From Eubacteriales bacterium (GTDB taxonomy: Bacteria > Bacillota > Clostridia > Lachnospirales > Lachnospiraceae), in the NCBI GenBank assembly GCA_030539395.1, contig JAUNSC010000002.1, positions 135,598 through 199,597 on the forward strand: DNA of 64,000 nt, read 5' to 3'. The notes beneath the pieces are model-generated. The model was not told where the DNA came from. It made no database searches and was given only the letters and a program-made list of their open reading frames with translations. A program made the translations under genes and the position numbers. Positions 1-64,000 of the stretch are shown here, piece after piece; the first letter of the stretch is position 1; every line of letters begins with the position of its first letter.

Positions 1-1465
1 GCGCAACATTCACCTGACCTTTGCCGCCATCCATCATGATCAGATCCGGGAAACGGCTGAAACTTCCGTATTCGCTGTTCTCCTCTTCCCTTTCAGCAAG
101 ACCATGGGAAAAACGTCTGCTCAGCACCTCTTCCATACTGGCGTAATCATCCGGTCCTTTTACTGTCTTTATTTTAAATTTTCGATAATCACTGGTTTTA
201 GGCTTACCCTTCTCATATACGATCATAGAGCCTACCGACTCAAATCCGCTGATGTTTGAAATATCAAACGCCTCTACTCTCACCACATCTGCCACTCCAA
301 GAAGCTGTGCAATCTCCTTCATCGCTCCGATCGTTCTTCCTTCTTCCCGTTTTATCTTTTCACGGTCCTGCGAAAGCACCATCTGCGCATTTCTTTCCGC
401 CAGCTCCACCAGTTTTTCTTTTGTACCCTTTTTCGGCACACGAATATAGACTCTGCCGCCTCTGCGGCCTCCCAGCCACTGCTCAATAATTTCTTTATCC
501 TCAATCTCATCCTGAAGCATGATCTCTCTTGGAATAAACGGAGTTCCTGAATAAAACTGCTTAATAAAGCTGTCTAATATCTGGCTTCTTGTATCATGGG
601 GAGCGACCTTAAGATAAAAATGATCTCTTCCAATAAGCCTTCCGCTCCGAACAAAAAACACCTGCACCACAGCATCTCTGTCATCACTTGCCAGGGCGAT
701 TACATCTTTGTCTTCCCCATCGCCGGAAGTAATTTTTTGTTTTTGTGCAATCTGTTTTACACTTCCCAGCAGCTCCCTGTACTCAATTGCCGCCTCAAAG
801 TCCATTTTTTCTGATGCATCCTGCATTTTCTCTTCTAACATTCTGAGCACCGGTTTATAATTTCCATTCAAAAAATCAAGAGCACCGTTCACCCGCACAC
901 CATACTGTTCCTGAGACTCATATCCCTGACAGGGTGCCTGACATTGTTTAATATGATAATTCAGGCAGGGCCTCTCCAGTCCGATATCCCGCGGAAGATT
1001 TCGACTGCAGGTACGCAGCTTATACAGCTTATTGATCAGTTCAATCGTATCTTTTACAGCTCCGGCACTGGTATAAGGACCGAAATACCTTGACTTGTCT
1101 TTTTTCATTCTGCGTGAAAAAAGAACTCTGGGAAAAGGTTCATTCACGGTTACTTTTATAAACGGATACGTCTTGTCATCCTTCAGCATTGTATTGTATT
1201 TCGGACGGTGCTCTTTGATAAGATTACATTCAAGCACCAATGCTTCCAACTCAGAATCAGTGACAATGTACTCAAATCTTCTGATTTTTGTAACCATCTG
1301 CTCAATCTTTATGCCCTTATTCCGGCTGGACTGAAAATACTGCCGTACCCTGTTTTTCAGAACGACTGCTTTGCCCACATATATGATCGCATCTTTTTCA
1401 TCATGCATAATATAAACTCCCGGCTTCGCCGGGAGCTTTTTCAATTCTTCCTGGATGTCAAACAT
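1..1465 (-). CDS. uvrC: UvrABC system protein C, 3' end cut off by the window edge
   Basis: This is the subunit that makes both incisions around DNA lesions in nucleotide excision repair. The translation starts MFDIQEEL and continues into the GIY-YIG nuclease domain, where [18 protein letters not shown] covers the two conserved blocks (about residues 16-33). A cysteine-rich stretch with [13 protein letters not shown] follows at about residues 165-180, then the UVR motif ([14 protein letters not shown]). The visible end, FDISNISG followed by [11 protein letters not shown], belongs to the C-terminal RNase H-like endonuclease domain. About 488 codons are present out of roughly 600-620 usual for the family, so the helix-hairpin-helix tail lies outside the window. 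It starts 11 bp after the nucleotidyltransferase gene and is probably cotranscribed with it. The start at 1465 is the ATG that gives the standard UvrC N-terminus. Confidence 0.95.
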
Positions 1466-1476
1466 ACTCGCTTTTC

Positions 1477-2403
1477 CTATCTTTCATTCCAAAGATTCTG
1501 TGGATACAATCCGGCATCCTTCAGTGACTGTATTGCCTTTACCACCATCGGCTTATCTTCTTTATAAGTCACACCATACCACTTATCTTCCGTTTTCAGC
1601 ACCTGCACGGACGCTTTTCCTTCCTTAAGCAGATCATCTACCGCAAAAGGCAGAAAATACTCACATTTTAACGGATTGACCGGCAGATTCTCTTTTAAGA
1701 AACGCGGAAAACCTTTTTCCAGTTCATCCATCATACTTCTGCTGAATCCCCACATATTCATAGAAGCCAGACTTCCCTTTGGAATATCTGTCCAGGTCTT
1801 TCCCTCGTCCTCTGTATAAGCTGCGCCCTCTCCATGTTTTTCAATGCGTGTTCGCTCATGTATATCCGTCAAAAAGCTGTTCTCATCTATGGTGCAGATT
1901 CCCCTGGCCACATGACCGTTTTCCGTCAAAGTATTTTCCAGGATATATCCCACCATAGCGAAACGGTATTTTTCATCATCCTGATGTGTCGTGAGATATT
2001 CATACATCATTCTGTACGCACTGCTTCCGTAATAATCATCTGCATTGACAACCGCAAAGGGGCCGTCCACCACGTCTCTTGCTGCCAACACAGCCTGTCC
2101 TGTGCCAAACGGCTTCACTCTGCCTTCCGGCACCTCAAACCCCTCCGGTATATCCTCCAGTCTCTGAAAAGCATATGCAACCTCTACCTGTTTTTCCATC
2201 CGGTTTCCGATTGTCTCTCTAAAGTCCTTCTCATTTTCTTTCTTGATAACAAATACAACCTTCTCAAATCCCGCCCGTACTGCATCGAAAATAGAAAAGT
2301 CCATAATGATATGTCCCTGCTCATCTATAGGGTCAATCTGCTTTAAGCCGCCATACCTGCTGCCCATACCTGCTGCCATGATCACTAATGTAGGTTTGTT
2401 CAT
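1477..2403 (-). CDS. Sugar-phosphate nucleotidyltransferase family protein
   Basis: This is a 308-residue Rossmann-like nucleotidyltransferase. The N-terminal [11 protein letters not shown] signature (residues 12-22) is the nucleotide-binding loop of enzymes that activate sugar phosphates with NTPs, and NADDYYG at about residue 120 supplies the metal-binding aspartates. The family resembles GalU/RmlA-type pyrophosphorylases but lacks the features that would identify one sugar, so the substrate is open. Spacing to uvrC is only 11 bp. An AAGGAGA ribosome binding site sits 7 bases before the ATG. I see no membrane segment, so it should be cytosolic and supply an activated sugar for envelope or capsule synthesis (inference). 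Confidence 0.85.
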
Positions 2404-2463
2404 AATACCGTCTCCTTTTCAGATTCTGCTTTTACGTACCACATGTATCTTATGCTTTTAGTT

Positions 2464-3759
2464 CTATTTCTTATTTGTGCAGATACCCTCACTGTTAAAT
2501 TTATAAACTTTTCCGTCGATTTTCTTTTTCACACTCTTGTACGCTTCTCCGTTACTGCCAAGATAATACCATTTACCGCCCCATTTCAGCCATGTGTTTT
2601 TCATCATTCTTCCGTCTTTGCGGTTGAAAAACAGTTTTCTTCCCTTAGAAACTGTAATCCATTTCTTCTGCATTGCCGCTGTCTTTGGGCCAAAATAATA
2701 GGTATTCTTTCCAATCTTTTTAAGACCTCTGTAAGCTGCCCCTTTCGTGCTCTTGCCGAAATAATATGTCTTTCCTCCGACAGTCTTCCAGCCCATATAC
2801 AGCTTTCCCTTACTTCCTGCATAATAAAGCTTGCCGTTGTATGTCACAAGGCCTTTCTGACGCACGCCATTCTTGTTGGAGAGATAGTAATCTGTTCCAA
2901 TCTTAATTACACCGGTCTGCAGTACTCCATTCTTGTTAAAATAGTAGTACTTGCCCCCGATTTTCGTCCAGCAGCTTGTCTGTTTGACATCATCTATATA
3001 ATAATACTTTTCTCCTTCATCTCCGGTTACCCACCCATTCTTTGCAGGCGCAGAACCTTTCTTTTTCAATTTATAGAATTTCGCAATACCTGTAGCATCT
3101 GCAACACCCATTTTCCGAAGCTGCGCCTCTGTTTTCAGATAGCGTTTGCAGTCATTGGGGTTATTAACAAAGCAGTGCTCGATAATCATGCTGGGAATCT
3201 TATATTTCATACCATAGAGAATGATCCCAAGGTCATCATCAATCCAAAAACCATTATTACGCAGTCCCACCTGACTGTTCAGCTCTTTCAAAATTGATTT
3301 TGCCAGATTTCTTGAATTCTTCGCATATGCCAGTTTATTGGAATACTTCGATGTAGAAGGCACGGCTGCAAAAGAACCCGACATGGATGTCTGGCGCTGC
3401 GCTGCCGTTGAATTATTATGAATGCTGACAAGCGCCGTAGCCTTTTTGTTTTTTGCCACTAAGAGCCTCTGCTGACGGTCCATCATCGTACCTTTCAGGG
3501 TATTATGTGTCAGATAAACTTTCACCCCCTGATAAGTTTCCAATTCCGCTTTTAAATACCGGGCAATTTTCAGGTTCAAAACTTCCTCACGATATTTCAC
3601 ATTATTCCAGGTTCTGGTCGCTCCCGTCTCAGACCTGCCATGTCCCGGATCGATCACAATTACAATATCTTTTGCATGTGCCCCAAGTGCCGGAAGTATA
3701 CCGCACACAGACAGACACATTACCAGAACACATATTAATTTCTTTAAATTCTTTCTCAT
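2464..3759 (-). CDS. Secreted N-acetylmuramoyl-L-alanine amidase with C-terminal wall-binding repeats
   Basis: The enzyme cleaves the amide bond between muramic acid and the stem peptide. A signal peptide (MRKNLKKLICVLVMCLSVCG, cleavage probably after AHA) precedes an Amidase_3 domain at about residues 31-235. This carries the zinc histidine in DPGHG, a second histidine in VSIHNN and the catalytic glutamate in IIEHCFVN. The C-terminal half consists of about eight aromatic repeats of the type GWK-x-GGKTYYFG, the glucan/choline-binding-like fold that anchors proteins to wall polymers. A longer open frame starts at a TTG 15 bases upstream, but that overlaps the GAGGGAG ribosome binding site, so ATG 3759 is chosen. 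It lies just beyond the ftsZ terminator. A role in daughter-cell separation is plausible but inferred only from position. Confidence 0.9.
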   Translation of the reverse strand: MRKNLKKLICVLVMCLSVCGILPALGAHAKDIVIVIDPGHGRSETGATRTWNNVKYREEVLNLKIARYLKAELETYQGVKVYLTHNTLKGTMMDRQQRLLVAKNKKATALVSIHNNSTAAQRQTSMSGSFAAVPSTSKYSNKLAYAKNSRNLAKSILKELNSQVGLRNNGFWIDDDLGIILYGMKYKIPSMIIEHCFVNNPNDCKRYLKTEAQLRKMGVADATGIAKFYKLKKKGSAPAKNGWVTGDEGEKYYYIDDVKQTSCWTKIGGKYYYFNKNGVLQTGVIKIGTDYYLSNKNGVRQKGLVTYNGKLYYAGSKGKLYMGWKTVGGKTYYFGKSTKGAAYRGLKKIGKNTYYFGPKTAAMQKKWITVSKGRKLFFNRKDGRMMKNTWLKWGGKWYYLGSNGEAYKSVKKKIDGKVYKFNSEGICTNKK

Positions 3760-3820
3760 AATTCTCCCTCTCAAGTCTTTCCAATATCAAAATAAAATTC
3801 TGACTGTTTCCTAATTGCAT

Positions 3821-3860
3821 AAAAAAGACTGCAACAAAAAAATTCTGTGGCAGTCTTTTA
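3821..3860 (-). terminator. Intrinsic terminator after ftsZ
   Basis: On the minus strand AAAAGACTGC pairs with GCAGTCTTTT, with an extra ACA/TGT pairing inside, and the stem runs into a T-tract. It begins 16 bp past the ftsZ stop and closes the division operon. Confidence 0.9.
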
Positions 3861-3875
3861 CTATGGCATTTACAA

Positions 3876-5054
3876 CTATCTTCTTTTAAGAAAATCCGGA
3901 ATCTGGATGTCTCTTTCCTGAACTTTTCCTTCCGGTGCTTTCAGCTTACCTGAAGACGCCTGCGTATTAATACCTGCCAGCGGCGATGGTGAACGAAGTC
4001 CCGATGCTATATCTACACGACTATTATTTGTCGGATATGTGAATTCCGGAACAATTCTTCTGCCTGCTGACGTTCTCTTCGGAGCCTCCTCCTGCTGTGC
4101 TGTTTTATCACTTAATCCAGTTGCAATGACTGTGATACTTGCCTCATCAGCATATGTATCATCATACATTGCACCAAAAATAATATTTGCATTTTCACCG
4201 GCCATCTCCTGCACATAACTTGCCGCATCATTTGCATCCATAAGAGAAATATCTCCTGAAATGTTAATGATCACATGAGATGCCCCACTGATGGTCGTCT
4301 CAAGAAGCGGGCTGGCAACAGCCTGTTTTACAGCCTCCAGAGCCTTATCATCGCCTTTGGCCTGTCCAATACCGATATGCGCGATACCTTTATCTGTCAT
4401 AACTGTCTGAACATCTGCAAAATCCAGATTGATCAATGCCGGCAGATTGATCAGGTCTGTGATACCCTGCACTGCCTGCTGGAGAACTTCATCTGCTTTC
4501 TTCAGCGCTTCCGGCATCGTTGTACGTCTGTCTACGATTTCCAAAAGTTTGTCATTCGGGATAACAATCAATGTATCCACGCTGTCTTTCAATTTTTCAA
4601 TTCCTGCAAGCGCATTATTCATACGGGTTTTTGCTTCAAAACGAAACGGCTTTGTAACAACTCCGACCGTCAGGATTCCCATTGCTTTTGCAAGTCCGGC
4701 AACAACCGGTGCCGCACCTGTTCCGGTACCGCCGCCCATACCGCAGGTTACAAACACCATGTCCGCTCCCTGGATAGCCTGCTTAATCTCTTCCGCACTT
4801 TCCTCAGCAGCCTGCTGACCAACCTGAGGTTTCGCACCTGCACCAAGTCCTTTTGTAACTTTCTCACCAATCTGGATCGTATGCGGTGCTCTGCAAAGAT
4901 CCAGGGCCTGTTTATCTGTATTGATACCGATGAATTCAACACCGGCAATTGCCTCGTCTACCATTCTATTTACCGCATTATTACCTGCACCGCCGACACC
5001 GATAACGATTATCTTTGCAGCAGATTCTGCTTCATTTGACATGACTTCTAACAA
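3876..5054 (-). CDS. ftsZ: Cell division protein FtsZ
   Basis: This is the tubulin-like GTPase that assembles the Z ring at mid-cell. The N-terminal GTP-binding fold shows [13 protein letters not shown] (about residue 18) and the tubulin signature [13 protein letters not shown] (about residue 107), followed by the T7 synergy-loop region (NLDFADVQ). A linker leads to the conserved C-terminal peptide IPDFLKRR, which binds FtsA/SepF-type membrane anchors. At 392 residues it has the usual length. The start is a TTG preceded by AAGGAGG at a spacing of 7. The in-frame ATG four codons later would be 19 bases from that site, and related proteins begin MLEV, so TTG 5054 is preferred. It is the last gene of the division cluster and also has its own promoter. 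Confidence 0.97.
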
Positions 5055-5088
5055 GGTACTTCCTCCTTCTGTCCTCTGTCCTATGACA
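5055..5088 (-). promoter_or_regulatory. ftsZ ribosome binding site and leader hairpin
   Basis: AAGGAGG lies 7 bases before the TTG start of ftsZ. Just upstream, CTGTC and GACAG can pair around ATAG to form a small hairpin next to the ribosome binding site. A regulatory role is a guess. Confidence 0.45.
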
Positions 5089-5110
5089 GTATTTTCCCAC
5101 TATTTCTTCT

Positions 5111-5139
5111 ATAATATAAGTTTTCCGGTAAATTATCAA
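5111..5139 (-). promoter_or_regulatory. Internal sigma-A promoter for ftsZ
   Basis: On the minus strand TTGATA (5134-5139) and TATTAT (5111-5116) are separated by exactly 17 bases, about 60 bases upstream of the ftsZ start, in the only sizeable gap (108 bp) of the division operon. It would let FtsZ be made in excess of its neighbours. Confidence 0.75.
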
Positions 5140-5162
5140 GTATTTTTCTTATTTTTTTCTAT

Positions 5163-6188
5163 TTAGTTCAAAATATAAGCGCCCGTATAAGGATCGATAT
5201 ATCCGTAACCATCAGTGATAATCTGACCGTCATCACCCAGATACGGCATATCCATATTTGAGGTCACATTTCCATTGGGATCCGTATAAATCTGGTTTCC
5301 GTCGGCATCTGTCGTAATCCTTGAAGGATCTTCCACATATCCTCCGCCCTCCGGCGCCGCTTCAGATTCTGCAGCCGCCTCGCTTTCGGCCTCTTCGCCT
5401 TCTTCGGACGATTCCTTTCCAATGTTAATAATCAACTCTTCCTCTTCTTCGCCCCGCTCTCCGCTAGTAAAACTGAAGGTCGATGTGCCCGGTGCATAAA
5501 CTTCCATATGAAGGGTTCCTGACAGCCCTTCCATATTCGGAAGAATCTGCTCAAGTTTTGAAAATTTCTCTTCCATATAAGATGCACCGCCCATAAGGAC
5601 TCTGTTGCTGCCAAAATAAAGAATCAAATCCTGCTTATCGTCATAATGAGCCTCATCCGGCCTGGTACTGCTTTGCTGAATATATCCGGCAGCCTCTGTT
5701 ATATTTTTTAAGAACTGCTCATCCGATACAGGAAGATCCTCTTTCACCTGGGGCTGGGATATGGAAATTCCTGAAAACGGAACCACATTATCACGCTCCT
5801 GCGCAGAAACTTCCACCACTTTACCATCCGTGTCAAAATATACTCTTGAACCCGAATACATGAGATAACCCGCAATTGTTTTTTCATATACCCGAATCTG
5901 AACATGATAAGGGCTGACCATGCTCACTTCCACTCCGCTTAAAAAAGGCATATCCTCTCCCACATTTCCATCACTGTATTTCCATGTCAGATAAATTGAA
6001 TTTTCCGCCAGGGAATCAGACATCACCATTTTTTTGATTTCTTCCGCCGAGTAAAATTCATTTCCGATCACATCTGCCTGGCGAATGTGAAATAATCCAA
6101 AAACAACAGCCAGCCCAAGGACTAAAACGCCAAAAAAGACAAAGATCGGTATTTTAAATAAGTTTTTTCTTCTCCTTTGCAGTTTCAT
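5163..6188 (-). CDS. ftsQ: Cell division protein FtsQ/DivIB with an acidic C-terminal tail
   Basis: This is a bitopic division protein that links FtsL/DivIC to the septal synthase. A basic cytoplasmic start (MKLQRRRKNLFK) precedes one transmembrane helix at about residues 12-32. The extracellular POTRA domain follows (IRQADVIGNEFYSAEEI), then the FtsQ/DivIB beta domain. From about residue 235 the chain becomes a glutamate-, serine- and alanine-rich tail with DPNGN- and DPYTG-type turns, roughly 100 residues beyond the usual domain end. ATG 6188 is chosen because AAAGG lies 8 bases upstream; a GTG three codons earlier would overlap that site. It sits between murA and ftsZ, as in many Firmicutes. 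The family call rests mainly on architecture and context, since sequence conservation in FtsQ is low. Confidence 0.88.
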   Translation of the reverse strand: MKLQRRRKNLFKIPIFVFFGVLVLGLAVVFGLFHIRQADVIGNEFYSAEEIKKMVMSDSLAENSIYLTWKYSDGNVGEDMPFLSGVEVSMVSPYHVQIRVYEKTIAGYLMYSGSRVYFDTDGKVVEVSAQERDNVVPFSGISISQPQVKEDLPVSDEQFLKNITEAAGYIQQSSTRPDEAHYDDKQDLILYFGSNRVLMGGASYMEEKFSKLEQILPNMEGLSGTLHMEVYAPGTSTFSFTSGERGEEEEELIINIGKESSEEGEEAESEAAAESEAAPEGGGYVEDPSRITTDADGNQIYTDPNGNVTSNMDMPYLGDDGQIITDGYGYIDPYTGAYILN

Positions 6189-6225
6189 GATGAACACCTT
6201 TCATTTTCCTGTATAATCTGAAATC

Positions 6226-7479
6226 TCATCCTGTTTCCTTTATATCAGCTCCAAGCTGTGTATAATCCCGAACAATATCTTCATATCCCCGCCGTATATA
6301 TTCTGTCCCCGAAAGTATTGTCCGGCCCTCTGCCATTAGTGCCGCCGATACCAGTGCAGCACCGCCCCTGAGTTCTCTTGCTCTCACAAAATTTCCTTTC
6401 AGATTGCTGACGCCCCTGATTACAGCACAGTTTCCCTCTATCTCTATATCCGCTCCCATCCGCTTCAGTTCTTCCACGATCTGAAAACGGCTTTCAAACA
6501 TATTCTCTTCGATTCTGCTGATTCCCCGCGCCCGGCTCAAAAACACCATCATCTGAGACTGCAGATCTGTAGGAAATCCCGGATACGGCCTGGTTACAAG
6601 ACATTTTACCGGATAAACAGCCTGCTTTGCATCCATATGGATTTCACTGCCCTCAGCAGAAATCTGAGCCCCTGCATCTGACAGTGTCCTCAGCAAATAC
6701 CGCAAATGTTCCCAGCAGACATCATACAGCGAAATACTGCCTCTTGTTCCCGCCGCCGCCAGCAGATATGTACCTGCCACAATTCTGTCCGACATCAGCC
6801 GATGTACAGAATCCTTTAACTTTTTCACCCCGGAAATTACAAGCTGCGTACTTCCGATTCCTGAAATACACGCTCCTTTTTCACACAAAAATCTGCATAA
6901 TTCTTCAATTTCAGGTTCAACCGCACAGCCTTGCAGCACCGTTATTCCTTCCGCCAGCACTGCACCGAGAATTGCATTTTCCGTTGCTCCCACGCTGGGA
7001 AAGGGAAATTCAATTGTACTGCCCCGCATTTTCTGTGTTCGGAGCATAAGTCCGTCTTCCGCAGAAATTACTTCCGCACCCATTTGAGTCAAAGCTTTCA
7101 GATGCAGATCAATCGGCCTCATTCCGATCGTGCATCCACCAGGATATGGCAAAACCGCCCGTCCGCATCTACCGAGAAGACTGCCCGTCAATATGACAGA
7201 AGCTCTCAGTTTCGTTGCATACTCAGAACGTACAATACCTCCATCCACATTTTCCGCATTTATGAAAAGAGCAGAATCCTCACGCCATACCAGGCATCCC
7301 AGTTCGCGCAGGATTTCACTCATATACTCTACATCAAGAATGCGGGGGCAATTTTTAATTACAGTCATGCCTCTGTGCAGCACCGCCGCCGCCATGATCG
7401 GCAATGCTCCGTTTTTAGCCCCCTGCACTTTTATTTTTCCGCAAAGCGGAACATTTCCTTCAATCTGTATTCTGTCCAC
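6226..7479 (-). CDS. murA: UDP-N-acetylglucosamine 1-carboxyvinyltransferase
   Basis: This enzyme transfers enolpyruvate from phosphoenolpyruvate to UDP-GlcNAc, the first committed step of peptidoglycan synthesis and the fosfomycin target. Two EPSP-synthase-like domains are visible. KNGALPIMAA near the N-terminus contains the UDP-GlcNAc-contacting lysine and asparagine. PGGCTIGMRPIDLH holds the catalytic cysteine, at residue 116 from the chosen start. The start is taken as GTG 7479 because GGAGG lies 7 bases upstream and the product then begins MDRIQIEGN, typical of MurA. A 15-residue longer frame starts at ATG 7524 but has only a weak, distant ribosome binding site. Being inside the division cluster, it may be one of two MurA paralogs, as is common in low-GC Gram-positives (family knowledge; the second copy is not in this window). 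Confidence 0.94.
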   Translation of the reverse strand: MDRIQIEGNVPLCGKIKVQGAKNGALPIMAAAVLHRGMTVIKNCPRILDVEYMSEILRELGCLVWREDSALFINAENVDGGIVRSEYATKLRASVILTGSLLGRCGRAVLPYPGGCTIGMRPIDLHLKALTQMGAEVISAEDGLMLRTQKMRGSTIEFPFPSVGATENAILGAVLAEGITVLQGCAVEPEIEELCRFLCEKGACISGIGSTQLVISGVKKLKDSVHRLMSDRIVAGTYLLAAAGTRGSISLYDVCWEHLRYLLRTLSDAGAQISAEGSEIHMDAKQAVYPVKCLVTRPYPGFPTDLQSQMMVFLSRARGISRIEENMFESRFQIVEELKRMGADIEIEGNCAVIRGVSNLKGNFVRARELRGGAALVSAALMAEGRTILSGTEYIRRGYEDIVRDYTQLGADIKETG

Positions 7480-7528
7480 GCATATACCTCCACACAGCTC
7501 CAGCCATACGTTAGTATATGCCATTTTT

Positions 7529-8608
7529 CTATTTTTGCCACCTGCTCACCGATAAAGCAAGCCCCATTTCCGAAAGAAGAAACAGCACCGAAGTTCCCCC
7601 ATAACTGATAAAGGGAAGAGTAATTCCCGTATTTGGAATGGTGTTCGTTACCACAGCAATATTTAATATCACCTGAATTGCAATATGTCCCATGATCCCG
7701 GCACATATCAAAGACCCGAACAAATCGGGCGCATGTGTGGCAATCACCATAAAACGCCAAAGCATGATCATAAAAATAATGATCAAAAGAAGCGCACCTG
7801 TCAGTCCCAGTTCTTCACAGATAATCGAAAAAATCATATCATTCTGGGCTTCCGGGACAAACCCCAGCTTCTGCATACTCTCTCCCAGTCCACGGCCAAA
7901 AAGGCCTCCCGAACCGATTGCATATAGCCCCTGTATCGTCTGGAATCCCTTTTCAAAATTTTCCGGATCACGCCAGATTGCAAGTCTTTCCAAACGGTAC
8001 TGTTCCATACTCAGAAAAACAGCAATAAATCCGATTCCCGTCAATCCGATCCACACAAACTGAAGGTAGCGGGGATTCGATATAAATGCCAGTATTACAG
8101 CTATTCCCAGAATAATGACCGCTGTGCTCAGATTATTTGTCCCCACCAGCCCTACTATCGGAAGAACAAGCCCGATGACCATAACAAGCAGAAGCATGCT
8201 GTTTCTCTTTTTCTTCTGCCTGCTGATAATATATGCAAGAAAAAGTATCACAGCAGGCTTCGCAAATTCCGAAGGCTGAAAAGAAAGAGGTCCCAGAGAA
8301 AGCCATCTCTTTGAGCCATTATAAGAATCTCCGAACAAAAGTACTGCAGTAGAAAGCGCCAGTGATATCAGATATCCCCACACAGCAAATCTGTCCAGAT
8401 AATGATAATCCAACCGGGACACTACTGTCATTGCTGCCAGACCAAGTATGGTTGCAAATAACTGTTTCTTAAAATAATAGCCGGAATCCATAAAACGCAC
8501 CTGACCATTATATGCGCTTGTACTGTACAGTGTGATCAGACCGAAAGCGACTAAAATCAGCACAATTATCTGTAGTGTATAATCCTGATTTCTGCGCTTT
8601 GGACGCAC
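7529..8608 (-). CDS. ftsW: Septal peptidoglycan glycosyltransferase FtsW
   Basis: This is a SEDS-family polymerase that builds glycan strands at the septum together with a class B penicillin-binding protein. About ten transmembrane helices are visible over 359 residues. Family motifs are NGSKRWL and QPSEFAK in the first half, then PEAQNDMIFSIICEELG, carrying the conserved aspartate region, and NTGITLPFISYGGTS near the C-terminus. The start is GTG 8608, with AGGGAG 8 bases upstream. It starts 4 bp after the murD stop and is followed by murA, with no murG between them. The family includes RodA and SpoVE; the division-operon position favours FtsW. Confidence 0.94.
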   Translation of the reverse strand: MRPKRRNQDYTLQIIVLILVAFGLITLYSTSAYNGQVRFMDSGYYFKKQLFATILGLAAMTVVSRLDYHYLDRFAVWGYLISLALSTAVLLFGDSYNGSKRWLSLGPLSFQPSEFAKPAVILFLAYIISRQKKKRNSMLLLVMVIGLVLPIVGLVGTNNLSTAVIILGIAVILAFISNPRYLQFVWIGLTGIGFIAVFLSMEQYRLERLAIWRDPENFEKGFQTIQGLYAIGSGGLFGRGLGESMQKLGFVPEAQNDMIFSIICEELGLTGALLLIIIFMIMLWRFMVIATHAPDLFGSLICAGIMGHIAIQVILNIAVVTNTIPNTGITLPFISYGGTSVLFLLSEMGLALSVSRWQK

Positions 8609-8612
8609 ATCA

Positions 8613-9980
8613 TCACTCCCTGTTTTTCAGATTATTTACAAGCTCCTTAAAGATTTTTCCCCTCACTTCATAATTAGGGAACATTCCCCAGCTTGCGCAG
8701 GCCGGAGACAACAGCACGGCATCACCGCTTTTTGCGTTTTTTGCGCAAAAATCTACTGCTTCTTCCAGACTGTCTGCCATCACAATATCATGAAATCCAC
8801 ATTCTCTGGCTGTCCGGGCAATTTTTTCCTTTGTCTGCCCTATCAGCACCAGATAACGGACTTTCCCGCCAAATGCATTTATCCATTCATCATATACAGA
8901 ATCTTTATCATATCCCCCGCCGATCAGCAGTGTCGGGCGATCCATAGCCTGTATTCCCTTAATTGCTGCATCCGGATTTGTGCCTTTGGAGTCGTTGTAA
9001 TATACAACCCCGTTTACTTCTGTCACATATTCAATACGATGTTCTACTGCTGTAAATTTCTTCAGCACAATACGGATATCCTCCACCGGCACACCATATG
9101 CCAGCGCCATAGCCGCTGCCGCCATTACATTTTCATGATTATGTCTTCCCGGAAGATTCAGTTCTTTTGTGCTGCATATCTGTATACATTTTTCCGGGTC
9201 TTTATACTCAATCATATCCCCGTTCAGATAAATGCCCTGTTCTAATGTACGCAGGCTGCTGAAAAATATGACATTGCAGCTCAGGCTTTCCCCAAAACTG
9301 CGGAGGATCTCATCTTCATAATTCAGCACACAGGTATCCTCCGGTTCCTGATTTGCCGTAATCAGTTCTTTCACCCTGATATATTCTTCCATCGTATGAT
9401 GCCGGTTTAAATGATCCGGTGTAATATTCAAAATCGCACTTACCTTTGGGCGGAATCTTTCTATTGTTTCCAGCTGAAAACTGCTGATCTCCGCAACTGT
9501 AACAGAATCGTCTTTTGTCTCACGCACCACCTGGGTATAAGGGATTCCGATATTTCCCACTACAAATACAGACGAATATGCCTGCTGCATGATCGCGCCT
9601 AAAAGACTTGTTGTCGTTGTTTTTCCGTTTGTCCCCGTAATGGCAAGAACATCTCCGCGGCTGTTTTCGTATGCCAGTTCGACCTCTCCCCAGATAGTAA
9701 GACCCATATCCCGCAATTTATTCACCAACGGAATATCTGTGGGCACCCCCGGGCTCAAAACTACCATATCCAGTTCCTTTGCTTTTTCATCCGGCAGACT
9801 GCCGATCACGATTTCCACATCTGCGCCTTCCCGCAGCTTTGCACGGATATCCTCTTCTTTCAAAGTATCATTTCCATCAAACAGAACCGGCTTTGCCCCT
9901 GCATCTGTGAGAAGCTCTGCCGCAGCTATTCCGCTGATGCCCGTCCCAAAAACAAGTATTTTTTTTCCCTGCAAGTCCAT
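8613..9980 (-). CDS. murD: UDP-N-acetylmuramoyl-L-alanine:D-glutamate ligase
   Basis: This enzyme adds D-glutamate to UDP-MurNAc-L-alanine using ATP in the cytoplasm. The N-terminal Rossmann-type UDP-binding domain begins KKILVFGTGISGIA. The central ATPase domain contains the P-loop GTNGKTTTTSL at about residue 115, followed by NITPDHLNRH and the ligase-family motif GRHNHENVMAA. The C-terminal domain includes YNDSKGTNPDA and LLSPACASWGMF. At 455 residues it has normal length. A GGAGG site is 8 bases upstream of the ATG. It lies 26 bp after mraY and 4 bp before ftsW in the operon. Confidence 0.96.
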   Translation of the reverse strand: MDLQGKKILVFGTGISGIAAAELLTDAGAKPVLFDGNDTLKEEDIRAKLREGADVEIVIGSLPDEKAKELDMVVLSPGVPTDIPLVNKLRDMGLTIWGEVELAYENSRGDVLAITGTNGKTTTTSLLGAIMQQAYSSVFVVGNIGIPYTQVVRETKDDSVTVAEISSFQLETIERFRPKVSAILNITPDHLNRHHTMEEYIRVKELITANQEPEDTCVLNYEDEILRSFGESLSCNVIFFSSLRTLEQGIYLNGDMIEYKDPEKCIQICSTKELNLPGRHNHENVMAAAAMALAYGVPVEDIRIVLKKFTAVEHRIEYVTEVNGVVYYNDSKGTNPDAAIKGIQAMDRPTLLIGGGYDKDSVYDEWINAFGGKVRYLVLIGQTKEKIARTARECGFHDIVMADSLEEAVDFCAKNAKSGDAVLLSPACASWGMFPNYEVRGKIFKELVNNLKNRE

Positions 9981-10006
9981 CTTTTTATCCTCCGATGTCT
10001 ACTCTT

Positions 10007-10966
10007 TTAAAGTCCGCTCAGGCACACCAGACAAAGCAATGCCGTAACAACTGTAAACAGCGCCACAATCTGTGTTTCTGACCAGCCGCTGAGTTCAAAA
10101 TGATGATGTATCGGCGCCATTTTAAAGAAACGTTTTCCGCCGGTCTTTTTAAAATATGTCACCTGGATCATGACAGAAATAACTTCTATCATATAAATCA
10201 ATCCAAATACCGGTATCAGAATCGGAATCTGGAGAACATATGCCGCACCTGCCACAAAGCCTCCCAAAGCCAGTGAACCTGTATCTCCCATAAACACTTT
10301 TGCAGGATGGGCATTAAACATCAGAAAGCCCAAAAGTGCACCGGTAACAGCTGCTGTGATGGTCTCAATCCCTGCACCGCTTCCTATGGAAACAATCGTG
10401 AAAAAAACTGCCACCATCGTTGTCACTCCCGTGGCAAGTCCGTCCAGTCCATCAGTAAAATTCACCCCGTTTACTGTACCAAGCACTACAAGGTACACCA
10501 GCGGCACTGTGATCCATTTACAGTCAAAATACATTCCATGGGTAAACGGAAGTATAATAATCAGACATTCCGGATCAACTACCAGAATGTAGACCACAAA
10601 AATAGTAGTAAGAACAAATTGCAGTATAAATTTTTGCCTGGGCATAAGCCCGTCTGAACGTCTTAAAACCACTTTAAGATAATCATCCAGAAATCCTATG
10701 ATACCGAATCCCAGTGTCAGAAACAAAATCGGTATGATTCTCGGATATCTTCCAATAAATAACAAAGATGTAACCAGCACACTGATGAGAATAATGAGTC
10801 CCCCCATGGTAGGTGTCCCCGCCTTCTTTAAATGGGACTGTACTCCTTCTGTTCTCTCAGTCTGCCCCACCTTCAGCCTTTTAAGAAAAGGGATCACAAA
10901 CGGGCTGAGAATTACACTGATCGCAAATGCGATCAACAATGGCAGCACCACTTCTAAACTAATCAT
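10007..10966 (-). CDS. mraY: Phospho-N-acetylmuramoyl-pentapeptide-transferase
   Basis: This integral membrane enzyme transfers phospho-MurNAc-pentapeptide from UDP to undecaprenyl phosphate, making lipid I. About ten transmembrane helices fit the 319 residues. Diagnostic motifs are HLKKAGTPTMGG near the N-terminus, GFLDDYLK, NGVNFTDGLDGLATG, GDTGSLALGG and the histidine-rich APIHHHFEL loop. The longest open frame begins 78 codons upstream but reads through a tandem repeat and gives a non-homologous, cysteine- and proline-rich leader. ATG 10966, with AGGAGG 7 bases upstream and product start MISLEVV, is the real start. The upstream region carries extra copies of this ribosome binding site. 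Confidence 0.96.
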   Translation of the reverse strand: MISLEVVLPLLIAFAISVILSPFVIPFLKRLKVGQTERTEGVQSHLKKAGTPTMGGLIILISVLVTSLLFIGRYPRIIPILFLTLGFGIIGFLDDYLKVVLRRSDGLMPRQKFILQFVLTTIFVVYILVVDPECLIIILPFTHGMYFDCKWITVPLVYLVVLGTVNGVNFTDGLDGLATGVTTMVAVFFTIVSIGSGAGIETITAAVTGALLGFLMFNAHPAKVFMGDTGSLALGGFVAGAAYVLQIPILIPVFGLIYMIEVISVMIQVTYFKKTGGKRFFKMAPIHHHFELSGWSETQIVALFTVVTALLCLVCLSGL

Positions 10967-10967
10967 T

Positions 10968-11084
10968 GCATTTCCTCCTGTCGGTCCATGTTTTTTTGGA
11001 CATAATGGGATGCCCCTTGGGCATTTCCTCCTGTCGGTCCATGTTTTTTCGGACATAATGGGATGCCCCTTGGCATTTCCTCCT
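10968..11084 (-). repeat. Tandem 53-bp repeat carrying the mraY ribosome binding site
   Basis: Two adjacent 53-bp units (10968-11020 and 11021-11073) differ at one base, and a partial third unit follows (gcatttcctcct, from 11073). On the minus strand each unit contains AGGAGGAAATGC, so the mraY leader has three Shine-Dalgarno copies. Each full unit also contains an ATG (ATGTCC) and a GTCC/GGAC pairing across an A-rich loop. The unit is not a multiple of three. Confidence 0.9.
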
Positions 11085-11126
11085 AAAAAAGACCATATAT
11101 ACTGAATTATAAGTCTTTTTACCCTA

Positions 11127-12854
11127 TTAAGCAATATCTTTTTCAATTCCCAGATATGGCAGGATATTTGCAAAAATTTCCTGAATAACAGGTGCTGCAA
11201 TCGTTCCTCCGTAGTACACTCCCTGCGGGTTATGAATCACACACAGCCCCAGTACCTGTGGATCATCAGCCGGAGCAAACCCGATGAAAGAGGAAATGTA
11301 TTTATTTGCACTTCGTGGGAGCGTTTCCGAAGTGGCTGTCTTTCCTCCCACATGATATCCTTCCAGATACGCATTCTTTCCGGATCCTCCATCTACCACC
11401 TGTTCCAGCACATAACGCAGGGTTTCCGAAGTTTTTTCCGAAAGAATCCGTTCTCCCAGCGGATAATCCAGAACCTCAAGAAGCGCTCCCTCACTGTCGT
11501 GGACCTCCACTCCAAAATGGGGTGTGACACGTCTTCCTCCATTAATCAGAGAACTCACTGTTGAAGCCAACTGTATAGGGGTAATCTGAAAAGACTGGCC
11601 AAAAGCAACCGTAGCCAGCTCCACCTGCCCCATATCCTCCATTTTGTGCATAATCGTTCCGGCTTCGCCCGGAAGATCAATCCCCGTTTTCTTTAGCAGC
11701 CCAAATTGCTCAAAATAAGAATAATACTTTGCTACACCAAGACGCAGGCCCACCTCAATAAACACAGGATTACATGAATTCTGGGCGGCCTGAACAAAAT
11801 TTTCTCCGCCGTGTCCGGTTACCTTATGGCATCGTATCCTTCTGTCTTCTACAATCTTAAATCCCGGACAGGAAAACTGATCTGTAAGAGATACTACACC
11901 TTCTTCAAGACCTGCCGATGCCGTAATGATTTTAAAAGTGGAACCCGGCTCATAAGTATCATTCAGACATCCGTTTCTCCACATTTGATTTCTGGCATCC
12001 TGAATTTCTTCCTCCGTCATCCCGGAAGTATCTGTTCCGAGTTCAAAGGGAGTATTTAAATCAAATTCCGGTACATTCACCATAGCAAGTATCTCTCCGT
12101 TGTCCGGCCGCATAATAATCACAGACACACTGTCAGCGTTCTTCTTTTTCATTACTTTCTCTGCTGCCTGCTCTGCAAACTGCTGTATATTTGCATCCAG
12201 GCTGATATACAGATCATGACCTGCCACCGGCTCCAGGCGGCTTTCTCCCGCATTCTCCAGTTCCACTCCCCTGGCATCTGTTAGTGTCAGTATTTTTCCG
12301 TCACTTCCTTTTAAAATGTCCTCATATTCTACTTCAAGGCCAATGATTCCCTGATTATCGCTTCCTGTAAATCCCAGTACTTTTGATGCCAGACTTCCAT
12401 ACGGATACCATCTTTTAAAATCCTCGTCTACCTTTACCCCAGCCAGTCCCAGTTCTCTGATACGGTCTCCGGTCTCTTTTGGCACATTCGTTTTTATTCT
12501 TTCAATGGAACTGCGTTTTTCCACTCTGGCCCGCACCTTTTCTTCCGGCAATTCCAGTTCCTGAACAAGCGCCGCGATCACTTTTTCCGGTTCTTTGATC
12601 TGATTATGTATTACTGAGATTGTACACACCGTCTCATTTGCCGCCAGTATCTTTCCCGTCGCATCCACAATTTTTCCCCTGGCCGCTTTGATATCCCGCT
12701 CTCTCTCATGAAGATCCTGTGCCTTCTTTGCATAGTATTCCGATTCAAACAACATAAGTCTTACAAGTCTTCCCCCAAGAAACAGCAGCGTAAACACACA
12801 CGCGAAAAATACCGTTAATATTTTCTTTTTATGAAAAGTTTTTATTCCCTGCAA
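11127..12854 (-). CDS. Class B penicillin-binding protein, first of two, with KTA in place of KTG
   Basis: This is a transpeptidase of the FtsI/SpoVD group that crosslinks septal or spore-cortex peptidoglycan. There is a short cytoplasmic start, one membrane helix (about residues 11-30), a dimerisation/pedestal domain opening with ARGKIVDATGKILA, and a transpeptidase domain. The active-site serine is in STFK (S305) and the second motif is SCN (S360). The third motif reads GGKTATSE (residues 503-510), where nearly all family members have KTG. No PASTA domain follows, so it ends soon after the catalytic domain. The only in-frame starts near the membrane helix are TTG 12854 and weaker codons, so the start is moderately certain. 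A stem-loop separates it from the larger penicillin-binding protein upstream. Confidence 0.92.
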   Translation of the reverse strand: MQGIKTFHKKKILTVFFACVFTLLFLGGRLVRLMLFESEYYAKKAQDLHERERDIKAARGKIVDATGKILAANETVCTISVIHNQIKEPEKVIAALVQELELPEEKVRARVEKRSSIERIKTNVPKETGDRIRELGLAGVKVDEDFKRWYPYGSLASKVLGFTGSDNQGIIGLEVEYEDILKGSDGKILTLTDARGVELENAGESRLEPVAGHDLYISLDANIQQFAEQAAEKVMKKKNADSVSVIIMRPDNGEILAMVNVPEFDLNTPFELGTDTSGMTEEEIQDARNQMWRNGCLNDTYEPGSTFKIITASAGLEEGVVSLTDQFSCPGFKIVEDRRIRCHKVTGHGGENFVQAAQNSCNPVFIEVGLRLGVAKYYSYFEQFGLLKKTGIDLPGEAGTIMHKMEDMGQVELATVAFGQSFQITPIQLASTVSSLINGGRRVTPHFGVEVHDSEGALLEVLDYPLGERILSEKTSETLRYVLEQVVDGGSGKNAYLEGYHVGGKTATSETLPRSANKYISSFIGFAPADDPQVLGLCVIHNPQGVYYGGTIAAPVIQEIFANILPYLGIEKDIA

Positions 12855-12859
12855 AATGC

Positions 12860-12906
12860 AAAACCCCGCAAAAAGAATTCATTTCAATTTATGAATTCTC
12901 CTGCGG
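12860..12906 (-). terminator. Stem-loop between the two penicillin-binding protein genes
   Basis: On the minus strand CCGCAGGAGAATTCAT pairs with ATGAATTC-TTTTTGCGG around a short AT loop and is followed by GGTTTTG. The short T-run suggests a partial terminator or mRNA processing/stability element inside the operon rather than a full stop. It begins 13 bp past the upstream gene. Confidence 0.6.
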
Positions 12907-12918
12907 AGTTATGCTTAA

Positions 12919-15072
12919 TCACCATTCATATGTATTGTTATCCCAATAAATATCTTCATTATAGACACCGTCTGCCCAGTTTTCGTCTACCGAATCAGTT
13001 CCCTGCTGTTCCGGCGGAGTTACCGTTCCGTAAAGATTTTCCGGTTCTTCCTCTTCCTCTGTAACTTCCACCATTTCTGTTAAAGGTTCCCATGTCTCCG
13101 TATCGTACTGCAGTTCTCCCCACTCATTATACACATACTGAGCAACCATTTCCGGTTCATCTTTTTCAAGCTGCATTCCAAGATTCTGTTTTTCTTCCTC
13201 TGTGATGTCTCCCTGAGGATAAATCCCCATATAAGGCAGGATCTCAGAAAGAATATCTTTCGCCAGTTTCTTTGTATATGACCCGTCTTCCTGGTCAGGG
13301 ATATTCGGCTCATCAATTACCGTATAAATCACAACCTGCGGGTCATCAATAGGAACAGCACAAATATATGAAATAACATATTTTTCATTTCCACGCGGAA
13401 TCTTTTCTGCCGTTCCGGTCTTTCCGCCAATACGGTATCCCGGAATCTGCGCATCTGTTGCTGTTCCCTCTGTAACAACTGCTTCCAGATAATCACGGAG
13501 CAGATAGGAAGTTTTAGCAGATATCGGCTGCGAGATCAGCAGCGGGTCCACGTTTTTCACCACAGTACCGTTCTGATCCTGAACCTGCTTTACAATATGG
13601 GGTTTGTAATAATATCCCCCATTGACAACTGCACAAAAAGCAGATAATTCCTGAAGCATCGTAGCCGTAAAACCCTGTCCGAAACTGCTGGTACAAAGTT
13701 CCATAATATGCATTGTATTTTCGTCATGCAGGGAACCTGAATTTTCATTAGGCAAATCAATACCTGTTCTTTTCCCAAACCCGAAAATACTCTGGTATTT
13801 GCAGAAAACATCCACATCCATGGCAATACCGATAGTCATCATTCCCGGATTACAGGAATTTTTGATAATATCCCGAAGTGTCTCCTCCCCATGAAGGCCG
13901 GTACAGTTAATAGGATCTTCCTCTGCTACCGGCTGCAAATAACCAATACACTGCATTCCGAAATTCGAATTAATACTTCCGCTGTCAAGTGCAGATGCAA
14001 CTACAATAGGCTTATAAGTAGAACCCAGCTCAAAAGCCTCAGAGACACAGAAATTATACCACATTTTGTTCAGGGCTTCTGTCCGTTCATCTTCTGTCAT
14101 GGTATTTTGTTCTTTTTCTGTATACCACCCGTCCAGATTCTGGGGATCATTCAGATCAAACGTCTTGTCCGTCGCCATTCCCAGTATTTCTCCGGTATTC
14201 GGATCTGCCACGATCACTCCGGTATTTTTACTGGCATGTCCGGCTGTTTCTTCCTGTGGGCCGTTTTTATTCTCTTCTTCCAACTGGGCAATATATTTTT
14301 CAATCACCTGCTGGATATTAATATCAATTGTAGAAACAATATTATTTCCATTTTGCGGACTGATAATATTTTCCTCAAGCTCCCTGTCTTGATTCAGATA
14401 ACCATATTCTCTTCCGTTCACGCCGTTAAGCACATCCGTATAATATGCTTCCAATCCAAAGATGCCATCATTCAGTTTATTTGCAAATCCGATAACCGAA
14501 CATGCTACATTTTTTAAAGGATAACTTCGTACATAACTTTCTTCGAACCAGATCCCCTGTACATTCTCCAGCTCTTCTCGCTGCTCATCCGACAATTTTC
14601 TATCCGAAGAAAGATCTGTATAATCTTCAAATGCCTGTTTCTCTTCAATTGAAATTTCTCTTTTGATGACCTGATACTGACTATCTTTTGTCTCAGGATT
14701 AGTGATGCGGTCACGTACTTCTGCCTCATCCACATCCAGTGTCTGTACCAGCGCCCGTATAGTAGGTTCCACATAATCTTCCATGCTGTTAATGGCAAAG
14801 CAGTCCAACACCACATTATATACTTTTTCGCTTTTCGCCATGAGATTTCCATTTCTGTCAAGGATTTCTCCTCTGCGGTATGGAATCGTCCTGCTGTCAT
14901 ATGTTTGCTGGGATAATACACGCTTCGCATACTTTTCACCGCTTTTTGCATTTATGTTTGCAATAAGCAGATTCAGTAAGGCAAGCGCTAATAAAACGAA
15001 TGCAAATATAGCCGTAAGCTTTATTTGCATTGTCCTGGTAAATCTCTGTTCTCTTTTTCTTCTTGAAGCCAT
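12919..15072 (-). CDS. Class B penicillin-binding protein, second of two, with a long acidic tail
   Basis: This is a 717-residue FtsI/PBP2B-type transpeptidase, acting outside the membrane at the septum. A basic N-terminus (MASRRKREQRFTR) precedes one membrane helix (about residues 19-39). The pedestal region starts IPYRRGEILDRNGNLMA. The transpeptidase domain has STYK (S351), SCN (S406) and KTGT (residue 551), all intact. After the domain ends near residue 615, about 100 further residues are rich in glutamate and aromatics (TEEEEEPENLYG, final NNTYEW) and show no PASTA pattern. It lies between ftsL and the smaller penicillin-binding protein. With an intact KTG motif and position next to ftsL, it is the better candidate for the vegetative division enzyme. 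Confidence 0.93.
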   Translation of the reverse strand: MASRRKREQRFTRTMQIKLTAIFAFVLLALALLNLLIANINAKSGEKYAKRVLSQQTYDSRTIPYRRGEILDRNGNLMAKSEKVYNVVLDCFAINSMEDYVEPTIRALVQTLDVDEAEVRDRITNPETKDSQYQVIKREISIEEKQAFEDYTDLSSDRKLSDEQREELENVQGIWFEESYVRSYPLKNVACSVIGFANKLNDGIFGLEAYYTDVLNGVNGREYGYLNQDRELEENIISPQNGNNIVSTIDINIQQVIEKYIAQLEEENKNGPQEETAGHASKNTGVIVADPNTGEILGMATDKTFDLNDPQNLDGWYTEKEQNTMTEDERTEALNKMWYNFCVSEAFELGSTYKPIVVASALDSGSINSNFGMQCIGYLQPVAEEDPINCTGLHGEETLRDIIKNSCNPGMMTIGIAMDVDVFCKYQSIFGFGKRTGIDLPNENSGSLHDENTMHIMELCTSSFGQGFTATMLQELSAFCAVVNGGYYYKPHIVKQVQDQNGTVVKNVDPLLISQPISAKTSYLLRDYLEAVVTEGTATDAQIPGYRIGGKTGTAEKIPRGNEKYVISYICAVPIDDPQVVIYTVIDEPNIPDQEDGSYTKKLAKDILSEILPYMGIYPQGDITEEEKQNLGMQLEKDEPEMVAQYVYNEWGELQYDTETWEPLTEMVEVTEEEEEPENLYGTVTPPEQQGTDSVDENWADGVYNEDIYWDNNTYEW

Positions 15073-15098
15073 TTATTCACCCGCTCACTCCAGGGAAA

Positions 15099-15599
15099 CT
15101 ATTCTTCCGGTATCTCTGCATACTGTCTGATATAGTCACCATCCTGGCTGCTGTAAAATACTACCTGTCCTTCGCTGGCATATTCCATTCCCAGCTCATT
15201 AACGGCAATATTTTTTATTTCTTCCATATTAACTGAAGACATTGCATCCTCATAGGCATTATCATTTGCCATTCTCGCAGTGCTTAAGTCACTTTCAAGT
15301 GAAGCGATTTCATTGCGATATGTCGTTCCGGCTGCCTGCAGTTTCAGATAATTCACACACAGGAACACGGTGGCTATAGCTGCCGCTGTCAGAAAAAGCA
15401 CATACGGCATAGTAATATGCAGTGCTTTTTCACGATTTCTGCGCGTTTTTATGCTGGTTCTGTTTCTCTGCTCCTGCCGGGGACGACGCTGGGGTACCTC
15501 CTGGATATGGCGCACCACGTTGCCGTCAATATATGTATTTGTATATTGTACTCTGGCTCTGCGAACCGGCTGTGTACCATATCTGCGTGAAGCTGCCAT
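15099..15599 (-). CDS. ftsL: FtsL-like septum protein
   Basis: This is a 166-residue bitopic protein. A long, very basic cytoplasmic region (about residues 1-60, many arginines) leads to one membrane helix (about residues 63-83, MPYVLFLTAAAIATVFLCV). A short extracellular coiled-coil segment (YRNEIASLESDLSTARMAN) and a C-terminal part ending QYAEIPEE follow. FtsL/DivIC proteins are poorly conserved, so the assignment rests on topology, the coiled coil and the position between rsmH and the penicillin-binding protein gene. It would join FtsQ/DivIB and DivIC in the divisome core. Confidence 0.8.
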   Translation of the reverse strand: MAASRRYGTQPVRRARVQYTNTYIDGNVVRHIQEVPQRRPRQEQRNRTSIKTRRNREKALHITMPYVLFLTAAAIATVFLCVNYLKLQAAGTTYRNEIASLESDLSTARMANDNAYEDAMSSVNMEEIKNIAVNELGMEYASEGQVVFYSSQDGDYIRQYAEIPEE

Positions 15600-15616
15600 T
15601 CCCTTTCCCCTTCTTT

Positions 15617-16555
15617 CTATCTTCTTCGTTCAAAAACCCTGAGTTTTGCACTTTTTGCCCGACTGTTTTCGTTAAGTTCCTCTTCCTGCGGCAAGATGGG
15701 TTTTCTGGTCACTACCCGCCCCTTTGATACTTTTCCGCACACACATACAGGAAATTCCCTCGGACAGGTACATGGATTTTCATTCCTGCGAAAACTGTTC
15801 TTTACAATCCTGTCTTCCAGCGAATGAAATGTAATAATACAAATTCTTCCCCTATCATTCAAAAGTTCTATCATATCATCAAGTGAATTTTCAAGAACTC
15901 CTAATTCATTATTTAACTCGATTCGTATAGCCTGGAATGTCTTTTTTGCCGGGTGCCCTCCAACCGCACGGACTTTCGCCGGAATTGCCGCTTTTATCAC
16001 ATGAATTAACTCCCCAGTTGTTTCCAGTGTTTTTTCCTGCCTTGCCCGTACAATATGCTTTGCAATATTTTTCGCAAACTTGTCCTCCCCATAGTCGCGG
16101 ATGATTCTGTAAAGCTCCATCTCGCTATACTCGTTTACGATATCTCTTGCTGTCCGCTCCATTCTCTGATCCATTCTCATATCGAGCGGGGCATCCTCTC
16201 TGTAGGTAAAGCCGCGGTCTGCCGTGTCCAGCTGGTAGGAGGATACACCAAGGTCCAAAATAATTCCATCTACTGATGTCACTCCTATGTCAGCAAGTTT
16301 TTTCTTCATCTCACAGTAATTGCTGCGGATGATCGTTACTCTATTTTTAAACTCCCCAAGTCGTGTGCCTGCCGCTTCTATTGCCGCGGCATCCTGATCA
16401 ATTCCTATCAGCCGTCCCTTATCGGACAGTTCTTTGCAGATTGCATAAGAATGTCCGCCTCCGCCCAGCGTACCGTCTACATATATACCATCCGGTTTGA
16501 TATCCAGCTGTTCAATGGTTTCCTCAAGAAGTACAGATTTGTGACGAAACTCCAT
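15617..16555 (-). CDS. rsmH: 16S rRNA (cytosine-1402-N4)-methyltransferase
   Basis: This SAM-dependent enzyme methylates C1402 in the decoding centre of 16S rRNA (also called MraW). The SAM-binding loop [12 protein letters not shown] is at about residue 28 and GIDQDAAA at about residue 50. [10 protein letters not shown] and [17 protein letters not shown] are family signatures, as is the C-terminal [12 protein letters not shown]. The 312 residues match the usual length. GGGAGG precedes the ATG. It is the second gene of the division operon, 15 bp after mraZ, the standard arrangement. Confidence 0.97.
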
Positions 16556-16570
16556 ACAGTCCTCCCCAGG

Positions 16571-17002
16571 CTATATGATAAGCCCAATGTCTGTCATCTG
16601 CTCTGCTATCTCATCCATATCATCATATGAATTGTCTGCAGTCCATTTTTCCTTATCCCAGATCTCAATCCGGTTCAGCATACCAGTCAGTACAACCTCT
16701 TTGTCCAGACCCGCAAATTCTCTCAAGCATAATGGTAAGAGAATTCTCCCCTGCTTGTCCAGCTCACACGGTGTGGCTCCTGCCACAAAGAAACGCGAGA
16801 ATTGCCTTGCACTTTTGTTTGTAAGCGGAAGAGCACTAAGCTTTTTTTCAAATTCCTGCCATGCTTCATTAGAAAACACAAACAGACAGCCATCCAATCC
16901 CCTTGTTACCACAAATTCTTCGCCTAACTCCTCTCTGAATCTGGAAGGGATAATCAGTCTGCCTTTGGTGTCGATCGTATGATTATATTCACCCATGAAC
17001 AT
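16571..17002 (-). CDS. mraZ: Transcriptional regulator and division-cluster repressor MraZ
   Basis: This is an AbrB-fold protein that forms rings and binds direct GTGG-type repeats upstream of its own operon. The two duplicated DNA-binding halves are visible as KGRLIIPSRFREEL (about residue 13) and KQGRILLPLCLREFAG (about residue 90). It has 143 residues from the chosen ATG (MFMGEYNH), which matches the canonical MraZ start and has AGGTG upstream; a GTG three codons earlier overlaps that site. It is the first gene of the operon, and four matching boxes precede it, so autoregulation is very likely. Confidence 0.96.
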   Translation of the reverse strand: MFMGEYNHTIDTKGRLIIPSRFREELGEEFVVTRGLDGCLFVFSNEAWQEFEKKLSALPLTNKSARQFSRFFVAGATPCELDKQGRILLPLCLREFAGLDKEVVLTGMLNRIEIWDKEKWTADNSYDDMDEIAEQMTDIGLII

Positions 17003-17074
17003 ATGACGCACCTGCTTTCGTTTCCATTCAATCCTCTTTTGAATGGGCTTTGGATTGCTTTATGGGATTTTCTC

Positions 17075-17109
17075 CCCATTTTATACCACAATCCTCCACT
17101 TCTCTCCAC
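17075..17109 (-). promoter_or_regulatory. MraZ operator: four direct repeats at 10-bp spacing
   Basis: On the minus strand GTGGA (17105-17109), GTGGA (17095-17099), GTGGT (17085-17089) and ATGGG (17075-17079) repeat exactly every 10 bp, with 5-bp spacers. This is the arrangement known for MraZ boxes. They lie just downstream of the -10 element, so bound MraZ would block initiation or early elongation. Confidence 0.85.
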
Positions 17110-17119
17110 TTATACGTTA

Positions 17120-17148
17120 ATAATAGACCACTTCTTGGGAATTGACAA
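17120..17148 (-). promoter_or_regulatory. Promoter of the division operon
   Basis: On the minus strand TTGTCA (17143-17148) and TATTAT (17120-17125) are separated by 17 bases, followed directly by the MraZ boxes. The start site should be near 17113. Confidence 0.85.
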
Positions 17149-17180
17149 GTATTTTTTTCTATTTTTTTGAATTCGTGCAC

Positions 17181-17205
17181 AAAAAAAGCGCCCGAAATAC
17201 GGACG
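17181..17205 (-). terminator. Terminator after lgt
   Basis: On the minus strand CGTCCG pairs with CGGGCG (one G-T pair) around TATTT and is followed by TTTTTTT. It lies between lgt and the division-operon promoter and insulates the two units. Confidence 0.85.
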
Positions 17206-17252
17206 TTTTTTGGCATTTTACTGCATATTGTATAAATCCCACACACAAAATA

Positions 17253-18125
17253 CTATATCTGGTTTTTATCTTTTTTACACTTTTTCAGTCCCATAAACAG
17301 GATAATTATCGATATCACAAAGAGCATGCCGGACAATACCTGTGAAACAGGAAGGCCAATCCCCGGCAAAAGCAGCTGATCTGTACGAAGTCCTTCTATC
17401 CAAAACCTTCCAAGCCCATATCCTGCCAGATATGCCAGAAAAACTTCTCCATGGAATCGCTTTTTCCTTGTGAGAACCAGCAGTAATATCAACACGCAGA
17501 TATTCCAGAGAGATTCATACAGAAACGTGGGATGGACCTGTATAAATTTTGTTCCTTCCGCCATATATGCTTTAGCAGACATTTCAGCAGTGATTTCATC
17601 GGCTCTCACCGCTGCCTGCGGAAGCGCCATGGCAAAAAAGCCGTCTGTATAGCCGCCGAAAGCTTCTCTGTTAAAAAAGTTTCCCCACCTTCCAATAATC
17701 TGCCCCACCACAAGCCCTGTACAAATGGTATCGGCAAGCTGTCCAAAACTTTTTTTCTTTTTCACTGAAAAAATCCATACTGTCAGAATTCCTGCCAGTA
17801 CACCACCGTAAATAGCAAGGCCGCCTCCACGGAAATTGAATATCTCAATCAGATTATTCTTATAACTGTCCCAGGAAAAAATGACATAATATAATCTTGC
17901 TCCCAGAATTGCACATACAATCGTAATCAGGCTCAGGTCAAAATACATTTCTTTATCCTGGCCGGTCCTTTCCGCCACTTTAGTAAGAAGACTGATCCCA
18001 CATAACATACCAAGGGCTATCACCATTCCATAAAAGGCTATCTCAAACCCCAAAACACTTACAGACTTCCCTACATGCGGCAGGACAATTCCCAGATTTG
18101 GAAACATAATCGTACTTTCACTCAT
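17253..18125 (-). CDS. lgt: Prolipoprotein diacylglyceryl transferase
   Basis: This membrane enzyme transfers diacylglycerol from phosphatidylglycerol to the lipobox cysteine of prolipoproteins. About seven transmembrane helices are visible. Family signatures are GGLAIYGG and GRWGNFFNREAFGG in the middle, and FLYESLWN and GRFWIEGLRTDQL in the second half. The longest frame starts at 18200 but runs through the ychF terminator. ATG 18125 (or the adjacent ATG at 18128) has GGAGG just upstream and gives the normal MSES start. It is followed by its own terminator, so it is the last gene of the ychF-lgt unit. Confidence 0.94.
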   Translation of the reverse strand: MSESTIMFPNLGIVLPHVGKSVSVLGFEIAFYGMVIALGMLCGISLLTKVAERTGQDKEMYFDLSLITIVCAILGARLYYVIFSWDSYKNNLIEIFNFRGGGLAIYGGVLAGILTVWIFSVKKKKSFGQLADTICTGLVVGQIIGRWGNFFNREAFGGYTDGFFAMALPQAAVRADEITAEMSAKAYMAEGTKFIQVHPTFLYESLWNICVLILLLVLTRKKRFHGEVFLAYLAGYGLGRFWIEGLRTDQLLLPGIGLPVSQVLSGMLFVISIIILFMGLKKCKKDKNQI

Positions 18126-18157
18126 CATTTCACCTCCAGAAATGCACTTGGGTCCAA

Positions 18158-18181
18158 AAAACAAAGGCCCGCTTTGCGGGC
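18158..18181 (-). terminator. Terminator after ychF
   Basis: On the minus strand GCCCGC pairs with GCGGGC around AAA, followed by CTTTGTTTTTT. It begins 12 bp after the ychF stop. lgt starts about 30 bp further on, so lgt needs read-through or a promoter inside the ychF 3' end. Confidence 0.85.
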
Positions 18182-18192
18182 ACTGTGCTTTC

Positions 18193-19290
18193 TTATACAT
18201 TAAATCTGAACAGGATCACATCTCCGTCTTTTACAACGTAATCTTTTCCTTCCAAACCTACAAGTCCTTTCTCTCTTGCTGCCGACAGACTTTTACAATC
18301 CAGAAGATCCTGATAATTCACCACTTCTGCACGGATAAATCCGCGTTCAAAATCGGAGTGGATCTTTCCTGCCGCCTGAGGAGCTTTTGTTCCTTTTTTG
18401 ATGGTCCATGCTCTGGTTTCCGTTTCACCCGCTGTCAAAAAGCTCATCAGTCCCAGCAGATCATAGCTGGCTGCAATCAGTTTTTCCAGTCCGGACTGCG
18501 TAAGCCCCATATCCTCGAGAAACATCTGCTTTTCATCATCATCCAGTTCTGCGATCTCCTGCTCGATCTGCGCGCAGATAACAAACACGCCGCTGTCTGT
18601 TTCTTTTGCCACTTCCCGCACAGCTTGCACGTATTTATTGGAAGCACCGTCATCCGCCAGATCATCCTCCGCTACATTCGCTGCAAAAATCACCGGTTTT
18701 CCTGTCAAAAGATTATACCCGGCGAGCCACTCCTGCTCTTCCTCATCATCCGTTGTGAAGGTAATTGCCATCTTTCCCTCTTCCAGATGGTCTTTCAGTC
18801 GGTTTAAAAGCTCCAGTTCTTTTGCCAGAGTCTTATCATTTCTTGCACCCCTGGTTGTTTTGGCAATTCTTCTTTCCAAAATTTCAATATCGGAAAAAAT
18901 CAGTTCCAGATTGATCGTCTCAATATCTCTTACCGGATCAACACTTCCGTCCACATGGATTACGTTCGTATCCTCAAAACAGCGCACAACATGCACAATC
19001 GCATCCACCTCACGGATGTTGGCAAGAAACTGGTTTCCAAGCCCTTCGCCTTTTGATGCACCCTTTACCAGTCCGGCAATATCCACAAATTCAATCACAG
19101 CCGGAGTCACCTTTGCAGAATGATACAGGTCAGCCAGCTTCTGCAGTCTCTCATCCGGCACCGTAACCACGCCTACATTGGGATCAATCGTGCAGAACGG
19201 ATAATTTGCCGACTCTGCTCCTGCCTTTGTAAGTGAATTAAATAATGTACTTTTTCCAACATTTGGAAGTCCTACGATTCCAAGTTTCAT
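18193..19290 (-). CDS. ychF: Redox-regulated ATPase YchF
   Basis: This is an Obg-family P-loop protein that prefers ATP and associates with ribosomes. MKLGIVGLPNVGKSTLFN carries the Walker A motif, DIAGLVKGASKGEGLGN the G3/switch II region, and FAANVAEDDL the altered base-recognition motif (NxxE in place of NKxD) that explains ATP preference. The C-terminal TGS domain ends with VVKDGDVILFRFNV. All 365 residues align with the usual family length. AGGAGG lies 11 bases before the ATG. It is stand-alone apart from lgt downstream. Confidence 0.96.
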   Translation of the reverse strand: MKLGIVGLPNVGKSTLFNSLTKAGAESANYPFCTIDPNVGVVTVPDERLQKLADLYHSAKVTPAVIEFVDIAGLVKGASKGEGLGNQFLANIREVDAIVHVVRCFEDTNVIHVDGSVDPVRDIETINLELIFSDIEILERRIAKTTRGARNDKTLAKELELLNRLKDHLEEGKMAITFTTDDEEEQEWLAGYNLLTGKPVIFAANVAEDDLADDGASNKYVQAVREVAKETDSGVFVICAQIEQEIAELDDDEKQMFLEDMGLTQSGLEKLIAASYDLLGLMSFLTAGETETRAWTIKKGTKAPQAAGKIHSDFERGFIRAEVVNYQDLLDCKSLSAAREKGLVGLEGKDYVVKDGDVILFRFNV

Positions 19291-19375
19291 TTCTATAGTA
19301 TCCTCCTGAAAATCCTTAATTATACAATATCTTTTAACTGTTTTTCCATTAAATGCGCCAGTTGCAACAATATTG

Positions 19376-19404
19376 AGTATAGCATATCAGGACAATTTTG
19401 TACA
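19376..19404 (-). promoter_or_regulatory. Possible ychF promoter
   Basis: On the minus strand TGTACA and TATACT are spaced 17 bases apart about 90 bases upstream of ychF. The -35 element matches only four of six consensus bases, so this is tentative. Confidence 0.4.
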
Positions 19405-19439
19405 CCTTGACTTTCCGCAGTTCTGTCCGCATGATCTCA

Positions 19440-19456
19440 GATCAGCCGTGCTGATC
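19440..19456 (-). terminator. Hairpin at the end of the hydrolase gene
   Basis: GATCAGC pairs with GCTGATC around a three-base loop, overlapping the stop codon of the hydrolase gene. No T-tract follows, so it may be an mRNA-end hairpin rather than a true intrinsic terminator. Confidence 0.4.
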
Positions 19457-20927
19457 ATACATCATTTTCAAAAATTTTCTTCACCGCTTCCCTGGACCAC
19501 TCTTTTAATTTCCCGGCATCTGTCTCCGTAATCCATCCCTCTCTTTGCTGCGCATCTGTATAATCAGCAAATTTTTGCAGATAGTTTTCCGCACTTCCGT
19601 ACAATTCCTCCACTTTTTCCCTGCTGAAATAAGTCATTACTCCACAGATTCCCTCCGGATCTTCCGGATTGCTGGCCACATACCCCGCGACAGGCACATC
19701 TACATAGGGACTGCGAAGCCCGCCTTCTGCATTGCCGTTAACATCTCTTCGAAGGTCACCTTTTTCCCGTATAAGAGGCATGCAAACTTCAGGAGCCTCA
19801 TTATAAGCCGCCCAGCGATGCAGTTTCTCCAGAAGTCCGCAGACATAGTACTCCACATGCATATCATTGATGTTCTCCAGGAGCTTCGGATCAAGATTTG
19901 GTGCCTTTCCTCCTGCCTGCTCAATTTCCCCCAGCGCACTCAAAATGGGACAGATAATATCTGTATGAGGTGCGCCCGGGATTTCATAATACCGGCATTT
20001 ATCCTCGGGGGTATCTGTATTCTCAATCTTCATCTGCAGCAGATTGCCCTCTACAAAAAGATTAAACAGATACAGATCAGCCTCACTGGACATACAGATA
20101 TATGGTGTACTGCTGGGATGCATATTACGTTTGGAGAGCCTCAGATTACCGATTTTTTTATCCTGACGGATGCTTCTTTGTACCAGGGCCCCAACAATAT
20201 TCATATAGCCGTCATAGATACTTTTTCCGTTTTCTCTTCTGGCATATCTGTCAAAATAACTTACATAAGTATTCAAATAAGCTCCACTCTGGCTTTGCCC
20301 GGTCAGATAAATATACTCCGCCCGATATCCGCCCAGACAGTTTTCCCCATCCTGACGCAGCAGGACTCCAAGCTGGCTGAGCATATCCCAGAAAAGCCCT
20401 TCCTCTGTTCCCGGAATTGTTGCCGTTCTGGAAATCACCGGTGCCGGCACAAGTTCACCGTTAGACCAGTTTAATTCCCCGTATCTTTCATAATCAAAAT
20501 TTTTCAGACTCATTACATTTACCGGCTTACTGGTAATTCCCACATAAGCATGACCGTATTCCATGCACCATAGATAATTTCTGTGCCACAAATCCTCAAT
20601 ATCATAGCCCTGGGTGGCATTCATAATATCTACATATACTCTGCCCGAAAAATCCTGCCCGGATTTCGGTCTTCTCACCAAAATCCTGTTTTTATAGGGG
20701 AGACCCTGCCTTGCCACTACCGGAAGATCATTTTCATCCGCGTCATAGACATTTGCGGTTCCGCTTAAAAAAAATTCCTCTTCCAGATAACCATACTGTT
20801 CCAGATCCAGTGGTTCACGGCTATACGCCATCGCACAGAATGGATGCGAATACTCTGTTACCGCAACCGGCCCTTCCACCCGCGGTATCTCATTTATTGT
20901 ATTGCGAATAATTGATGCATTGTCCAT
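19455..20927 (-). CDS. Alpha/beta hydrolase domain protein in a sugar transport operon
   Basis: This is a 490-residue protein without signal peptide or membrane segments. GQSQSG at about residues 210-215, preceded by hydrophobic IYLT, is a nucleophile elbow, and EIPGAPHTD at about residue 325 looks like the catalytic histidine region. The long sequence with NATQGYDIEDLW and AYVGITSKPVNV fits the large, poorly characterised alpha/beta hydrolase domain family (Abhydrolase_10 type). Activity is not known; an esterase acting on an imported acylated sugar or glycoside is an inference from its position directly after the transporter genes. ATG 20927 is chosen because GAGG lies 8 bases upstream; the longer GTG start overlaps it. 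Confidence 0.75.
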   Translation of the reverse strand: MDNASIIRNTINEIPRVEGPVAVTEYSHPFCAMAYSREPLDLEQYGYLEEEFFLSGTANVYDADENDLPVVARQGLPYKNRILVRRPKSGQDFSGRVYVDIMNATQGYDIEDLWHRNYLWCMEYGHAYVGITSKPVNVMSLKNFDYERYGELNWSNGELVPAPVISRTATIPGTEEGLFWDMLSQLGVLLRQDGENCLGGYRAEYIYLTGQSQSGAYLNTYVSYFDRYARRENGKSIYDGYMNIVGALVQRSIRQDKKIGNLRLSKRNMHPSSTPYICMSSEADLYLFNLFVEGNLLQMKIENTDTPEDKCRYYEIPGAPHTDIICPILSALGEIEQAGGKAPNLDPKLLENINDMHVEYYVCGLLEKLHRWAAYNEAPEVCMPLIREKGDLRRDVNGNAEGGLRSPYVDVPVAGYVASNPEDPEGICGVMTYFSREKVEELYGSAENYLQKFADYTDAQQREGWITETDAGKLKEWSREAVKKIFENDV

Positions 20928-20943
20928 TATTCTCACCTCGTTA

Positions 20944-22458
20944 TTATTTTATGGCAGCTCTCATAATAGCTTCTTCCGACATTTCATTCCGGTTGAATTC
21001 ACCGGTAATCTTGCCGCTGCCAATTACCAGTACGCGGTCGCTGATTGCCAGAAGCTCCGGCAAATCGGAAGATACCATCACAATGGAGATGCCACTCTTA
21101 ACCAGTTCTCCCATCAGTGCATAGATTTCTGCCTTTGCACCTACATCCACGCCTTTGGTCGGCTCATCCACAAACAAAATCTTCGGAGATTTCACCAGCC
21201 ATTTTGAAAGAACCACCTTCTGTTGATTTCCTCCTGAAAGTGTGTTTACAATGGTATGGATGGAAGGTGCTTTGATGCGCAAACGGTTAAATATTTCCTG
21301 ACTTTGTCTGTTTTCTTCCGCAGCATCTACAAAAATCCCCTTCGCAGGCAGTTCCTTAAGGCTCGCCAGATACATATTATCACGAATAGAAAGCATCCAC
21401 ACAAAACCATTCAGCTTTCGTTCCTCTGTCACATATCCAATTCCCGCCGCAATCGCATCAGAAGGATTCTTGATGGATACTTTTTTCCCTTCAATATAAA
21501 CATCCTTCTTTACTCCTTTAGACAGCTGTCCGAATACCGCTCCAAGGCTCTCACTTCTGCCGGCCCCTACCAGTCCTCCGATACCCAGGATCTCGCCTTT
21601 GTTCAGAGAAAAACTGATATCATCTACAATATTCTTCCCCTTCATGGTGGGATGCGGAACACTCAAATGTTCCACCCGAAGCACTTCTTTTCCGATTTTC
21701 ACTTTTTCTTTTGGGTACAGATTTTCAATTTTCCGCCCCACCATCTGCTCGATCAATGTTTCTTCATTTACCTGACTGATCTCATGACAGTCAATGGTCT
21801 GGCCATCACGAAGTACCAGTACCCGGTCGCATATTCTGTAGATTTCTTCCATTTTATGGGAAATATAAATACAGGAAATCCCCTTATCGCGCAGCTCATT
21901 TAAAATGTCCATCAACTGATCTACTTCACTGCTGGTCAGTGCGGATGTTGGCTCATCCAATACAAGAATCCGGGGTTCTTTGATATAAGCTCTCATCAAT
22001 GCCAGCATCTGCATCTGTCCGCTGTTCAGCTTCGCCACTTTATCCACAGGCCTGGCATCAATTCCCACCCGATCCAGTATATCCTGCGTCTTTGCGTACA
22101 GGGATTTAAAATCCACGCGGTTTCCCTTTCCCGGCAGATTTCCCAAAAATAAATTTTCCGCAATGCTGGAATTCAGAACCATGTTGATTTCCTGGTAAAT
22201 CATTTCAATTCCATATTTTTGTGCAACGGCAACGTCCGTAAGCTGTATGGTTTTTCCCTCATACAGGATCTCTCCTTCATAAGTCCCAAAAGGATATGTG
22301 CCGCTTAAAATTTTCATCAGCGTGGATTTCCCGGCACCATTTTCGCCACAGACTCCCAGAATTTCTCCCTTTTTAAGCTGCAGCATAACCTGATTCAAAG
22401 CCAGGACGCCCGGAAACCTTTTGGTGACATTCTTCATTTCCAATAAATATTCCGCCAT
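20944..22458 (-). CDS. Sugar ABC transporter, double ATP-binding protein (RbsA/MglA type)
   Basis: This is the ATPase of a CUT2-type monosaccharide importer, with two ABC domains in one chain. The first domain has GENGAGKSTLMKILSG (Walker A), a signature region LNSGQMQML and ILVLDEPTSAL (Walker B). In the second domain the Walker A is degenerate (GGLVGAGRSESLG) while the signature LSGGNQQKVVLSKWL and FVDEPTKGVDVG are intact, as is normal for RbsA. ATG 22458 (MAEYLLEM) has a GGTGAG site close by; an in-frame ATG at 22473 is an alternative. The permease gene ends at 22475. The sugar cannot be read from the sequence. Confidence 0.93.
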   Translation of the reverse strand: MAEYLLEMKNVTKRFPGVLALNQVMLQLKKGEILGVCGENGAGKSTLMKILSGTYPFGTYEGEILYEGKTIQLTDVAVAQKYGIEMIYQEINMVLNSSIAENLFLGNLPGKGNRVDFKSLYAKTQDILDRVGIDARPVDKVAKLNSGQMQMLALMRAYIKEPRILVLDEPTSALTSSEVDQLMDILNELRDKGISCIYISHKMEEIYRICDRVLVLRDGQTIDCHEISQVNEETLIEQMVGRKIENLYPKEKVKIGKEVLRVEHLSVPHPTMKGKNIVDDISFSLNKGEILGIGGLVGAGRSESLGAVFGQLSKGVKKDVYIEGKKVSIKNPSDAIAAGIGYVTEERKLNGFVWMLSIRDNMYLASLKELPAKGIFVDAAEENRQSQEIFNRLRIKAPSIHTIVNTLSGGNQQKVVLSKWLVKSPKILFVDEPTKGVDVGAKAEIYALMGELVKSGISIVMVSSDLPELLAISDRVLVIGSGKITGEFNRNEMSEEAIMRAAIK

Positions 22459-22474
22459 TGTTCTCACCGCCATT

Positions 22475-23437
22475 CTATGCCGCACTGCTGAGTTTTTGTC
22501 TGTACTTATCGATCGCCACGGAAATCAGCAAAATGATTCCAAAAATCAGATTCTGCCAAAAGCTGTCTACACGGATCAATACCAGACCATTACTGATTAC
22601 TGCCAGAAGCAGACATCCGAGAATACTTCCCACGACAGAGCCGCTTCCTCCAAACATGCTTGTACCTCCGATGATCACAGCTGCCATCACAGTCAGTTCT
22701 GTTCCGGAACCTGCTGTCGTCTGTGCACTTGCAAAACGGGATGCCATAAAAATGCCTGCCAGAGCCGCAAACACAGAAACCAGAATATGTACCTCTCTGC
22801 GGCGTTTCTTTACCGGAATACCTGCCAGCCTTGCCGTTTCCGGATTTCCTCCGACAGCAAACAGAGAACGTCCATATTTCGTATAAGAAAGGATCACCTG
22901 GAAAATAGCGGCGATTACAATCGCAATAATAATCGTGATATAAATGCTCCCAAAAACCCTGCCCTGGCCAAGCACTTTAAATGCATCCGTTGCACCGCTG
23001 ACAGACATACCTTTTGTGGTAATAGATACGATACCATTAACGGCATACTGTATGCCCAGCGTGACAATCAGCGCCGGCAATTCACAATCCACAATGATCC
23101 ATGCTTTAAATGCACCCACAGCTGCCCCGGCCAGAAGCCCCAGCAAAATGCAAACGATCATTGGCATGCCTGATTTCATGGCGAACATGCACGCCACGCC
23201 TCCAAGCGCCGTCACCGCGCCGATAGACAAATCCAAATCCGCTGCAATCAGCAAAAAGGTCAATGCTGCCCCCACAATCAGGTAATAGCTTGTCGTTCTG
23301 AAAATATCCATCAGATTATTAAACGCAATAAAGTTTGGATTGATGACAGTCACCACAATGCACATAATAACCAGCGGAAACAGCGTACCAATTTCATTTT
23401 TTGTCGCTAATGTCTGTATAAATTTATTCTTCTTCAT
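22475..23437 (-). CDS. Sugar ABC transporter permease (RbsC type)
   Basis: This 320-residue membrane protein has about nine to ten hydrophobic helices and forms the channel as a homodimer. The RbsC/BPD_transp_2 pattern is clear: PNFIAFNNLMDI near the start, AADLDLSIGAVTALGG, and GNPETARLAGIPVKK (the cytoplasmic coupling region), then GSGTELTVMAAVIIGGTSMFGG. A GGTGGAG site precedes the ATG. It lies between the binding protein and ATPase genes, so the operon order is binding protein, permease, ATPase, hydrolase. Confidence 0.93.
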   Translation of the reverse strand: MKKNKFIQTLATKNEIGTLFPLVIMCIVVTVINPNFIAFNNLMDIFRTTSYYLIVGAALTFLLIAADLDLSIGAVTALGGVACMFAMKSGMPMIVCILLGLLAGAAVGAFKAWIIVDCELPALIVTLGIQYAVNGIVSITTKGMSVSGATDAFKVLGQGRVFGSIYITIIIAIVIAAIFQVILSYTKYGRSLFAVGGNPETARLAGIPVKKRRREVHILVSVFAALAGIFMASRFASAQTTAGSGTELTVMAAVIIGGTSMFGGSGSVVGSILGCLLLAVISNGLVLIRVDSFWQNLIFGIILLISVAIDKYRQKLSSAA

Positions 23438-23464
23438 TATGTCTCCACCTTTGTCCGAAAATGT

Positions 23465-23499
23465 GATAAGCGGGCTGCCGTACGCGAAGCCCGCTTATC
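23465..23499 (-). promoter_or_regulatory. Stem-loop between binding-protein and permease genes
   Basis: A perfect 12-bp inverted repeat, GATAAGCGGGCT and AGCCCGCTTATC, surrounds an 11-base loop. No T-tract follows. Such hairpins often protect the upstream mRNA or attenuate read-through, so that binding protein is made in excess of permease. Confidence 0.75.
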
Positions 23500-23525
23500 C
23501 ATAATTAGGTCCTTATTCGTTGTCC

Positions 23526-24509
23526 CTATAAAAGTCCACGTTCTTCCAGAAGCTGCAGATGTTCTTCTACTGCGTCCGCTTTGATTACGATTGTACCGGA
23601 ATCGTTTGCAAATTCAGGAGCGTTTCCTTCTTTAATATCTTTAATAAAGTATACTGATTCATACGCCATCTTATAAAAATCCTGTGCGATGGTGCAGTCC
23701 AAAGCACCGCTGGTTACATAATTGAGAATTTCTTCAGAATCATCAATACCAACTACAATCAGGCTGTCACTCAAACCTTCGCTCTCTACATAGTTTGCAA
23801 TACCCGGGCATCCATAACCGTCCTGGCTCACTACTACATTAAGATCCGGATAACTCTTCAGCAGAGCTGCCAGCTTATCAGATGCTACTGCTGCATCAGA
23901 ATTGCATTCTTCCTGAATCAGCGTTGCTTCCGGATATTCCTCTTTAATTCTCTCGCAAAACGCTTCATACTGAAGATTCTGTGTCTCAGTCTCCAGTGTT
24001 GTCTGGATATAGCATGCAGTTACATGATCAAAAGAACTATATTTTTCTTCCTTCAGATAAGACAGCACTGTTTCTGCCTGTGTAATACCCATATTTACCG
24101 GATCTGTACCAATCCAGCAGTCCTGCAGTTCTTCTGTGGTATATGTGTTGCAGGTAACAACCGGAATCTCGGCATCTCTTGCCTTAGTTAATACGTCGGT
24201 TGCCTGATCAGCATCCAGAATAACGGTAATAATGCCATCTGCCTGATTAGTCACTGCTGTGTCCAGAAGATTGATAACGCCTGCTGTATCATTAGGGGTT
24301 GTAGGAGAAACATACTGTCCTGTCCATCCAAGCTCATCCAGTGCATCCTCAAAACCTTTCTGTGCAGAACCCCAGGCAACGCCGCCTGTAACAATGCTGA
24401 CAAACATCAGATCCTGCGGCTCTGCTGCCTCTTCTGCCATCGCCACAGCCGAACCGGAAAGTATCATTGTCCCAGCCAGTAACATACTTATCGCTTTTTT
24501 CAGTTTCAT
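23526..24509 (-). CDS. Secreted sugar-binding protein of the ABC transporter
   Basis: This 327-residue periplasmic-binding-protein type I fold protein is related to RbsB and captures the substrate for the transporter. A signal peptide (KKAISMLLAGTMILSGSAVAMA) ends in an AMA signal-peptidase-I-like site. The expected lipobox cysteine is absent: LSGS stands where LSGC would be. Two alternating alpha/beta lobes follow (MFVSIVTGGVAWGSAQKGF at the start, VVGIDDSEEILNYVTSGALDCTIAQD in the second lobe). Without a lipid anchor it might be released or held by other means. An AAGGAGG site precedes the ATG, downstream of a strong promoter. Confidence 0.92.
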   Translation of the reverse strand: MKLKKAISMLLAGTMILSGSAVAMAEEAAEPQDLMFVSIVTGGVAWGSAQKGFEDALDELGWTGQYVSPTTPNDTAGVINLLDTAVTNQADGIITVILDADQATDVLTKARDAEIPVVTCNTYTTEELQDCWIGTDPVNMGITQAETVLSYLKEEKYSSFDHVTACYIQTTLETETQNLQYEAFCERIKEEYPEATLIQEECNSDAAVASDKLAALLKSYPDLNVVVSQDGYGCPGIANYVESEGLSDSLIVVGIDDSEEILNYVTSGALDCTIAQDFYKMAYESVYFIKDIKEGNAPEFANDSGTIVIKADAVEEHLQLLEERGLL

Positions 24510-24570
24510 TTTTTAAACCTCCTTGTTCATTTAATAGAATACTTATTTCGCTCTCTCGCCGCAATGTACC

Positions 24571-24584
24571 GGTCACGTGCTCGA
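24571..24584 (-). promoter_or_regulatory. Operator-like site B at the transporter promoter start
   Basis: The minus strand reads TCGAGCACGTGACC, matching 11 of 14 bases of site A near the regulator promoter. It begins about 8 bases after the -10 element, so a repressor bound here would block initiation. The binder is probably the adjacent LacI-family protein (inference). Confidence 0.6.
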
Positions 24585-24591
24585 TAATTGA

Positions 24592-24620
24592 ATCATATCA
24601 TTTATTCTCGTATTTTGCAA
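24592..24620 (-). promoter_or_regulatory. Promoter of the sugar transporter operon
   Basis: On the minus strand TTGCAA (24615-24620) and TATGAT (24592-24597) are 17 bases apart, giving a leader of about 75 bases before the binding-protein ATG. Confidence 0.75.
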
Positions 24621-24721
24621 TTACTTTTTACTCATTTTCACAATATATACAATTCTATTTATTACTTTTTGTGCATTCATTATATTTTGAAAATATTTTA
24701 TTTCCTGGAATGTAATATTAT

Positions 24722-24735
24722 TTCGAGCGCGCGAA
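24722..24735 (+). promoter_or_regulatory. Operator-like site A, near-palindrome upstream of the regulator promoter
   Basis: TTCGAGCGCGCGAA is a 14-bp palindrome with one mismatched pair and a CG centre, the usual form of LacI-family operators. It lies just upstream of the regulator -35 element, and its core is repeated at site B. Confidence 0.6.
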
Positions 24736-24742
24736 CATTATT

Positions 24743-24771
24743 TTGACACTGCAACCCAACTGTGCTAAAAT
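24743..24771 (+). promoter_or_regulatory. Promoter of the LacI-family regulator
   Basis: TTGACA (24743-24748) and TAAAAT (24766-24771) are 17 bases apart, 55 bases upstream of the regulator ATG. Between this promoter and the divergent one lies only AT-rich DNA. Confidence 0.85.
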
Positions 24772-24826
24772 TAATATTAATAAAAATATATTAAACGCAT
24801 ATTGAAACAAATACAGGAGAACAAAT

Positions 24827-25858
24827 ATGGTTACACAAAGTCAGATTGCCGAAATAGCCGGTGTTTCCAGAGCCACCGTAGAGAGAGTTATCAACCACCG
24901 CGGAGATGTCAATGAAGATACCCGCAGGCGTGTAATGGATATTGTGGAAAAAATGAACTACCGCCCCAACCGCGCCGGAAAAACCCTTGCCATCAAACAA
25001 AAAAATATTAAAATCGGCTGTATTATTATACAGGCGGATAATCCTTTCTACGCAGAATTGAACCGGGGAATTCAGGAAAAGGCAGAGGAGTTTAAATCCT
25101 ACGGCATTGGTGTTATTGTAGAAAGTGCGTTTTTCAAAGCAGAAGATCAAATTCGGAAGATAGATGAATTGCTGGAACAAAATATCACTGCGCTGGTCAT
25201 TCAGCCAACCATCGATACTCTGATGGTAGAAAAATTAAAAGAAGTAAGCGCTTCCGGTATTCCTATCGTCACTGTCAACACAGATCTGCCGGATTTCGAT
25301 TCCTCCTTTTGTTATGTCGGAAATGATTTTTACCTGTGCGGCAAAACCGCAGGCAATCTGCTGGAGATGATTACGGGCGGCACATGCCAAATTGGTGTGA
25401 TCACCGGTTTCGCTAATGCCAGGTCACACTCCGACCGTGTAGACGGTTTCCGTGACTATATTCAGAGTCTTCCCGGAATGCGACTTGTGGCTGTTGCCGA
25501 AAATATGGATGATGAGATGGAATCCTACTTTGCAGCCAAAACCATGCTAAATGAACATCCGGAAATTGATGCCATGTTCCTGGTAGCAGGCGGCGTTTAC
25601 GGAGCAGGCAGCGCCATCCGCAATATACAAAAAGAACAGAACCGGGACATCAAGACCATATCCTTTGACGATGTTCCCACTACCCGCGAACTGGTCAAAG
25701 ATGGGACGATTCAGGCTACCATCTGCCAACAGCCTGTCCGTCAGGGACAAATTGCGCTCTCGGTACTCTTCGACTATTTTGTAGACGGCAAAATTCCCGA
25801 CAGCAAACGATTATATACCGATATTCAGATCAAAATACGCGCGAATATTGATACATGA
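24827..25858 (+). CDS. LacI-family transcriptional regulator
   Basis: This is a 343-residue repressor-type protein. The N-terminal helix-turn-helix (QSQIAEIAGVSRATVERVIN, residues 4-23) is followed by the hinge helix region (YRPNRAGKTLA). A sugar-binding-protein-like sensor domain then runs from about residue 60 (IKIGCIIIQADNPFY). The sensor domain is of the same fold as the binding protein encoded divergently, so both may see the same sugar. ACAGGAG precedes the ATG. It is the only supported plus-strand gene of the window. Control of the transporter operon, and probably of itself, is inferred from divergent arrangement and the two shared operator-like sites. Confidence 0.92.
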   Translation: MVTQSQIAEIAGVSRATVERVINHRGDVNEDTRRRVMDIVEKMNYRPNRAGKTLAIKQKNIKIGCIIIQADNPFYAELNRGIQEKAEEFKSYGIGVIVESAFFKAEDQIRKIDELLEQNITALVIQPTIDTLMVEKLKEVSASGIPIVTVNTDLPDFDSSFCYVGNDFYLCGKTAGNLLEMITGGTCQIGVITGFANARSHSDRVDGFRDYIQSLPGMRLVAVAENMDDEMESYFAAKTMLNEHPEIDAMFLVAGGVYGAGSAIRNIQKEQNRDIKTISFDDVPTTRELVKDGTIQATICQQPVRQGQIALSVLFDYFVDGKIPDSKRLYTDIQIKIRANIDT

Positions 25859-25896
25859 AAAAAGGCAGCAGAAACAAAAATATCTGTCTCTGCTGC
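25858..25896 (-). terminator. Shared terminator between the LacI-type gene and thiN
   Basis: GCAGCAGA pairs with TCTGCTGC, with further ACA/TGT pairing inside. On the minus strand the stem is followed by CTTTTTTC, a good terminator for the thiN operon. The plus-strand side has only TTATTA, so it is weaker for the regulator gene. Confidence 0.8.
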
Positions 25897-25911
25897 TTAT
25901 TACCAACCCAC

Positions 25912-26556
25912 TCAATCCCTCGATTCAATCACCAGAATACACCCGCTGTCAAATATAATTTCCGCCCGTTCATCCACGATTTCGTTACTGATACCGATGG
26001 CATCATCCCCCGTCATAGTATACCCTTCCAGCGGATAGAAAAATCCTCTCAGACAGAGATTTTCCACCCTTTCTCCATGAGCAAGAATTGACACATATTG
26101 TCCATACTGCTCTTTTTTACTCAAAGTCATCGGTCTGTCTGTCATCCTTATACGGTTGTGCCCGTCCACAAGAAAACAAGGAACGCCCCTGTGCAAAGGA
26201 ATAGAAAGATTCCGTATATTTCCGAGCACATGGTCAAGTCTGGTTCCTGTAGCACCAAGTATGGTTATCTCCGTACTTCCCACTTCCAGTGCAAGATGCA
26301 CGGCAATTTCCGTATCCGTGGAATCTTTCTGCGGTTTAAAAGCCCGGACAGGAACACCCTTTTCTTTAAATCTTTCCAGTGTTTCCAAATTGCCGGAATC
26401 AAAATCTCCCACGATCCAGTCCGGAGTAAGGCCTGCCTCTTCCAGAAATTCAATCCCGTGATCCGCCCCGATCAGACAATCAAACTTATTTTTCTGCATA
26501 AAATCAAGGGCAAAATCAGTTTCGATATTGCCCCCGGTTACTATCATCGTTTTCAT
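25912..26556 (-). CDS. thiN: Thiamine diphosphokinase
   Basis: This enzyme transfers pyrophosphate from ATP to thiamine, giving thiamine diphosphate. The catalytic domain has GADHGIEFLEEAGLTPDWIVGDFDS (positions 34-58) with the conserved aspartates. KDSTDTEIAVHLAL and ILGATGTRLDHVLGNI are also family motifs. The C-terminal thiamine-binding beta domain includes GYTMTGDDAIGISNE. The 214-residue length is normal. Its ATG overlaps the rpe stop by four bases (ATGA), and it is the last gene of the long priA-to-thiN operon, the same end point as in Bacillus. Confidence 0.95.
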   Translation of the reverse strand: MKTMIVTGGNIETDFALDFMQKNKFDCLIGADHGIEFLEEAGLTPDWIVGDFDSGNLETLERFKEKGVPVRAFKPQKDSTDTEIAVHLALEVGSTEITILGATGTRLDHVLGNIRNLSIPLHRGVPCFLVDGHNRIRMTDRPMTLSKKEQYGQYVSILAHGERVENLCLRGFFYPLEGYTMTGDDAIGISNEIVDERAEIIFDSGCILVIESRD

Positions 26557-27203
26557 TTCATAATATCCTTTAGAGTTTTTACATTCTTTTCAATGTCTCC
26601 GCTAAAGACAGCCGATCCGGCAACGATCACATTCGCCCCTGCCTCCAATACCCTCGGCAGTGTATTCTTATTGATGCCTCCATCCACTTCAATATCCGTG
26701 GAAAGATTTTCTTTTGTCAGCCATTCACGAAGTCTTTTTATTTTGGAAATACTGCTGTTAATAAAAGCCTGTCCGCCAAAACCCGGATTTACCGTCATGA
26801 TCAGTACCATATCCGTCTTGTCGAGCACATACGTCAGATTTTCAAGCGGCGTAGCCGGATTTAACGCTACACCCGTTTTCACTCCACATTCCTTTATCTG
26901 ATGCAGCGTTCTGTCAAGATGGCGGCAGCATTCAGCATGTACCGTTATCGAGTCAGCACCGCATTTAACGAAATCTTCAATATAGCGTTCCGGATCCTGA
27001 ACCATCAGATGCACATCAAACGGACAGTCCGTTACCTTTCTTATCGATGATATTACAGGCATTCCAAAAGAAATGCTTGGCACAAACATTCCATCCATCA
27101 CATCTACGTGAATATAGTCTGCCCCTGCTGCAGCTGCCTTTTGAATCTGCTCTCCCAATACGGCAAAGTCTGCCGCAAGAATTGATGGTGCCAGTTTGTT
27201 CAT
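26553..27203 (-). CDS. rpe: Ribulose-phosphate 3-epimerase
   Basis: This TIM-barrel enzyme interconverts ribulose 5-phosphate and xylulose 5-phosphate in the pentose phosphate pathway. Motifs include LAPSILAADFAVL at the N-terminus, HVDVMDGMFVPSISFG (metal ligands and catalytic aspartate), HLMVQDPERYI, MTVNPGFGGQAFI and EVDGGINKNT with the second catalytic aspartate. It has the standard 216 residues. It starts 13 bp after rsgA and overlaps thiN by 4 bases, so translation is likely coupled. Confidence 0.97.
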   Translation of the reverse strand: MNKLAPSILAADFAVLGEQIQKAAAAGADYIHVDVMDGMFVPSISFGMPVISSIRKVTDCPFDVHLMVQDPERYIEDFVKCGADSITVHAECCRHLDRTLHQIKECGVKTGVALNPATPLENLTYVLDKTDMVLIMTVNPGFGGQAFINSSISKIKRLREWLTKENLSTDIEVDGGINKNTLPRVLEAGANVIVAGSAVFSGDIEKNVKTLKDIMK

Positions 27204-27216
27204 AATCCCACCCTCT

Positions 27217-28095
27217 TCAATATTTCTTTTTTTCTTTTAACTCGTTGTACATTTCCAGATAATTATGATATCTCTGTTCGCTGATCTCATGATTTTTAAG
27301 TCCTGCTTTTACAGCACAATCCGGTTCATGAGTATGGGTACATCCCTGGAATCGGCAGCCGTCTGAATACGATTCAAATTCCGGAAAATAATCTTTCAGA
27401 TCCTCTTTCTCCATATCCCAGACTGCCAGTGAACTAAATCCCGGTGTATCACAAATGAACGTATTTTCATCTATACAGAGCAGTTCAGAATGTCTGGTCG
27501 TATGACGCCCTCTGTCAATTTTCTGACTGATCTCTCCTGTCTCCATTTCTGCATGCGGTACAAAAAGATTTACCAGCGACGACTTTCCGACTCCTGAAGG
27601 GCCGGCAACTGCTGTGGTTTTTCCTCTGAGCACATCGCGAAGCTTTTCTATTCCTTCTTCTTCACTGGCGCTGGAAAAAAGCACCTGATATCCGCTTTTT
27701 TCATAGACCCGTCCAAGCTTTCCCAGTTCTTCTGCCTGACACAGATCCGTCTTATTGAAGCATATAACCGTTTTGACTGCCTGTTTTTCCATCGCCACCA
27801 AAAAACGATCCAGAAGATTCAAATTGGGTTTTGGCTTTGCCGCCGCAAATATTACCAATGCCTGATCTATATTTGCCACGGCCGGACGGATAAGAGAATT
27901 TTTCCTTGGAAGGATTTCTTCTATATTTCCGACTTGTTTTTCTCCGTCCAGCACGGTCATTTCCACATCGTCACCCACAAGGGGCTTTATTTTATCTTTG
28001 CGGAAAATTCCTTTGGCCTTGCACTCATATATACCGGATCCAATTGTCTGCACATAGTAAAATCCCGCAATACCTTTTATTATCTTCCCCTGCAT
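27217..28095 (-). CDS. rsgA: Ribosome small subunit maturation GTPase RsgA
   Basis: This is a circularly permuted GTPase that checks 30S subunit maturation. An N-terminal OB-fold (about residues 1-65) is followed by the permuted G domain, with G4 as CFNKTDL before the P-loop GPSGVGKSSLVN and G3 as DTPGFSS. The C-terminal zinc module CRFQGCTHTHEPDCAVK has the three cysteines and a histidine. The 292 residues match the family. It follows prkC by 4 bp, the conserved Firmicutes order. Confidence 0.97.
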   Translation of the reverse strand: MQGKIIKGIAGFYYVQTIGSGIYECKAKGIFRKDKIKPLVGDDVEMTVLDGEKQVGNIEEILPRKNSLIRPAVANIDQALVIFAAAKPKPNLNLLDRFLVAMEKQAVKTVICFNKTDLCQAEELGKLGRVYEKSGYQVLFSSASEEEGIEKLRDVLRGKTTAVAGPSGVGKSSLVNLFVPHAEMETGEISQKIDRGRHTTRHSELLCIDENTFICDTPGFSSLAVWDMEKEDLKDYFPEFESYSDGCRFQGCTHTHEPDCAVKAGLKNHEISEQRYHNYLEMYNELKEKKKY

Positions 28096-28099
28096 AAAA

Positions 28100-30103
28100 T
28101 CAGTTCACCTGTTCAAACGGAACCGTGTAAGATACAATCGGTTCATACTGGCCTGTCGCCTGATTAAGTACATATAAATATACTTCACCGCTGGTCTGAC
28201 CCGGCTCGCCCTCAATATTCAAATCATACGGGAAACTGATAGACACTCCGTCAAGAATGACTCTGGAACTTTCTCCCTGCTGGAGGACCAGCCGGGCTGT
28301 CTCACCATTATATCCTTCCGGTGTATCAAGCTGAATATTGCTGCACATCCAGGTGCCGCTGTTTGCGTCTGTATTCTCAACACTTTCCGGTCCCGAACTG
28401 ACAATCAGAATTATCGTTGTTCCCCGTTTAGCTGTTCCAATCACACTTTGCTCCATGACCGTTCCCGCCGGATAATCATTGCTCGGATCATCCTGACGTT
28501 CTACATAGAATCCCGCCTGCATAAGCGCTTCATACGCATCTTCATACGTATAATTTTCCACATTAGGAACATCCACGTCTTCACCCTGATTTAATTCTTC
28601 CTGATCTTCCGTTGCTGTTGTTTCACTTTGCGGAGCCTGCGTTTCCGGCGCTGTTGTTTCGCTTTGCGGAGCCTGTGTTTCCGGTGCCGTTGTTTCCTGC
28701 TGTACTGCACTTGTCTGAGGCTGTGTCTCCTTTTCGGTTCTGCTCTCTGTAGTAACCTCCTGCCCGTTTTCACGGTTCAAAAATCCAGGAAGGCTGAATT
28801 TTATAATTCCCAGTGCGTTTGCGATCAATCCCAGGAAAATACCGGCGATAATGATGGCAATAACAATACTTCCAACCATCATGATCTTCTCCAGCTTCGG
28901 ATTTAAAATTCCGTCATTATCATCTTCATCCTGAAATTTACCGCCATTTTCGTACATATCTTCCTGATAATCATACCCACGGTTTCCATATGCACGTCCA
29001 AAAGTATACGGCTCATACGGCTGATTATATGGATTATCCGGCTGACCGATATTTCCTGCACCGCCCATACCGTACTGTCCCATATTTCCTGTATTGTACT
29101 GTCCGATGTTCTGTCCATTGCTCCCCGGCAGAGGACCGCTGACACCTGCTGTATCCTTACCTGTATCCTGTGCATTTGACCTGGAGGAGAGATATCCTTC
29201 TTTAATCGCTCCCAGTTCCTGTTTGGAAATAACAACTGTTCTTCCTGCAGTATTTGCATTCGCAATACGTACAAAGTCACCATCCGGATTAATAAGTGAT
29301 TCTTTCAGATCATAAATCAGCTCCGACATATTGGCATAGCGCCTGTCCGGACTTTTCTGTGTACATTTCCAGATAATCTGCACCGTGCTCCTGGGGAGAT
29401 CCGGTACATAAACTTCAGGAGATTTCATTTCCTCCTGCAAGTGCTTAATAGCAATTGCAACCGTTGTATCCCCATCAAAAGGCACATGCCCTGTCAACAT
29501 CTCATACATAGTAATACCAAGAGAATAAATATCACTTTTTGCATCACTATAGCCGCCTCTTGCCTGCTCAGGAGAACTGTAATGTACAGATCCCATCACA
29601 GTTGTGCTGATCGTATTGCTGCTGGTTGCTCTTGCAATACCGAAATCCGTCACTTTCACCTTTCCATCTGTGGAGATAATGATATTCTGTGGTTTTACAT
29701 CTCTGTGAATAATCCCGCTGTTATGAGCCGCCTCCAGCCCCTGAGACACCTGAATTGCAATACTTGTAGCTTCTCTTACAGCCAGTTTTCCCTTTTTTGC
29801 GATATATTCTTTAAGGGTAATCCCTTCCACCAGTTCCATTACAATGAAATTGACTCCACGGTCTTCCCCTACGTCATAAATATTGACGATATTTGGATGA
29901 GCCAGTCCTGCTGCTGCCTGTGCCTCTGCCCGGAATTTGGTAATAAATGCCTTATCTTCACGGAACTCTACTTTAAGGACTTTCATTGCTACAAAACGGT
30001 TCAGTTTATGGTCTTTTGCTTTGTAAACATCTGCCATACCGCCGGTACCAATTTTACCGACTATCTCATATCGTCCCTGTATGAACATTCCTTCCTTTAA
30101 CAT
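28100..30103 (-). CDS. prkC: Membrane Ser/Thr protein kinase with a single PASTA domain
   Basis: This is the PASTA-type kinase that senses muropeptides or lipid II and phosphorylates division and translation factors. The cytoplasmic kinase domain has the glycine loop GKIGTGGMADVYKAKD (about residue 16), the lysine in VAMKVLK, the catalytic loop HRDVKPQN and DFGIARA. A glycine- and asparagine-rich juxtamembrane linker precedes one membrane helix (about residues 402-430). Outside lies a TAPETQAP-type threonine/proline linker, only one PASTA repeat (VDVPNVENYTYEDAYEAL through VSSGPE) instead of three or four, and a terminal beta-rich domain of about 80 residues. The gene overlaps stp by 7 bases, pairing kinase with phosphatase. 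Confidence 0.95.
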   Translation of the reverse strand: MLKEGMFIQGRYEIVGKIGTGGMADVYKAKDHKLNRFVAMKVLKVEFREDKAFITKFRAEAQAAAGLAHPNIVNIYDVGEDRGVNFIVMELVEGITLKEYIAKKGKLAVREATSIAIQVSQGLEAAHNSGIIHRDVKPQNIIISTDGKVKVTDFGIARATSSNTISTTVMGSVHYSSPEQARGGYSDAKSDIYSLGITMYEMLTGHVPFDGDTTVAIAIKHLQEEMKSPEVYVPDLPRSTVQIIWKCTQKSPDRRYANMSELIYDLKESLINPDGDFVRIANANTAGRTVVISKQELGAIKEGYLSSRSNAQDTGKDTAGVSGPLPGSNGQNIGQYNTGNMGQYGMGGAGNIGQPDNPYNQPYEPYTFGRAYGNRGYDYQEDMYENGGKFQDEDDNDGILNPKLEKIMMVGSIVIAIIIAGIFLGLIANALGIIKFSLPGFLNRENGQEVTTESRTEKETQPQTSAVQQETTAPETQAPQSETTAPETQAPQSETTATEDQEELNQGEDVDVPNVENYTYEDAYEALMQAGFYVERQDDPSNDYPAGTVMEQSVIGTAKRGTTIILIVSSGPESVENTDANSGTWMCSNIQLDTPEGYNGETARLVLQQGESSRVILDGVSISFPYDLNIEGEPGQTSGEVYLYVLNQATGQYEPIVSYTVPFEQVN
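28620..28691 (-). repeat. Two 36-bp in-frame repeats in the prkC extracellular linker
   Basis: Units 28620-28655 and 28656-28691 differ at four positions and each encodes TTAPETQAPQSE-type residues, forming a flexible wall-spanning stalk. Such units change number easily by slippage. Confidence 0.85.
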
Positions 30104-30840
30104 TTTCTCACCTCATTTGTCCGCATACTAACCAGTAGAACGGTAATGTTATCACGTCCGCCGTTTCTGTTTGCCTCATCAACAAGTCTTCTGCAGGCTC
30201 TTTCAATATTTTTTTCTTCTTTTACGATCCGATACATTTCCTGATCGCTCAGCATATTGGAGAGCCCGTCAGAACACATCAGAATCATATCCTGACGTGT
30301 CACTTCTATATCAAAAATATCCGCAGCCACATTATCATCTACCCCTACTGCACGGGTAATGACATTTTTGTCCGGATGATTTCTTCCTTCTTCTTTTGTA
30401 ATACCGCCCGCTCTGATCATTTCTTCTACCAATGAATGGTCACGGGTAATCTGCGTAATTTCATCCCTGATCAGGTAAAGTCTGCTGTCTCCGACATTGG
30501 CCACATAGAGTGTTCCCCCTTTTATCGTTGCAGCCACAATCGTGGTTCCCATACCCTGACAGGCTCTATCTGAATGTGCTTCTTCAAACACCTTTTCATT
30601 TGCTTTTTCTACCGCCCTGCTCATAACTTTTACAGGTGAGGTCTCCCTTGTTCTGCGGACACTTTTCAGAAATGTCTTTACTGCGCAGCTGGATGCCCTG
30701 TCGCCTGCATTATGTCCGCCCATTCCGTCCGCAACAATAAACAGGTTCGGTAATGTACCCACCTTTCCGTCTGACGCAAATACAAAATCCTGATTTTCTC
30801 TTCGTACACGTCCCACGTCCGTAATACTAAATGATTTCAT
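30097..30840 (-). CDS. stp: PP2C-type protein phosphatase Stp/PrpC
   Basis: This metal-dependent Ser/Thr phosphatase reverses phosphorylation by the kinase encoded next. PP2C motifs are visible in order: RRENQDF near residue 14, FIVADGMGGHNAGDRAS with the metal-binding aspartate, GTTIVAA, VGDSRLYL, ITRDHSLVEEM, ILMCSDGLSNM and the final GGRDNITVLLV. The 247 residues are typical. It starts 2 bp after rlmN and overlaps prkC. Confidence 0.96.
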   Translation of the reverse strand: MKSFSITDVGRVRRENQDFVFASDGKVGTLPNLFIVADGMGGHNAGDRASSCAVKTFLKSVRRTRETSPVKVMSRAVEKANEKVFEEAHSDRACQGMGTTIVAATIKGGTLYVANVGDSRLYLIRDEITQITRDHSLVEEMIRAGGITKEEGRNHPDKNVITRAVGVDDNVAADIFDIEVTRQDMILMCSDGLSNMLSDQEMYRIVKEEKNIERACRRLVDEANRNGGRDNITVLLVSMRTNEVRKC

Positions 30841-30842
30841 TC

Positions 30843-31892
30843 CTATCCTCTCCTTATGGTCCTGTCAAGATAACTCTTTCTCAGTTGTCCACATGCGCCG
30901 CCGATATCGCGCCCCATTTCCCTTCTAATTGTAACATTTATTCTGTATTTTTCAAGTTTTCTTTTGAAAGCTTCTATAACCCCACGTTCTGACTGTACAA
31001 AATCACGTTCTTTGACAGGATTGACCGGAATCAGATTCACATGGCAGTTCATCCCTTTCAAAAGAGCTGCCAGCCGTTCAGCATCCTGTTCTGAATCATT
31101 TACACCGCCCACCAGGCTATATTCAAATGTCAGCCTCCGCCCGGTCTTTTCAAAATATGACCTGCATGCCATAAGTACCTCATCCAATTCGTATTTATAT
31201 GCGATCGGCATCAATTCTTTCCGCTTTTCCTGTGTGGAAGCGTGAAGCGATAATGCCAGCGTGATCTGCAGATTTTCATCCGCAAGACGATAAATACCGG
31301 GCACTATCCCGCACGTTGAAACAGTTATATTCCTCTGGCTGATATTAAGTCCGTGCTCATCGCTGAGCATTCGGATAAACTTCACCAGATTATCATAATT
31401 ATCCAGAGGTTCTCCGGTTCCCATAACCACCAGATTAGAAACTCTTTCCCCACTGTGCTTTTGTATTTTATAAATCTGATCCAGCATTTCCCCTGACGCA
31501 AGATTTCTGGTAAGCCCGCCCAGAGTAGACGCACAAAAACGACACCCCATACGGCATCCAACCTGCGATGAAATGCAGACAGAATTCCCGTGGTGGTATT
31601 TCATCAGAACACTCTCTATAACATTGCCATCATTTAGCCGGAACAAATATTTCCGTGTACCGTCTGTTTTTGATTCCAGAACATCCACCATCTCCAAATC
31701 AGAGCAGGCATACTCTTCTTCCAGCTTTTTTCTCAAAGCTCCCGAAAGATTTACCATCTCATCCGGCGAATCAACCAGTTTTTCATGAAGCCACTGGTAT
31801 ATCTGTCTGCCGCGGAAAGCCTTTTCTCCCAGACGTGTCATTTCTTCCTGAATTTCCCTGTAATCCAGGGAACGGATATCTGTTTTATCCAT
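30843..31892 (-). CDS. rlmN: 23S rRNA/tRNA adenine-C2 methyltransferase RlmN
   Basis: This radical-SAM enzyme methylates C2 of A2503 in 23S rRNA and A37 of some tRNAs. CRMGCRFCAS carries the three cluster-binding cysteines, GTGEPLDNYDN is the SAM-binding GxGE region, and CGQLRKSY near the C-terminus has the catalytic cysteine. The N-terminal helical accessory domain begins IRSLDYREIQ. At 349 residues it is normal. The start codon overlaps the rsmB stop (TAATG). Confidence 0.96.
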   Translation of the reverse strand: MDKTDIRSLDYREIQEEMTRLGEKAFRGRQIYQWLHEKLVDSPDEMVNLSGALRKKLEEEYACSDLEMVDVLESKTDGTRKYLFRLNDGNVIESVLMKYHHGNSVCISSQVGCRMGCRFCASTLGGLTRNLASGEMLDQIYKIQKHSGERVSNLVVMGTGEPLDNYDNLVKFIRMLSDEHGLNISQRNITVSTCGIVPGIYRLADENLQITLALSLHASTQEKRKELMPIAYKYELDEVLMACRSYFEKTGRRLTFEYSLVGGVNDSEQDAERLAALLKGMNCHVNLIPVNPVKERDFVQSERGVIEAFKRKLEKYRINVTIRREMGRDIGGACGQLRKSYLDRTIRRG

Positions 31893-33247
31893 TACTTTAT
31901 CCTCTTAAACCTCGCAATAAAAAAGCCGTCCGTCCCATGTATCCCCGGAAGGAGCTGTAAATATCCCGCCTTCGTTGTTCTGCTGTGCAGTGCTTCGTTT
32001 AAATACGGGTCAATACTCTCCAGCCGGAACGGATAATTATCCAAAAACCACTTTACATTATACTGATTTTCCTGTGCTCCGATCGTACAGGTACTATAGA
32101 TCAATGTACCGCCCGGTTTTACATAAGACCAGACCGTATCCAGTATCTTTCTCTGCAGTTTTACCAGTTCGTTCTGTTTTGTCTCTGTCATTTTATACTT
32201 GATATCCGGTTTTCTCCCGATCACACCGAGTCCGGAACATGGCAGATCCGCCAAAAGTATATCTGCTTTTTCAACGGAATTTGCATCAAACACGGTAGCA
32301 TCCTGGCGCACCGCTGTCATATTGATCCTCTTTGTCCGTTCCAGATTATCCTGCATCATTGCAACTTTATAATCTGTTAAGTCTCTCGCTTCCACGTATC
32401 CGCTTCCATTTAATTTATCTGATAAGTGAAGACTTTTTCCGCCGGGAGCAGCACATACATCAATACAGTAGTTTCCCCATCTGGGTGCCGCAACTTCTGC
32501 CACAAGCATGGAGCTCACATCCTGCACCTGAAACAATCCCTCTTTAAAAGCATTAAGGGCCTGCAGATAATTATAATCTGAGATCTCTAACGCATAATCC
32601 AGATACGGAACTTCCTTCACTGTCACATTTTGTTCACGAAGCTTTTCTATTGTCTTTTCCTTTGTGGCTCTGCTCAAATTGCACCGAATGCATGTTTTAC
32701 TTTCTTTTTCCATTGCTTTGCAGATTTTTTCTATCGTTTCAAATTCAAACTGCGCCAGCCAGTTCTGTAAAATCCACTCCGGCATAGAGTATCTGACTGA
32801 CAGATACTTTCTCGGTGTTTTTGACGGATCCGGAAAGACCACATGATCTATATTTCTTGCCGTATTTCTCAATACACCGTTTACAAAACCTTTCAGGGTA
32901 TAAAATCCTTTTTTCTGGGCGAGCTTCACTGCCTCATTGCAAACAGCACTGTCCGGTACTCCATCCATAAACTTTATCTGATAAACAGACATACGCAGCA
33001 GATTTCGGATATATGGTTTCATATCCCGCACTTTTACGCTGGAAAACTGGTCCAGAATATAGTCTATCTGAATCATGTTTTCTATAGTCCCCTCAACGAC
33101 ACGGGATATAAAAGCCCTGTCCCTCTTTTCCAGGTACTGATATTTTTCCAGCACTTCCCGCAGGATCACATGACAATACTGCCCCTCTTCCGTGACCGCC
33201 ATCAATGTGCCCATTATAATTTCTCTTGTGTTTACCGTTCTAGTCAC
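31892..33247 (-). CDS. rsmB: 16S rRNA (cytosine-967-C5)-methyltransferase
   Basis: This enzyme methylates C967 of 16S rRNA. An N-terminal NusB-like RNA-binding domain (about residues 1-140) precedes a SAM-dependent methyltransferase domain with DVCAAPGGKSLHLSD, DLPCSGLGVIGRKPDIKY (catalytic cysteine in the PC motif) and LIYSTCTIGAQEN. The 451 residues fit. The start is a GTG with AGGAGG 7 bases upstream, and its first bases overlap the end of the zinc peptidase gene. Confidence 0.95.
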   Translation of the reverse strand: MTRTVNTREIIMGTLMAVTEEGQYCHVILREVLEKYQYLEKRDRAFISRVVEGTIENMIQIDYILDQFSSVKVRDMKPYIRNLLRMSVYQIKFMDGVPDSAVCNEAVKLAQKKGFYTLKGFVNGVLRNTARNIDHVVFPDPSKTPRKYLSVRYSMPEWILQNWLAQFEFETIEKICKAMEKESKTCIRCNLSRATKEKTIEKLREQNVTVKEVPYLDYALEISDYNYLQALNAFKEGLFQVQDVSSMLVAEVAAPRWGNYCIDVCAAPGGKSLHLSDKLNGSGYVEARDLTDYKVAMMQDNLERTKRINMTAVRQDATVFDANSVEKADILLADLPCSGLGVIGRKPDIKYKMTETKQNELVKLQRKILDTVWSYVKPGGTLIYSTCTIGAQENQYNVKWFLDNYPFRLESIDPYLNEALHSRTTKAGYLQLLPGIHGTDGFFIARFKRIK

Positions 33248-33977
33248 GGCTGTTCCTCCTGGATAATAAAATCAATCTTAAAAGCTGTAAAAGTGAACTT
33301 GCCAAAGCTGCTACATACGTAAGAGCAGCCGCGGTCAAAACCTTTCTGGCTCCCGCCATTTCCTCTGTTCCCAGCATTCCGGTGCTGTCAAGTACCTTCA
33401 ATGCTCTGGAAGAAGCATTAAACTCTACAGGCAGTGTCACCAGCTGAAAAACTACGGCCAGCGAAAAGAGAATGATCCCAATGGTCAAAAGCGACTGTAT
33501 TGAAAAGATAAGTCCCGCAAAAAATACCGGCCATGCAAGCTGTGAACCGATGTTTGCCGCCGGCACCAGTGTGCTTCGAAGCACCAGCGGTCCATAATGC
33601 TTTTGATCCTGTACCGCGTGCCCGCACTCATGAGCCGCAACGCAGACCGCTGCCACCGAATTAGAGGCATACGTGCTGTCAGATAAATTCAGTGTTTTAT
33701 TTCTCGGATCATAATGATCCGTCAGGCTTCCACTGACATGGCGTATCTGTACATCATAAATTCCCGCACTGTGGAGAACTCTTTCCGCCGCCTGTGCCCC
33801 GGTCAGTCCTGCCATACAGCGGACTTTATTGTATTTCGCAAACGTTGAGTTCACCCGGGCTGAGGCAATCATTGTCAGAACAAGGCCCAGTACTGCAAGA
33901 AGATACGTGGGATCAAAATACATACCTCCCAGACCTCTTCCGTAGCCATAAAAATTGTTTGCATAAGTAAGCAGCAT
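33240..33977 (-). CDS. Membrane zinc metallopeptidase (YugP-type)
   Basis: This is a 245-residue membrane protein with an N-terminal helix (about residues 23-42) and three C-terminal hydrophobic segments. The zincin motif AAHECGHAVQDQ (about residue 107) provides HEXXH-type zinc ligands, with further conserved LVPAANIGSQ and PVEFNASSRALKVL segments typical of the neutral zinc metallopeptidase family that includes Bacillus YugP. Substrates are not known. It lies between fmt and rsmB, overlapping rsmB by 8 bases, so it shares this translation-related operon. Confidence 0.88.
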   Translation of the reverse strand: MLLTYANNFYGYGRGLGGMYFDPTYLLAVLGLVLTMIASARVNSTFAKYNKVRCMAGLTGAQAAERVLHSAGIYDVQIRHVSGSLTDHYDPRNKTLNLSDSTYASNSVAAVCVAAHECGHAVQDQKHYGPLVLRSTLVPAANIGSQLAWPVFFAGLIFSIQSLLTIGIILFSLAVVFQLVTLPVEFNASSRALKVLDSTGMLGTEEMAGARKVLTAAALTYVAALASSLLQLLRLILLSRRNSRD

Positions 33978-33996
33978 TTATTTTACTCCTTTCCTG

Positions 33997-34935
33997 TTAT
34001 CCCAGTTGCATTCCATGCTTAAGTTCAAATCCCCGCAGGAAAGCATCCGCCGGCATTCTCTTTTTTCCTTCCAGCTGAAGTTCCTCAATATAAAGCAGGC
34101 CATCTCCGGTCTGAACTCCAATCTTCTGTTTTGTCACTTCCGTAATTGTTCCCGGTGTTTCCGTCTCATATTTTCCTGAATCTTTAACAGATGCTTTCCA
34201 TATCTTTAAGGTCTTTCCCCCAAGATGTGTATAGGCACTGGGCCATGGATTTAATCCTCTGATAAGTCTTTCAATTTCCACCGCCCCTTTGTTCCAGTCG
34301 ATATTACCCGTCTTCTTTGTAAGCATGGCTGCATACGCTGTAGGGCTCTCTTTTGGCTGGGAAACCGGCACAACTTCGCCTTTTTCCAGCTTATCCAGAG
34401 TCTCCAGTAACAATTCTGCCCCCACTGCACTCAATTTATCAAAAAGGCTTCCTCCCGTTTCATAAAAAGCAAGTTCCAGTTCTTTTTTCAACAGCATATC
34501 TCCGGTATCAAGTCCGGTGTCCATTTTCATTGTTGTTACACCGGATTTTTTCTCTCCGTTGATTACCGCCCACTGTATCGGTGCCGCTCCCCGGTATTTG
34601 GGGAGAAGGGATGCATGAACATTTACGCAGCCGAATTTTGGCAGACGCAATATCTCCGCCGGTATGATCTGGCCAAATGCCACAACCACGATCACATCAG
34701 GACAGATTTCTTTCAACTGCTGTATCACTTCCGGATCTTTTACTTTTACAGGCTGATAAACAGGTACCTGAGCCGCTGCCGCCACTTCTTTCACCGGTGT
34801 AAACTGCATTTCTTTTCCTCTGCCTCTGGGTTTATCCGGCTGTGAATAGACAGCCGCCACCTCATGTTTTGATTCAAGCAGCGCCTTCAATGTACCTGTT
34901 GCAAAATCCGGAGTTCCCATAAAAACAACCCGCAT
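33997..34935 (-). CDS. fmt: Methionyl-tRNA formyltransferase
   Basis: This enzyme formylates initiator Met-tRNA using 10-formyl-tetrahydrofolate. The N-terminal Rossmann-type domain begins MRVVFMGTPDFA. NVHASLLPKYRGAAPIQWA contains the folate-site SLLPKYRG motif and GVTTMKMDTGLDTGDM the catalytic region. The C-terminal OB-like domain starts near residue 205 (RLIRGLNPWPSAYT). ATG 34935 with AGGAGG 8 bases upstream is chosen over the longer TTG frame that covers the ribosome binding site. It sits 41 bp after def. Confidence 0.97.
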   Translation of the reverse strand: MRVVFMGTPDFATGTLKALLESKHEVAAVYSQPDKPRGRGKEMQFTPVKEVAAAAQVPVYQPVKVKDPEVIQQLKEICPDVIVVVAFGQIIPAEILRLPKFGCVNVHASLLPKYRGAAPIQWAVINGEKKSGVTTMKMDTGLDTGDMLLKKELELAFYETGGSLFDKLSAVGAELLLETLDKLEKGEVVPVSQPKESPTAYAAMLTKKTGNIDWNKGAVEIERLIRGLNPWPSAYTHLGGKTLKIWKASVKDSGKYETETPGTITEVTKQKIGVQTGDGLLYIEELQLEGKKRMPADAFLRGFELKHGMQLG

Positions 34936-34976
34936 TGTCTGTTCCTCCTGTTCCAAAATCTATAATAAATCAAGTT

Positions 34977-35468
34977 CTAAACTTCATCAAAGTCCTCTTC
35001 CACAGGAATATCCTCATTGCTGTAAAGAGGTCCTTCCACAAGTTTCGTATACATGATTCCGTCAAGGTGATCACACTCATGACATATTGCACGCGCCAGA
35101 AGCTCTTCCCCCTCCAGAATAAACTCTTCCATATTTTCATCCATGGCTCTTACTTTTACATAATTGGGCCGCGTCACTATACCGCTCTTCCCGGGAAGGC
35201 TTAAGCAGCCTTCATATCCTGTCTGGCTTCCATCCGTTTCTTCAATCACCGGATTAATCATTACTATGGGGTCTTCCCCCACATCAATCACCACAATTCT
35301 TTTCAAAACTCCAACCTGCGGTGCGGCAAGTCCTACACCGTTCTGATCATACATCGTTTCAAACATATCATCTATCAGCTCTTTAATACGCGGTGTTATT
35401 TCTCTCACTTCTCTGCATTTTTTCTCAAGGACTGCATCTCCCTGAATTCTCACATTACGGATTGCCAT
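34977..35468 (-). CDS. def: Peptide deformylase
   Basis: This enzyme removes the formyl group from nascent peptides. All three family motifs are present: GVGLAAPQVG, EGCLSLPG (metal-binding cysteine) and HECDHLDG (metal-binding histidines and catalytic glutamate). The 163-residue length and acidic C-terminus are typical of short type 1 enzymes. An AAGGAGG site precedes the ATG. It sits 15 bp after priA and before fmt, the conserved pairing of deformylase and formyltransferase. Confidence 0.97.
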   Translation of the reverse strand: MAIRNVRIQGDAVLEKKCREVREITPRIKELIDDMFETMYDQNGVGLAAPQVGVLKRIVVIDVGEDPIVMINPVIEETDGSQTGYEGCLSLPGKSGIVTRPNYVKVRAMDENMEEFILEGEELLARAICHECDHLDGIMYTKLVEGPLYSNEDIPVEEDFDEV

Positions 35469-35483
35469 AATTTCCTCCTTTAG

Positions 35484-37718
35484 CTACATATCAATTTCAA
35501 ACTGGATATTTATATTCCGGTATCCTTCATTTACCTCCATATACTGTTCCAGTCTGGATTTTATTTCTGTCAGTTCTCTTACGGAATCTGACTTTATATA
35601 AAGAACCTTCCGGTATATTTCCTGTATCCTTGCTATGGACTCATCTGCCGGTCCGATCACATTTCCTTTATGTTCTCCATAAATCCGCAGGACCATTTTC
35701 CTGAGATATTCCATAGCCGTCTGCAAATGTTCCTCCTGACGTCCGCTTCCATGTATGGACATCATCTTTTTCACCGGAGGATAACCTGCCACCATCCGAT
35801 AGCTGATTTCTTCATCGTAAAACTCTGCATAATCCTGTGCTGCGGCAGTGCGTATACAATAGTGTTCCGGATCATATGTCTGAATAACCACCTCACCCGG
35901 TTCTTTTCCTCTTCCCGCTCTTCCGGCCGCCTGAGTCAAAAGCTGGAACGTTCTCTCTGATGCCCGGTAATCCTGTGCAAAAAGAGACAAATCTGCCGCC
36001 AGTATCCCTACAAGCGTCACATTAGGAAAATCATGTCCCTTCACGATCATCTGCGTTCCTATTAAAATATCAGCTTCCTGATTTGCAAATGCCGAAAGAA
36101 TTTTTTCATGTCCATCCTTTTCCCTGGTGGTGTCCATATCCATACGCAGCACCCTGGCCTCCGGAAACTGTTTCTGTACTATTTCCTGTGCCTGCTGTGT
36201 TCCGATTCCGAATCCGCTTATAAACTCGGATCCACACTCCGGGCAGCGCACAGGTTTTGCCTCCTGATGTCCGCAATAATGACATACCATTCTTCCATTG
36301 CCATGCAGAGAAAGAGATACATCACAATGAGGGCACATGATCACATGACCGCATGAGCGGCAGGATATAAATCCCGAATAGCCTCTCCTGTTAAGAAAGA
36401 GCATCACCTGCTGCCCGCTTTTAAGGCGTTCCCGGATTTTTTCTCCAAGCACTTTTGAGATAATACTGCGATTGCCGCCGGCCATCTCCTCTCTCATATC
36501 CACAATATGTGAGGTGGGAAGTGCACTGTCCTTTGCACGTTTATCCAGCCTGTATAAATTATATTCTCCATCCAGCGCCCTTTTGTACGCCTCCAGAGAT
36601 GGTGTTGCCGACCCCAGCACAACAAGTGCATTTTCTATCTCCGCCCTGTGTATCCCAGTCTCCCTGGCATGATACCTTGGTGCAGATTCGCTTTGATAAG
36701 TCGGCTCATGCTCCTCATCTATGATAATGATCCCAAGATTCGGAAACGGTGTAAACAATGCCGATCTGGGACCGATCATCACATCTATATCCCCGTTTCT
36801 TGCCCGCAGGAACTGGTCATACCGCTCCCCCTGTGACAATTTAGAGTGAATGACGGATGTGCGTTCTCCAAACCGGCGGTAAAACCGCATGACTGTCTGA
36901 TACGTAAGAGCTATCTCGGGTATCAATACAATTGCCTGCTTTCCCCTCGCAATCACATCAGCAATCAATTCCATATATACTTCCGTTTTTCCACTTCCGG
37001 TGATCCCGTGAATCAATGATACTCTTTTCCCCGATGTTTTCCCGCGGCGGACAATATCTTCAACGATTTTCTGCTGCTGTTCGTTCAATATGACTGTGCC
37101 GGCCTTTTCCTGCTTCATGTGTACCGGATTACGATATACTTTAAAAGACTCGCAGGCTAAAATCCCCTGTTTTTCCATTGCTTTTACCGCTTCTGATGAA
37201 ACATTCAGCTTTCCCGTCACAAGTTCATAGGGTATCTCTTTTTCATCGGAAAGTGCCTCCAGAAGCCGCAGTCTCGCTCTCTGGTTTTTCTGCCGGAAAA
37301 AGGCAAGCCTTTGTACCGTTTCTTCTTTATCTATTAGCAGCCGGATCATTTTTTTCTCCTTCTGCCGCATCTTCTTCTTTACCGGAAGAACGGTCCTGAG
37401 GGCCTGTATCATAGTGGTTCCATATATATCCCGCATCCAGGCTGCCAGCTCCACCAACCGGTCTTCACAGGTAATCTGGGATTCATCTGTCAGTACATCC
37501 TGGACCTCTTTCATTTTTGAAAGATCATATTCCGGCTTTTCCGACAGTTGCAGCACATATCCTTTTGTCATGCGATTGGCTTTTCCAAAAGGAATCATCA
37601 CAACACTGCCCGCATGAATCCTGTCCCTGAGGCCATCCGGAACGATATATTGAAATGTCCGGTCCAGTTTTTCATGCGAAATATCCACAATAATGTTTGC
37701 AAACACTTGCCGCGTCAA
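35484..37718 (-). CDS. priA: Primosomal protein N' (replication restart helicase)
   Basis: PriA rebuilds replication forks outside the origin. The N-terminal DNA-binding domain begins VFANIIVDISHEKLDRTFQY. The helicase core has HGITGSGKTEVYM (Walker A), IIIDEEHE (DEEH box) and GSATPSLEA. A zinc-binding region has several CxxC pairs (CRSCGH, CPHCD, CHYCGH, CPECGS). Helicase motifs V and VI are QMIVKGHDFPNV and QAAGRAGRG. It has 744 residues. The start is a TTG with GGAGG 7 bases upstream, and TTGA overlaps the murE stop by four bases. Confidence 0.97.
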   Translation of the reverse strand: MTRQVFANIIVDISHEKLDRTFQYIVPDGLRDRIHAGSVVMIPFGKANRMTKGYVLQLSEKPEYDLSKMKEVQDVLTDESQITCEDRLVELAAWMRDIYGTTMIQALRTVLPVKKKMRQKEKKMIRLLIDKEETVQRLAFFRQKNQRARLRLLEALSDEKEIPYELVTGKLNVSSEAVKAMEKQGILACESFKVYRNPVHMKQEKAGTVILNEQQQKIVEDIVRRGKTSGKRVSLIHGITGSGKTEVYMELIADVIARGKQAIVLIPEIALTYQTVMRFYRRFGERTSVIHSKLSQGERYDQFLRARNGDIDVMIGPRSALFTPFPNLGIIIIDEEHEPTYQSESAPRYHARETGIHRAEIENALVVLGSATPSLEAYKRALDGEYNLYRLDKRAKDSALPTSHIVDMREEMAGGNRSIISKVLGEKIRERLKSGQQVMLFLNRRGYSGFISCRSCGHVIMCPHCDVSLSLHGNGRMVCHYCGHQEAKPVRCPECGSEFISGFGIGTQQAQEIVQKQFPEARVLRMDMDTTREKDGHEKILSAFANQEADILIGTQMIVKGHDFPNVTLVGILAADLSLFAQDYRASERTFQLLTQAAGRAGRGKEPGEVVIQTYDPEHYCIRTAAAQDYAEFYDEEISYRMVAGYPPVKKMMSIHGSGRQEEHLQTAMEYLRKMVLRIYGEHKGNVIGPADESIARIQEIYRKVLYIKSDSVRELTEIKSRLEQYMEVNEGYRNINIQFEIDM

Positions 37719-39175
37719 GCCTGTTCCTCCAAAATTTCTTTTATCAGTACTCTTTCATCCATCGGATGTTTTACTCCGCAGATTTCCTGATAATCTTCAT
37801 GACCTTTTCCCGCCAGAACAATCACATCCCCCGGCTGTCCGTTATGGATCGCATAGGCGATCGCTTCCTTACGGTCTGTGATTTTAATATAATCACCATC
37901 TGTTTTTGTAATTCCCGTCTCTATGTCATCCAGAATCGCTTCCGGCTCCTCATACCTTGGATTATCCGATGTAATGATCGTAAAGTCAGCATATTTACCG
38001 GATACCTCGCCCATCTCAAATCTTCTGGAACGGGAACGGTTTCCGCCGCATCCAAACACACATACAAGACGCTTCGGATTATACTCTTTTAAAGTAGTCA
38101 AAAGACTTTCCAAAGCCATTGCATTATGTGCGTAATCTATCATCAATGTAAATTCATCCGATACCTTAATCATCTCAATGCGGCCCTTTACTTTTGCTTT
38201 TTTCAAAGCCTCGATCATATTATCCTTCGGCACACCAAAATGGTCACATACAGCAATGGCAGCCAGTGAATTATACACACTGAACTTACCCGGTATATCA
38301 ATTTCCACAAAGAAATTCCGCTTGCCGGTCACATGATAAGAAATGCCCAGATAACCAGGTTTTGATACCAGCTTTGTATCAGAAGCACAGAAGTCTGCCC
38401 TGCTGTCAAAACCATATGTCTCTACCTGACAGGTGTGACCTTCCAGTATTTCTTTCAAATGTTTATCATCTGCATTCATAATACCAAGGCGGCACTGTCT
38501 GAACAGCATTGCTTTGCATCGCAGATAGTCTTCAAAGCTTTCATGTTCCGCCGGTCCGATATGATCCGGTTCAAGATTGGTAAAGATACCGATTTCAAAC
38601 ATAAATCCAGCCGTACGATGAAGCATCAGACCCTGAGAGGAAACTTCCATCACTACAGCATCGCATCCGATTTCAACCATCTTTGCAAAATAACTCTGTA
38701 TCGTAGTAGACTCCGGCGTGGTATTGCATGCCGGTATCACTTTATCCCCTATGATTGCTTCAATTGTTCCAATCAGTCCCACTTTGTATCCTGCAGATTC
38801 CAAAATGGATTTTATCATATAGGTGGTGGTAGTTTTTCCTTTGGTCCCTGTAATGCCGATCACCTTCATCTTTTCTGCCGGATGTCCATACCATGCGGCC
38901 GCAATAACCGCCATAGCATAACGGCTGTTTTCTACCTGAATCACAGTCACATCCTCTGGTGCCTGTACCTCCGTCTGTACAACCAGAACCTTTGCACCTT
39001 TTTCAACTACGTCAGGCACATAGCTGTGCCCGTCGGACACTGCGCCTTTAATGCAGAAAAACAGACTCCCCTCACAGACCTTTCTTGAATCATTGACAAT
39101 ATCCGTAACCTCTTTTTCCAGATCTCCCTGGACACATTTATAATCCAGTCTTTCCAACAATTTTGAAAGTTTCAT
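37715..39175 (-). CDS. murE: UDP-MurNAc-tripeptide synthetase, meso-diaminopimelate type
   Basis: This enzyme adds the third stem-peptide residue. Motifs are GITGTKGKTTTTYMI (P-loop), NTTPEST, TNLEPDHIGPAEHESFEDY and VIDYAHNAMALE-like sequence (MIDYAHNAMAL). DNPRYEEP near the C-terminus matches the DNPR motif associated with meso-diaminopimelate selection; lysine-adding enzymes lack that arginine. The 486 residues are normal. It has its own promoter and heads the operon running through priA to thiN. It is separated from the rest of the mur genes, as often in Clostridia. Confidence 0.96.
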   Translation of the reverse strand: MKLSKLLERLDYKCVQGDLEKEVTDIVNDSRKVCEGSLFFCIKGAVSDGHSYVPDVVEKGAKVLVVQTEVQAPEDVTVIQVENSRYAMAVIAAAWYGHPAEKMKVIGITGTKGKTTTTYMIKSILESAGYKVGLIGTIEAIIGDKVIPACNTTPESTTIQSYFAKMVEIGCDAVVMEVSSQGLMLHRTAGFMFEIGIFTNLEPDHIGPAEHESFEDYLRCKAMLFRQCRLGIMNADDKHLKEILEGHTCQVETYGFDSRADFCASDTKLVSKPGYLGISYHVTGKRNFFVEIDIPGKFSVYNSLAAIAVCDHFGVPKDNMIEALKKAKVKGRIEMIKVSDEFTLMIDYAHNAMALESLLTTLKEYNPKRLVCVFGCGGNRSRSRRFEMGEVSGKYADFTIITSDNPRYEEPEAILDDIETGITKTDGDYIKITDRKEAIAYAIHNGQPGDVIVLAGKGHEDYQEICGVKHPMDERVLIKEILEEQA

Positions 39176-39271
39176 ATTGCCGCCCCCTTTATATTTGATT
39201 GCATTTCAAATGTTTTCAGGATTGCAGAAGCACCAGGTGCAGAGCAATCCACAGGTATTATTTTACAGAAT

Positions 39272-39299
39272 ATCATATTTTCCATACCTTTTCAATCAA
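39272..39299 (-). promoter_or_regulatory. Promoter of the murE-to-thiN operon
   Basis: On the minus strand TTGATT (39294-39299) and TATGAT (39272-39277) are 16 bases apart, about 100 bases before murE. The leader includes a small GCACC/GGTGC palindrome. Confidence 0.65.
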
Positions 39300-39352
39300 G
39301 AACGCTTTGACCGCATTTCTGTCTGAATCCTCAGGAATCGCTTTTCTTTCAT

Positions 39353-40381
39353 TTAATCGTCTTCCTGATTGCCGGGTCTGAAACGGCTGGAGACAGAAAA
39401 CAGTGCTTCCAGACTGATATCCTCCGGCATCATTTCTTCCTCTTTGCCTCTGTCCTTTATGCTGTCAGATATCCCTCTCCCGGCAAAGTTTTCCCCCGCT
39501 TTCTTTCCAGCGGTCAGTTTCACCGCATCATAATCTGCAGCCTGCCGTTCCTCTTCCGGTTTCCGTTCCTCTTTAGGCACTTTCTTTTTGCCGATGGCAT
39601 CCACAGCCTGCCGGAAAGTTCTTTCTGTCAGGCGCAGTCTGCCTGTCTCCACAGCCTTCCGAAAACCTTCGGGAGTTTTAAACACTGTCAACCCCTTTTT
39701 CCTGAGAAGCGCTGACACACAAAGCCTGATCTGCTCCAGCTGACCGTAACACAAACCTTCTGTCAGCTCAGCCATTCTTATAAAAGACAGTGTTTCCGGC
39801 TCTCCCATCACATTCTCCCAACAATCCCTGAAATATTCCGTTCGGTCTGTTTTGTCCGGAAGAGAGAAAGAACAAATCTGAAATATCCGTCTCAGATAAG
39901 GTGACAGTTCCTCTTCCTTCTCTGTAAGAGCCGCAACTACCACAGGTAAATCCCTGTCCCTGACGTGCTCCAGCCCCCTCGCAAGCTCTAACCAGGCCGC
40001 CTCCTCTTTCAGACTTTCCAGCGCCTGCAGCATCAAAAATACGGGATCTCCCCGGAAAAGTTCCTCCAACAGCCCCGAAATCCTCCGAATCGTTTCATTC
40101 TGAGTCTCTCCCTGCAAATCAGCCCCGTAAAGACGCAGAAAACGGTATCCCTGCTCCCCCAGTTCTCCCGCAAAAGCTCTGGTCAGATAAGTTTTTCCGT
40201 ATCCTGCCCCACCCGTCAGCAAAAAAAGCCAGGTTTTGGGAAGTACCATCCATTCCTCCAACTCAGAATCAGGGCAGCAGCCCTGAAACACTGTCTTCCA
40301 TGGCTCCTGCCCTGTAACCATTGCCAGATTCATATCCGGAATTTCCTGGTAAAACTCATCAGCTCTCCATATCTGCTCCAT
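39353..40381 (-). CDS. Degenerate P-loop ATPase paired with the Vps4-like AAA protein
   Basis: This is a 342-residue protein whose specific family I do not recognise. Walker A is intact (LLTGGAGYGKTYLTRAF, about residues 54-70). The Walker B position reads PVFLMLQALESL, without the acidic DE pair, and no clear sensor or arginine-finger motifs follow. The helical region around residues 175-260 resembles an AAA lid. The last 80 residues are charged and low in complexity, and end with EALFSVSSRFRPGN. It starts 5 bp after the Vps4-like gene, so the two are cotranscribed. It may bind but not hydrolyse ATP, as an accessory or regulatory partner (inference). It is the last gene of the accessory cluster. 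No convincing terminator follows. Confidence 0.65.
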   Translation of the reverse strand: MEQIWRADEFYQEIPDMNLAMVTGQEPWKTVFQGCCPDSELEEWMVLPKTWLFLLTGGAGYGKTYLTRAFAGELGEQGYRFLRLYGADLQGETQNETIRRISGLLEELFRGDPVFLMLQALESLKEEAAWLELARGLEHVRDRDLPVVVAALTEKEEELSPYLRRIFQICSFSLPDKTDRTEYFRDCWENVMGEPETLSFIRMAELTEGLCYGQLEQIRLCVSALLRKKGLTVFKTPEGFRKAVETGRLRLTERTFRQAVDAIGKKKVPKEERKPEEERQAADYDAVKLTAGKKAGENFAGRGISDSIKDRGKEEEMMPEDISLEALFSVSSRFRPGNQEDD

Positions 40382-40386
40382 CTCGT

Positions 40387-41655
40387 TTATTCCTCCATCC
40401 CCTTCTTATATCTGGCTTCCCATTCATCCAACGCTTTCAAAATATCGTCCTTCGGTGTAGGCAGACATTCTCTCTTTGCCGCCTCAAAGATATCCCGGGT
40501 AATACAAAATCTCCCGGTCTTCAGCGCCTCCACAGCATCGTCCTCATTTCCGTATTCCTTCATCACAGCCTTTACCACCATTTCTTTCATCCGGTTGCAA
40601 AGGCGCTCCAGATCCCGATAATTATACTTTTCCGTCTCTCTGGCCATATCCCCCGAACTGATATCCTCTGCCATCTGAATCATATTATCAAAATGATGTT
40701 CCAGAGAATACTGTCTGGCCTCCGCATCCGGCAGAGGCACACGAATCAGCTCCACTCTGTCCAGCATCGCATTGTCTACCTGCTCCGGATAATTGGTGGC
40801 GCCTATGAACACAATCTTTTTATCCGAAGAATTAATCCGGTTATAGCCGGTGAGAAAGGCCGTGGTCAATGAAGCCGCATAATTAGGCAGATTTGGCAGG
40901 GAGCGGTTTTTGCACACTCCATCGATTTCATCAATAAATACAATACAGGGTTCATTGGCTTCTGCCGCCTCAAACAGGCCGTTTACAATTTTTTCAGCCT
41001 CTCCCACATATTTACTCAGAATATCAGAGCCTACCAGAGACAGATATTTATAATTTTTCCCCATCAATTCATGAGCAAAAGCCTCGATTACGTAGGTCTT
41101 GCCGCAGCCCGGCGGCCCGATAAAGAAGAACGAATGAAGGTTTTTCATTTTCAGATAGCTTTTCAATCTGGACACTTTCACATCCGTAACACACTCCTGA
41201 AGCTGTTCTTTCAGTGCTGCCATTCCTGAAACATCCGCAAAGGAATGGCGGGGTGTTTCTTTCAGCCACTGGGATGTTTCCTCTGATTTTTCCGCCTGCT
41301 GCGAAGACGGGGCCGAGGTTTTTTTCTCCCCCACAGACTGTGAATCGCTGTTCTTTTGGAGTGTGCCTCCTGCCTTTTTCTCCGCATATCGCCGGAATGC
41401 ATCAGGATTTAAACGCCTGGCCGCATCCTCGATTTTCCGGTTCAGTTCCTGCAGCCTCCTCTGATAGTATAACCGTTCCTCGCCGGTACTCATATTCGCC
41501 ATTTCCGAACAACGGAAAGCCGCCGCCTGAAGCATTGCACAGGCCTCCCGGTTATACTGTCCTCCGTTGGCAATCCGTTCATCCTCCGCTTTTCTTAAAT
41601 ATTCCTGACAGAGATTTTCGTTCCTCAGCATTGTTCTTACATAATTATCTTCCAT
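40387..41655 (-). CDS. AAA ATPase of the Vps4/katanin/spastin type with a MIT-like N-terminus
   Basis: Residues 1-92 form a helical, charged region (YLRKAEDERIANGGQYNREA, then YYQRRLQELNRKIEDA) with the three-helix spacing of a MIT domain. A low-complexity linker runs from 93 to 134. The AAA module follows: FADVSGMAALKEQL at its start, Walker A GPPGCGKT (180-187), a KYVGEAEK pore loop (215-222), Walker B IVFIDE (238-243) and sensor 1 GATN (285-288). The region SDILSKYVGEAEKIV matches the meiotic-clade AAA pattern, as does the C-terminal helix DIFEAAKRECLPTPKDDI followed by a W-x-x-Y segment. One arginine (R300) stands at the finger position, where Vps4 has two. These ATPases thread or disassemble helical polymers such as ESCRT-III or microtubules; the partner here may be the next upstream gene product (inference). 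Confidence 0.82.
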   Translation of the reverse strand: MEDNYVRTMLRNENLCQEYLRKAEDERIANGGQYNREACAMLQAAAFRCSEMANMSTGEERLYYQRRLQELNRKIEDAARRLNPDAFRRYAEKKAGGTLQKNSDSQSVGEKKTSAPSSQQAEKSEETSQWLKETPRHSFADVSGMAALKEQLQECVTDVKVSRLKSYLKMKNLHSFFFIGPPGCGKTYVIEAFAHELMGKNYKYLSLVGSDILSKYVGEAEKIVNGLFEAAEANEPCIVFIDEIDGVCKNRSLPNLPNYAASLTTAFLTGYNRINSSDKKIVFIGATNYPEQVDNAMLDRVELIRVPLPDAEARQYSLEHHFDNMIQMAEDISSGDMARETEKYNYRDLERLCNRMKEMVVKAVMKEYGNEDDAVEALKTGRFCITRDIFEAAKRECLPTPKDDILKALDEWEARYKKGMEE

Positions 41656-41676
41656 AAAGCCCTTCTTCCTGCCGAT

Positions 41677-42408
41677 TTATAAGCTGTCAATCAATTCCTT
41701 CAGGCTGTCCATATCCACCGGTCCGTTTTCTTCCGGCCCGATATACTCCTCAGAACCGCCATTGATGATCCTGTTTGCATCACCAAAAAGTTTCATCATA
41801 TCTTCCGGCTGTGTGGTAATCCCTGCTCTTCCTTCGAGACAATCCTCTATATCTTCTCCGTTAATCAGCTTCTCGATCAGTTCCACCGATACCAGACCTT
41901 CCACCCCGGTATTCTTCGCATCCTCACCGGACAGGCTCTCTTCCAGAGTACTCAGCCTGCCCAGTGTCTTTATCAGATCAGCGCTGACACCGCCGGAAGC
42001 GCCATCCATTCTCTTCATTCCATCCATTACCTTTTTGGGGTTCATTTTTCCCACTTTTCCGGACAGGCCATTGATCGCTGCCAATGCTTCCCCCATCTCT
42101 GTCATACAATTATACAGGGCTCTTGTAGAAGAGAGTTCCTGCATCCGCTCCTGAGCCTTTTTTACCAGAAGAATGGAATAGTAGGCAATACCGATCCTGG
42201 AATAATTATCCTGATTCTTTATTCCCTTTCTCTGGTTGGCCCGGGCAATCATCAGCTCTTTCTGGAGAATCAGACTGTAATCATCATTCAGCCTGCGCAG
42301 CTTCCTGTCTGCATCCAGCACTGCCGTATCAATGGCTGCCGCCTTTTTCCGTTTTTCCTGCTTTGGATCCTTTTTTTCCCGATTTTTTAACAATCCTTCA
42401 AATATCAT
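41677..42408 (-). CDS. Small helical protein resembling an ESCRT-III subunit
   Basis: No family is certain. The 243 residues begin with a very basic segment (LLKNREKKDPKQEKRKK) and two long helices (about 28-60 and 67-115) joined by a short KNQD turn. A helix follows with the pattern MGEALAAINGLSGKVGKMN then KKVMDGMKRM (residues 105-134). The C-terminal half is acidic and ends with DSLKELIDSL. ESCRT-III/CHMP proteins have the same order: basic hairpin of similar length, a methionine-rich MG..M...L...N..K segment, an acidic regulatory half and a C-terminal MIM motif with leucines at comparable spacing (L, I, L at 1, 5, 8). It lacks the arginine usual in MIM1. The gene precedes the Vps4-like ATPase by 21 bp. 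This is inference; a generic coiled-coil protein remains possible. Confidence 0.5.
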   Translation of the reverse strand: MIFEGLLKNREKKDPKQEKRKKAAAIDTAVLDADRKLRRLNDDYSLILQKELMIARANQRKGIKNQDNYSRIGIAYYSILLVKKAQERMQELSSTRALYNCMTEMGEALAAINGLSGKVGKMNPKKVMDGMKRMDGASGGVSADLIKTLGRLSTLEESLSGEDAKNTGVEGLVSVELIEKLINGEDIEDCLEGRAGITTQPEDMMKLFGDANRIINGGSEEYIGPEENGPVDMDSLKELIDSL

Positions 42409-42447
42409 GGTTTCCCCCTTTTCTGTACTCTGCTGCGGGCAGGCACT

Positions 42448-43557
42448 CTAATTAGAAAGCATTTCTGATTCCTGCTCCTGTGTTTCCTGCAATTTTCTCT
42501 GCATGGCCTCTGCTCTGGCTTTCTCCTGCTTTTTCAATTCTTTCTGCAGCTTTGTGAATTCTATTTCATTTTTTATCATACGGTCCAGTTCCTTAGATGA
42601 GGTAAACAGGGAATCCAAAAGCGACTGGAAATCCGCCGATGCTTCCCGGAGGCGGTCAATTTCTCTTTCCCCCTCAAGAAGCTCCTTCTCAAACAGTTCC
42701 TGCAATGCCAGTACCTCATCCACCAGCTTTTCATCCAGAGCTACCGCAGATTCCTCCAGCTGAAGTGTCAGATTCCTTACATTTTCCTCACATTCCGCCA
42801 GACGCTGTCTGGCCTTTGCTTTCATGGCCTTGATATTCTCAATATTCTTATAGAGGCTGACAACCTTTCCCTTCTGAGTGTTCAGTTCCTTTGCGACGGC
42901 GCTGATTCTCGCCCTGGAAATCAGACCTTCCTCCACCGCATTTTCCAGTTCAGGATATTCGCTCCAGCTCGCTTCCAATTGCTCATAGGCATTCTTATAT
43001 GCCTCTTCTCTGGCCTTTTGCTGCGCCTCATACTGGAGGATTTCTTCTTTCAGCTCATCCGCCTGGCTGCGGAACGTCGCCAGGGCCAGCATATATCGGG
43101 TCTGCATCTCCCGTTTGTTCAGAATCTTCTGCTCCTCCTCTTTGCTGTTACAGCGGATATCAGAGCGAAATTCCATGATACAGGTTCCAATATCTCCGCA
43201 GATCAATACGGCCGTTTCCTCTTTCTCTTTTTCCAGAGCATTGCGAAGCAATGTCACCATCTTTACAATATTTTCATCAATCTTTGTGGTGTCCAGTACG
43301 GAAGTATGCGCCTGCTCCAGCACTTTTTTATACCCCTCAATCAACCGGCTGATCTGCTGCAGCTTTTCCTCCCCTATCATATCCGTTCTGCTGACGCATC
43401 TTATTAATTCCAGCTCATTCAAAATATCCTGACCGCCTCCCCGATGAAGGCCGGCCATTCTTTTCATCTCCTCAAGGTCATTGCCGGAATTGTCCTTTCC
43501 CGTCTGTATTCCCACCAGCTCCTTAAGAATATCCAGTTTTTTTCTTCGAACCGCCAT
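42448..43557 (-). CDS. Long coiled-coil protein of unknown function
   Basis: I do not recognise this 369-residue protein. It is almost wholly helical and charged, with heptad-rich stretches around residues 140-200 and 225-360 (for example LEKELLEGEREIDRLREA-like segments) and a glutamine-rich end. Residues 1-110 are less regular (ILKELVGIQTGKDNSGND, VLDTTKIDENIVKM). No signal peptide or membrane helix is seen, so it is probably cytosolic. A GGAGG site precedes the ATG. It lies between the small membrane protein and the ESCRT-III-like protein and could be a scaffold or a further polymer-forming subunit (inference). Confidence 0.6.
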   Translation of the reverse strand: MAVRRKKLDILKELVGIQTGKDNSGNDLEEMKRMAGLHRGGGQDILNELELIRCVSRTDMIGEEKLQQISRLIEGYKKVLEQAHTSVLDTTKIDENIVKMVTLLRNALEKEKEETAVLICGDIGTCIMEFRSDIRCNSKEEEQKILNKREMQTRYMLALATFRSQADELKEEILQYEAQQKAREEAYKNAYEQLEASWSEYPELENAVEEGLISRARISAVAKELNTQKGKVVSLYKNIENIKAMKAKARQRLAECEENVRNLTLQLEESAVALDEKLVDEVLALQELFEKELLEGEREIDRLREASADFQSLLDSLFTSSKELDRMIKNEIEFTKLQKELKKQEKARAEAMQRKLQETQEQESEMLSN

Positions 43558-43583
43558 TTCCCGTTCCTCCCTGTCTTTTCATT

Positions 43584-44084
43584 CTATTGTTCCGTCGGTT
43601 TTCCAAAAATCCGCACAAAAATCCACATCAGTACCGCTATCATCAGCGATGGAATAAAATTCAGGATCACTGCCACTCCCAAAAAAACAAAAAACTCCAT
43701 CATGGAATAAAAAACCTCTGCCTCCGGAGCTGCTGCCGCTGCCAGGATATGAATCCCCGCAATATAATACCCGATTACCGCCATCACTCCTGAGGCCGCC
43801 ACCGTCAGCTGTACATGCCGTAAAATGTTCTCTTCATATCGGAAATAAAGGATCCGGACAATGCTTCCCAAAAGTGTCAGGATAATCACAACCGATTCCG
43901 CAATCAGTATCCGTCTGATCTGTGCATCCCTGGCCGTCAGCAGATACCCCCAGGCAAAAAGCCCGATGAAAAACAGAACAACTCCAAGGACACAAAAAAA
44001 ACCATTGTACACAGTCCAGGCCATTCCCAGCTTATCCAGGACACTGTACGGCTCTTCTGCCTTTTTCTTTTTCCACTTGACCAT
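43584..44084 (-). CDS. Small four-helix membrane protein of unknown function
   Basis: The 166 residues begin MVKWKKKKAEEP, a basic cytoplasmic start, and contain four hydrophobic helices at about residues 25-50, 58-80, 90-115 and 125-158. The last reads VAVILNFIPSLMIAVLMWIFV. Between helices 2 and 3 lies a short charged loop (YFRYEENILRH). No catalytic motif is visible. An AGGAGG site lies 6 bases before the ATG. It is the only multi-spanning membrane protein of the cluster and may tether the soluble ATPases and coiled coils to the membrane (inference). Confidence 0.65.
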   Translation of the reverse strand: MVKWKKKKAEEPYSVLDKLGMAWTVYNGFFCVLGVVLFFIGLFAWGYLLTARDAQIRRILIAESVVIILTLLGSIVRILYFRYEENILRHVQLTVAASGVMAVIGYYIAGIHILAAAAAPEAEVFYSMMEFFVFLGVAVILNFIPSLMIAVLMWIFVRIFGKPTEQ

Positions 44085-44098
44085 CCATTTCCTCCTTC

Positions 44099-44614
44099 TC
44101 AGAAGACATTATCTGCCGAAAGAGAAATCCGCTCTGATCTGGCATAATTCTCCTTCTCACCCACTACAATGCAAAAGCTTATCCCATCCTCGGGCAAAAC
44201 TCCGATTTTCCACAGACTCTTCGTTTTCGACGCTGTCATGGAAATCTCTTTCTGAACCTTTTTTTCATTTACCTCAATCAAAACCTTCAGAACAAAATTT
44301 TCTCCCTCATCAATACCGGCAAAGCTCTGCTCAGACCATGAGATTTCTCCCTTGTCCAGATCCAGATACCGTTCTGCCAATACTGTCATAAATTTCTCCC
44401 GCAGCTTCAGATTACTCTCCTGAATCTCATAGCTGTAGGAAGTCACACTTATTTTCGCATTCCCGAAATATTTTTCCTGATAATCCCGGACCATTTTCTG
44501 AATTTCGTCCTGGGCCTGCTCACCGCCCACAGTTCTCAGCATGGGAAATCCGCATTGCGGACAGCGGCTCAAAGCGGCATTCAGATTTTCCTTTCCGCAG
44601 ACATAGCATTTCAT
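44099..44614 (-). CDS. Zinc-ribbon protein of unknown function
   Basis: The product begins MKCYVCGKENLNAALSRCPQCG, a two-CxxC zinc ribbon, and continues with about 140 residues of predicted helix and beta strands (ISVTSYSYEIQ, FVLKVLIEVNEKKVQKEISM, ISFCIVVGEKENY). The alternating pattern in the second half suggests a beta-sandwich binding domain. ATG 44614 is chosen; it overlaps the stop of the preceding coiled-coil gene by four bases (ATGA) and has GGGAGG upstream, while a longer frame from 44662 lies wholly within that gene. Function is not known. Confidence 0.65.
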   Translation of the reverse strand: MKCYVCGKENLNAALSRCPQCGFPMLRTVGGEQAQDEIQKMVRDYQEKYFGNAKISVTSYSYEIQESNLKLREKFMTVLAERYLDLDKGEISWSEQSFAGIDEGENFVLKVLIEVNEKKVQKEISMTASKTKSLWKIGVLPEDGISFCIVVGEKENYARSERISLSADNVF

Positions 44615-45423
44615 TTCACATATCCTCCCTTTTCTGTGAGCTTTATCAATTCCCTGTAGCAATCTTCCTCTTCCGCCAGTTCCCTTTTCATCTGCTCCGC
44701 ACGGCTTTCCATCTCCCGCCGCAAATCTTTCACAAAGTTATTATCCATCTCCCAGGATTCTTCCAGTACCTTATCCCGGCTGTATGTTTTCCAAAGTCCG
44801 GCCAAAAATTCCGCTTTCTTTTTCAGTTCCCTCTGACCGCTTTCCAGATCTGCCAAAGCGTACGCCAGTTCCTCCTGCCGCTTTTGATCCTCCTGAAGCT
44901 GTGCCTCATACTCCCTGGTTTTCTGTGCCATCTGTTCCTCACGGTTTCCGGCTGCCTCAGCCAGTTCCCGTTCCTGCCTGACAATCTGCCGATACTGCTC
45001 ACAAGCCACCCGATTCCGTTCTTCCGCCTGAGCCAGCATCCTTTGGGCCTCTGCTTTCTTTTTCTCCCATTCCTGAATCTGCTGCTCACATTCCAAACGC
45101 TCTTTTTCCTTTTCTTCCGTCTCCTGAAGCATTACACGGGCCTTTTCCATCCGCTCTCTGGCACGCTCCAGCCTTTCTTCATAAGCCGGAATCCCCAGCT
45201 CGGCCTGATTTTTTTCAAACAACCGCGCCAGCATACGGGCCATCCAGCACAGTCTGCTCACCGCTTCTTCCGGTTCACCCACCGGCTGCTGTTCCAGAAC
45301 AGCGCCATTTTCTGATTTTACATCTTCATACAGGTCATAGAATACATCCAAAGCATCCTGCATGGTAATGCCTTCTTTTTGTTCAATTAATTGAAGCGTC
45401 TCATACACCCTGTCAAAACGCAA
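44611..45423 (-). CDS. Coiled-coil protein of unknown function
   Basis: This is a protein of about 270 residues. Residues 1-80 look globular and helical (VYETLQLIEQKEGITMQDAL and a WMARMLARLF segment). From about residue 85 to 265 it is a continuous charged coiled coil rich in glutamate, glutamine and arginine (EKEKERLECEQQIQEWEKKKA). The start is uncertain: TTG 45423 is spaced correctly from GAGGTG, whereas GTG 45432 overlaps that site. No membrane or secretion signal is present. It lies between the Hsp70-like gene and the zinc-ribbon gene, with translational overlap to the latter. Confidence 0.6.
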   Translation of the reverse strand: MRFDRVYETLQLIEQKEGITMQDALDVFYDLYEDVKSENGAVLEQQPVGEPEEAVSRLCWMARMLARLFEKNQAELGIPAYEERLERARERMEKARVMLQETEEKEKERLECEQQIQEWEKKKAEAQRMLAQAEERNRVACEQYRQIVRQERELAEAAGNREEQMAQKTREYEAQLQEDQKRQEELAYALADLESGQRELKKKAEFLAGLWKTYSRDKVLEESWEMDNNFVKDLRREMESRAEQMKRELAEEEDCYRELIKLTEKGGYVK

Positions 45424-45442
45424 TCCAATCACCTCTTCTCTG

Positions 45443-47131
45443 TCAGCTCTCCACCAGCTTTTCCACCCTTGTCAGGTCAAACAAATCACTGAATTTTGTC
45501 AGCTCAATCACATGATCCGTCTCTCCCGGCTGATCATTAAGCAGATCATATTCCCGGATATGAATACTGACCACCTCCGAAGAGTCCAGCGAGAATCCCA
45601 CATTGGCCGTCCGATACCGGTTTTCCACAACATTTTCCAGCTTCTGCTTAAATTCCTCCCTCAGCGGAACAATCAGCGCTGTCTTTTCCTCCCGCCCCAT
45701 ATTAATAATAAACTGGGATATGGCATTAGAAGCAATAAAAGTCACAATACAGCGGTTGTCTGCTTCGCTCTCCGGATAATAGGCCCGGTTATAATCTATT
45801 TCTTCCTTGTACCGAAAAGCATAATCAAAACAGGGATTTCCATCCATATCTCTCTGAAAAATTCCAATGGAGTAGGGCGCCGTCTGCCGGATACCCACAA
45901 TTCCGGAAGCCAGCAGCGCAGTTCCCAGAGAAATGGCTTTCTCACAGTCTGACTGGTTTTCAATGATATCCTCCCGGCGCCGGTCCTGAGAAATAAACTG
46001 AAAAGTATCAAACACCTGCTTTCTCACCAGATAATAATTGCCAAAGCCTCCCACCAGAGCAATCTTAAAATTATCCTGGATACGATTCCTGTAATCAATC
46101 CCATTTTCATTCATAAATGCAATCACTTCGCCCAGCTTCTCTGCAAAAACATCGCGGATCACTTCATTATAAACCTCAACCAGCAGGGCATATGTAATCT
46201 CCAGTTCCTCATCCCCAAACTCAATAGTAGTGAACTCGGTATCCAGCTCCTCAAGGTCATCTATCCCGCAGTCCTCAAACATGCTGTTGACAGCCTTCGT
46301 CCGGCTCTGAAGCTCCTCTTCCAGACTGTTTACTGCTTTCAGAAACTTTCCGTCAGTCTCTAAATCTTCCCCCTCCTGCAAAATGCCGTTTCTTCGCAAA
46401 GCTGTCTCAATCACACTCTCCATATAGACAATTCCGGCCTTACCGATACGACCCTCCACATTCTCGCCTGCCCCATTGCTCTCGATAATCTTCAGCTCCA
46501 TGGACTGCTGATCCTCGCTGCCGCCGGCTTCTACCTGAGCCAGACTGATATCCAGCGTTCCTCCGCCGTAATCTATCAAAAGAATATATCCCTCAAAGGG
46601 ATTTCCGGTCAGCTGCCGGAAATTATAAGAGAAGAACGCACAGGCCGCCGCAGGCTCACTGACCACCTGCACATGCTCAATCTCCATCATCTCTTTGCAA
46701 ATATCCCTTAAGATGCTTCTGCCGGCAATGGTCTTAATTTCCTTAAACCAGATTTCCGGCGCTCCTATCACCAGATTGTGGATGGTGGTCTCTCCGAAGC
46801 GGACCAGAATCTGCCGTAACAGATCATGAAGAAATTCCTCTGCCGCCGCCACAGGAGTAAAATCCTCTGAAAAACCTCTGGCTTCCAACTTCTGCAGGTC
46901 TGTCTCTGTCAAAAGCATTTTAAAGGCCCTGTATATGTCAACACCCTTTTTCCCCGTCCGGGCCTTCGCCGCCCGTCCAAATTCCAGCCTCTGCTTTTTA
47001 TCCCGGGATACCAGCGTCGGTATATAAGGCGAATCCTGACTTAAAGAAAGCGCCTCCAGCAAGTGGTTATCCTCACGGTACACCGATATGGTAGTATATG
47101 TACTCCCAAAATCAATCCCACAGTTCAGCAT
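45443..47131 (-). CDS. Hsp70/actin-fold ATPase without a canonical substrate-binding domain
   Basis: This is a 562-residue protein. The N-terminal half is an Hsp70-type ATPase: CGIDFGSTYTTIS (phosphate 1, residues 4-16), VIGAPEIWF, VVSEPAAACAFF (connect region), LLIDYGGGTLDIS (phosphate 2, residues 184-196) and ALVGGFGNYYLVRK (adenosine motif, about residue 357). The C-terminal part (EITYALLVEVYNEVIRD and IPLREEFKQKLENVVENRY-like segments) is helical then beta-like and does not match the DnaK peptide-binding domain or its EEVD/helical lid. It may bind a dedicated client. It starts 12 bp after the 629-residue gene and an AGGAG site precedes the ATG. Confidence 0.8.
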   Translation of the reverse strand: MLNCGIDFGSTYTTISVYREDNHLLEALSLSQDSPYIPTLVSRDKKQRLEFGRAAKARTGKKGVDIYRAFKMLLTETDLQKLEARGFSEDFTPVAAAEEFLHDLLRQILVRFGETTIHNLVIGAPEIWFKEIKTIAGRSILRDICKEMMEIEHVQVVSEPAAACAFFSYNFRQLTGNPFEGYILLIDYGGGTLDISLAQVEAGGSEDQQSMELKIIESNGAGENVEGRIGKAGIVYMESVIETALRRNGILQEGEDLETDGKFLKAVNSLEEELQSRTKAVNSMFEDCGIDDLEELDTEFTTIEFGDEELEITYALLVEVYNEVIRDVFAEKLGEVIAFMNENGIDYRNRIQDNFKIALVGGFGNYYLVRKQVFDTFQFISQDRRREDIIENQSDCEKAISLGTALLASGIVGIRQTAPYSIGIFQRDMDGNPCFDYAFRYKEEIDYNRAYYPESEADNRCIVTFIASNAISQFIINMGREEKTALIVPLREEFKQKLENVVENRYRTANVGFSLDSSEVVSIHIREYDLLNDQPGETDHVIELTKFSDLFDLTRVEKLVES

Positions 47132-47143
47132 TTCATTCCTCTC

Positions 47144-49033
47144 CTAATTGCACAAATTTTTTCTCTCATTTTCCATAATCTGAATAAATTCCAGATCCAT
47201 CTCCCGCTCTGCACCGGCATTTAAATTCTGTTCTGCTGCATTTTCCAGCGCTGACAGATTTTCGCTCTTCACTTCCTGAAGGCGTCTGGCAAACTCCGCT
47301 TCCAGCTCCAGGTTCCTTTTCATGGAATCACTGGCCTGCCCCAGTGCTTCATGAAATTTCTGCAGTTTTCTCTCGCCATACTCATCTATAAACAGTTCAA
47401 TCTCTCTCATTCCCTCACGAAGATGAAGAAGCGTCTGCCGCTTCTTGCCAATCAACTGGGCGAGGTAATTCTGCTGCCGATACAAATGCACTGCCTCGCT
47501 GCGGTCTGCATCTAACAAAAGCAGCTCTCCCGACACTCCTCCATGTTTCTTTCCGCTGGCCAGTTCCTCCAGCTCCTGCCGGTAACCCGGATTTTCCTCC
47601 TCATTTCTGCGGACCGCCTGCATCTTTTGTTCAAACCTCTTCTGACAGTCCCGCCTCCGCTCTTCCCAGTCATGAATCCGCCGTTCCATACGGTTCATCT
47701 CCACCGCTGCCTGAGCGATATTTCTATACCACTGAATCTTCTTTTCATATACTTCCCGCTGCAGCTTTTCCCTGCTGCAGATCCGGTATTCCACAAGATT
47801 TAAAATTTTCTCTATCGCTTCCAGATCTTCGTCCCGTTCCGGACTTAATCCCGCCAGCAGTTCCAGCCCTTCCTCAATTTCCTGCTGATTATCAACAGAA
47901 GTATCACTCCACGGCTTCTGGCTTTCCCTCACGATGAGCTCCGCTTTCCTGCGGATACGGTCGCTTTGTATTGAGGTGCCTTCCTGCTGCCCGGAAAAAT
48001 ATCTCTGCAGCCGTACTGCCGCCGCATTTTTCTTAAGGCCTGGCTGGCGTTCTTCCTGTATATAATAAATTCCTTTCAAAAGCCTTAGAAGAGAAAGATT
48101 CTCCCCCTCCTCTCCTTTCAGTGCAGCAATTTTCCGCCCCAAAGGCTCTCTGTTCCTGCTCTTTTCCAGATAACTCCTTACCTCCGAAAGTCTGCAATTT
48201 TCGCCCTCGGGCAAAAACCCCTTCCATTCTGCGGCAAAAGCATCACAATGGTACCAGACATATAAAAAATCTGCATAATCTTCCACCTCCGCAAGCGCCA
48301 GCCCTTTTCTTTCGATAAACGCCATATGGCAAAGCATTCTTTGAATATTCTCCCTGTTCAGGGCATCCCACACATGGTAACGCTTCTCCAGTTCCAGCTT
48401 CAGTTCCTCATAAACAAGCACCTTTCCTTCCTGAAACAGCCGCCGCAATTCCGGAAACAGTTCAGAATGAAAAATACCCTCCCGGTCTGTCAGGCACCCC
48501 AGACTCTCATCTGCCCGAAGACTTCCCACCAAAACAAGTATGCTTTTACACTGGGCCGTCTCTAAAACACTTTTTAGCCGCTGGCGATATTCCGGCTCCG
48601 CTCCCTCAAAAAGGCGGTAGAACGTCCGAACAGAAATAATAAAAACATTCTGCTCCTGCCGTTCTTCCATCATAAACAGAAGACGCATCAGCAATTCTTC
48701 CTTCTTTTTATGTAAAACGTGATAACTCTTTCTGCCGTTTTGAATCCTTTCCGTCACGTGAACTCCATTTTTCGTATAATGAATACCGAAAAAGCCCAAA
48801 ATATCCTTTTTTATCAGAGATGGGTATTCTTCCACGGACTTTGCGTCCTCCATTCTGACAAAAAATCCTTTTGGGCTTTCCTCAATATAAAAAATATTTC
48901 CATATCCTTCTTTTTTCAGGCAATAATACAGATACTGATCCAGACTCAGCCGCACCAGGCTATCGAGATAATATTCATCCTCATTTGCAAACAAAAAATG
49001 AATCACTCCGTCACTTCGTCCAAATCTTTCCAT
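47144..49033 (-). CDS. Large protein with an alpha/beta N-terminal half and a coiled-coil C-terminal half
   Basis: I do not recognise this 629-residue protein. The first 270 residues alternate strands and helices (VFIISVRTFYRLFEG, SILVLVGSLRADESLG, VLVYEELKLELEKRYHVWDAL) in a way that recalls an AAA or P-loop ATPase fold, but no Walker A lysine motif is present. Residues 430-625 are charged coiled coil (RRIHDWEERRRDCQKRFEQKMQ). It is soluble by appearance. AAGGA precedes the ATG. It is the first of the tight gene series that continues with the Hsp70-like protein. It may be a dead ATPase that acts as adaptor (inference). Confidence 0.6.
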   Translation of the reverse strand: MERFGRSDGVIHFLFANEDEYYLDSLVRLSLDQYLYYCLKKEGYGNIFYIEESPKGFFVRMEDAKSVEEYPSLIKKDILGFFGIHYTKNGVHVTERIQNGRKSYHVLHKKKEELLMRLLFMMEERQEQNVFIISVRTFYRLFEGAEPEYRQRLKSVLETAQCKSILVLVGSLRADESLGCLTDREGIFHSELFPELRRLFQEGKVLVYEELKLELEKRYHVWDALNRENIQRMLCHMAFIERKGLALAEVEDYADFLYVWYHCDAFAAEWKGFLPEGENCRLSEVRSYLEKSRNREPLGRKIAALKGEEGENLSLLRLLKGIYYIQEERQPGLKKNAAAVRLQRYFSGQQEGTSIQSDRIRRKAELIVRESQKPWSDTSVDNQQEIEEGLELLAGLSPERDEDLEAIEKILNLVEYRICSREKLQREVYEKKIQWYRNIAQAAVEMNRMERRIHDWEERRRDCQKRFEQKMQAVRRNEEENPGYRQELEELASGKKHGGVSGELLLLDADRSEAVHLYRQQNYLAQLIGKKRQTLLHLREGMREIELFIDEYGERKLQKFHEALGQASDSMKRNLELEAEFARRLQEVKSENLSALENAAEQNLNAGAEREMDLEFIQIMENERKNLCN

Positions 49034-49311
49034 TCTCTTTCCTTCACTTCCAGCTTTTTCTGGTCAAAATGCTCCACTTTCTGCATCCTGTTTTGCACAT
49101 GTATACAAACTGCCTACGCGCATTTTATCACATTTCCGGAAAGATTACTATATTATTTTGTGAAATCATCTGCCGGTTCTTTTTATTACACAAATCATGC
49201 AACATCTTTTCTGGAAGCGTTATATCACCGTAAGAAACGTACAGAACTTTCCAGTTCTCGATAAATCCACCTTGCATCAAAAAACATTATGGCTGTTATC
49301 ACTTTAGAATT
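49034..49311 (-). other. Intergenic region between the LRR gene and the 629-residue gene
   Basis: These 278 bases hold no gene I can support. Near the LRR stop there is a perfect 14-bp palindrome (TTTAGAATTCTAAA) and a small GAACT/AGTTC hairpin, but no T-tract terminator. A weak -10-like GATAAAAT lies about 80 bases before the downstream ATG without a convincing -35, so the genes may be transcribed through. Confidence 0.5.
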
Positions 49312-52300
49312 CTAAAAATTTGCACCACAATTCTTTAACTGATCCGGATTTTCTGCAGACCAGCACATCCCGCTTTCTCCAACTACAAACACATATTTTT
49401 CCCCTTCCTGACGAATGACTGGAAATTCTCCATTACTTGCATGAATCACTCCAGAATCTTTGAACCCATCGGATATTCTTGTCCAATTCATGATCACATC
49501 ACCATCCCAATAGCCATTTAACAGATTTCCGCTATACATTACCTCATAATCACTATAATATCCATTGCTGCAATAAACTTCAAAATATCCATTCATTATG
49601 CCATTGTCCCATGTTCCTTTAAGCATTCGATAATAACGATAACGCGCAAAGTCAATCCCGGCGCAATAAAACATAATACCATTTCCATGCGGTTCTGAAT
49701 CCTTAAATTCTCCAAGATATACATTAACACCGCTGACGCGCATACCATAGCCCGAAGCAATTTCCTCCACAATTTTCCCATTTTGGTAAAAAAAAGCTCC
49801 CTCTAAATGGATAGGCGTATAGACTGGAATTTCTAAAGAGCTAAACAATCCTTCTCCGTCTTCAGCAGATATTTTTTCATACAGTTCATCCAGGAATTCT
49901 TTTATCTCATCTTCTGTCATCGCTTCGCCTGTCTCCTGTTCACTGCTATCTTCTGACATAATTTCCTGATCACCCAAATGTGCCAGCGAACTGGTATCGC
50001 TTATATTATTAGCTAAATCCAGATTTTTAAGGCCTGTTAAATTTTCCAACCAACTGACATCATTGATTTGATTACCGGACAAATACAGATTTTCAAGACT
50101 TGTCAGGTTTTCCAACCAGCTTACATCACTGATATCATTATCGCTCAAATCCAAAATTTTAAGGTTTGTCAGATTTTCCAACCAACTGATATCATTGATT
50201 TCATTATAATGCAAATTCAGTTCTTCAAGGCCTGTCAGATTTTCCAAACCACTGATATCATTAATACAATTATTTCCCAGATCCAAAATTTTAAGGTCTG
50301 TTAAATTTTCCAGTCCACTGATATATTGAAAAATACTGATATCATTATTGCTCAAATCCAGTTCTTCAAGGCCTGTCAGATTTTCCAATCCGCTGATATC
50401 GCTGATTTCATTCATACTCAAATTTAAAATTCTAAGATTGGCTATATCCCCCCATGCACTGATATTGCTGATTTTATTATTGCTCAAATCCAGTTGTTCA
50501 AGGCCCGTCAGACTTTCTAAATCACTGATTTCACGAATTTCATTATTGCTCAAATTTAAATTTCTAAGGTTGGCTAAATTTTTTATATCGGGATCGGTTG
50601 TTGATTTTTCCTCATTAACTTTATCTATTTTATTATAGCTCAAATCCAGTTGTTCAAGGCCTGTCAGATTTTCCAATCCGCTGATATTACCGATTTCATT
50701 ATAACTCAGATCCAGAATTTTAAGACTGGGCAAATTATATTCTACACGTAGTAAAGCATACAATTCATTATTATTTAAATTAAGTTCTTCAAGGCCTGTC
50801 ATATTTTCTAACCAGTCGATCCTATTGGATAGATGATTATAACTCAAATCAAGAATTTTAAGACTATTTAAATTCCTTTCTATATCCAAATCAAGTATTT
50901 CATTATGATACAAATTCAATTCTTCAAGACACGTTAAATCTTCCAACCAGCAGATATCGTCATAACTCCCCCAATTCAAATTATTCCAACCCAAATTCAG
51001 AATCTTAAGACTGGTCAAAGCCTTTTCCATACTTAAATTTTCTATTTCATTATGATTTAAACTCAGGATTCTGAGGCTGATCCAATTCCCTAATTCGCAT
51101 GTACCGCTGATTTTATTATAATTCAGATTTAACTCTCCAAGACTGGTCATGTTCTTCAACTTACTGATATCACTGATTTCATTACCGCTCAAATCCAGTC
51201 GTTCAAGGTCTGTCATATTCTTTAAGCTATTGATCTCACTGATTTCATTATTGCTCAAATTCAGTCTTTTAAGACCTGTCATATTCTTTAACCTGCTAAT
51301 ATTACTTATTTTGTTTTTACTCAGGTTCAGTTCTTCAAGCGCTGTCAAGCTCCCCAATGGGCTGATATCACTTATAGCCGTATTATAAAATCTTAATTCT
51401 TTAAGTTCACTCAGAGTACCTGTCGGTGCCAATTGATCCAACTTCCATCCGCTTATCTCCAATCTCTGAAGCTTTGGCAGCCACTTCAAATCCTCAAGGA
51501 GCAATGTGTCACTCAAATCATCTGCGCCTGTATTTATATCTTCTTCACCCTCTTCCTGATTTTCTGCTTCTGTAAACGGTTCTTCGTCTTCCTCCAGTTT
51601 CTCGCATAAAAACACATCATTGGCATTAATCCTCAGCACACATATATCTGCCAGTTCCTCTGCCAGAATATCACCCTCCGGCCGGTTTAAGCCAGTCCGA
51701 ATCAACTGTTCCATATTTGGGTCTGACCAGGTTACCACCTGTCCGGATTGTGAGTCAGCCATTTCTGTTTCAGTGCCATTGGCTTCTGTAATATTTTCGT
51801 CTTCTGACACCGGATTTCCATCCAGATAAATTTTTGCATTCTCCAAATTTTTCAGGGCACTGGTATCACTGATTTTATTATCTTTCAAATTCAATTGTTC
51901 AAGGCCGGATAAATTACCCAACACCGTCACATCACTGATATTGTTTTCATACAGCCATAAAAATTTCAGGCCGTTCAAATCCTTCAACATATCAATATTA
52001 CTGATATTATTTTTTCCTAATGACAAATTTTCAAGGTTAAATAAATATCTCAATGCACCAATGTCGCTGATATTATTGCCCTGCAGATATAGAGTCTTAA
52101 TATCTTTCAGATTTTCCAATGCATTAATATCACTGATATTATTTTCATTCAACCAAAGAGATTTAAGACCAGTTAATTTCCCCAGTATACTAATGTCCAC
52201 GATACCGCTATTAATCAATGCCAACTCTTCAAGTCCTGATAAGTGCTCCAATATGCTGATATCACTGATGTTACTGTCACTCAAAAACAGACTTTTCAGA

Positions 52301-53475
52301 CCTGACAAATTTTTCAATGGACTGATATCACTGACGTTGTTTTCCCGCAAATCCAATTTTTCGAGACCTGTTAAATTTTCCAATACAGTAATATCGCTGA
52401 TATTGTTCTTCTCCAGGTCCAAAATCTCAAGAGAAATCAGATTTTTCAAGGCGCCGATGTCACTAATAATATTATTATTCAAATACAATTGTCTAAGATC
52501 CGTCATGTTCCCCAAAGCATTAATGTCACTGATCTCCGTATCACACAATCTTAATTCGGTGAGTGCATTTAAAGCACCTGCCGGCCCCAGGTCACTCAGC
52601 TTCCATCCTCTTATTTCCAATCTCTGAAGTTTTGGCAGCCATTTCAAATCTCCAAGGGTCAATGTACCTTTCAAATCCTCTAAATCTGCAAACTCTTTTT
52701 CATCCTGCTCTATGTCTTCCTCTAAATTTTCACATAAAAACACGTCATTGGCATTAATCCTCAGCACACATATATCTGCCAGTTCCTCTGCCAGAATATC
52801 ACCCTCCGGCCGGTTTAAGCCAGTCCGAATCAACTGCTCCATGTCTGAGTCTGACCAGGTTACCACCTGACCGTTCTCCATATCCGCAGGTTTTTTTTCA
52901 GAGGAAAAGAAATATTGTCCTGCTATAATTCCTGCCAGCAACACCAGCAAAATAACAGCGCCCGCACAAAGAATCTTTCCAACCCCCTTCTTTCGTTCCC
53001 TGGTTGATGCAGTGGTATCAGAAGCCTTACGGTGAGACTGTACAGTTTCCGCATTTTTTTCGTTTGAACGGTCCTCTTTCTGGCTGTCATTCACCAAAAC
53101 AGCCTCCATTCTCACCAGAATATCCCATCCAATATCTTCCGTATGCTCCTGTACGCCATATTCTGCTACCCGGGCAGTATCCGGGCTACCTGTCTTCAGA
53201 GCCATCTGCGCAATCCTGGCCGTTTTATCATCTATCTTTTTTCTATAATAATCCCTCAGAGAAAAGCAAAAATCTGCCTCTTTCTGATTTGCGCTCTGTT
53301 TTTTCAATTTCTCCAGTTCCGTCTCTCCCGGCACGGTAATCACATACAGCAGCGCGGTCTCCATTCCTTCCTCTGATTTTCGCTGAAGTTCAAAGGTTCT
53401 CTTTTCTGCGTCCTCTCCAATTTTCCTTACAATCTCCCAGTCTTTAAATACTTTCTTTCCCACTGAATATTTCAT
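49312..53475 (-). CDS. Giant membrane protein: pseudokinase N-lobe, membrane helix, leucine-rich repeats, MORN repeats
   Basis: This is a 1387-residue protein. Residues 10-125 look like the N-lobe of a Ser/Thr kinase (DWEIVRKIGE, later DIGWDILVRMEAVL at the hinge), but the glycine loop reads GEDAEK, the ALKV lysine position is tyrosine (LLYVITVP), and no catalytic lobe follows. A polar linker leads to one membrane helix (about 167-190). Outside are two leucine-rich blocks (about residues 278-548 and 652-1158) of 22-residue units such as LENLTGLEELDLSNN-ISDIS, of the internalin/SDS22 type. Each block is preceded by a near-identical 47-residue module (QVVTWSD through VFLCE). The end, about 1238-1340, has MORN-like units (YLGEFKDSEPHGNGIMFY). 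ATG 53475 has AGGAG upstream. No wall-sorting motif is present. Confidence 0.8.
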   Translation of the reverse strand: MKYSVGKKVFKDWEIVRKIGEDAEKRTFELQRKSEEGMETALLYVITVPGETELEKLKKQSANQKEADFCFSLRDYYRKKIDDKTARIAQMALKTGSPDTARVAEYGVQEHTEDIGWDILVRMEAVLVNDSQKEDRSNEKNAETVQSHRKASDTTASTRERKKGVGKILCAGAVILLVLLAGIIAGQYFFSSEKKPADMENGQVVTWSDSDMEQLIRTGLNRPEGDILAEELADICVLRINANDVFLCENLEEDIEQDEKEFADLEDLKGTLTLGDLKWLPKLQRLEIRGWKLSDLGPAGALNALTELRLCDTEISDINALGNMTDLRQLYLNNNIISDIGALKNLISLEILDLEKNNISDITVLENLTGLEKLDLRENNVSDISPLKNLSGLKSLFLSDSNISDISILEHLSGLEELALINSGIVDISILGKLTGLKSLWLNENNISDINALENLKDIKTLYLQGNNISDIGALRYLFNLENLSLGKNNISNIDMLKDLNGLKFLWLYENNISDVTVLGNLSGLEQLNLKDNKISDTSALKNLENAKIYLDGNPVSEDENITEANGTETEMADSQSGQVVTWSDPNMEQLIRTGLNRPEGDILAEELADICVLRINANDVFLCEKLEEDEEPFTEAENQEEGEEDINTGADDLSDTLLLEDLKWLPKLQRLEISGWKLDQLAPTGTLSELKELRFYNTAISDISPLGSLTALEELNLSKNKISNISRLKNMTGLKRLNLSNNEISEINSLKNMTDLERLDLSGNEISDISKLKNMTSLGELNLNYNKISGTCELGNWISLRILSLNHNEIENLSMEKALTSLKILNLGWNNLNWGSYDDICWLEDLTCLEELNLYHNEILDLDIERNLNSLKILDLSYNHLSNRIDWLENMTGLEELNLNNNELYALLRVEYNLPSLKILDLSYNEIGNISGLENLTGLEQLDLSYNKIDKVNEEKSTTDPDIKNLANLRNLNLSNNEIREISDLESLTGLEQLDLSNNKISNISAWGDIANLRILNLSMNEISDISGLENLTGLEELDLSNNDISIFQYISGLENLTDLKILDLGNNCINDISGLENLTGLEELNLHYNEINDISWLENLTNLKILDLSDNDISDVSWLENLTSLENLYLSGNQINDVSWLENLTGLKNLDLANNISDTSSLAHLGDQEIMSEDSSEQETGEAMTEDEIKEFLDELYEKISAEDGEGLFSSLEIPVYTPIHLEGAFFYQNGKIVEEIASGYGMRVSGVNVYLGEFKDSEPHGNGIMFYCAGIDFARYRYYRMLKGTWDNGIMNGYFEVYCSNGYYSDYEVMYSGNLLNGYWDGDVIMNWTRISDGFKDSGVIHASNGEFPVIRQEGEKYVFVVGESGMCWSAENPDQLKNCGANF
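50000..51520 (-). repeat. Second leucine-rich repeat block in the LRR gene
   Basis: About twenty units of 66 bp (22 residues) with a consensus LxxLTxLExLxLxxNxISxIS, several nearly identical at DNA level. Some units are longer by two to six residues. Expansion or contraction by recombination is likely. Confidence 0.85.
51605..51745 (-). repeat. 141-bp module, copy 1, within the LRR gene
   Basis: Nearly identical to 52733-52873 (I count six to seven differences). It encodes the module from TWSD through NRPEGDILAEELADICVL to NDVFLC that precedes the second leucine-rich block. Confidence 0.9.
51830..52640 (-). repeat. First leucine-rich repeat block in the LRR gene
   Basis: About a dozen 22-residue units of the same consensus as the second block, encoding residues of roughly 278-548. 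DNA-level similarity between units is lower than in the second block. Confidence 0.8.
52733..52873 (-). repeat. 141-bp module, copy 2, within the LRR gene
   Basis: This is the partner of 51605-51745, 1128 bp away, and encodes the module that precedes the first leucine-rich block. The high identity points to recent duplication or gene conversion. Confidence 0.9.
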
Positions 53476-53597
53476 ATCTTCTCCTGCTGTATCTCTCTGC
53501 AAAATTGCGGCACATCCGGTTACAAATGCAAAAATCCTTTGATATACTCCACAGGAACTTCTATCCTGTGTATTCTAAGAGCATCGGATATCTTCCC

Positions 53598-53639
53598 TCA
53601 TTCTCTCTTATGTAATTTTGATATATAAACGTTTTCCAT
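53598..53639 (-). CDS. Possible 13-codon leader peptide upstream of the LRR gene
   Basis: ATG 53639 is preceded by GGAGG at 6 bases, as good as any gene start in the window, and opens the frame MENVYISKLHKRE before a TGA stop. It lies between the promoter and the LRR start, 122 bases before it. It could be a translated leader, or a remnant of a longer frame: a shift after LHKRE would continue for 11 more residues (NEGRYPMLLEY). No homology can be judged from 13 residues. Confidence 0.35.
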   Translation of the reverse strand: MENVYISKLHKRE

Positions 53640-53681
53640 CTATCTCCTCCAAATTTTCTGACATCTTCAAACTTATATTTT

Positions 53682-53710
53682 ATTATACAATATATTTTTT
53701 GATAATCCAA
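53682..53710 (-). promoter_or_regulatory. Promoter of the LRR gene and probably of the accessory cluster
   Basis: On the minus strand TTGGAT (53705-53710) and TATAAT (53682-53687) are 17 bases apart, about 200 bases before the LRR start. It is the best promoter found anywhere between the MATE gene and 39.3 kb. Confidence 0.75.
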
Positions 53711-53752
53711 CGTTCTTCTTTGTAATATCATCCCTTTATCGCCTGCACCCCT

Positions 53753-55093
53753 TTATTCCCGCGTCAGCTTTCTGATCCAGTTCCCGTAATTTGCTTTTAA
53801 AAATGCCGGAACACATTTGAATATCTGATCTGCATTCAGACAGCAGACCACCACTGCCGGCGAGGCTTTCACCACAAATGCCATGTAAAAGGAAAGGGGT
53901 ATCACGATCAGCCAGATACTGATCAGATCCATCTTGACAACAAATCCCGCGCTTCCCCCTCCGCGGATAATGCCGTTGTTTGTGGGCATCTGATAGGACA
54001 TGCCCACACAGACTACACTTAGAATGATCAGAAATGTATTCGTCATCTCTTTTGTGGACTCGGCCAGCTGGTAAAAATTCAGAATCGGAATCCTGATAAA
54101 AAACAGAACAAGCCCCGACAAAATGCCGATTACAACAAACAGCTTCTGAAGGGCGGCTGCCTCTTTTTTCACCTCTTCCAGATTGCCTGTTCCAATGGTC
54201 TTTCCGATAATGATGGTTGCTGTGGATGCCGCTCCCACCGCCGCCGATTTCACCATCAAGAACAATGTGGAAGCCACACTGTTGGCCGCAATTGCCGCCG
54301 CTGTCATATGCCCCAGAATTACGGTCTGCATGGCAGTATTTAAACCCCACAGTCCCTGAATCAAAACCAGCGGAGTTGTCAGCTTCAAATAATCGCGGTT
54401 AAGTACCCTGTCTGTGTGAAGAAAGTCCTTCACTTTCAGATGCAGTTTTCTTTCACGAAGAGCGATAAACAGAAGCAGGACGAAAAACTCCAACATTCTG
54501 GCCGTAAGCGTTCCGATTGCCGCACCTGCTGTTCCCAGCTCCGGCGCTCCGAATTTTCCATAAATAAGTATGTAATTTATCCCGCAGTTTACAAAAAAGC
54601 TCTGCACCGATAAAAGAAATGCGATTTTCACAACCTCCACGCTTCGAAGAACAGCCAGCAAAATCTGAGTCAACGCAAAAAACAGGTATGTAAAACGGAT
54701 AATCTTTAAGTATTTTACGCCCTCTGCAATAATCGTCTGCTCTGTCGTAAAGAGTCCCAGTATCCGTGCTGGAAACAGACTGACCAGAAAAAACAACATC
54801 CCACAGACAATAAGTCCGGCCCGCATGGAAGCCGCTGCCAGCTTTTTCATCGGCTGTATCTGTTTTTTCCCCCAATACTGACTGCACAGTATCACCATTC
54901 CATCTCCCAGCGCCGTCAGGATCTGCTGATAAATAAACTGGACCTGATTGACTGCTGCCACTCCTGACAGCGCCACTTCACTGTATCCCCCGAGCATCAT
55001 ATTATCCGCCAGATTAACGCTTAAGGTCACCACATTCTGCAAAACCAGAACAATATAAATTGAAAAAAAGCGGCGGTAAAATTGTCTTCCCAT
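53753..55093 (-). CDS. MATE-family multidrug/metabolite exporter
   Basis: This is a 446-residue membrane transporter with about twelve hydrophobic helices in two homologous halves, exporting cationic or other small compounds with Na+ or H+. Family features are the N-terminal VTLSVNLADNMMLGGYSEVALSG and GDGMVILCSQYWGKK, and in the second half TAAAIAANSVASTLF and GAASTATIIIGKTIGTGN. The arrangement fits the MATE/MatE Pfam family; substrate is not predictable. An AAGGAG site precedes the ATG. It is a single-gene unit behind a promoter with repeated CCCGGTATG elements. No clear terminator follows before the LRR promoter. Confidence 0.92.
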   Translation of the reverse strand: MGRQFYRRFFSIYIVLVLQNVVTLSVNLADNMMLGGYSEVALSGVAAVNQVQFIYQQILTALGDGMVILCSQYWGKKQIQPMKKLAAASMRAGLIVCGMLFFLVSLFPARILGLFTTEQTIIAEGVKYLKIIRFTYLFFALTQILLAVLRSVEVVKIAFLLSVQSFFVNCGINYILIYGKFGAPELGTAGAAIGTLTARMLEFFVLLLFIALRERKLHLKVKDFLHTDRVLNRDYLKLTTPLVLIQGLWGLNTAMQTVILGHMTAAAIAANSVASTLFLMVKSAAVGAASTATIIIGKTIGTGNLEEVKKEAAALQKLFVVIGILSGLVLFFIRIPILNFYQLAESTKEMTNTFLIILSVVCVGMSYQMPTNNGIIRGGGSAGFVVKMDLISIWLIVIPLSFYMAFVVKASPAVVVCCLNADQIFKCVPAFLKANYGNWIRKLTRE

Positions 55094-55111
55094 CTTTTGT
55101 CTCCTTCAAAG

Positions 55112-55224
55112 CCCGGTATGTCTATCGGATTATTTTACGCATGTTTCACAACGCAAAATGCTCCCGGTATGTACGGCAGGAACATCTTGCATAGTCACCA
55201 GCCATATTATATCATACCGGGAGC
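55112..55224 (-). promoter_or_regulatory. Three copies of a CCCGGTATG element around the MATE promoter
   Basis: CCCGGTATG occurs on the plus strand at 55112-55120 and 55163-55171, and inverted at 55213-55221. The last two belong to a perfect 12-bp inverted repeat (55160-55171 and 55213-55224) with a 41-bp gap. The promoter-proximal arm lies inside the spacer between -35 and -10, so a protein bound there could repress or twist the promoter. The binding regulator is not encoded nearby. Confidence 0.65.
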
Positions 55225-55234
55225 CAAATATCAG
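55206..55234 (-). promoter_or_regulatory. MATE gene promoter
   Basis: On the minus strand CTGATA (55229-55234) and TATAAT (55206-55211) are 17 bases apart, about 110 bases before the MATE ATG. Confidence 0.65.
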
Positions 55235-55284
55235 TTTTTTTAATTTTTATACAAGTTCCGTTGACAATCATTGTACACTTATCC

Positions 55285-55315
55285 AAAAAAGCGGCATCGC
55301 ATTATGCGGTGCCGC
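55285..55315 (-). terminator. Terminator after the secreted protein gene
   Basis: On the minus strand GCGGCA pairs with TGCCGC, with an inner CGCA/TGCG pairing, and TTTTTT follows. It is a strong intrinsic terminator. Confidence 0.9.
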
Positions 55316-55348
55316 CTGGGTATTTCTATTCATTCCTGCCTTGATACT

Positions 55349-56059
55349 CTATCTGTAGAAAGATATATTGAGTGTTTTTACCACTTTTGTCTTAGAGTGT
55401 TTCAATGTAACGGTCAGCCATTCACTGCCATTTCTTACTTTAACGGTTCCGCCGTTTTTCACCTTCTTCGCCCTTTGGGGATCAGCGCCCTGCATAATCT
55501 TTGTTACTTTCCAGCCGCTGGCAGGTGTCACTTTAACTTTCAGATTCTGTGAATTGGACTTAAGTTTATAGTCATAGGACAAATTGCGGCAGTCATAATA
55601 ACTCAGTTTTATTTTGGAAGCCACATTTTTTCCTCCGATGGTCAGCTTCTTAATGGGTTTTTTGTACTTGTACACATGCAATGTCGTGCTGCAATGGTAT
55701 ACTTTGTCGCTGTTTCCAAGCTTCACATCAAACGTTACTTTCGTAGTCCCTGTCTTTTTCAATTTTAAGTAGGGTCCATAATAAAGCATGGATGCATGAT
55801 CCCCATTTTTAGAGGCAACTGCGATTTTGGTATTCTTCACTTTAACATTTGTATACTTTTCTGTATAATGGTATTTCTGGTATGCTTTCTTTAATGTGAC
55901 ATCGATCCGTACCTCATTGTTTTTGCGGTATTCCGCATACACATGTTTCGGATAAGTAAACGGCACCGTAGCAGCATCCGTCTTCACGCCTGGAATAAAC
56001 ACCAGCGCCATGAGCAGCAACATTAACATCTGCGGCAGTTTTTTCATCATCTTACTCAT
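55349..56059 (-). CDS. Secreted beta-rich protein of unknown function
   Basis: This is a 236-residue protein with a signal peptide (KKLPQMLMLLLMALVFIPG, cleavage probably after TDA). The mature part is basic, rich in lysine, tyrosine, valine and threonine, with alternating hydrophobic residues (VRIDVTLKKAYQKY, TTKVTFDVKLGN, GWKVTKIMQGA, WLTVTLKHSKTKVVKTLNISF), which suggests one or two Ig-like beta-sandwich domains. No lipobox or sorting signal is present. It is a single-gene unit with its own strong promoter and terminator between rpoC and the MATE gene. Function is not known. Confidence 0.75.
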   Translation of the reverse strand: MSKMMKKLPQMLMLLLMALVFIPGVKTDAATVPFTYPKHVYAEYRKNNEVRIDVTLKKAYQKYHYTEKYTNVKVKNTKIAVASKNGDHASMLYYGPYLKLKKTGTTKVTFDVKLGNSDKVYHCSTTLHVYKYKKPIKKLTIGGKNVASKIKLSYYDCRNLSYDYKLKSNSQNLKVKVTPASGWKVTKIMQGADPQRAKKVKNGGTVKVRNGSEWLTVTLKHSKTKVVKTLNISFYR

Positions 56060-56118
56060 CTTTTTACCTCCCTGATTCTGTTTTTTTCTCTTTCTCTATG
56101 GGCAATCTGCCCAATACC

Positions 56119-56148
56119 AGTATACCCTCTTCCGGAAATTTTTGTCAA
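56119..56148 (-). promoter_or_regulatory. Promoter of the secreted protein gene
   Basis: On the minus strand TTGACA (56143-56148) and TATACT (56119-56124) are 18 bases apart, immediately after the rpoC terminator. A GGGCA/TGCCC hairpin lies in the leader. Confidence 0.8.
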
Positions 56149-56149
56149 G

Positions 56150-56192
56150 AAAAAGGCAGCTCAGTCTCTGCATAAACTGAACTGCCTTTTTT
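56150..56192 (-). terminator. Terminator of the rpoB-rpoC operon
   Basis: On the minus strand AAGGCAG-TCAGT pairs with ACTGA-CTGCCTT with one mismatch, followed by TTTTTC. It starts 3 bp past the rpoC stop. Confidence 0.9.
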
Positions 56193-56194
56193 AT

Positions 56195-59100
56195 TTATTC
56201 TTCTATGGTTTCAACCAGTTCTTCTTCCACAGCGAATTCATCCGTGCTTTCTTCCGAAAACTCATCAACAGCGATATCTTCCATATCTTCTGTCAGATCA
56301 AGTTCCTCCTCATCCTGATCATAATCAGAACTGAGATGAACATTACGGTAACGCTTCATACCTGTACCAGCCGGAATCAGCTTACCGATCAATACATTTT
56401 CCTTCAGGCCCACAAGCGGGTCAACCTTGCCCTTGATAGCGGCTTCGGTCAGAACTTTCGTAGTTTCCTGGAAGGATGCTGCTGACAGGAAGGAATTGGT
56501 AGCCAGCGCAGCTTTTGTGATACCAAGCATAACCTGCTTGCCCTCTGCCGGCTGTTTTCCTTCTTCAACCATCTTCTTATTCACATCGTCAAATTCCAGA
56601 ATATCTACCTGCGTACCCGGAAGGAAATCGGTATCCCCGCTGTCCTCAATACGGATTTTCTTCATCATCTGGTGTACAATCATCTCAATATGCTTATCGT
56701 TGATATCAACACCCTGCAGACGGTATACTCGCTGCACTTCACGAAGCAGATAATCCTGTGCGGCACGAACGCCTTTAATTTTCAGGATATCATGTGGGTT
56801 AACGCTTCCTTCTGTCAGTTCATCACCGGCCTCCAGTATAGCCTCATCCTGAACTTTAATTCTGGAACCGTACGGAATCAGATAAGTCTTGGATTCACCC
56901 GTTTCTTCGTTTGTAACAACGATTTCACGTTTCTTCTTAGTATCACGGATCTCAACCTTTCCGGCAATCTCCGTAATAATTGCAAGTCCCTTCGGCTTTC
57001 TTGCTTCAAAAAGCTCCTCGACACGGGGAAGACCCTGTGTGATGTCGCCGCCGGCAACACCGCCGGTATGGAAAGTACGCATGGTCAGCTGTGTACCCGG
57101 CTCACCGATAGACTGGGCAGCAATAATACCTACTGCCTCACCGACCTGAACCGGTTCACCGGTTGCCATATTTGCACCGTAGCATTTTGCGCAGACACCA
57201 ACATGTGATTTACATGTCAAAGCCGTACGGATCTTAATCTTTTCAAACGGCTTGCCGTCTTTGTCAACGCCCTCTTTCATGATACGGGCTGCACGCTTCG
57301 GTGTGATCATGTGGTTTGCCTTTACAATGACATTGCCTTCTTTATCACAAATCTCCTCGCAGGAGAATCTTCCTGTGATACGATCCTGCAGGCTCTCAAT
57401 TTCTTCTTTTCCGTCCACAAACGCTTTCACGTACATACCCGGAATTTCACCTGCTTCCTCACAGCAGTCCACTTCACGGATAATCTGTTCCTGAGATACG
57501 TCTACCAGACGTCTTGTCAGGTATCCGGAGTCGGCCGTACGAAGCGCCGTATCAGACAGACCTTTGCGGGCACCGTGTGCAGACATGAAATATTCCAGTA
57601 CGTCCAGACCTTCACGGAAGTTTGACTTAATAGGCAACTCGATAGTATGACCTGTTGTATCAGCCATAAGTCCGCGCATACCTGCCAGCTGTTTGATCTG
57701 CTTATCAGAACCACGGGCACCGGAATCCGCCATCATGTAGATGTTGTTATATTTGTCCAGGCCGTCCAGCAGTGCTTTTGTAAGGATATCATCCGTTGTC
57801 TTCCATGTTTCAACAACTTCTTTATAACGTTCTTCTTCTGTAATCAGACCACGCTTATAGTTTTTTGTAATACGATCCACAGTATCCTGTGCCTTTGCGA
57901 TCAGCTCCGGTTTTTCAGGCGGCACTGTCATATCAGAAATAGATACCGTCATCGCCGCTCTGGTTGAATACTTGTATCCCATGGCTTTAATATCATCCAG
58001 AACTTCTGCTGTCTTTGTAGAACCATGTGTGTTGATTACTTTTTCAAGGATCTGTTTCAGGCCCTTTTTGCCTACGTGGAAATCTACTTCCAGCTTCAGT
58101 TCGTTTTCCGGAACACTTCTATCCACGAAACCAAGATCCTGCGGAAGGATTTCATTGAAAATAAATCTTCCAAGCGTGGATTCTACAATGCCGGTCCTGC
58201 ATGTGCCGTCCGGCATTTTCTTCGCAACACGTGCTTTGATGCGTGACTGAAGTGTGATTACTCCATTTTCATAAGCAAGAATCGCCTCATTAGTGCTCTT
58301 GAAGATCTTTCCTTCCCCTTTTGCGCCCGGTCTTTCCTGCGTCAGATAGTAAATACCCAGGACCATATCCTGCGAAGGAACAGCCACAGGGCCGCCGTCT
58401 GACGGTTTCAACAGGTTGTTAGGAGACAACAGCAGGAAGCGGCACTCAGCCTGTGCTTCCACAGAAAGCGGAAGATGCACAGCCATCTGGTCACCATCAA
58501 AGTCCGCATTGAAAGCAGTACAAACAAGCGGATGCAGTTTGATTGCTTTTCCCTGCACCAGTATCGGCTCAAACGCCTGAATACCAAGTCTGTGCAATGT
58601 GGGGGCACGGTTCAGCATAACCGGATGTTCCTTGATAACCTTTTCAAGGACATCCCACACCTGCGGCTCCAGTCTTTCAACCATCTTCTTTGCATTCTTA
58701 ATATTGTGTGATGTGCCATTTGCAACCAGCTCTTTCATGACGAACGGTTTAAACAGCTCAATTGCCATTTCCTGAGGAAGACCGCACTGATAAATTTTCA
58801 GTTCCGGTCCCACGACGATAACAGAACGTCCGGAGTAGTCAACACGCTTACCCAGCAGGTTCTGACGGAAACGTCCTGATTTACCTTTCAGCATATCAGA
58901 AAGGGATTTCAGCGGACGGTTACCCGGTCCTGTCACAGGACGGCCGCGGCGCCCGTTATCAATCAGGGCATCTACAGACTCCTGCAACATACGTTTCTCG
59001 TTTCGGACAATAATATCCGGAGCTCCCAACTCCAGCAGTCTTTTCAGACGATTATTACGGTTAATAATACGGCGGTACAGGTCATTTAAATCAGATGTGG

Positions 59101-59872
59101 CAAATCTGCCCCCGTCCAGCTGTACCATAGGACGGATATCGGGCGGAATAACCGGAACCACGGTAAGGATCATCCATTCCGGACGGTTTCCGGATTCACG
59201 GAACGCTTCCACTACTTCAAGTCTCTTTACGATCCTTGCACGTTTCTGACCGGTAGAATCTTTCAGCTGCGCCTGAAGTTCTTCTGCTTCTTTATCCATA
59301 TCAATGGATTCCAGCAATTCTTTGATCGCCTCTGCACCCATACCCACACGGAAAGTATCTCCGTATGCTTCACGCGCTTCCTGATATTCTTTCTCTGTCA
59401 AAACCTGTTTATACATCAGGTTTGTATTGCCTGCATCCAGAACGATATAATTTGCAAAATACAGAACCTTTTCCAGAATTCTCGGTGAAAGATCCAGCAT
59501 CAATCCCATTCTGGACGGAATTCCTTTGAAATACCAGATATGGGATACCGGAGCAGCAAGTTCAATATGTCCCATACGTTCTCTGCGAACGCTGGATTTT
59601 GTCACTTCAACACCACATCTGTCACAGACAACGCCTTTATAACGGATTTTTTTGTATTTACCGCAATGACACTCCCAGTCCTTACTCGGTCCGAAAATCC
59701 TTTCACAGAACAGACCGTCCTTTTCCGGCTTCAGAGTTCTGTAGTTAATGGTTTCCGGTTTCTTTACCTCACCGCGGGACCATTCTCTGATTTTGTCCGG
59801 AGATGCCAATCCAATTTTAATCGCATCGAACGTCATCGGCTGATATGCTTCATTATTTGTTGTTTCTGCCAT
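56195..59872 (-). CDS. rpoC: DNA-directed RNA polymerase subunit beta'
   Basis: This is the largest catalytic subunit of RNA polymerase. The N-terminal zinc region has [20 protein letters not shown]. The active-site motif NADFDGDQM with three metal-binding aspartates lies at about residue 450. [23 protein letters not shown] marks the bridge-helix/trigger-loop neighbourhood, and a second cysteine set ([13 protein letters not shown]) completes the other zinc site. The 1225 residues include an acidic C-terminal tail (about 40 residues, ending VEETIEE-like) usual for Lachnospiraceae. It starts 14 bp after rpoB and is the last gene of the operon. Confidence 0.98.
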
Positions 59873-59886
59873 GAACTGGTTCCTCC

Positions 59887-62800
59887 TTATTCGATATCAT
59901 CATCATAACTGTCATCTACTGTCTCATAAAAATCATCTTCATCCGGCTCTTCCTGAACATCCACAAGCTCTCCGTCATTAAATTCCTGCTGACTGAAACC
60001 ATAGCTGCCAAGATCATTTTCTTCCCGCCGATATCCTTTATCTCCTTCAATAACGGAACGGATATCCGTTTCACCGTAATCAATTGTTTCCCGGATTTCT
60101 ACTTCTTTCTGGTTTTCACCAAGAACTTTGACATCCAGGCCAAGAGACTGGAGTTCTTTCAGCAATACCTTGAAAGACTCCGGAATACCCGGTTCAGGGA
60201 TATTGTCGCCTTTGATGATCGCTTCGTAAGTTTTTACACGTCCAACCACATCATCGGACTTCACAGTCAAGATCTCCTGCAATGTGTAGGAAGCACCATA
60301 TGCTTCCAGTGCCCAAACCTCCATCTCACCAAAACGCTGTCCGCCAAACTGTGCTTTACCGCCCAGCGGCTGCTGTGTTACCAGTGAGTACGGGCCGGTA
60401 GAACGGGCATGGATCTTATCGTCTACCAGGTGATGCAGTTTCAGGTAATGCATGTGACCGATAGTTACCGGGCTGTCAAAGAATTCTCCGGTACGACCGT
60501 CACGCAGGCGTACCTTTCCATCTCTGGAAATCGGAACACCTTTCCACAATTTTCTGTGGTCTCTGTTTTCATAGAGATAATCCAGAACTTCCGGAAGAAG
60601 TTCCTCTTCATGTTTCGCTTTAAACTCATCCCACTCCAGATTTACATAATCATTTGCAAGATCCAGAGTATCCATGATATCTTCCTCGTTTGCACCGTCA
60701 AATACCGGTGTGGACACATTGAAGCCAAGGGCTTTTGCTGCAAGACTCAAATGGATTTCCAGCACCTGTCCGATATTCATACGGGACGGCACGCCCAGGG
60801 GGTTCAGCACGATATCCAGCGGACGTCCATTCGGAAGGAACGGCATATCCTCTACCGGAAGGACACGTGAAACAACACCCTTGTTACCATGACGTCCGGC
60901 CATCTTATCACCGACGGAGATCTTTCTCTTCTGAGCAATGTAAATACGTACTGCCTGATTTACACCCGGGGGAAGTTCGTCCCCGTTTTCTCTTGTAAAT
61001 ACTTTGGCATCCACAACGATACCATATTCTCCGTGAGGAACTTTCAGAGAAGTGTCACGCACTTCGCGGGCTTTCTCACCGAAAATTGCACGAAGCAGTC
61101 TCTCTTCTGCTGTCAGCTCTGTCTCTCCCTTGGGAGTGACTTTACCAACCAGGATATCACCGGCACGAACTTCCGCACCGACACGGATGATACCTCTGTC
61201 ATCCAGATCTTTCAGCGCATCATCACCAACACCCGGAACATCTCTTGTGATCTCTTCCGGTCCCAGTTTGGTATCACGCGCTTCCGCTTCATATTCTTCA
61301 ATATGGACTGATGTATAAACATCATCCATAACCAGTCTTTCACTTAAAAGGACAGCATCCTCGTAATTATAGCCTTCCCAGGTCATGAATCCGATAAGAG
61401 GATTCTTTCCAAGGGCGATCTCACCATTTGCAGTAGACGGTCCGTCCGCTATAACCTGTCCAGCCTCCACGCGATTACCTTTGAACACGATCGGCTTCTG
61501 ATTGTAGCAGTTGCTCTGGTTGCTTCGCAGGAATTTTGTCAGATGATACTCATCTCTCTGACCATCATCTGTTTTGATCACGATCTGTCTGGAAGTAACT
61601 TTTTCAACAGTTCCGGAATTCTTTGCCACTATACATACACCGGAGTCTACCGCCGTCTTTGTTTCCATTCCGGTACCCACTACCGGGGCCTCCGTAGTAA
61701 GAAGCGGCACAGCCTGGCGCTGCATGTTTGATCCCATAAGCGCACGGTTTGCATCATCATTCTGAAGGAACGGAATAAGAGCTGTCGCTACAGAAAATAC
61801 CATTTTTGGAGATACATCCATATAATCAAACATCTGGCGCTCGTATTCCTGAGTCTCTTCGCGATAACGTCCGGATACATTCTTACGAACAAAATATCCG
61901 TTCTCATCCAGGGGCTCATTCGCCTGTGCTACGTGGTAATTATCTTCCTCGTCCGCTGTCATATATACAACTTCATCTGTTACACGCGGGTTCTTTGGAT
62001 CTGTTTTGTCAATCTTACGGTAAGGTGCTTCCACAAATCCATACTGATTGATTCTTGCGTATGATGCAAGAGAGTTGATCAGACCGATGTTCGGACCTTC
62101 AGGGGTTTCGATAGGACACATTCTTCCGTAGTGGGAATAATGTACGTCTCGTACCTCGAATCCGGCTCTGTCTCGCGACAGACCGCCCGGACCAAGTGCA
62201 GATAAACGTCTCTTATGTGTCAGCTCACCAAGCGGGTTATTCTGATCCATAAACTGTGACAGCTGTGAAGATCCGAAGAATTCTTTTACTGCTGCAGTTA
62301 CCGGTTTAATATTAATCAGGGACTGGGGAGAAATGCCCTCCAGATCCTGTGTTGTCATTCTTTCACGCACCACTCTCTCCAGTCTGGAAAGACCGATACG
62401 ATACTGATTCTGAAGAAGCTCTCCAACGGCACGGATACGGCGGTTGCCCAGGTGGTCAATGTCGTCATCATTTCCGATGCCGTATTCCAGATGCATATTA
62501 TAGTTGATGGAAGCAAGGATATCTTCCTTGGTAATGTGCTTCGGAATCAGATCATGGATATCGCGGCGGACAGCATCCCTGATATCCTCAATATTGTCAT
62601 TTTCTTCCAGTATGGTTTTCAGGACCGGGTAATATACTAACTCTGTAATACCCATTTCCTTCGGGTCAACGTCCACAAAGCTTGTGATGTCAACCATCAT
62701 ACTGGACAATACTTTTACATTTCTCTCTTCTGTCTGGATCCACACGAACGGAACAGCTGCATTTTGAATGGAATCAGCCAGTTCTCTTGTAACATTTGTA

Positions 62801-63738
62801 CCCGTCTCTGCCAGAATTTCTCCTGTAGAAGGATCCACAACATCTTCTGCCAGTACATGACCGGTAATGCGGTTGCGCAGAAGAAGTTTCTTATTAAATT
62901 TATAACGGCCAACCTTTGCAAGATCATATCTTCTCGGGTCAAAGAACATGGCCATAATCAGGCTCTCTGCACTTTCTACTGCCAGCGGCTCACCCGGGCG
63001 GATCTTCTTGTAAAGTTCCAGCAGACCTTCCTGGTAATTCGTCGATGTGTCTTTAGCAAGTGTTGCCACGATCTTCGGTTCTTCGCCGAAAAGTTCAAGG
63101 ATTTCTGCATTAGTACCAATACCCAGAGCACGGATCAGAACTGTAATCGGCACTTTTCTGGTCCTGTCCACACGAACATAGAAAATATCGTTAGAATCTG
63201 TCTCATATTCCAGCCATGCTCCACGATTAGGAATTACAGTACAGGAAAACAGTCTTTTACCAAGCTTATCATGTGCAATGGCATAATAAATACCCGGAGA
63301 ACGCACAAGCTGGCTGACAATAACACGCTCTGCACCGTTGATAACGAATGTACCTGTAGCCGTCATTAACGGCAGATCCCCCATAAAGATCTCATGCTCA
63401 TTAATCTCATCCGTTTCCTTATTGTGAAGTCTCACCTTTACCTTCAAGGGAGCTGCGTATGTCGCATCTCTTTCCTTGCATTCTTCAATTGAATACTTCA
63501 CATCATCCTCACAGAGTTTGAAATCCACAAATTCAAGGCTCAGTTTTTCACCGTAGTCACGAATAGGAGAGATATCATCAAACACTTCTTTGAGGCCTTC
63601 GTCCAGAAACCACTGGTAAGAATCCTTCTGAACTTCGATCAGGTTCGGCATCTCCAGAACTTCTTTCTGTCGTGAATAGCTCATACGGAAACTGTTGCCA
63701 TTTTCAATTGGACGTATTCTGTTTTTTTCCATCGACAT
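59887..63738 (-). CDS. rpoB: DNA-directed RNA polymerase subunit beta
   Basis: This is the second-largest RNA polymerase subunit. The N-terminus reads [20 protein letters not shown]. The rifampicin-binding region is wild-type in form: [20 protein letters not shown], then [20 protein letters not shown]. Later motifs are [23 protein letters not shown] and [23 protein letters not shown]. The 1283 residues end in an acidic tail ([14 protein letters not shown]). ATG 63738 has AGGGG at a short spacing; ATG 63732 two codons on is an alternative. Its promoter lies about 130 bases upstream, and the region beyond the window would normally hold ribosomal protein genes. Confidence 0.98.
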
Positions 63739-63792
63739 TTCACCCCTGTCTTTTTATATAAAAAGTGTACGCAAAAAACGACCTTTTCTGCC

Positions 63793-63834
63793 AAAAATAC
63801 CCAATTATTTTTGGGCATAATATCCCCTTTGGGG
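63793..63834 (-). promoter_or_regulatory. rpoB leader hairpins, one terminator-like
   Basis: On the minus strand a CCCC/GGGG hairpin is followed by GCCCAA pairing with TTGGGT and then ATTTTT. The second has the form of a weak intrinsic terminator inside the leader, which could attenuate rpoB-rpoC transcription. Confidence 0.45.
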
Positions 63835-63862
63835 TACACTCCTGCACAATAATGCAACCTAT

Positions 63863-63891
63863 ACTATATCACAATAGACAAGGGGTGTCAA
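63863..63891 (-). promoter_or_regulatory. Promoter of the rpoB-rpoC operon
   Basis: On the minus strand TTGACA (63886-63891) and TATAGT (63863-63868) are 17 bases apart. The leader to rpoB is about 120 bases. Confidence 0.85.
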
Positions 63892-64000
63892 ACACTTTTT
63901 CAAATTTATTTTACAATGATTAAAGAATAGTAACTGGCCTCATCCCCCGTCTTTAGGATTTAGCACTATATTCTTTCGACGTTAAGTTTTATATCAAATC
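63892..64000. other. Window end without a recognised gene
   Basis: These 109 bases upstream of the rpoB promoter are AT-rich apart from a G-run (GACGGGGGATGAGG on the minus strand). No open frame or tRNA-like structure is seen. Confidence 0.5.

Follow-up and report, generated by a model that had tools for sequence, protein, structure and literature searches.

A Snf7-like helical protein and a Vps4-like AAA ATPase in a rare bacterial gene run: candidate partners in an ESCRT-type machine

The gene run and its surroundings

The window analysed here, the whole stretch of 64,000 nucleotides, contains a close-packed run of nine genes on the minus strand, read from 49033 to 39353, with gaps of 5 to 39 bases and one overlap. 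The run starts with a 629-aa protein, followed by an Hsp70-like ATPase, a coiled coil, a zinc-ribbon-like protein, a small hydrophobic protein, and a second coiled coil (369 aa); the helical protein P0002 is third-last, the AAA ATPase P0001 second-last, and a second AAA-like protein closes it. The preliminary description of this DNA had singled out P0001 and P0002, and both open reading frames lie where it placed them, on the minus strand with 21 bases between them, a purine-rich ribosome-binding-like stretch standing ahead of each start. The features are given below, with relatives named by locus; seven loci were compared, namely the window and L015, L016, L017, L018, L019 and L020.

39353..40381, minus strand: second AAA-like protein of 342 aa, with Walker A but no intact DE pair in Walker B (Pfam AAA, E 4.9e-9)
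40387..41655, minus strand: P0001, 422 aa, classic AAA ATPase with Vps4-like features (open reading frame and Pfam)
40393..40452, minus strand: C-terminal helix of P0001, residues 402-421, Vps4-type with a tryptophan (prediction and sequence)
41380..41655, minus strand: helical N-terminal region of P0001, residues 1-92, a candidate for binding the partner (three predicted helices)
41677..42408, minus strand: P0002, 243 aa, Snf7/ESCRT-III-like helical protein (family-level match to an archaeal Snf7 profile)
41680..41709, minus strand: C-terminal DSLKELIDSL of P0002, residues 234-243, MIM-like candidate (sequence)
42064..42366, minus strand: predicted helical hairpin of P0002, residues 15-115 (AF2 model, mean pLDDT 61.7)
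42448..43557, minus strand: coiled-coil protein, 369 aa (relatives at the same place in L015, L016, L017 and L020)
43584..44084, minus strand: small hydrophobic protein, 166 aa (relatives in L015, L016 and L017)
44099..44662, minus strand: CxxC..CxxC zinc-ribbon-like protein, up to 187 aa, start uncertain (sequence; relatives in L015 to L019)
44611..45432, minus strand: coiled-coil protein, 273 aa (relatives in L015, L016, L017, L019 and L020)
45443..47131, minus strand: Hsp70-like ATPase, 562 aa (Pfam HSP70, 27.8 bits against a cut-off of 20.6)
47144..49033, minus strand: 629-aa protein with no Pfam match above cut-off (relatives in L015, L016, L017, L019 and L020)
49312..53502, minus strand: large leucine-rich-repeat (LRR) protein, 1396 aa, possible sensor, operon membership unsure (LRR_4, E 3.6e-109)

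Relatives of the second AAA-like protein were matched by phmmer in L015, L017, L018 and L020; L019 has a protein in the same place without a phmmer match, and none was seen in L016. In an alignment of six members, none has kept an intact DE pair in Walker B, and two have ED instead. L017 carries an extra short AAA-like gene related to P0001 (11143-11691, 182 aa) after the ATPase, and a second, shorter gene like the 369-aa coiled coil (8308-9111) ahead of its P0002 relative.

The LRR gene precedes the run, with a gap of 278 bases to the next gene. Leucine-rich repeats are numerous in its product, which also matches MORN weakly; its N-terminus resembles, to our eye and without a Pfam match, what we take to be a protein-kinase remnant. 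Four of the seven loci (the window, L017, L018 and L020) have LRR, RCC1 or Sel1 genes next to the run; the RCC1-repeat protein of L020 (586-2367) and the Sel1-repeat protein of L017 (100-1092) occupy the position directly upstream of it that the LRR protein has in the window, which gives them the look of interchangeable repeat proteins. Upstream of the run in L018 (723-9242) lie three RCC1-repeat proteins and a second Hsp70-like gene (723-2429), the latter being the nearer one to the Hsp70-like protein of the window (780 bits against 286). Downstream of the run in the window are what we take, from gene content, to be murE, priA, def and fmt, while 53753-63738 holds a MATE-type transporter, then a small protein whose cadherin-like match is weak, and after these rpoC and rpoB.

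Distribution and linkage of the gene pair

The system is rare. Searching with P0001 at E up to 1e-40, and scoring four candidates in each genome, recovered the ATPase from 6 of the 397 genomes in the window's family, its own included; an ATPase profile run across the class found 1 of 391 genomes, again its own, and P0002 used by itself picked out 2 of 250 and 1 of 246, own genome included. A contig scan returned L020, from Oscillospiraceae bacterium SIG505, as the sole whole-length ATPase match among the best 80 loci kept, the other matches listed being FtsH, Cdc48 and other AAA proteins. Neither the ATPase in the viral contigs scanned, nor P0002 in phages, nor the Hsp70-like protein in plasmids found a match.

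Co-occurrence of the two genes, which the preliminary description had proposed to check, is strict: a P0002 relative stands directly upstream of the ATPase in all seven loci, and the pair is therefore more than chance. This relative was recognised by phmmer in five loci (the window, L015, L016, L017 and L020); in L018 and L019, which are divergent, it took a profile comparison to identify it (Prob 97.0). Two P0002-like paralogues follow one another in L016 and L020, and an Hsp70-like gene is present in 7/7 loci. PspA is absent from the window's own genome (94% complete) and lies above its cut-off in two of the seven carriers.

Relationships of P0002 and P0001

The charge split that had been claimed for P0002 was borne out, with a basic N-half (+10) and an acidic C-half (-14); the same arrangement is seen in 6/9 members of its family, 45/50 Snf7 proteins, 1/23 PspA proteins and 18/338 background proteins. 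DSLKELIDSL is indeed present at the C-terminus, and the relatives have, by eye, a hydrophobic C-terminal pattern. The reported MG..L...N..K segment is also there but reads MGEALAAINGLSGK, with the lysine five residues past the asparagine and not three. The AF2 model of P0002 (mean pLDDT 61.7) places helices at residues 15-60, 66-89 and 95-115, and in fold comparison the predicted hairpin fits BAR domains equally well as CdvB2 and Ist1; a Foldseek search has CdvB and Ist1 among its matches, none of them significant. The N-termini of the relatives of P0002 and of the 369-aa coiled coil (42448-43557) share, by eye, a short hydrophobic-then-basic stretch, as if both proteins were membrane- or partner-bound alike.

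Single-sequence searches with P0002 against Pfam, NCBIfam, PADLOC and PDB sequences matched no known family, and a seven-sequence profile against PDB sequences gave coiled coils and other unrelated chains, ESCRT-III being absent. The relationship appears at the level of the family, which comprises nine proteins from the seven loci and was compared profile-to-profile with 50 archaeal Snf7 sequences. Here the alignment is colinear over about 160 columns and higher than all shuffles, with Prob 68.9 for a seven-member family, 82.3 for the nine-member one and 91.2 for the second paralogues; two PspA, as positive control, reached 85.4, and three coiled-coil families from the same run, as negative controls, 1.5-3.3. 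Real scores against the maxima of 40 shuffles each were 38.0/20.3, 37.4/21.8, 46.5/28.9 and 42.3/33.4, and one negative-control family, CC369, marginally exceeded its own shuffles (24.0 vs 23.7). When 64 families were ranked blind, the P0002 family came third (35.1) behind CdvB and PspA, with the next unrelated family at 25.8, and the signal persists using 46 Sifarchaeum-phylum sequences alone.

Individual members carry much less. Against the Snf7 profile, P0002 alone does not rise above noise, ranking 27 against 600 background proteins; the same holds for the single L018 and L019 members, while one L016 paralogue (L016a) is slightly under one unrelated protein and the divergent L018 and L019 pair, taken as a profile, reaches a Prob of only 4.3. 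Hhalign with just four CdvB sequences found nothing, and since this small profile is too weak for the PspA control as well, the signal is detectable only with the larger profile. The curated Pfam Snf7 cut-off (27.3 bits) is reached by 0/9 members; it is not a defining feature, because the two PspA tested miss it too, Snf7 being absent from the families listed for either. Snf7 is second of three families listed for a consensus of five members (E 0.097, 12.8 bits), is not listed for the seven-member consensus, and has no match in the window's own genome at E up to 1. Membership of PspA was considered and rejected: the P0002 family gave Prob <=0.6 in five comparisons with a 23-sequence PspA profile, against 95.5 for Snf7 vs PspA. 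The preliminary description had read P0002 as ESCRT-III-like and had proposed profile comparison with ESCRT-III and PspA; the reading stands for the family, which matches archaeal Snf7, but P0002 alone is without signal and PspA is unmatched. Judged by sequence profiles, the P0002 family is a remote homologue of archaeal Snf7, and not detectably of PspA.

P0001 has a single classic AAA core (Pfam AAA, E 1.2e-30). The pore-loop feature quoted for it, SDILSKYVGEAEK, is present, and S(K/R)(Y/F)VG(E/D)AEK is found in five of seven ATPase members, a loop that we take to be of the meiotic type. The helices proposed for its two ends are predicted as well, at low confidence (2-29, 36-55 and 60-82; 402-421). 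The C-terminal element of the family aligns by eye with that of Vps4, and a tryptophan occurs within the last 20 residues of 6/7 members and 28/28 Vps4, and in none of the 10 Cdc48 C-termini listed out of 18. The suggested MIT identity of the N-terminus, by contrast, found no support in sequence: compared with 28 Vps4 N-termini, those of the P0001 family gave Prob 1.7, with 9 of 80 shuffles equally high, and single members ranked 30-187 of 500, whereas the archaeal Vps4 control reached 98.3. The AF2 model of P0001, built from two sequences (mean pLDDT 51.6, AAA core badly modelled), is too poor for the N-terminal domain to be compared; fold comparison took in residues 165-400.

By profile, archaeal Cdc48 D2 (145.5 bits) and Vps4 (136.6) suit P0001 to nearly the same degree and FtsH (116.6) less well, and Cdc48 D2 is slightly ahead of Vps4 in 6/7 members. 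A tree of AAA proteins places the ATPase family in its own clade (100/100) on a long branch (2.05), outside Vps4+CdvC. What survives of the Vps4 assignment is the AAA core, the pore loop, the Vps4-type C-terminal helix and the strict linkage to an ESCRT-III-like gene; what does not is membership of the Vps4 clade and the best profile fit. We regard P0001 as Vps4-like in operation, not as a Vps4. Its PADLOC matches to the models of IetA and TRIP13 were discounted, being generic to AAA proteins.

A candidate ESCRT-type machine, its rivals and known systems

The P0001/P0002 pair is probably the core of a rare bacterial machine working like ESCRT-III and Vps4. The hydrophobic and basic N-terminus of P0002, together with its basic hairpin, would attach to the cell membrane on its inner face, and the protein would polymerise via the hairpin, leaving its acidic C-terminal tail exposed. 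The N-terminal helical domain of an ATPase hexamer may then grip this tail, in a contact of the MIT/MIM type, and pull P0002 subunits through the pore, so that the polymer would constrict or be recycled. The second AAA-like and the Hsp70-like proteins may tune the machine, and the repeat proteins (LRR, RCC1, Sel1) may sense its trigger. Its purpose would most likely be envelope or membrane repair, with vesicle formation or division as a possible one.

The neighbours of the pair are also compatible with a machine that serves soluble complexes as a chaperone or takes them apart. The Hsp70-like ATPase and the AAA protein would then remodel either a coiled-coil scaffold or assemblies of proteins, with the Snf7-like protein as an adaptor or a substrate that has lost its action on membranes. 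The constant Hsp70-like gene, the several coiled-coil genes of the run and the slightly better Cdc48 D2 fit would all suit it, but the Snf7 relation of the ATPase's neighbour, the Vps4-type C-terminal helix and the small hydrophobic protein found in the run in 4/7 loci speak against it, and we regard the soluble alternative as unlikely. Quite improbable, in turn, is that coiled-coil composition produces the Snf7 signal as an artefact, P0002 being an unrelated helical protein beside an AAA. The noise-level score of P0002 alone, the control that barely exceeded its own shuffles, the fold search that fails to discriminate and the empty result with four CdvB all point that way; against this, the coiled-coil families of the same run reach Prob only 1.5-3.3, the blind ranking of 64 families puts the P0002 family third and leaves a gap below it, the alignment is colinear over ~160 columns, and PspA, likewise a coiled coil, is not matched.

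The least probable reading weighed here is a conflict or anti-phage system, where repeat proteins of variable type would detect an intruder, with the AAA and Hsp70-like ATPases serving as its switch. It would account for the rare distribution (6/397 family genomes), the repeat genes adjoining the run in 4/7 loci and the AAA-level matches to IetA and TRIP13. However, the remaining PADLOC matches are weak (ten proteins scanned, the window's LRR protein left out), no toxin or nuclease family was found in the run by Pfam, and P0002 and the Hsp70-like protein are unmatched in phages and plasmids, respectively.

Beyond the pair itself, the ESCRT-type reading can be extended, tentatively and at somewhat less than an even chance, to a bacterial ESCRT distinct from PspA, made of a Snf7-side polymer (sometimes of two paralogues), a dedicated Vps4-like ATPase and AAA-like and Hsp70-like partners, with interchangeable repeat sensors gating it. 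If so, it would represent either an old bacterial ESCRT-III lineage or an early archaeal transfer rebuilt into a new machine. If a Snf7-side protein and a Vps4-like ATPase are genetically linked in this way, ATP-driven ESCRT remodelling in bacteria would become testable; the tracing of ESCRT evolution would gain the P0002 family as a new branch, and the question would arise why an Hsp70-like ATPase belongs to the machine.

ESCRT-III proteins remodel membranes in archaea and eukaryotes; to our knowledge, their pairing with a recycling ATPase is usually thought absent from bacteria. The accessible parts of PMC7615534 describe a clear Vps4 as missing from bacteria, and those of PMC7618577 mention ESCRT-III-like proteins there. 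Pairs of ESCRT-III superfamily members and AAA proteins are, however, already reported in bacteria in the accessible part of PMC11237479, so the general idea is already in print: it proposes ATP-dependent membrane remodelling for bacterial PspA/Snf7-AAA operons, with PspA paired with a double AAA protein, bacterial Snf7 homologs beside AAA having a TM segment, and Vps4-like ATPases transferred to bacteria without Snf7. "Clostridi", "Lachno" and "Hsp70" do not occur in its main text, and the open-licence literature searched yielded no description of the nine-gene operon.

The run resembles the neighbourhoods of PMC11237479, in the part accessible, in having an ESCRT-III superfamily member with an AAA in a bacterial operon. 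Bacterial PspA/Vipp1 are helical hairpin proteins of the same superfamily and sometimes adjoin AAA ATPases (PMC11237479, same part), but 23 PspA gave no profile match to the P0002 family and only one of them has the charge split. Compared with archaeal Cdv/ESCRT (CdvB, Asgard Snf7 and CdvC/Vps4), the ATPase here falls outside the Vps4 clade and no MIT could be detected in it, the Snf7 relation is at profile level only, and the bacterial run adds Hsp70-like and second AAA-like genes; what both share is a Snf7-type protein, basic in its N-half and acidic in its C-half and sometimes present as two paralogues in a row (L016, L020), adjoining an AAA with a Vps4-type C-terminal helix.
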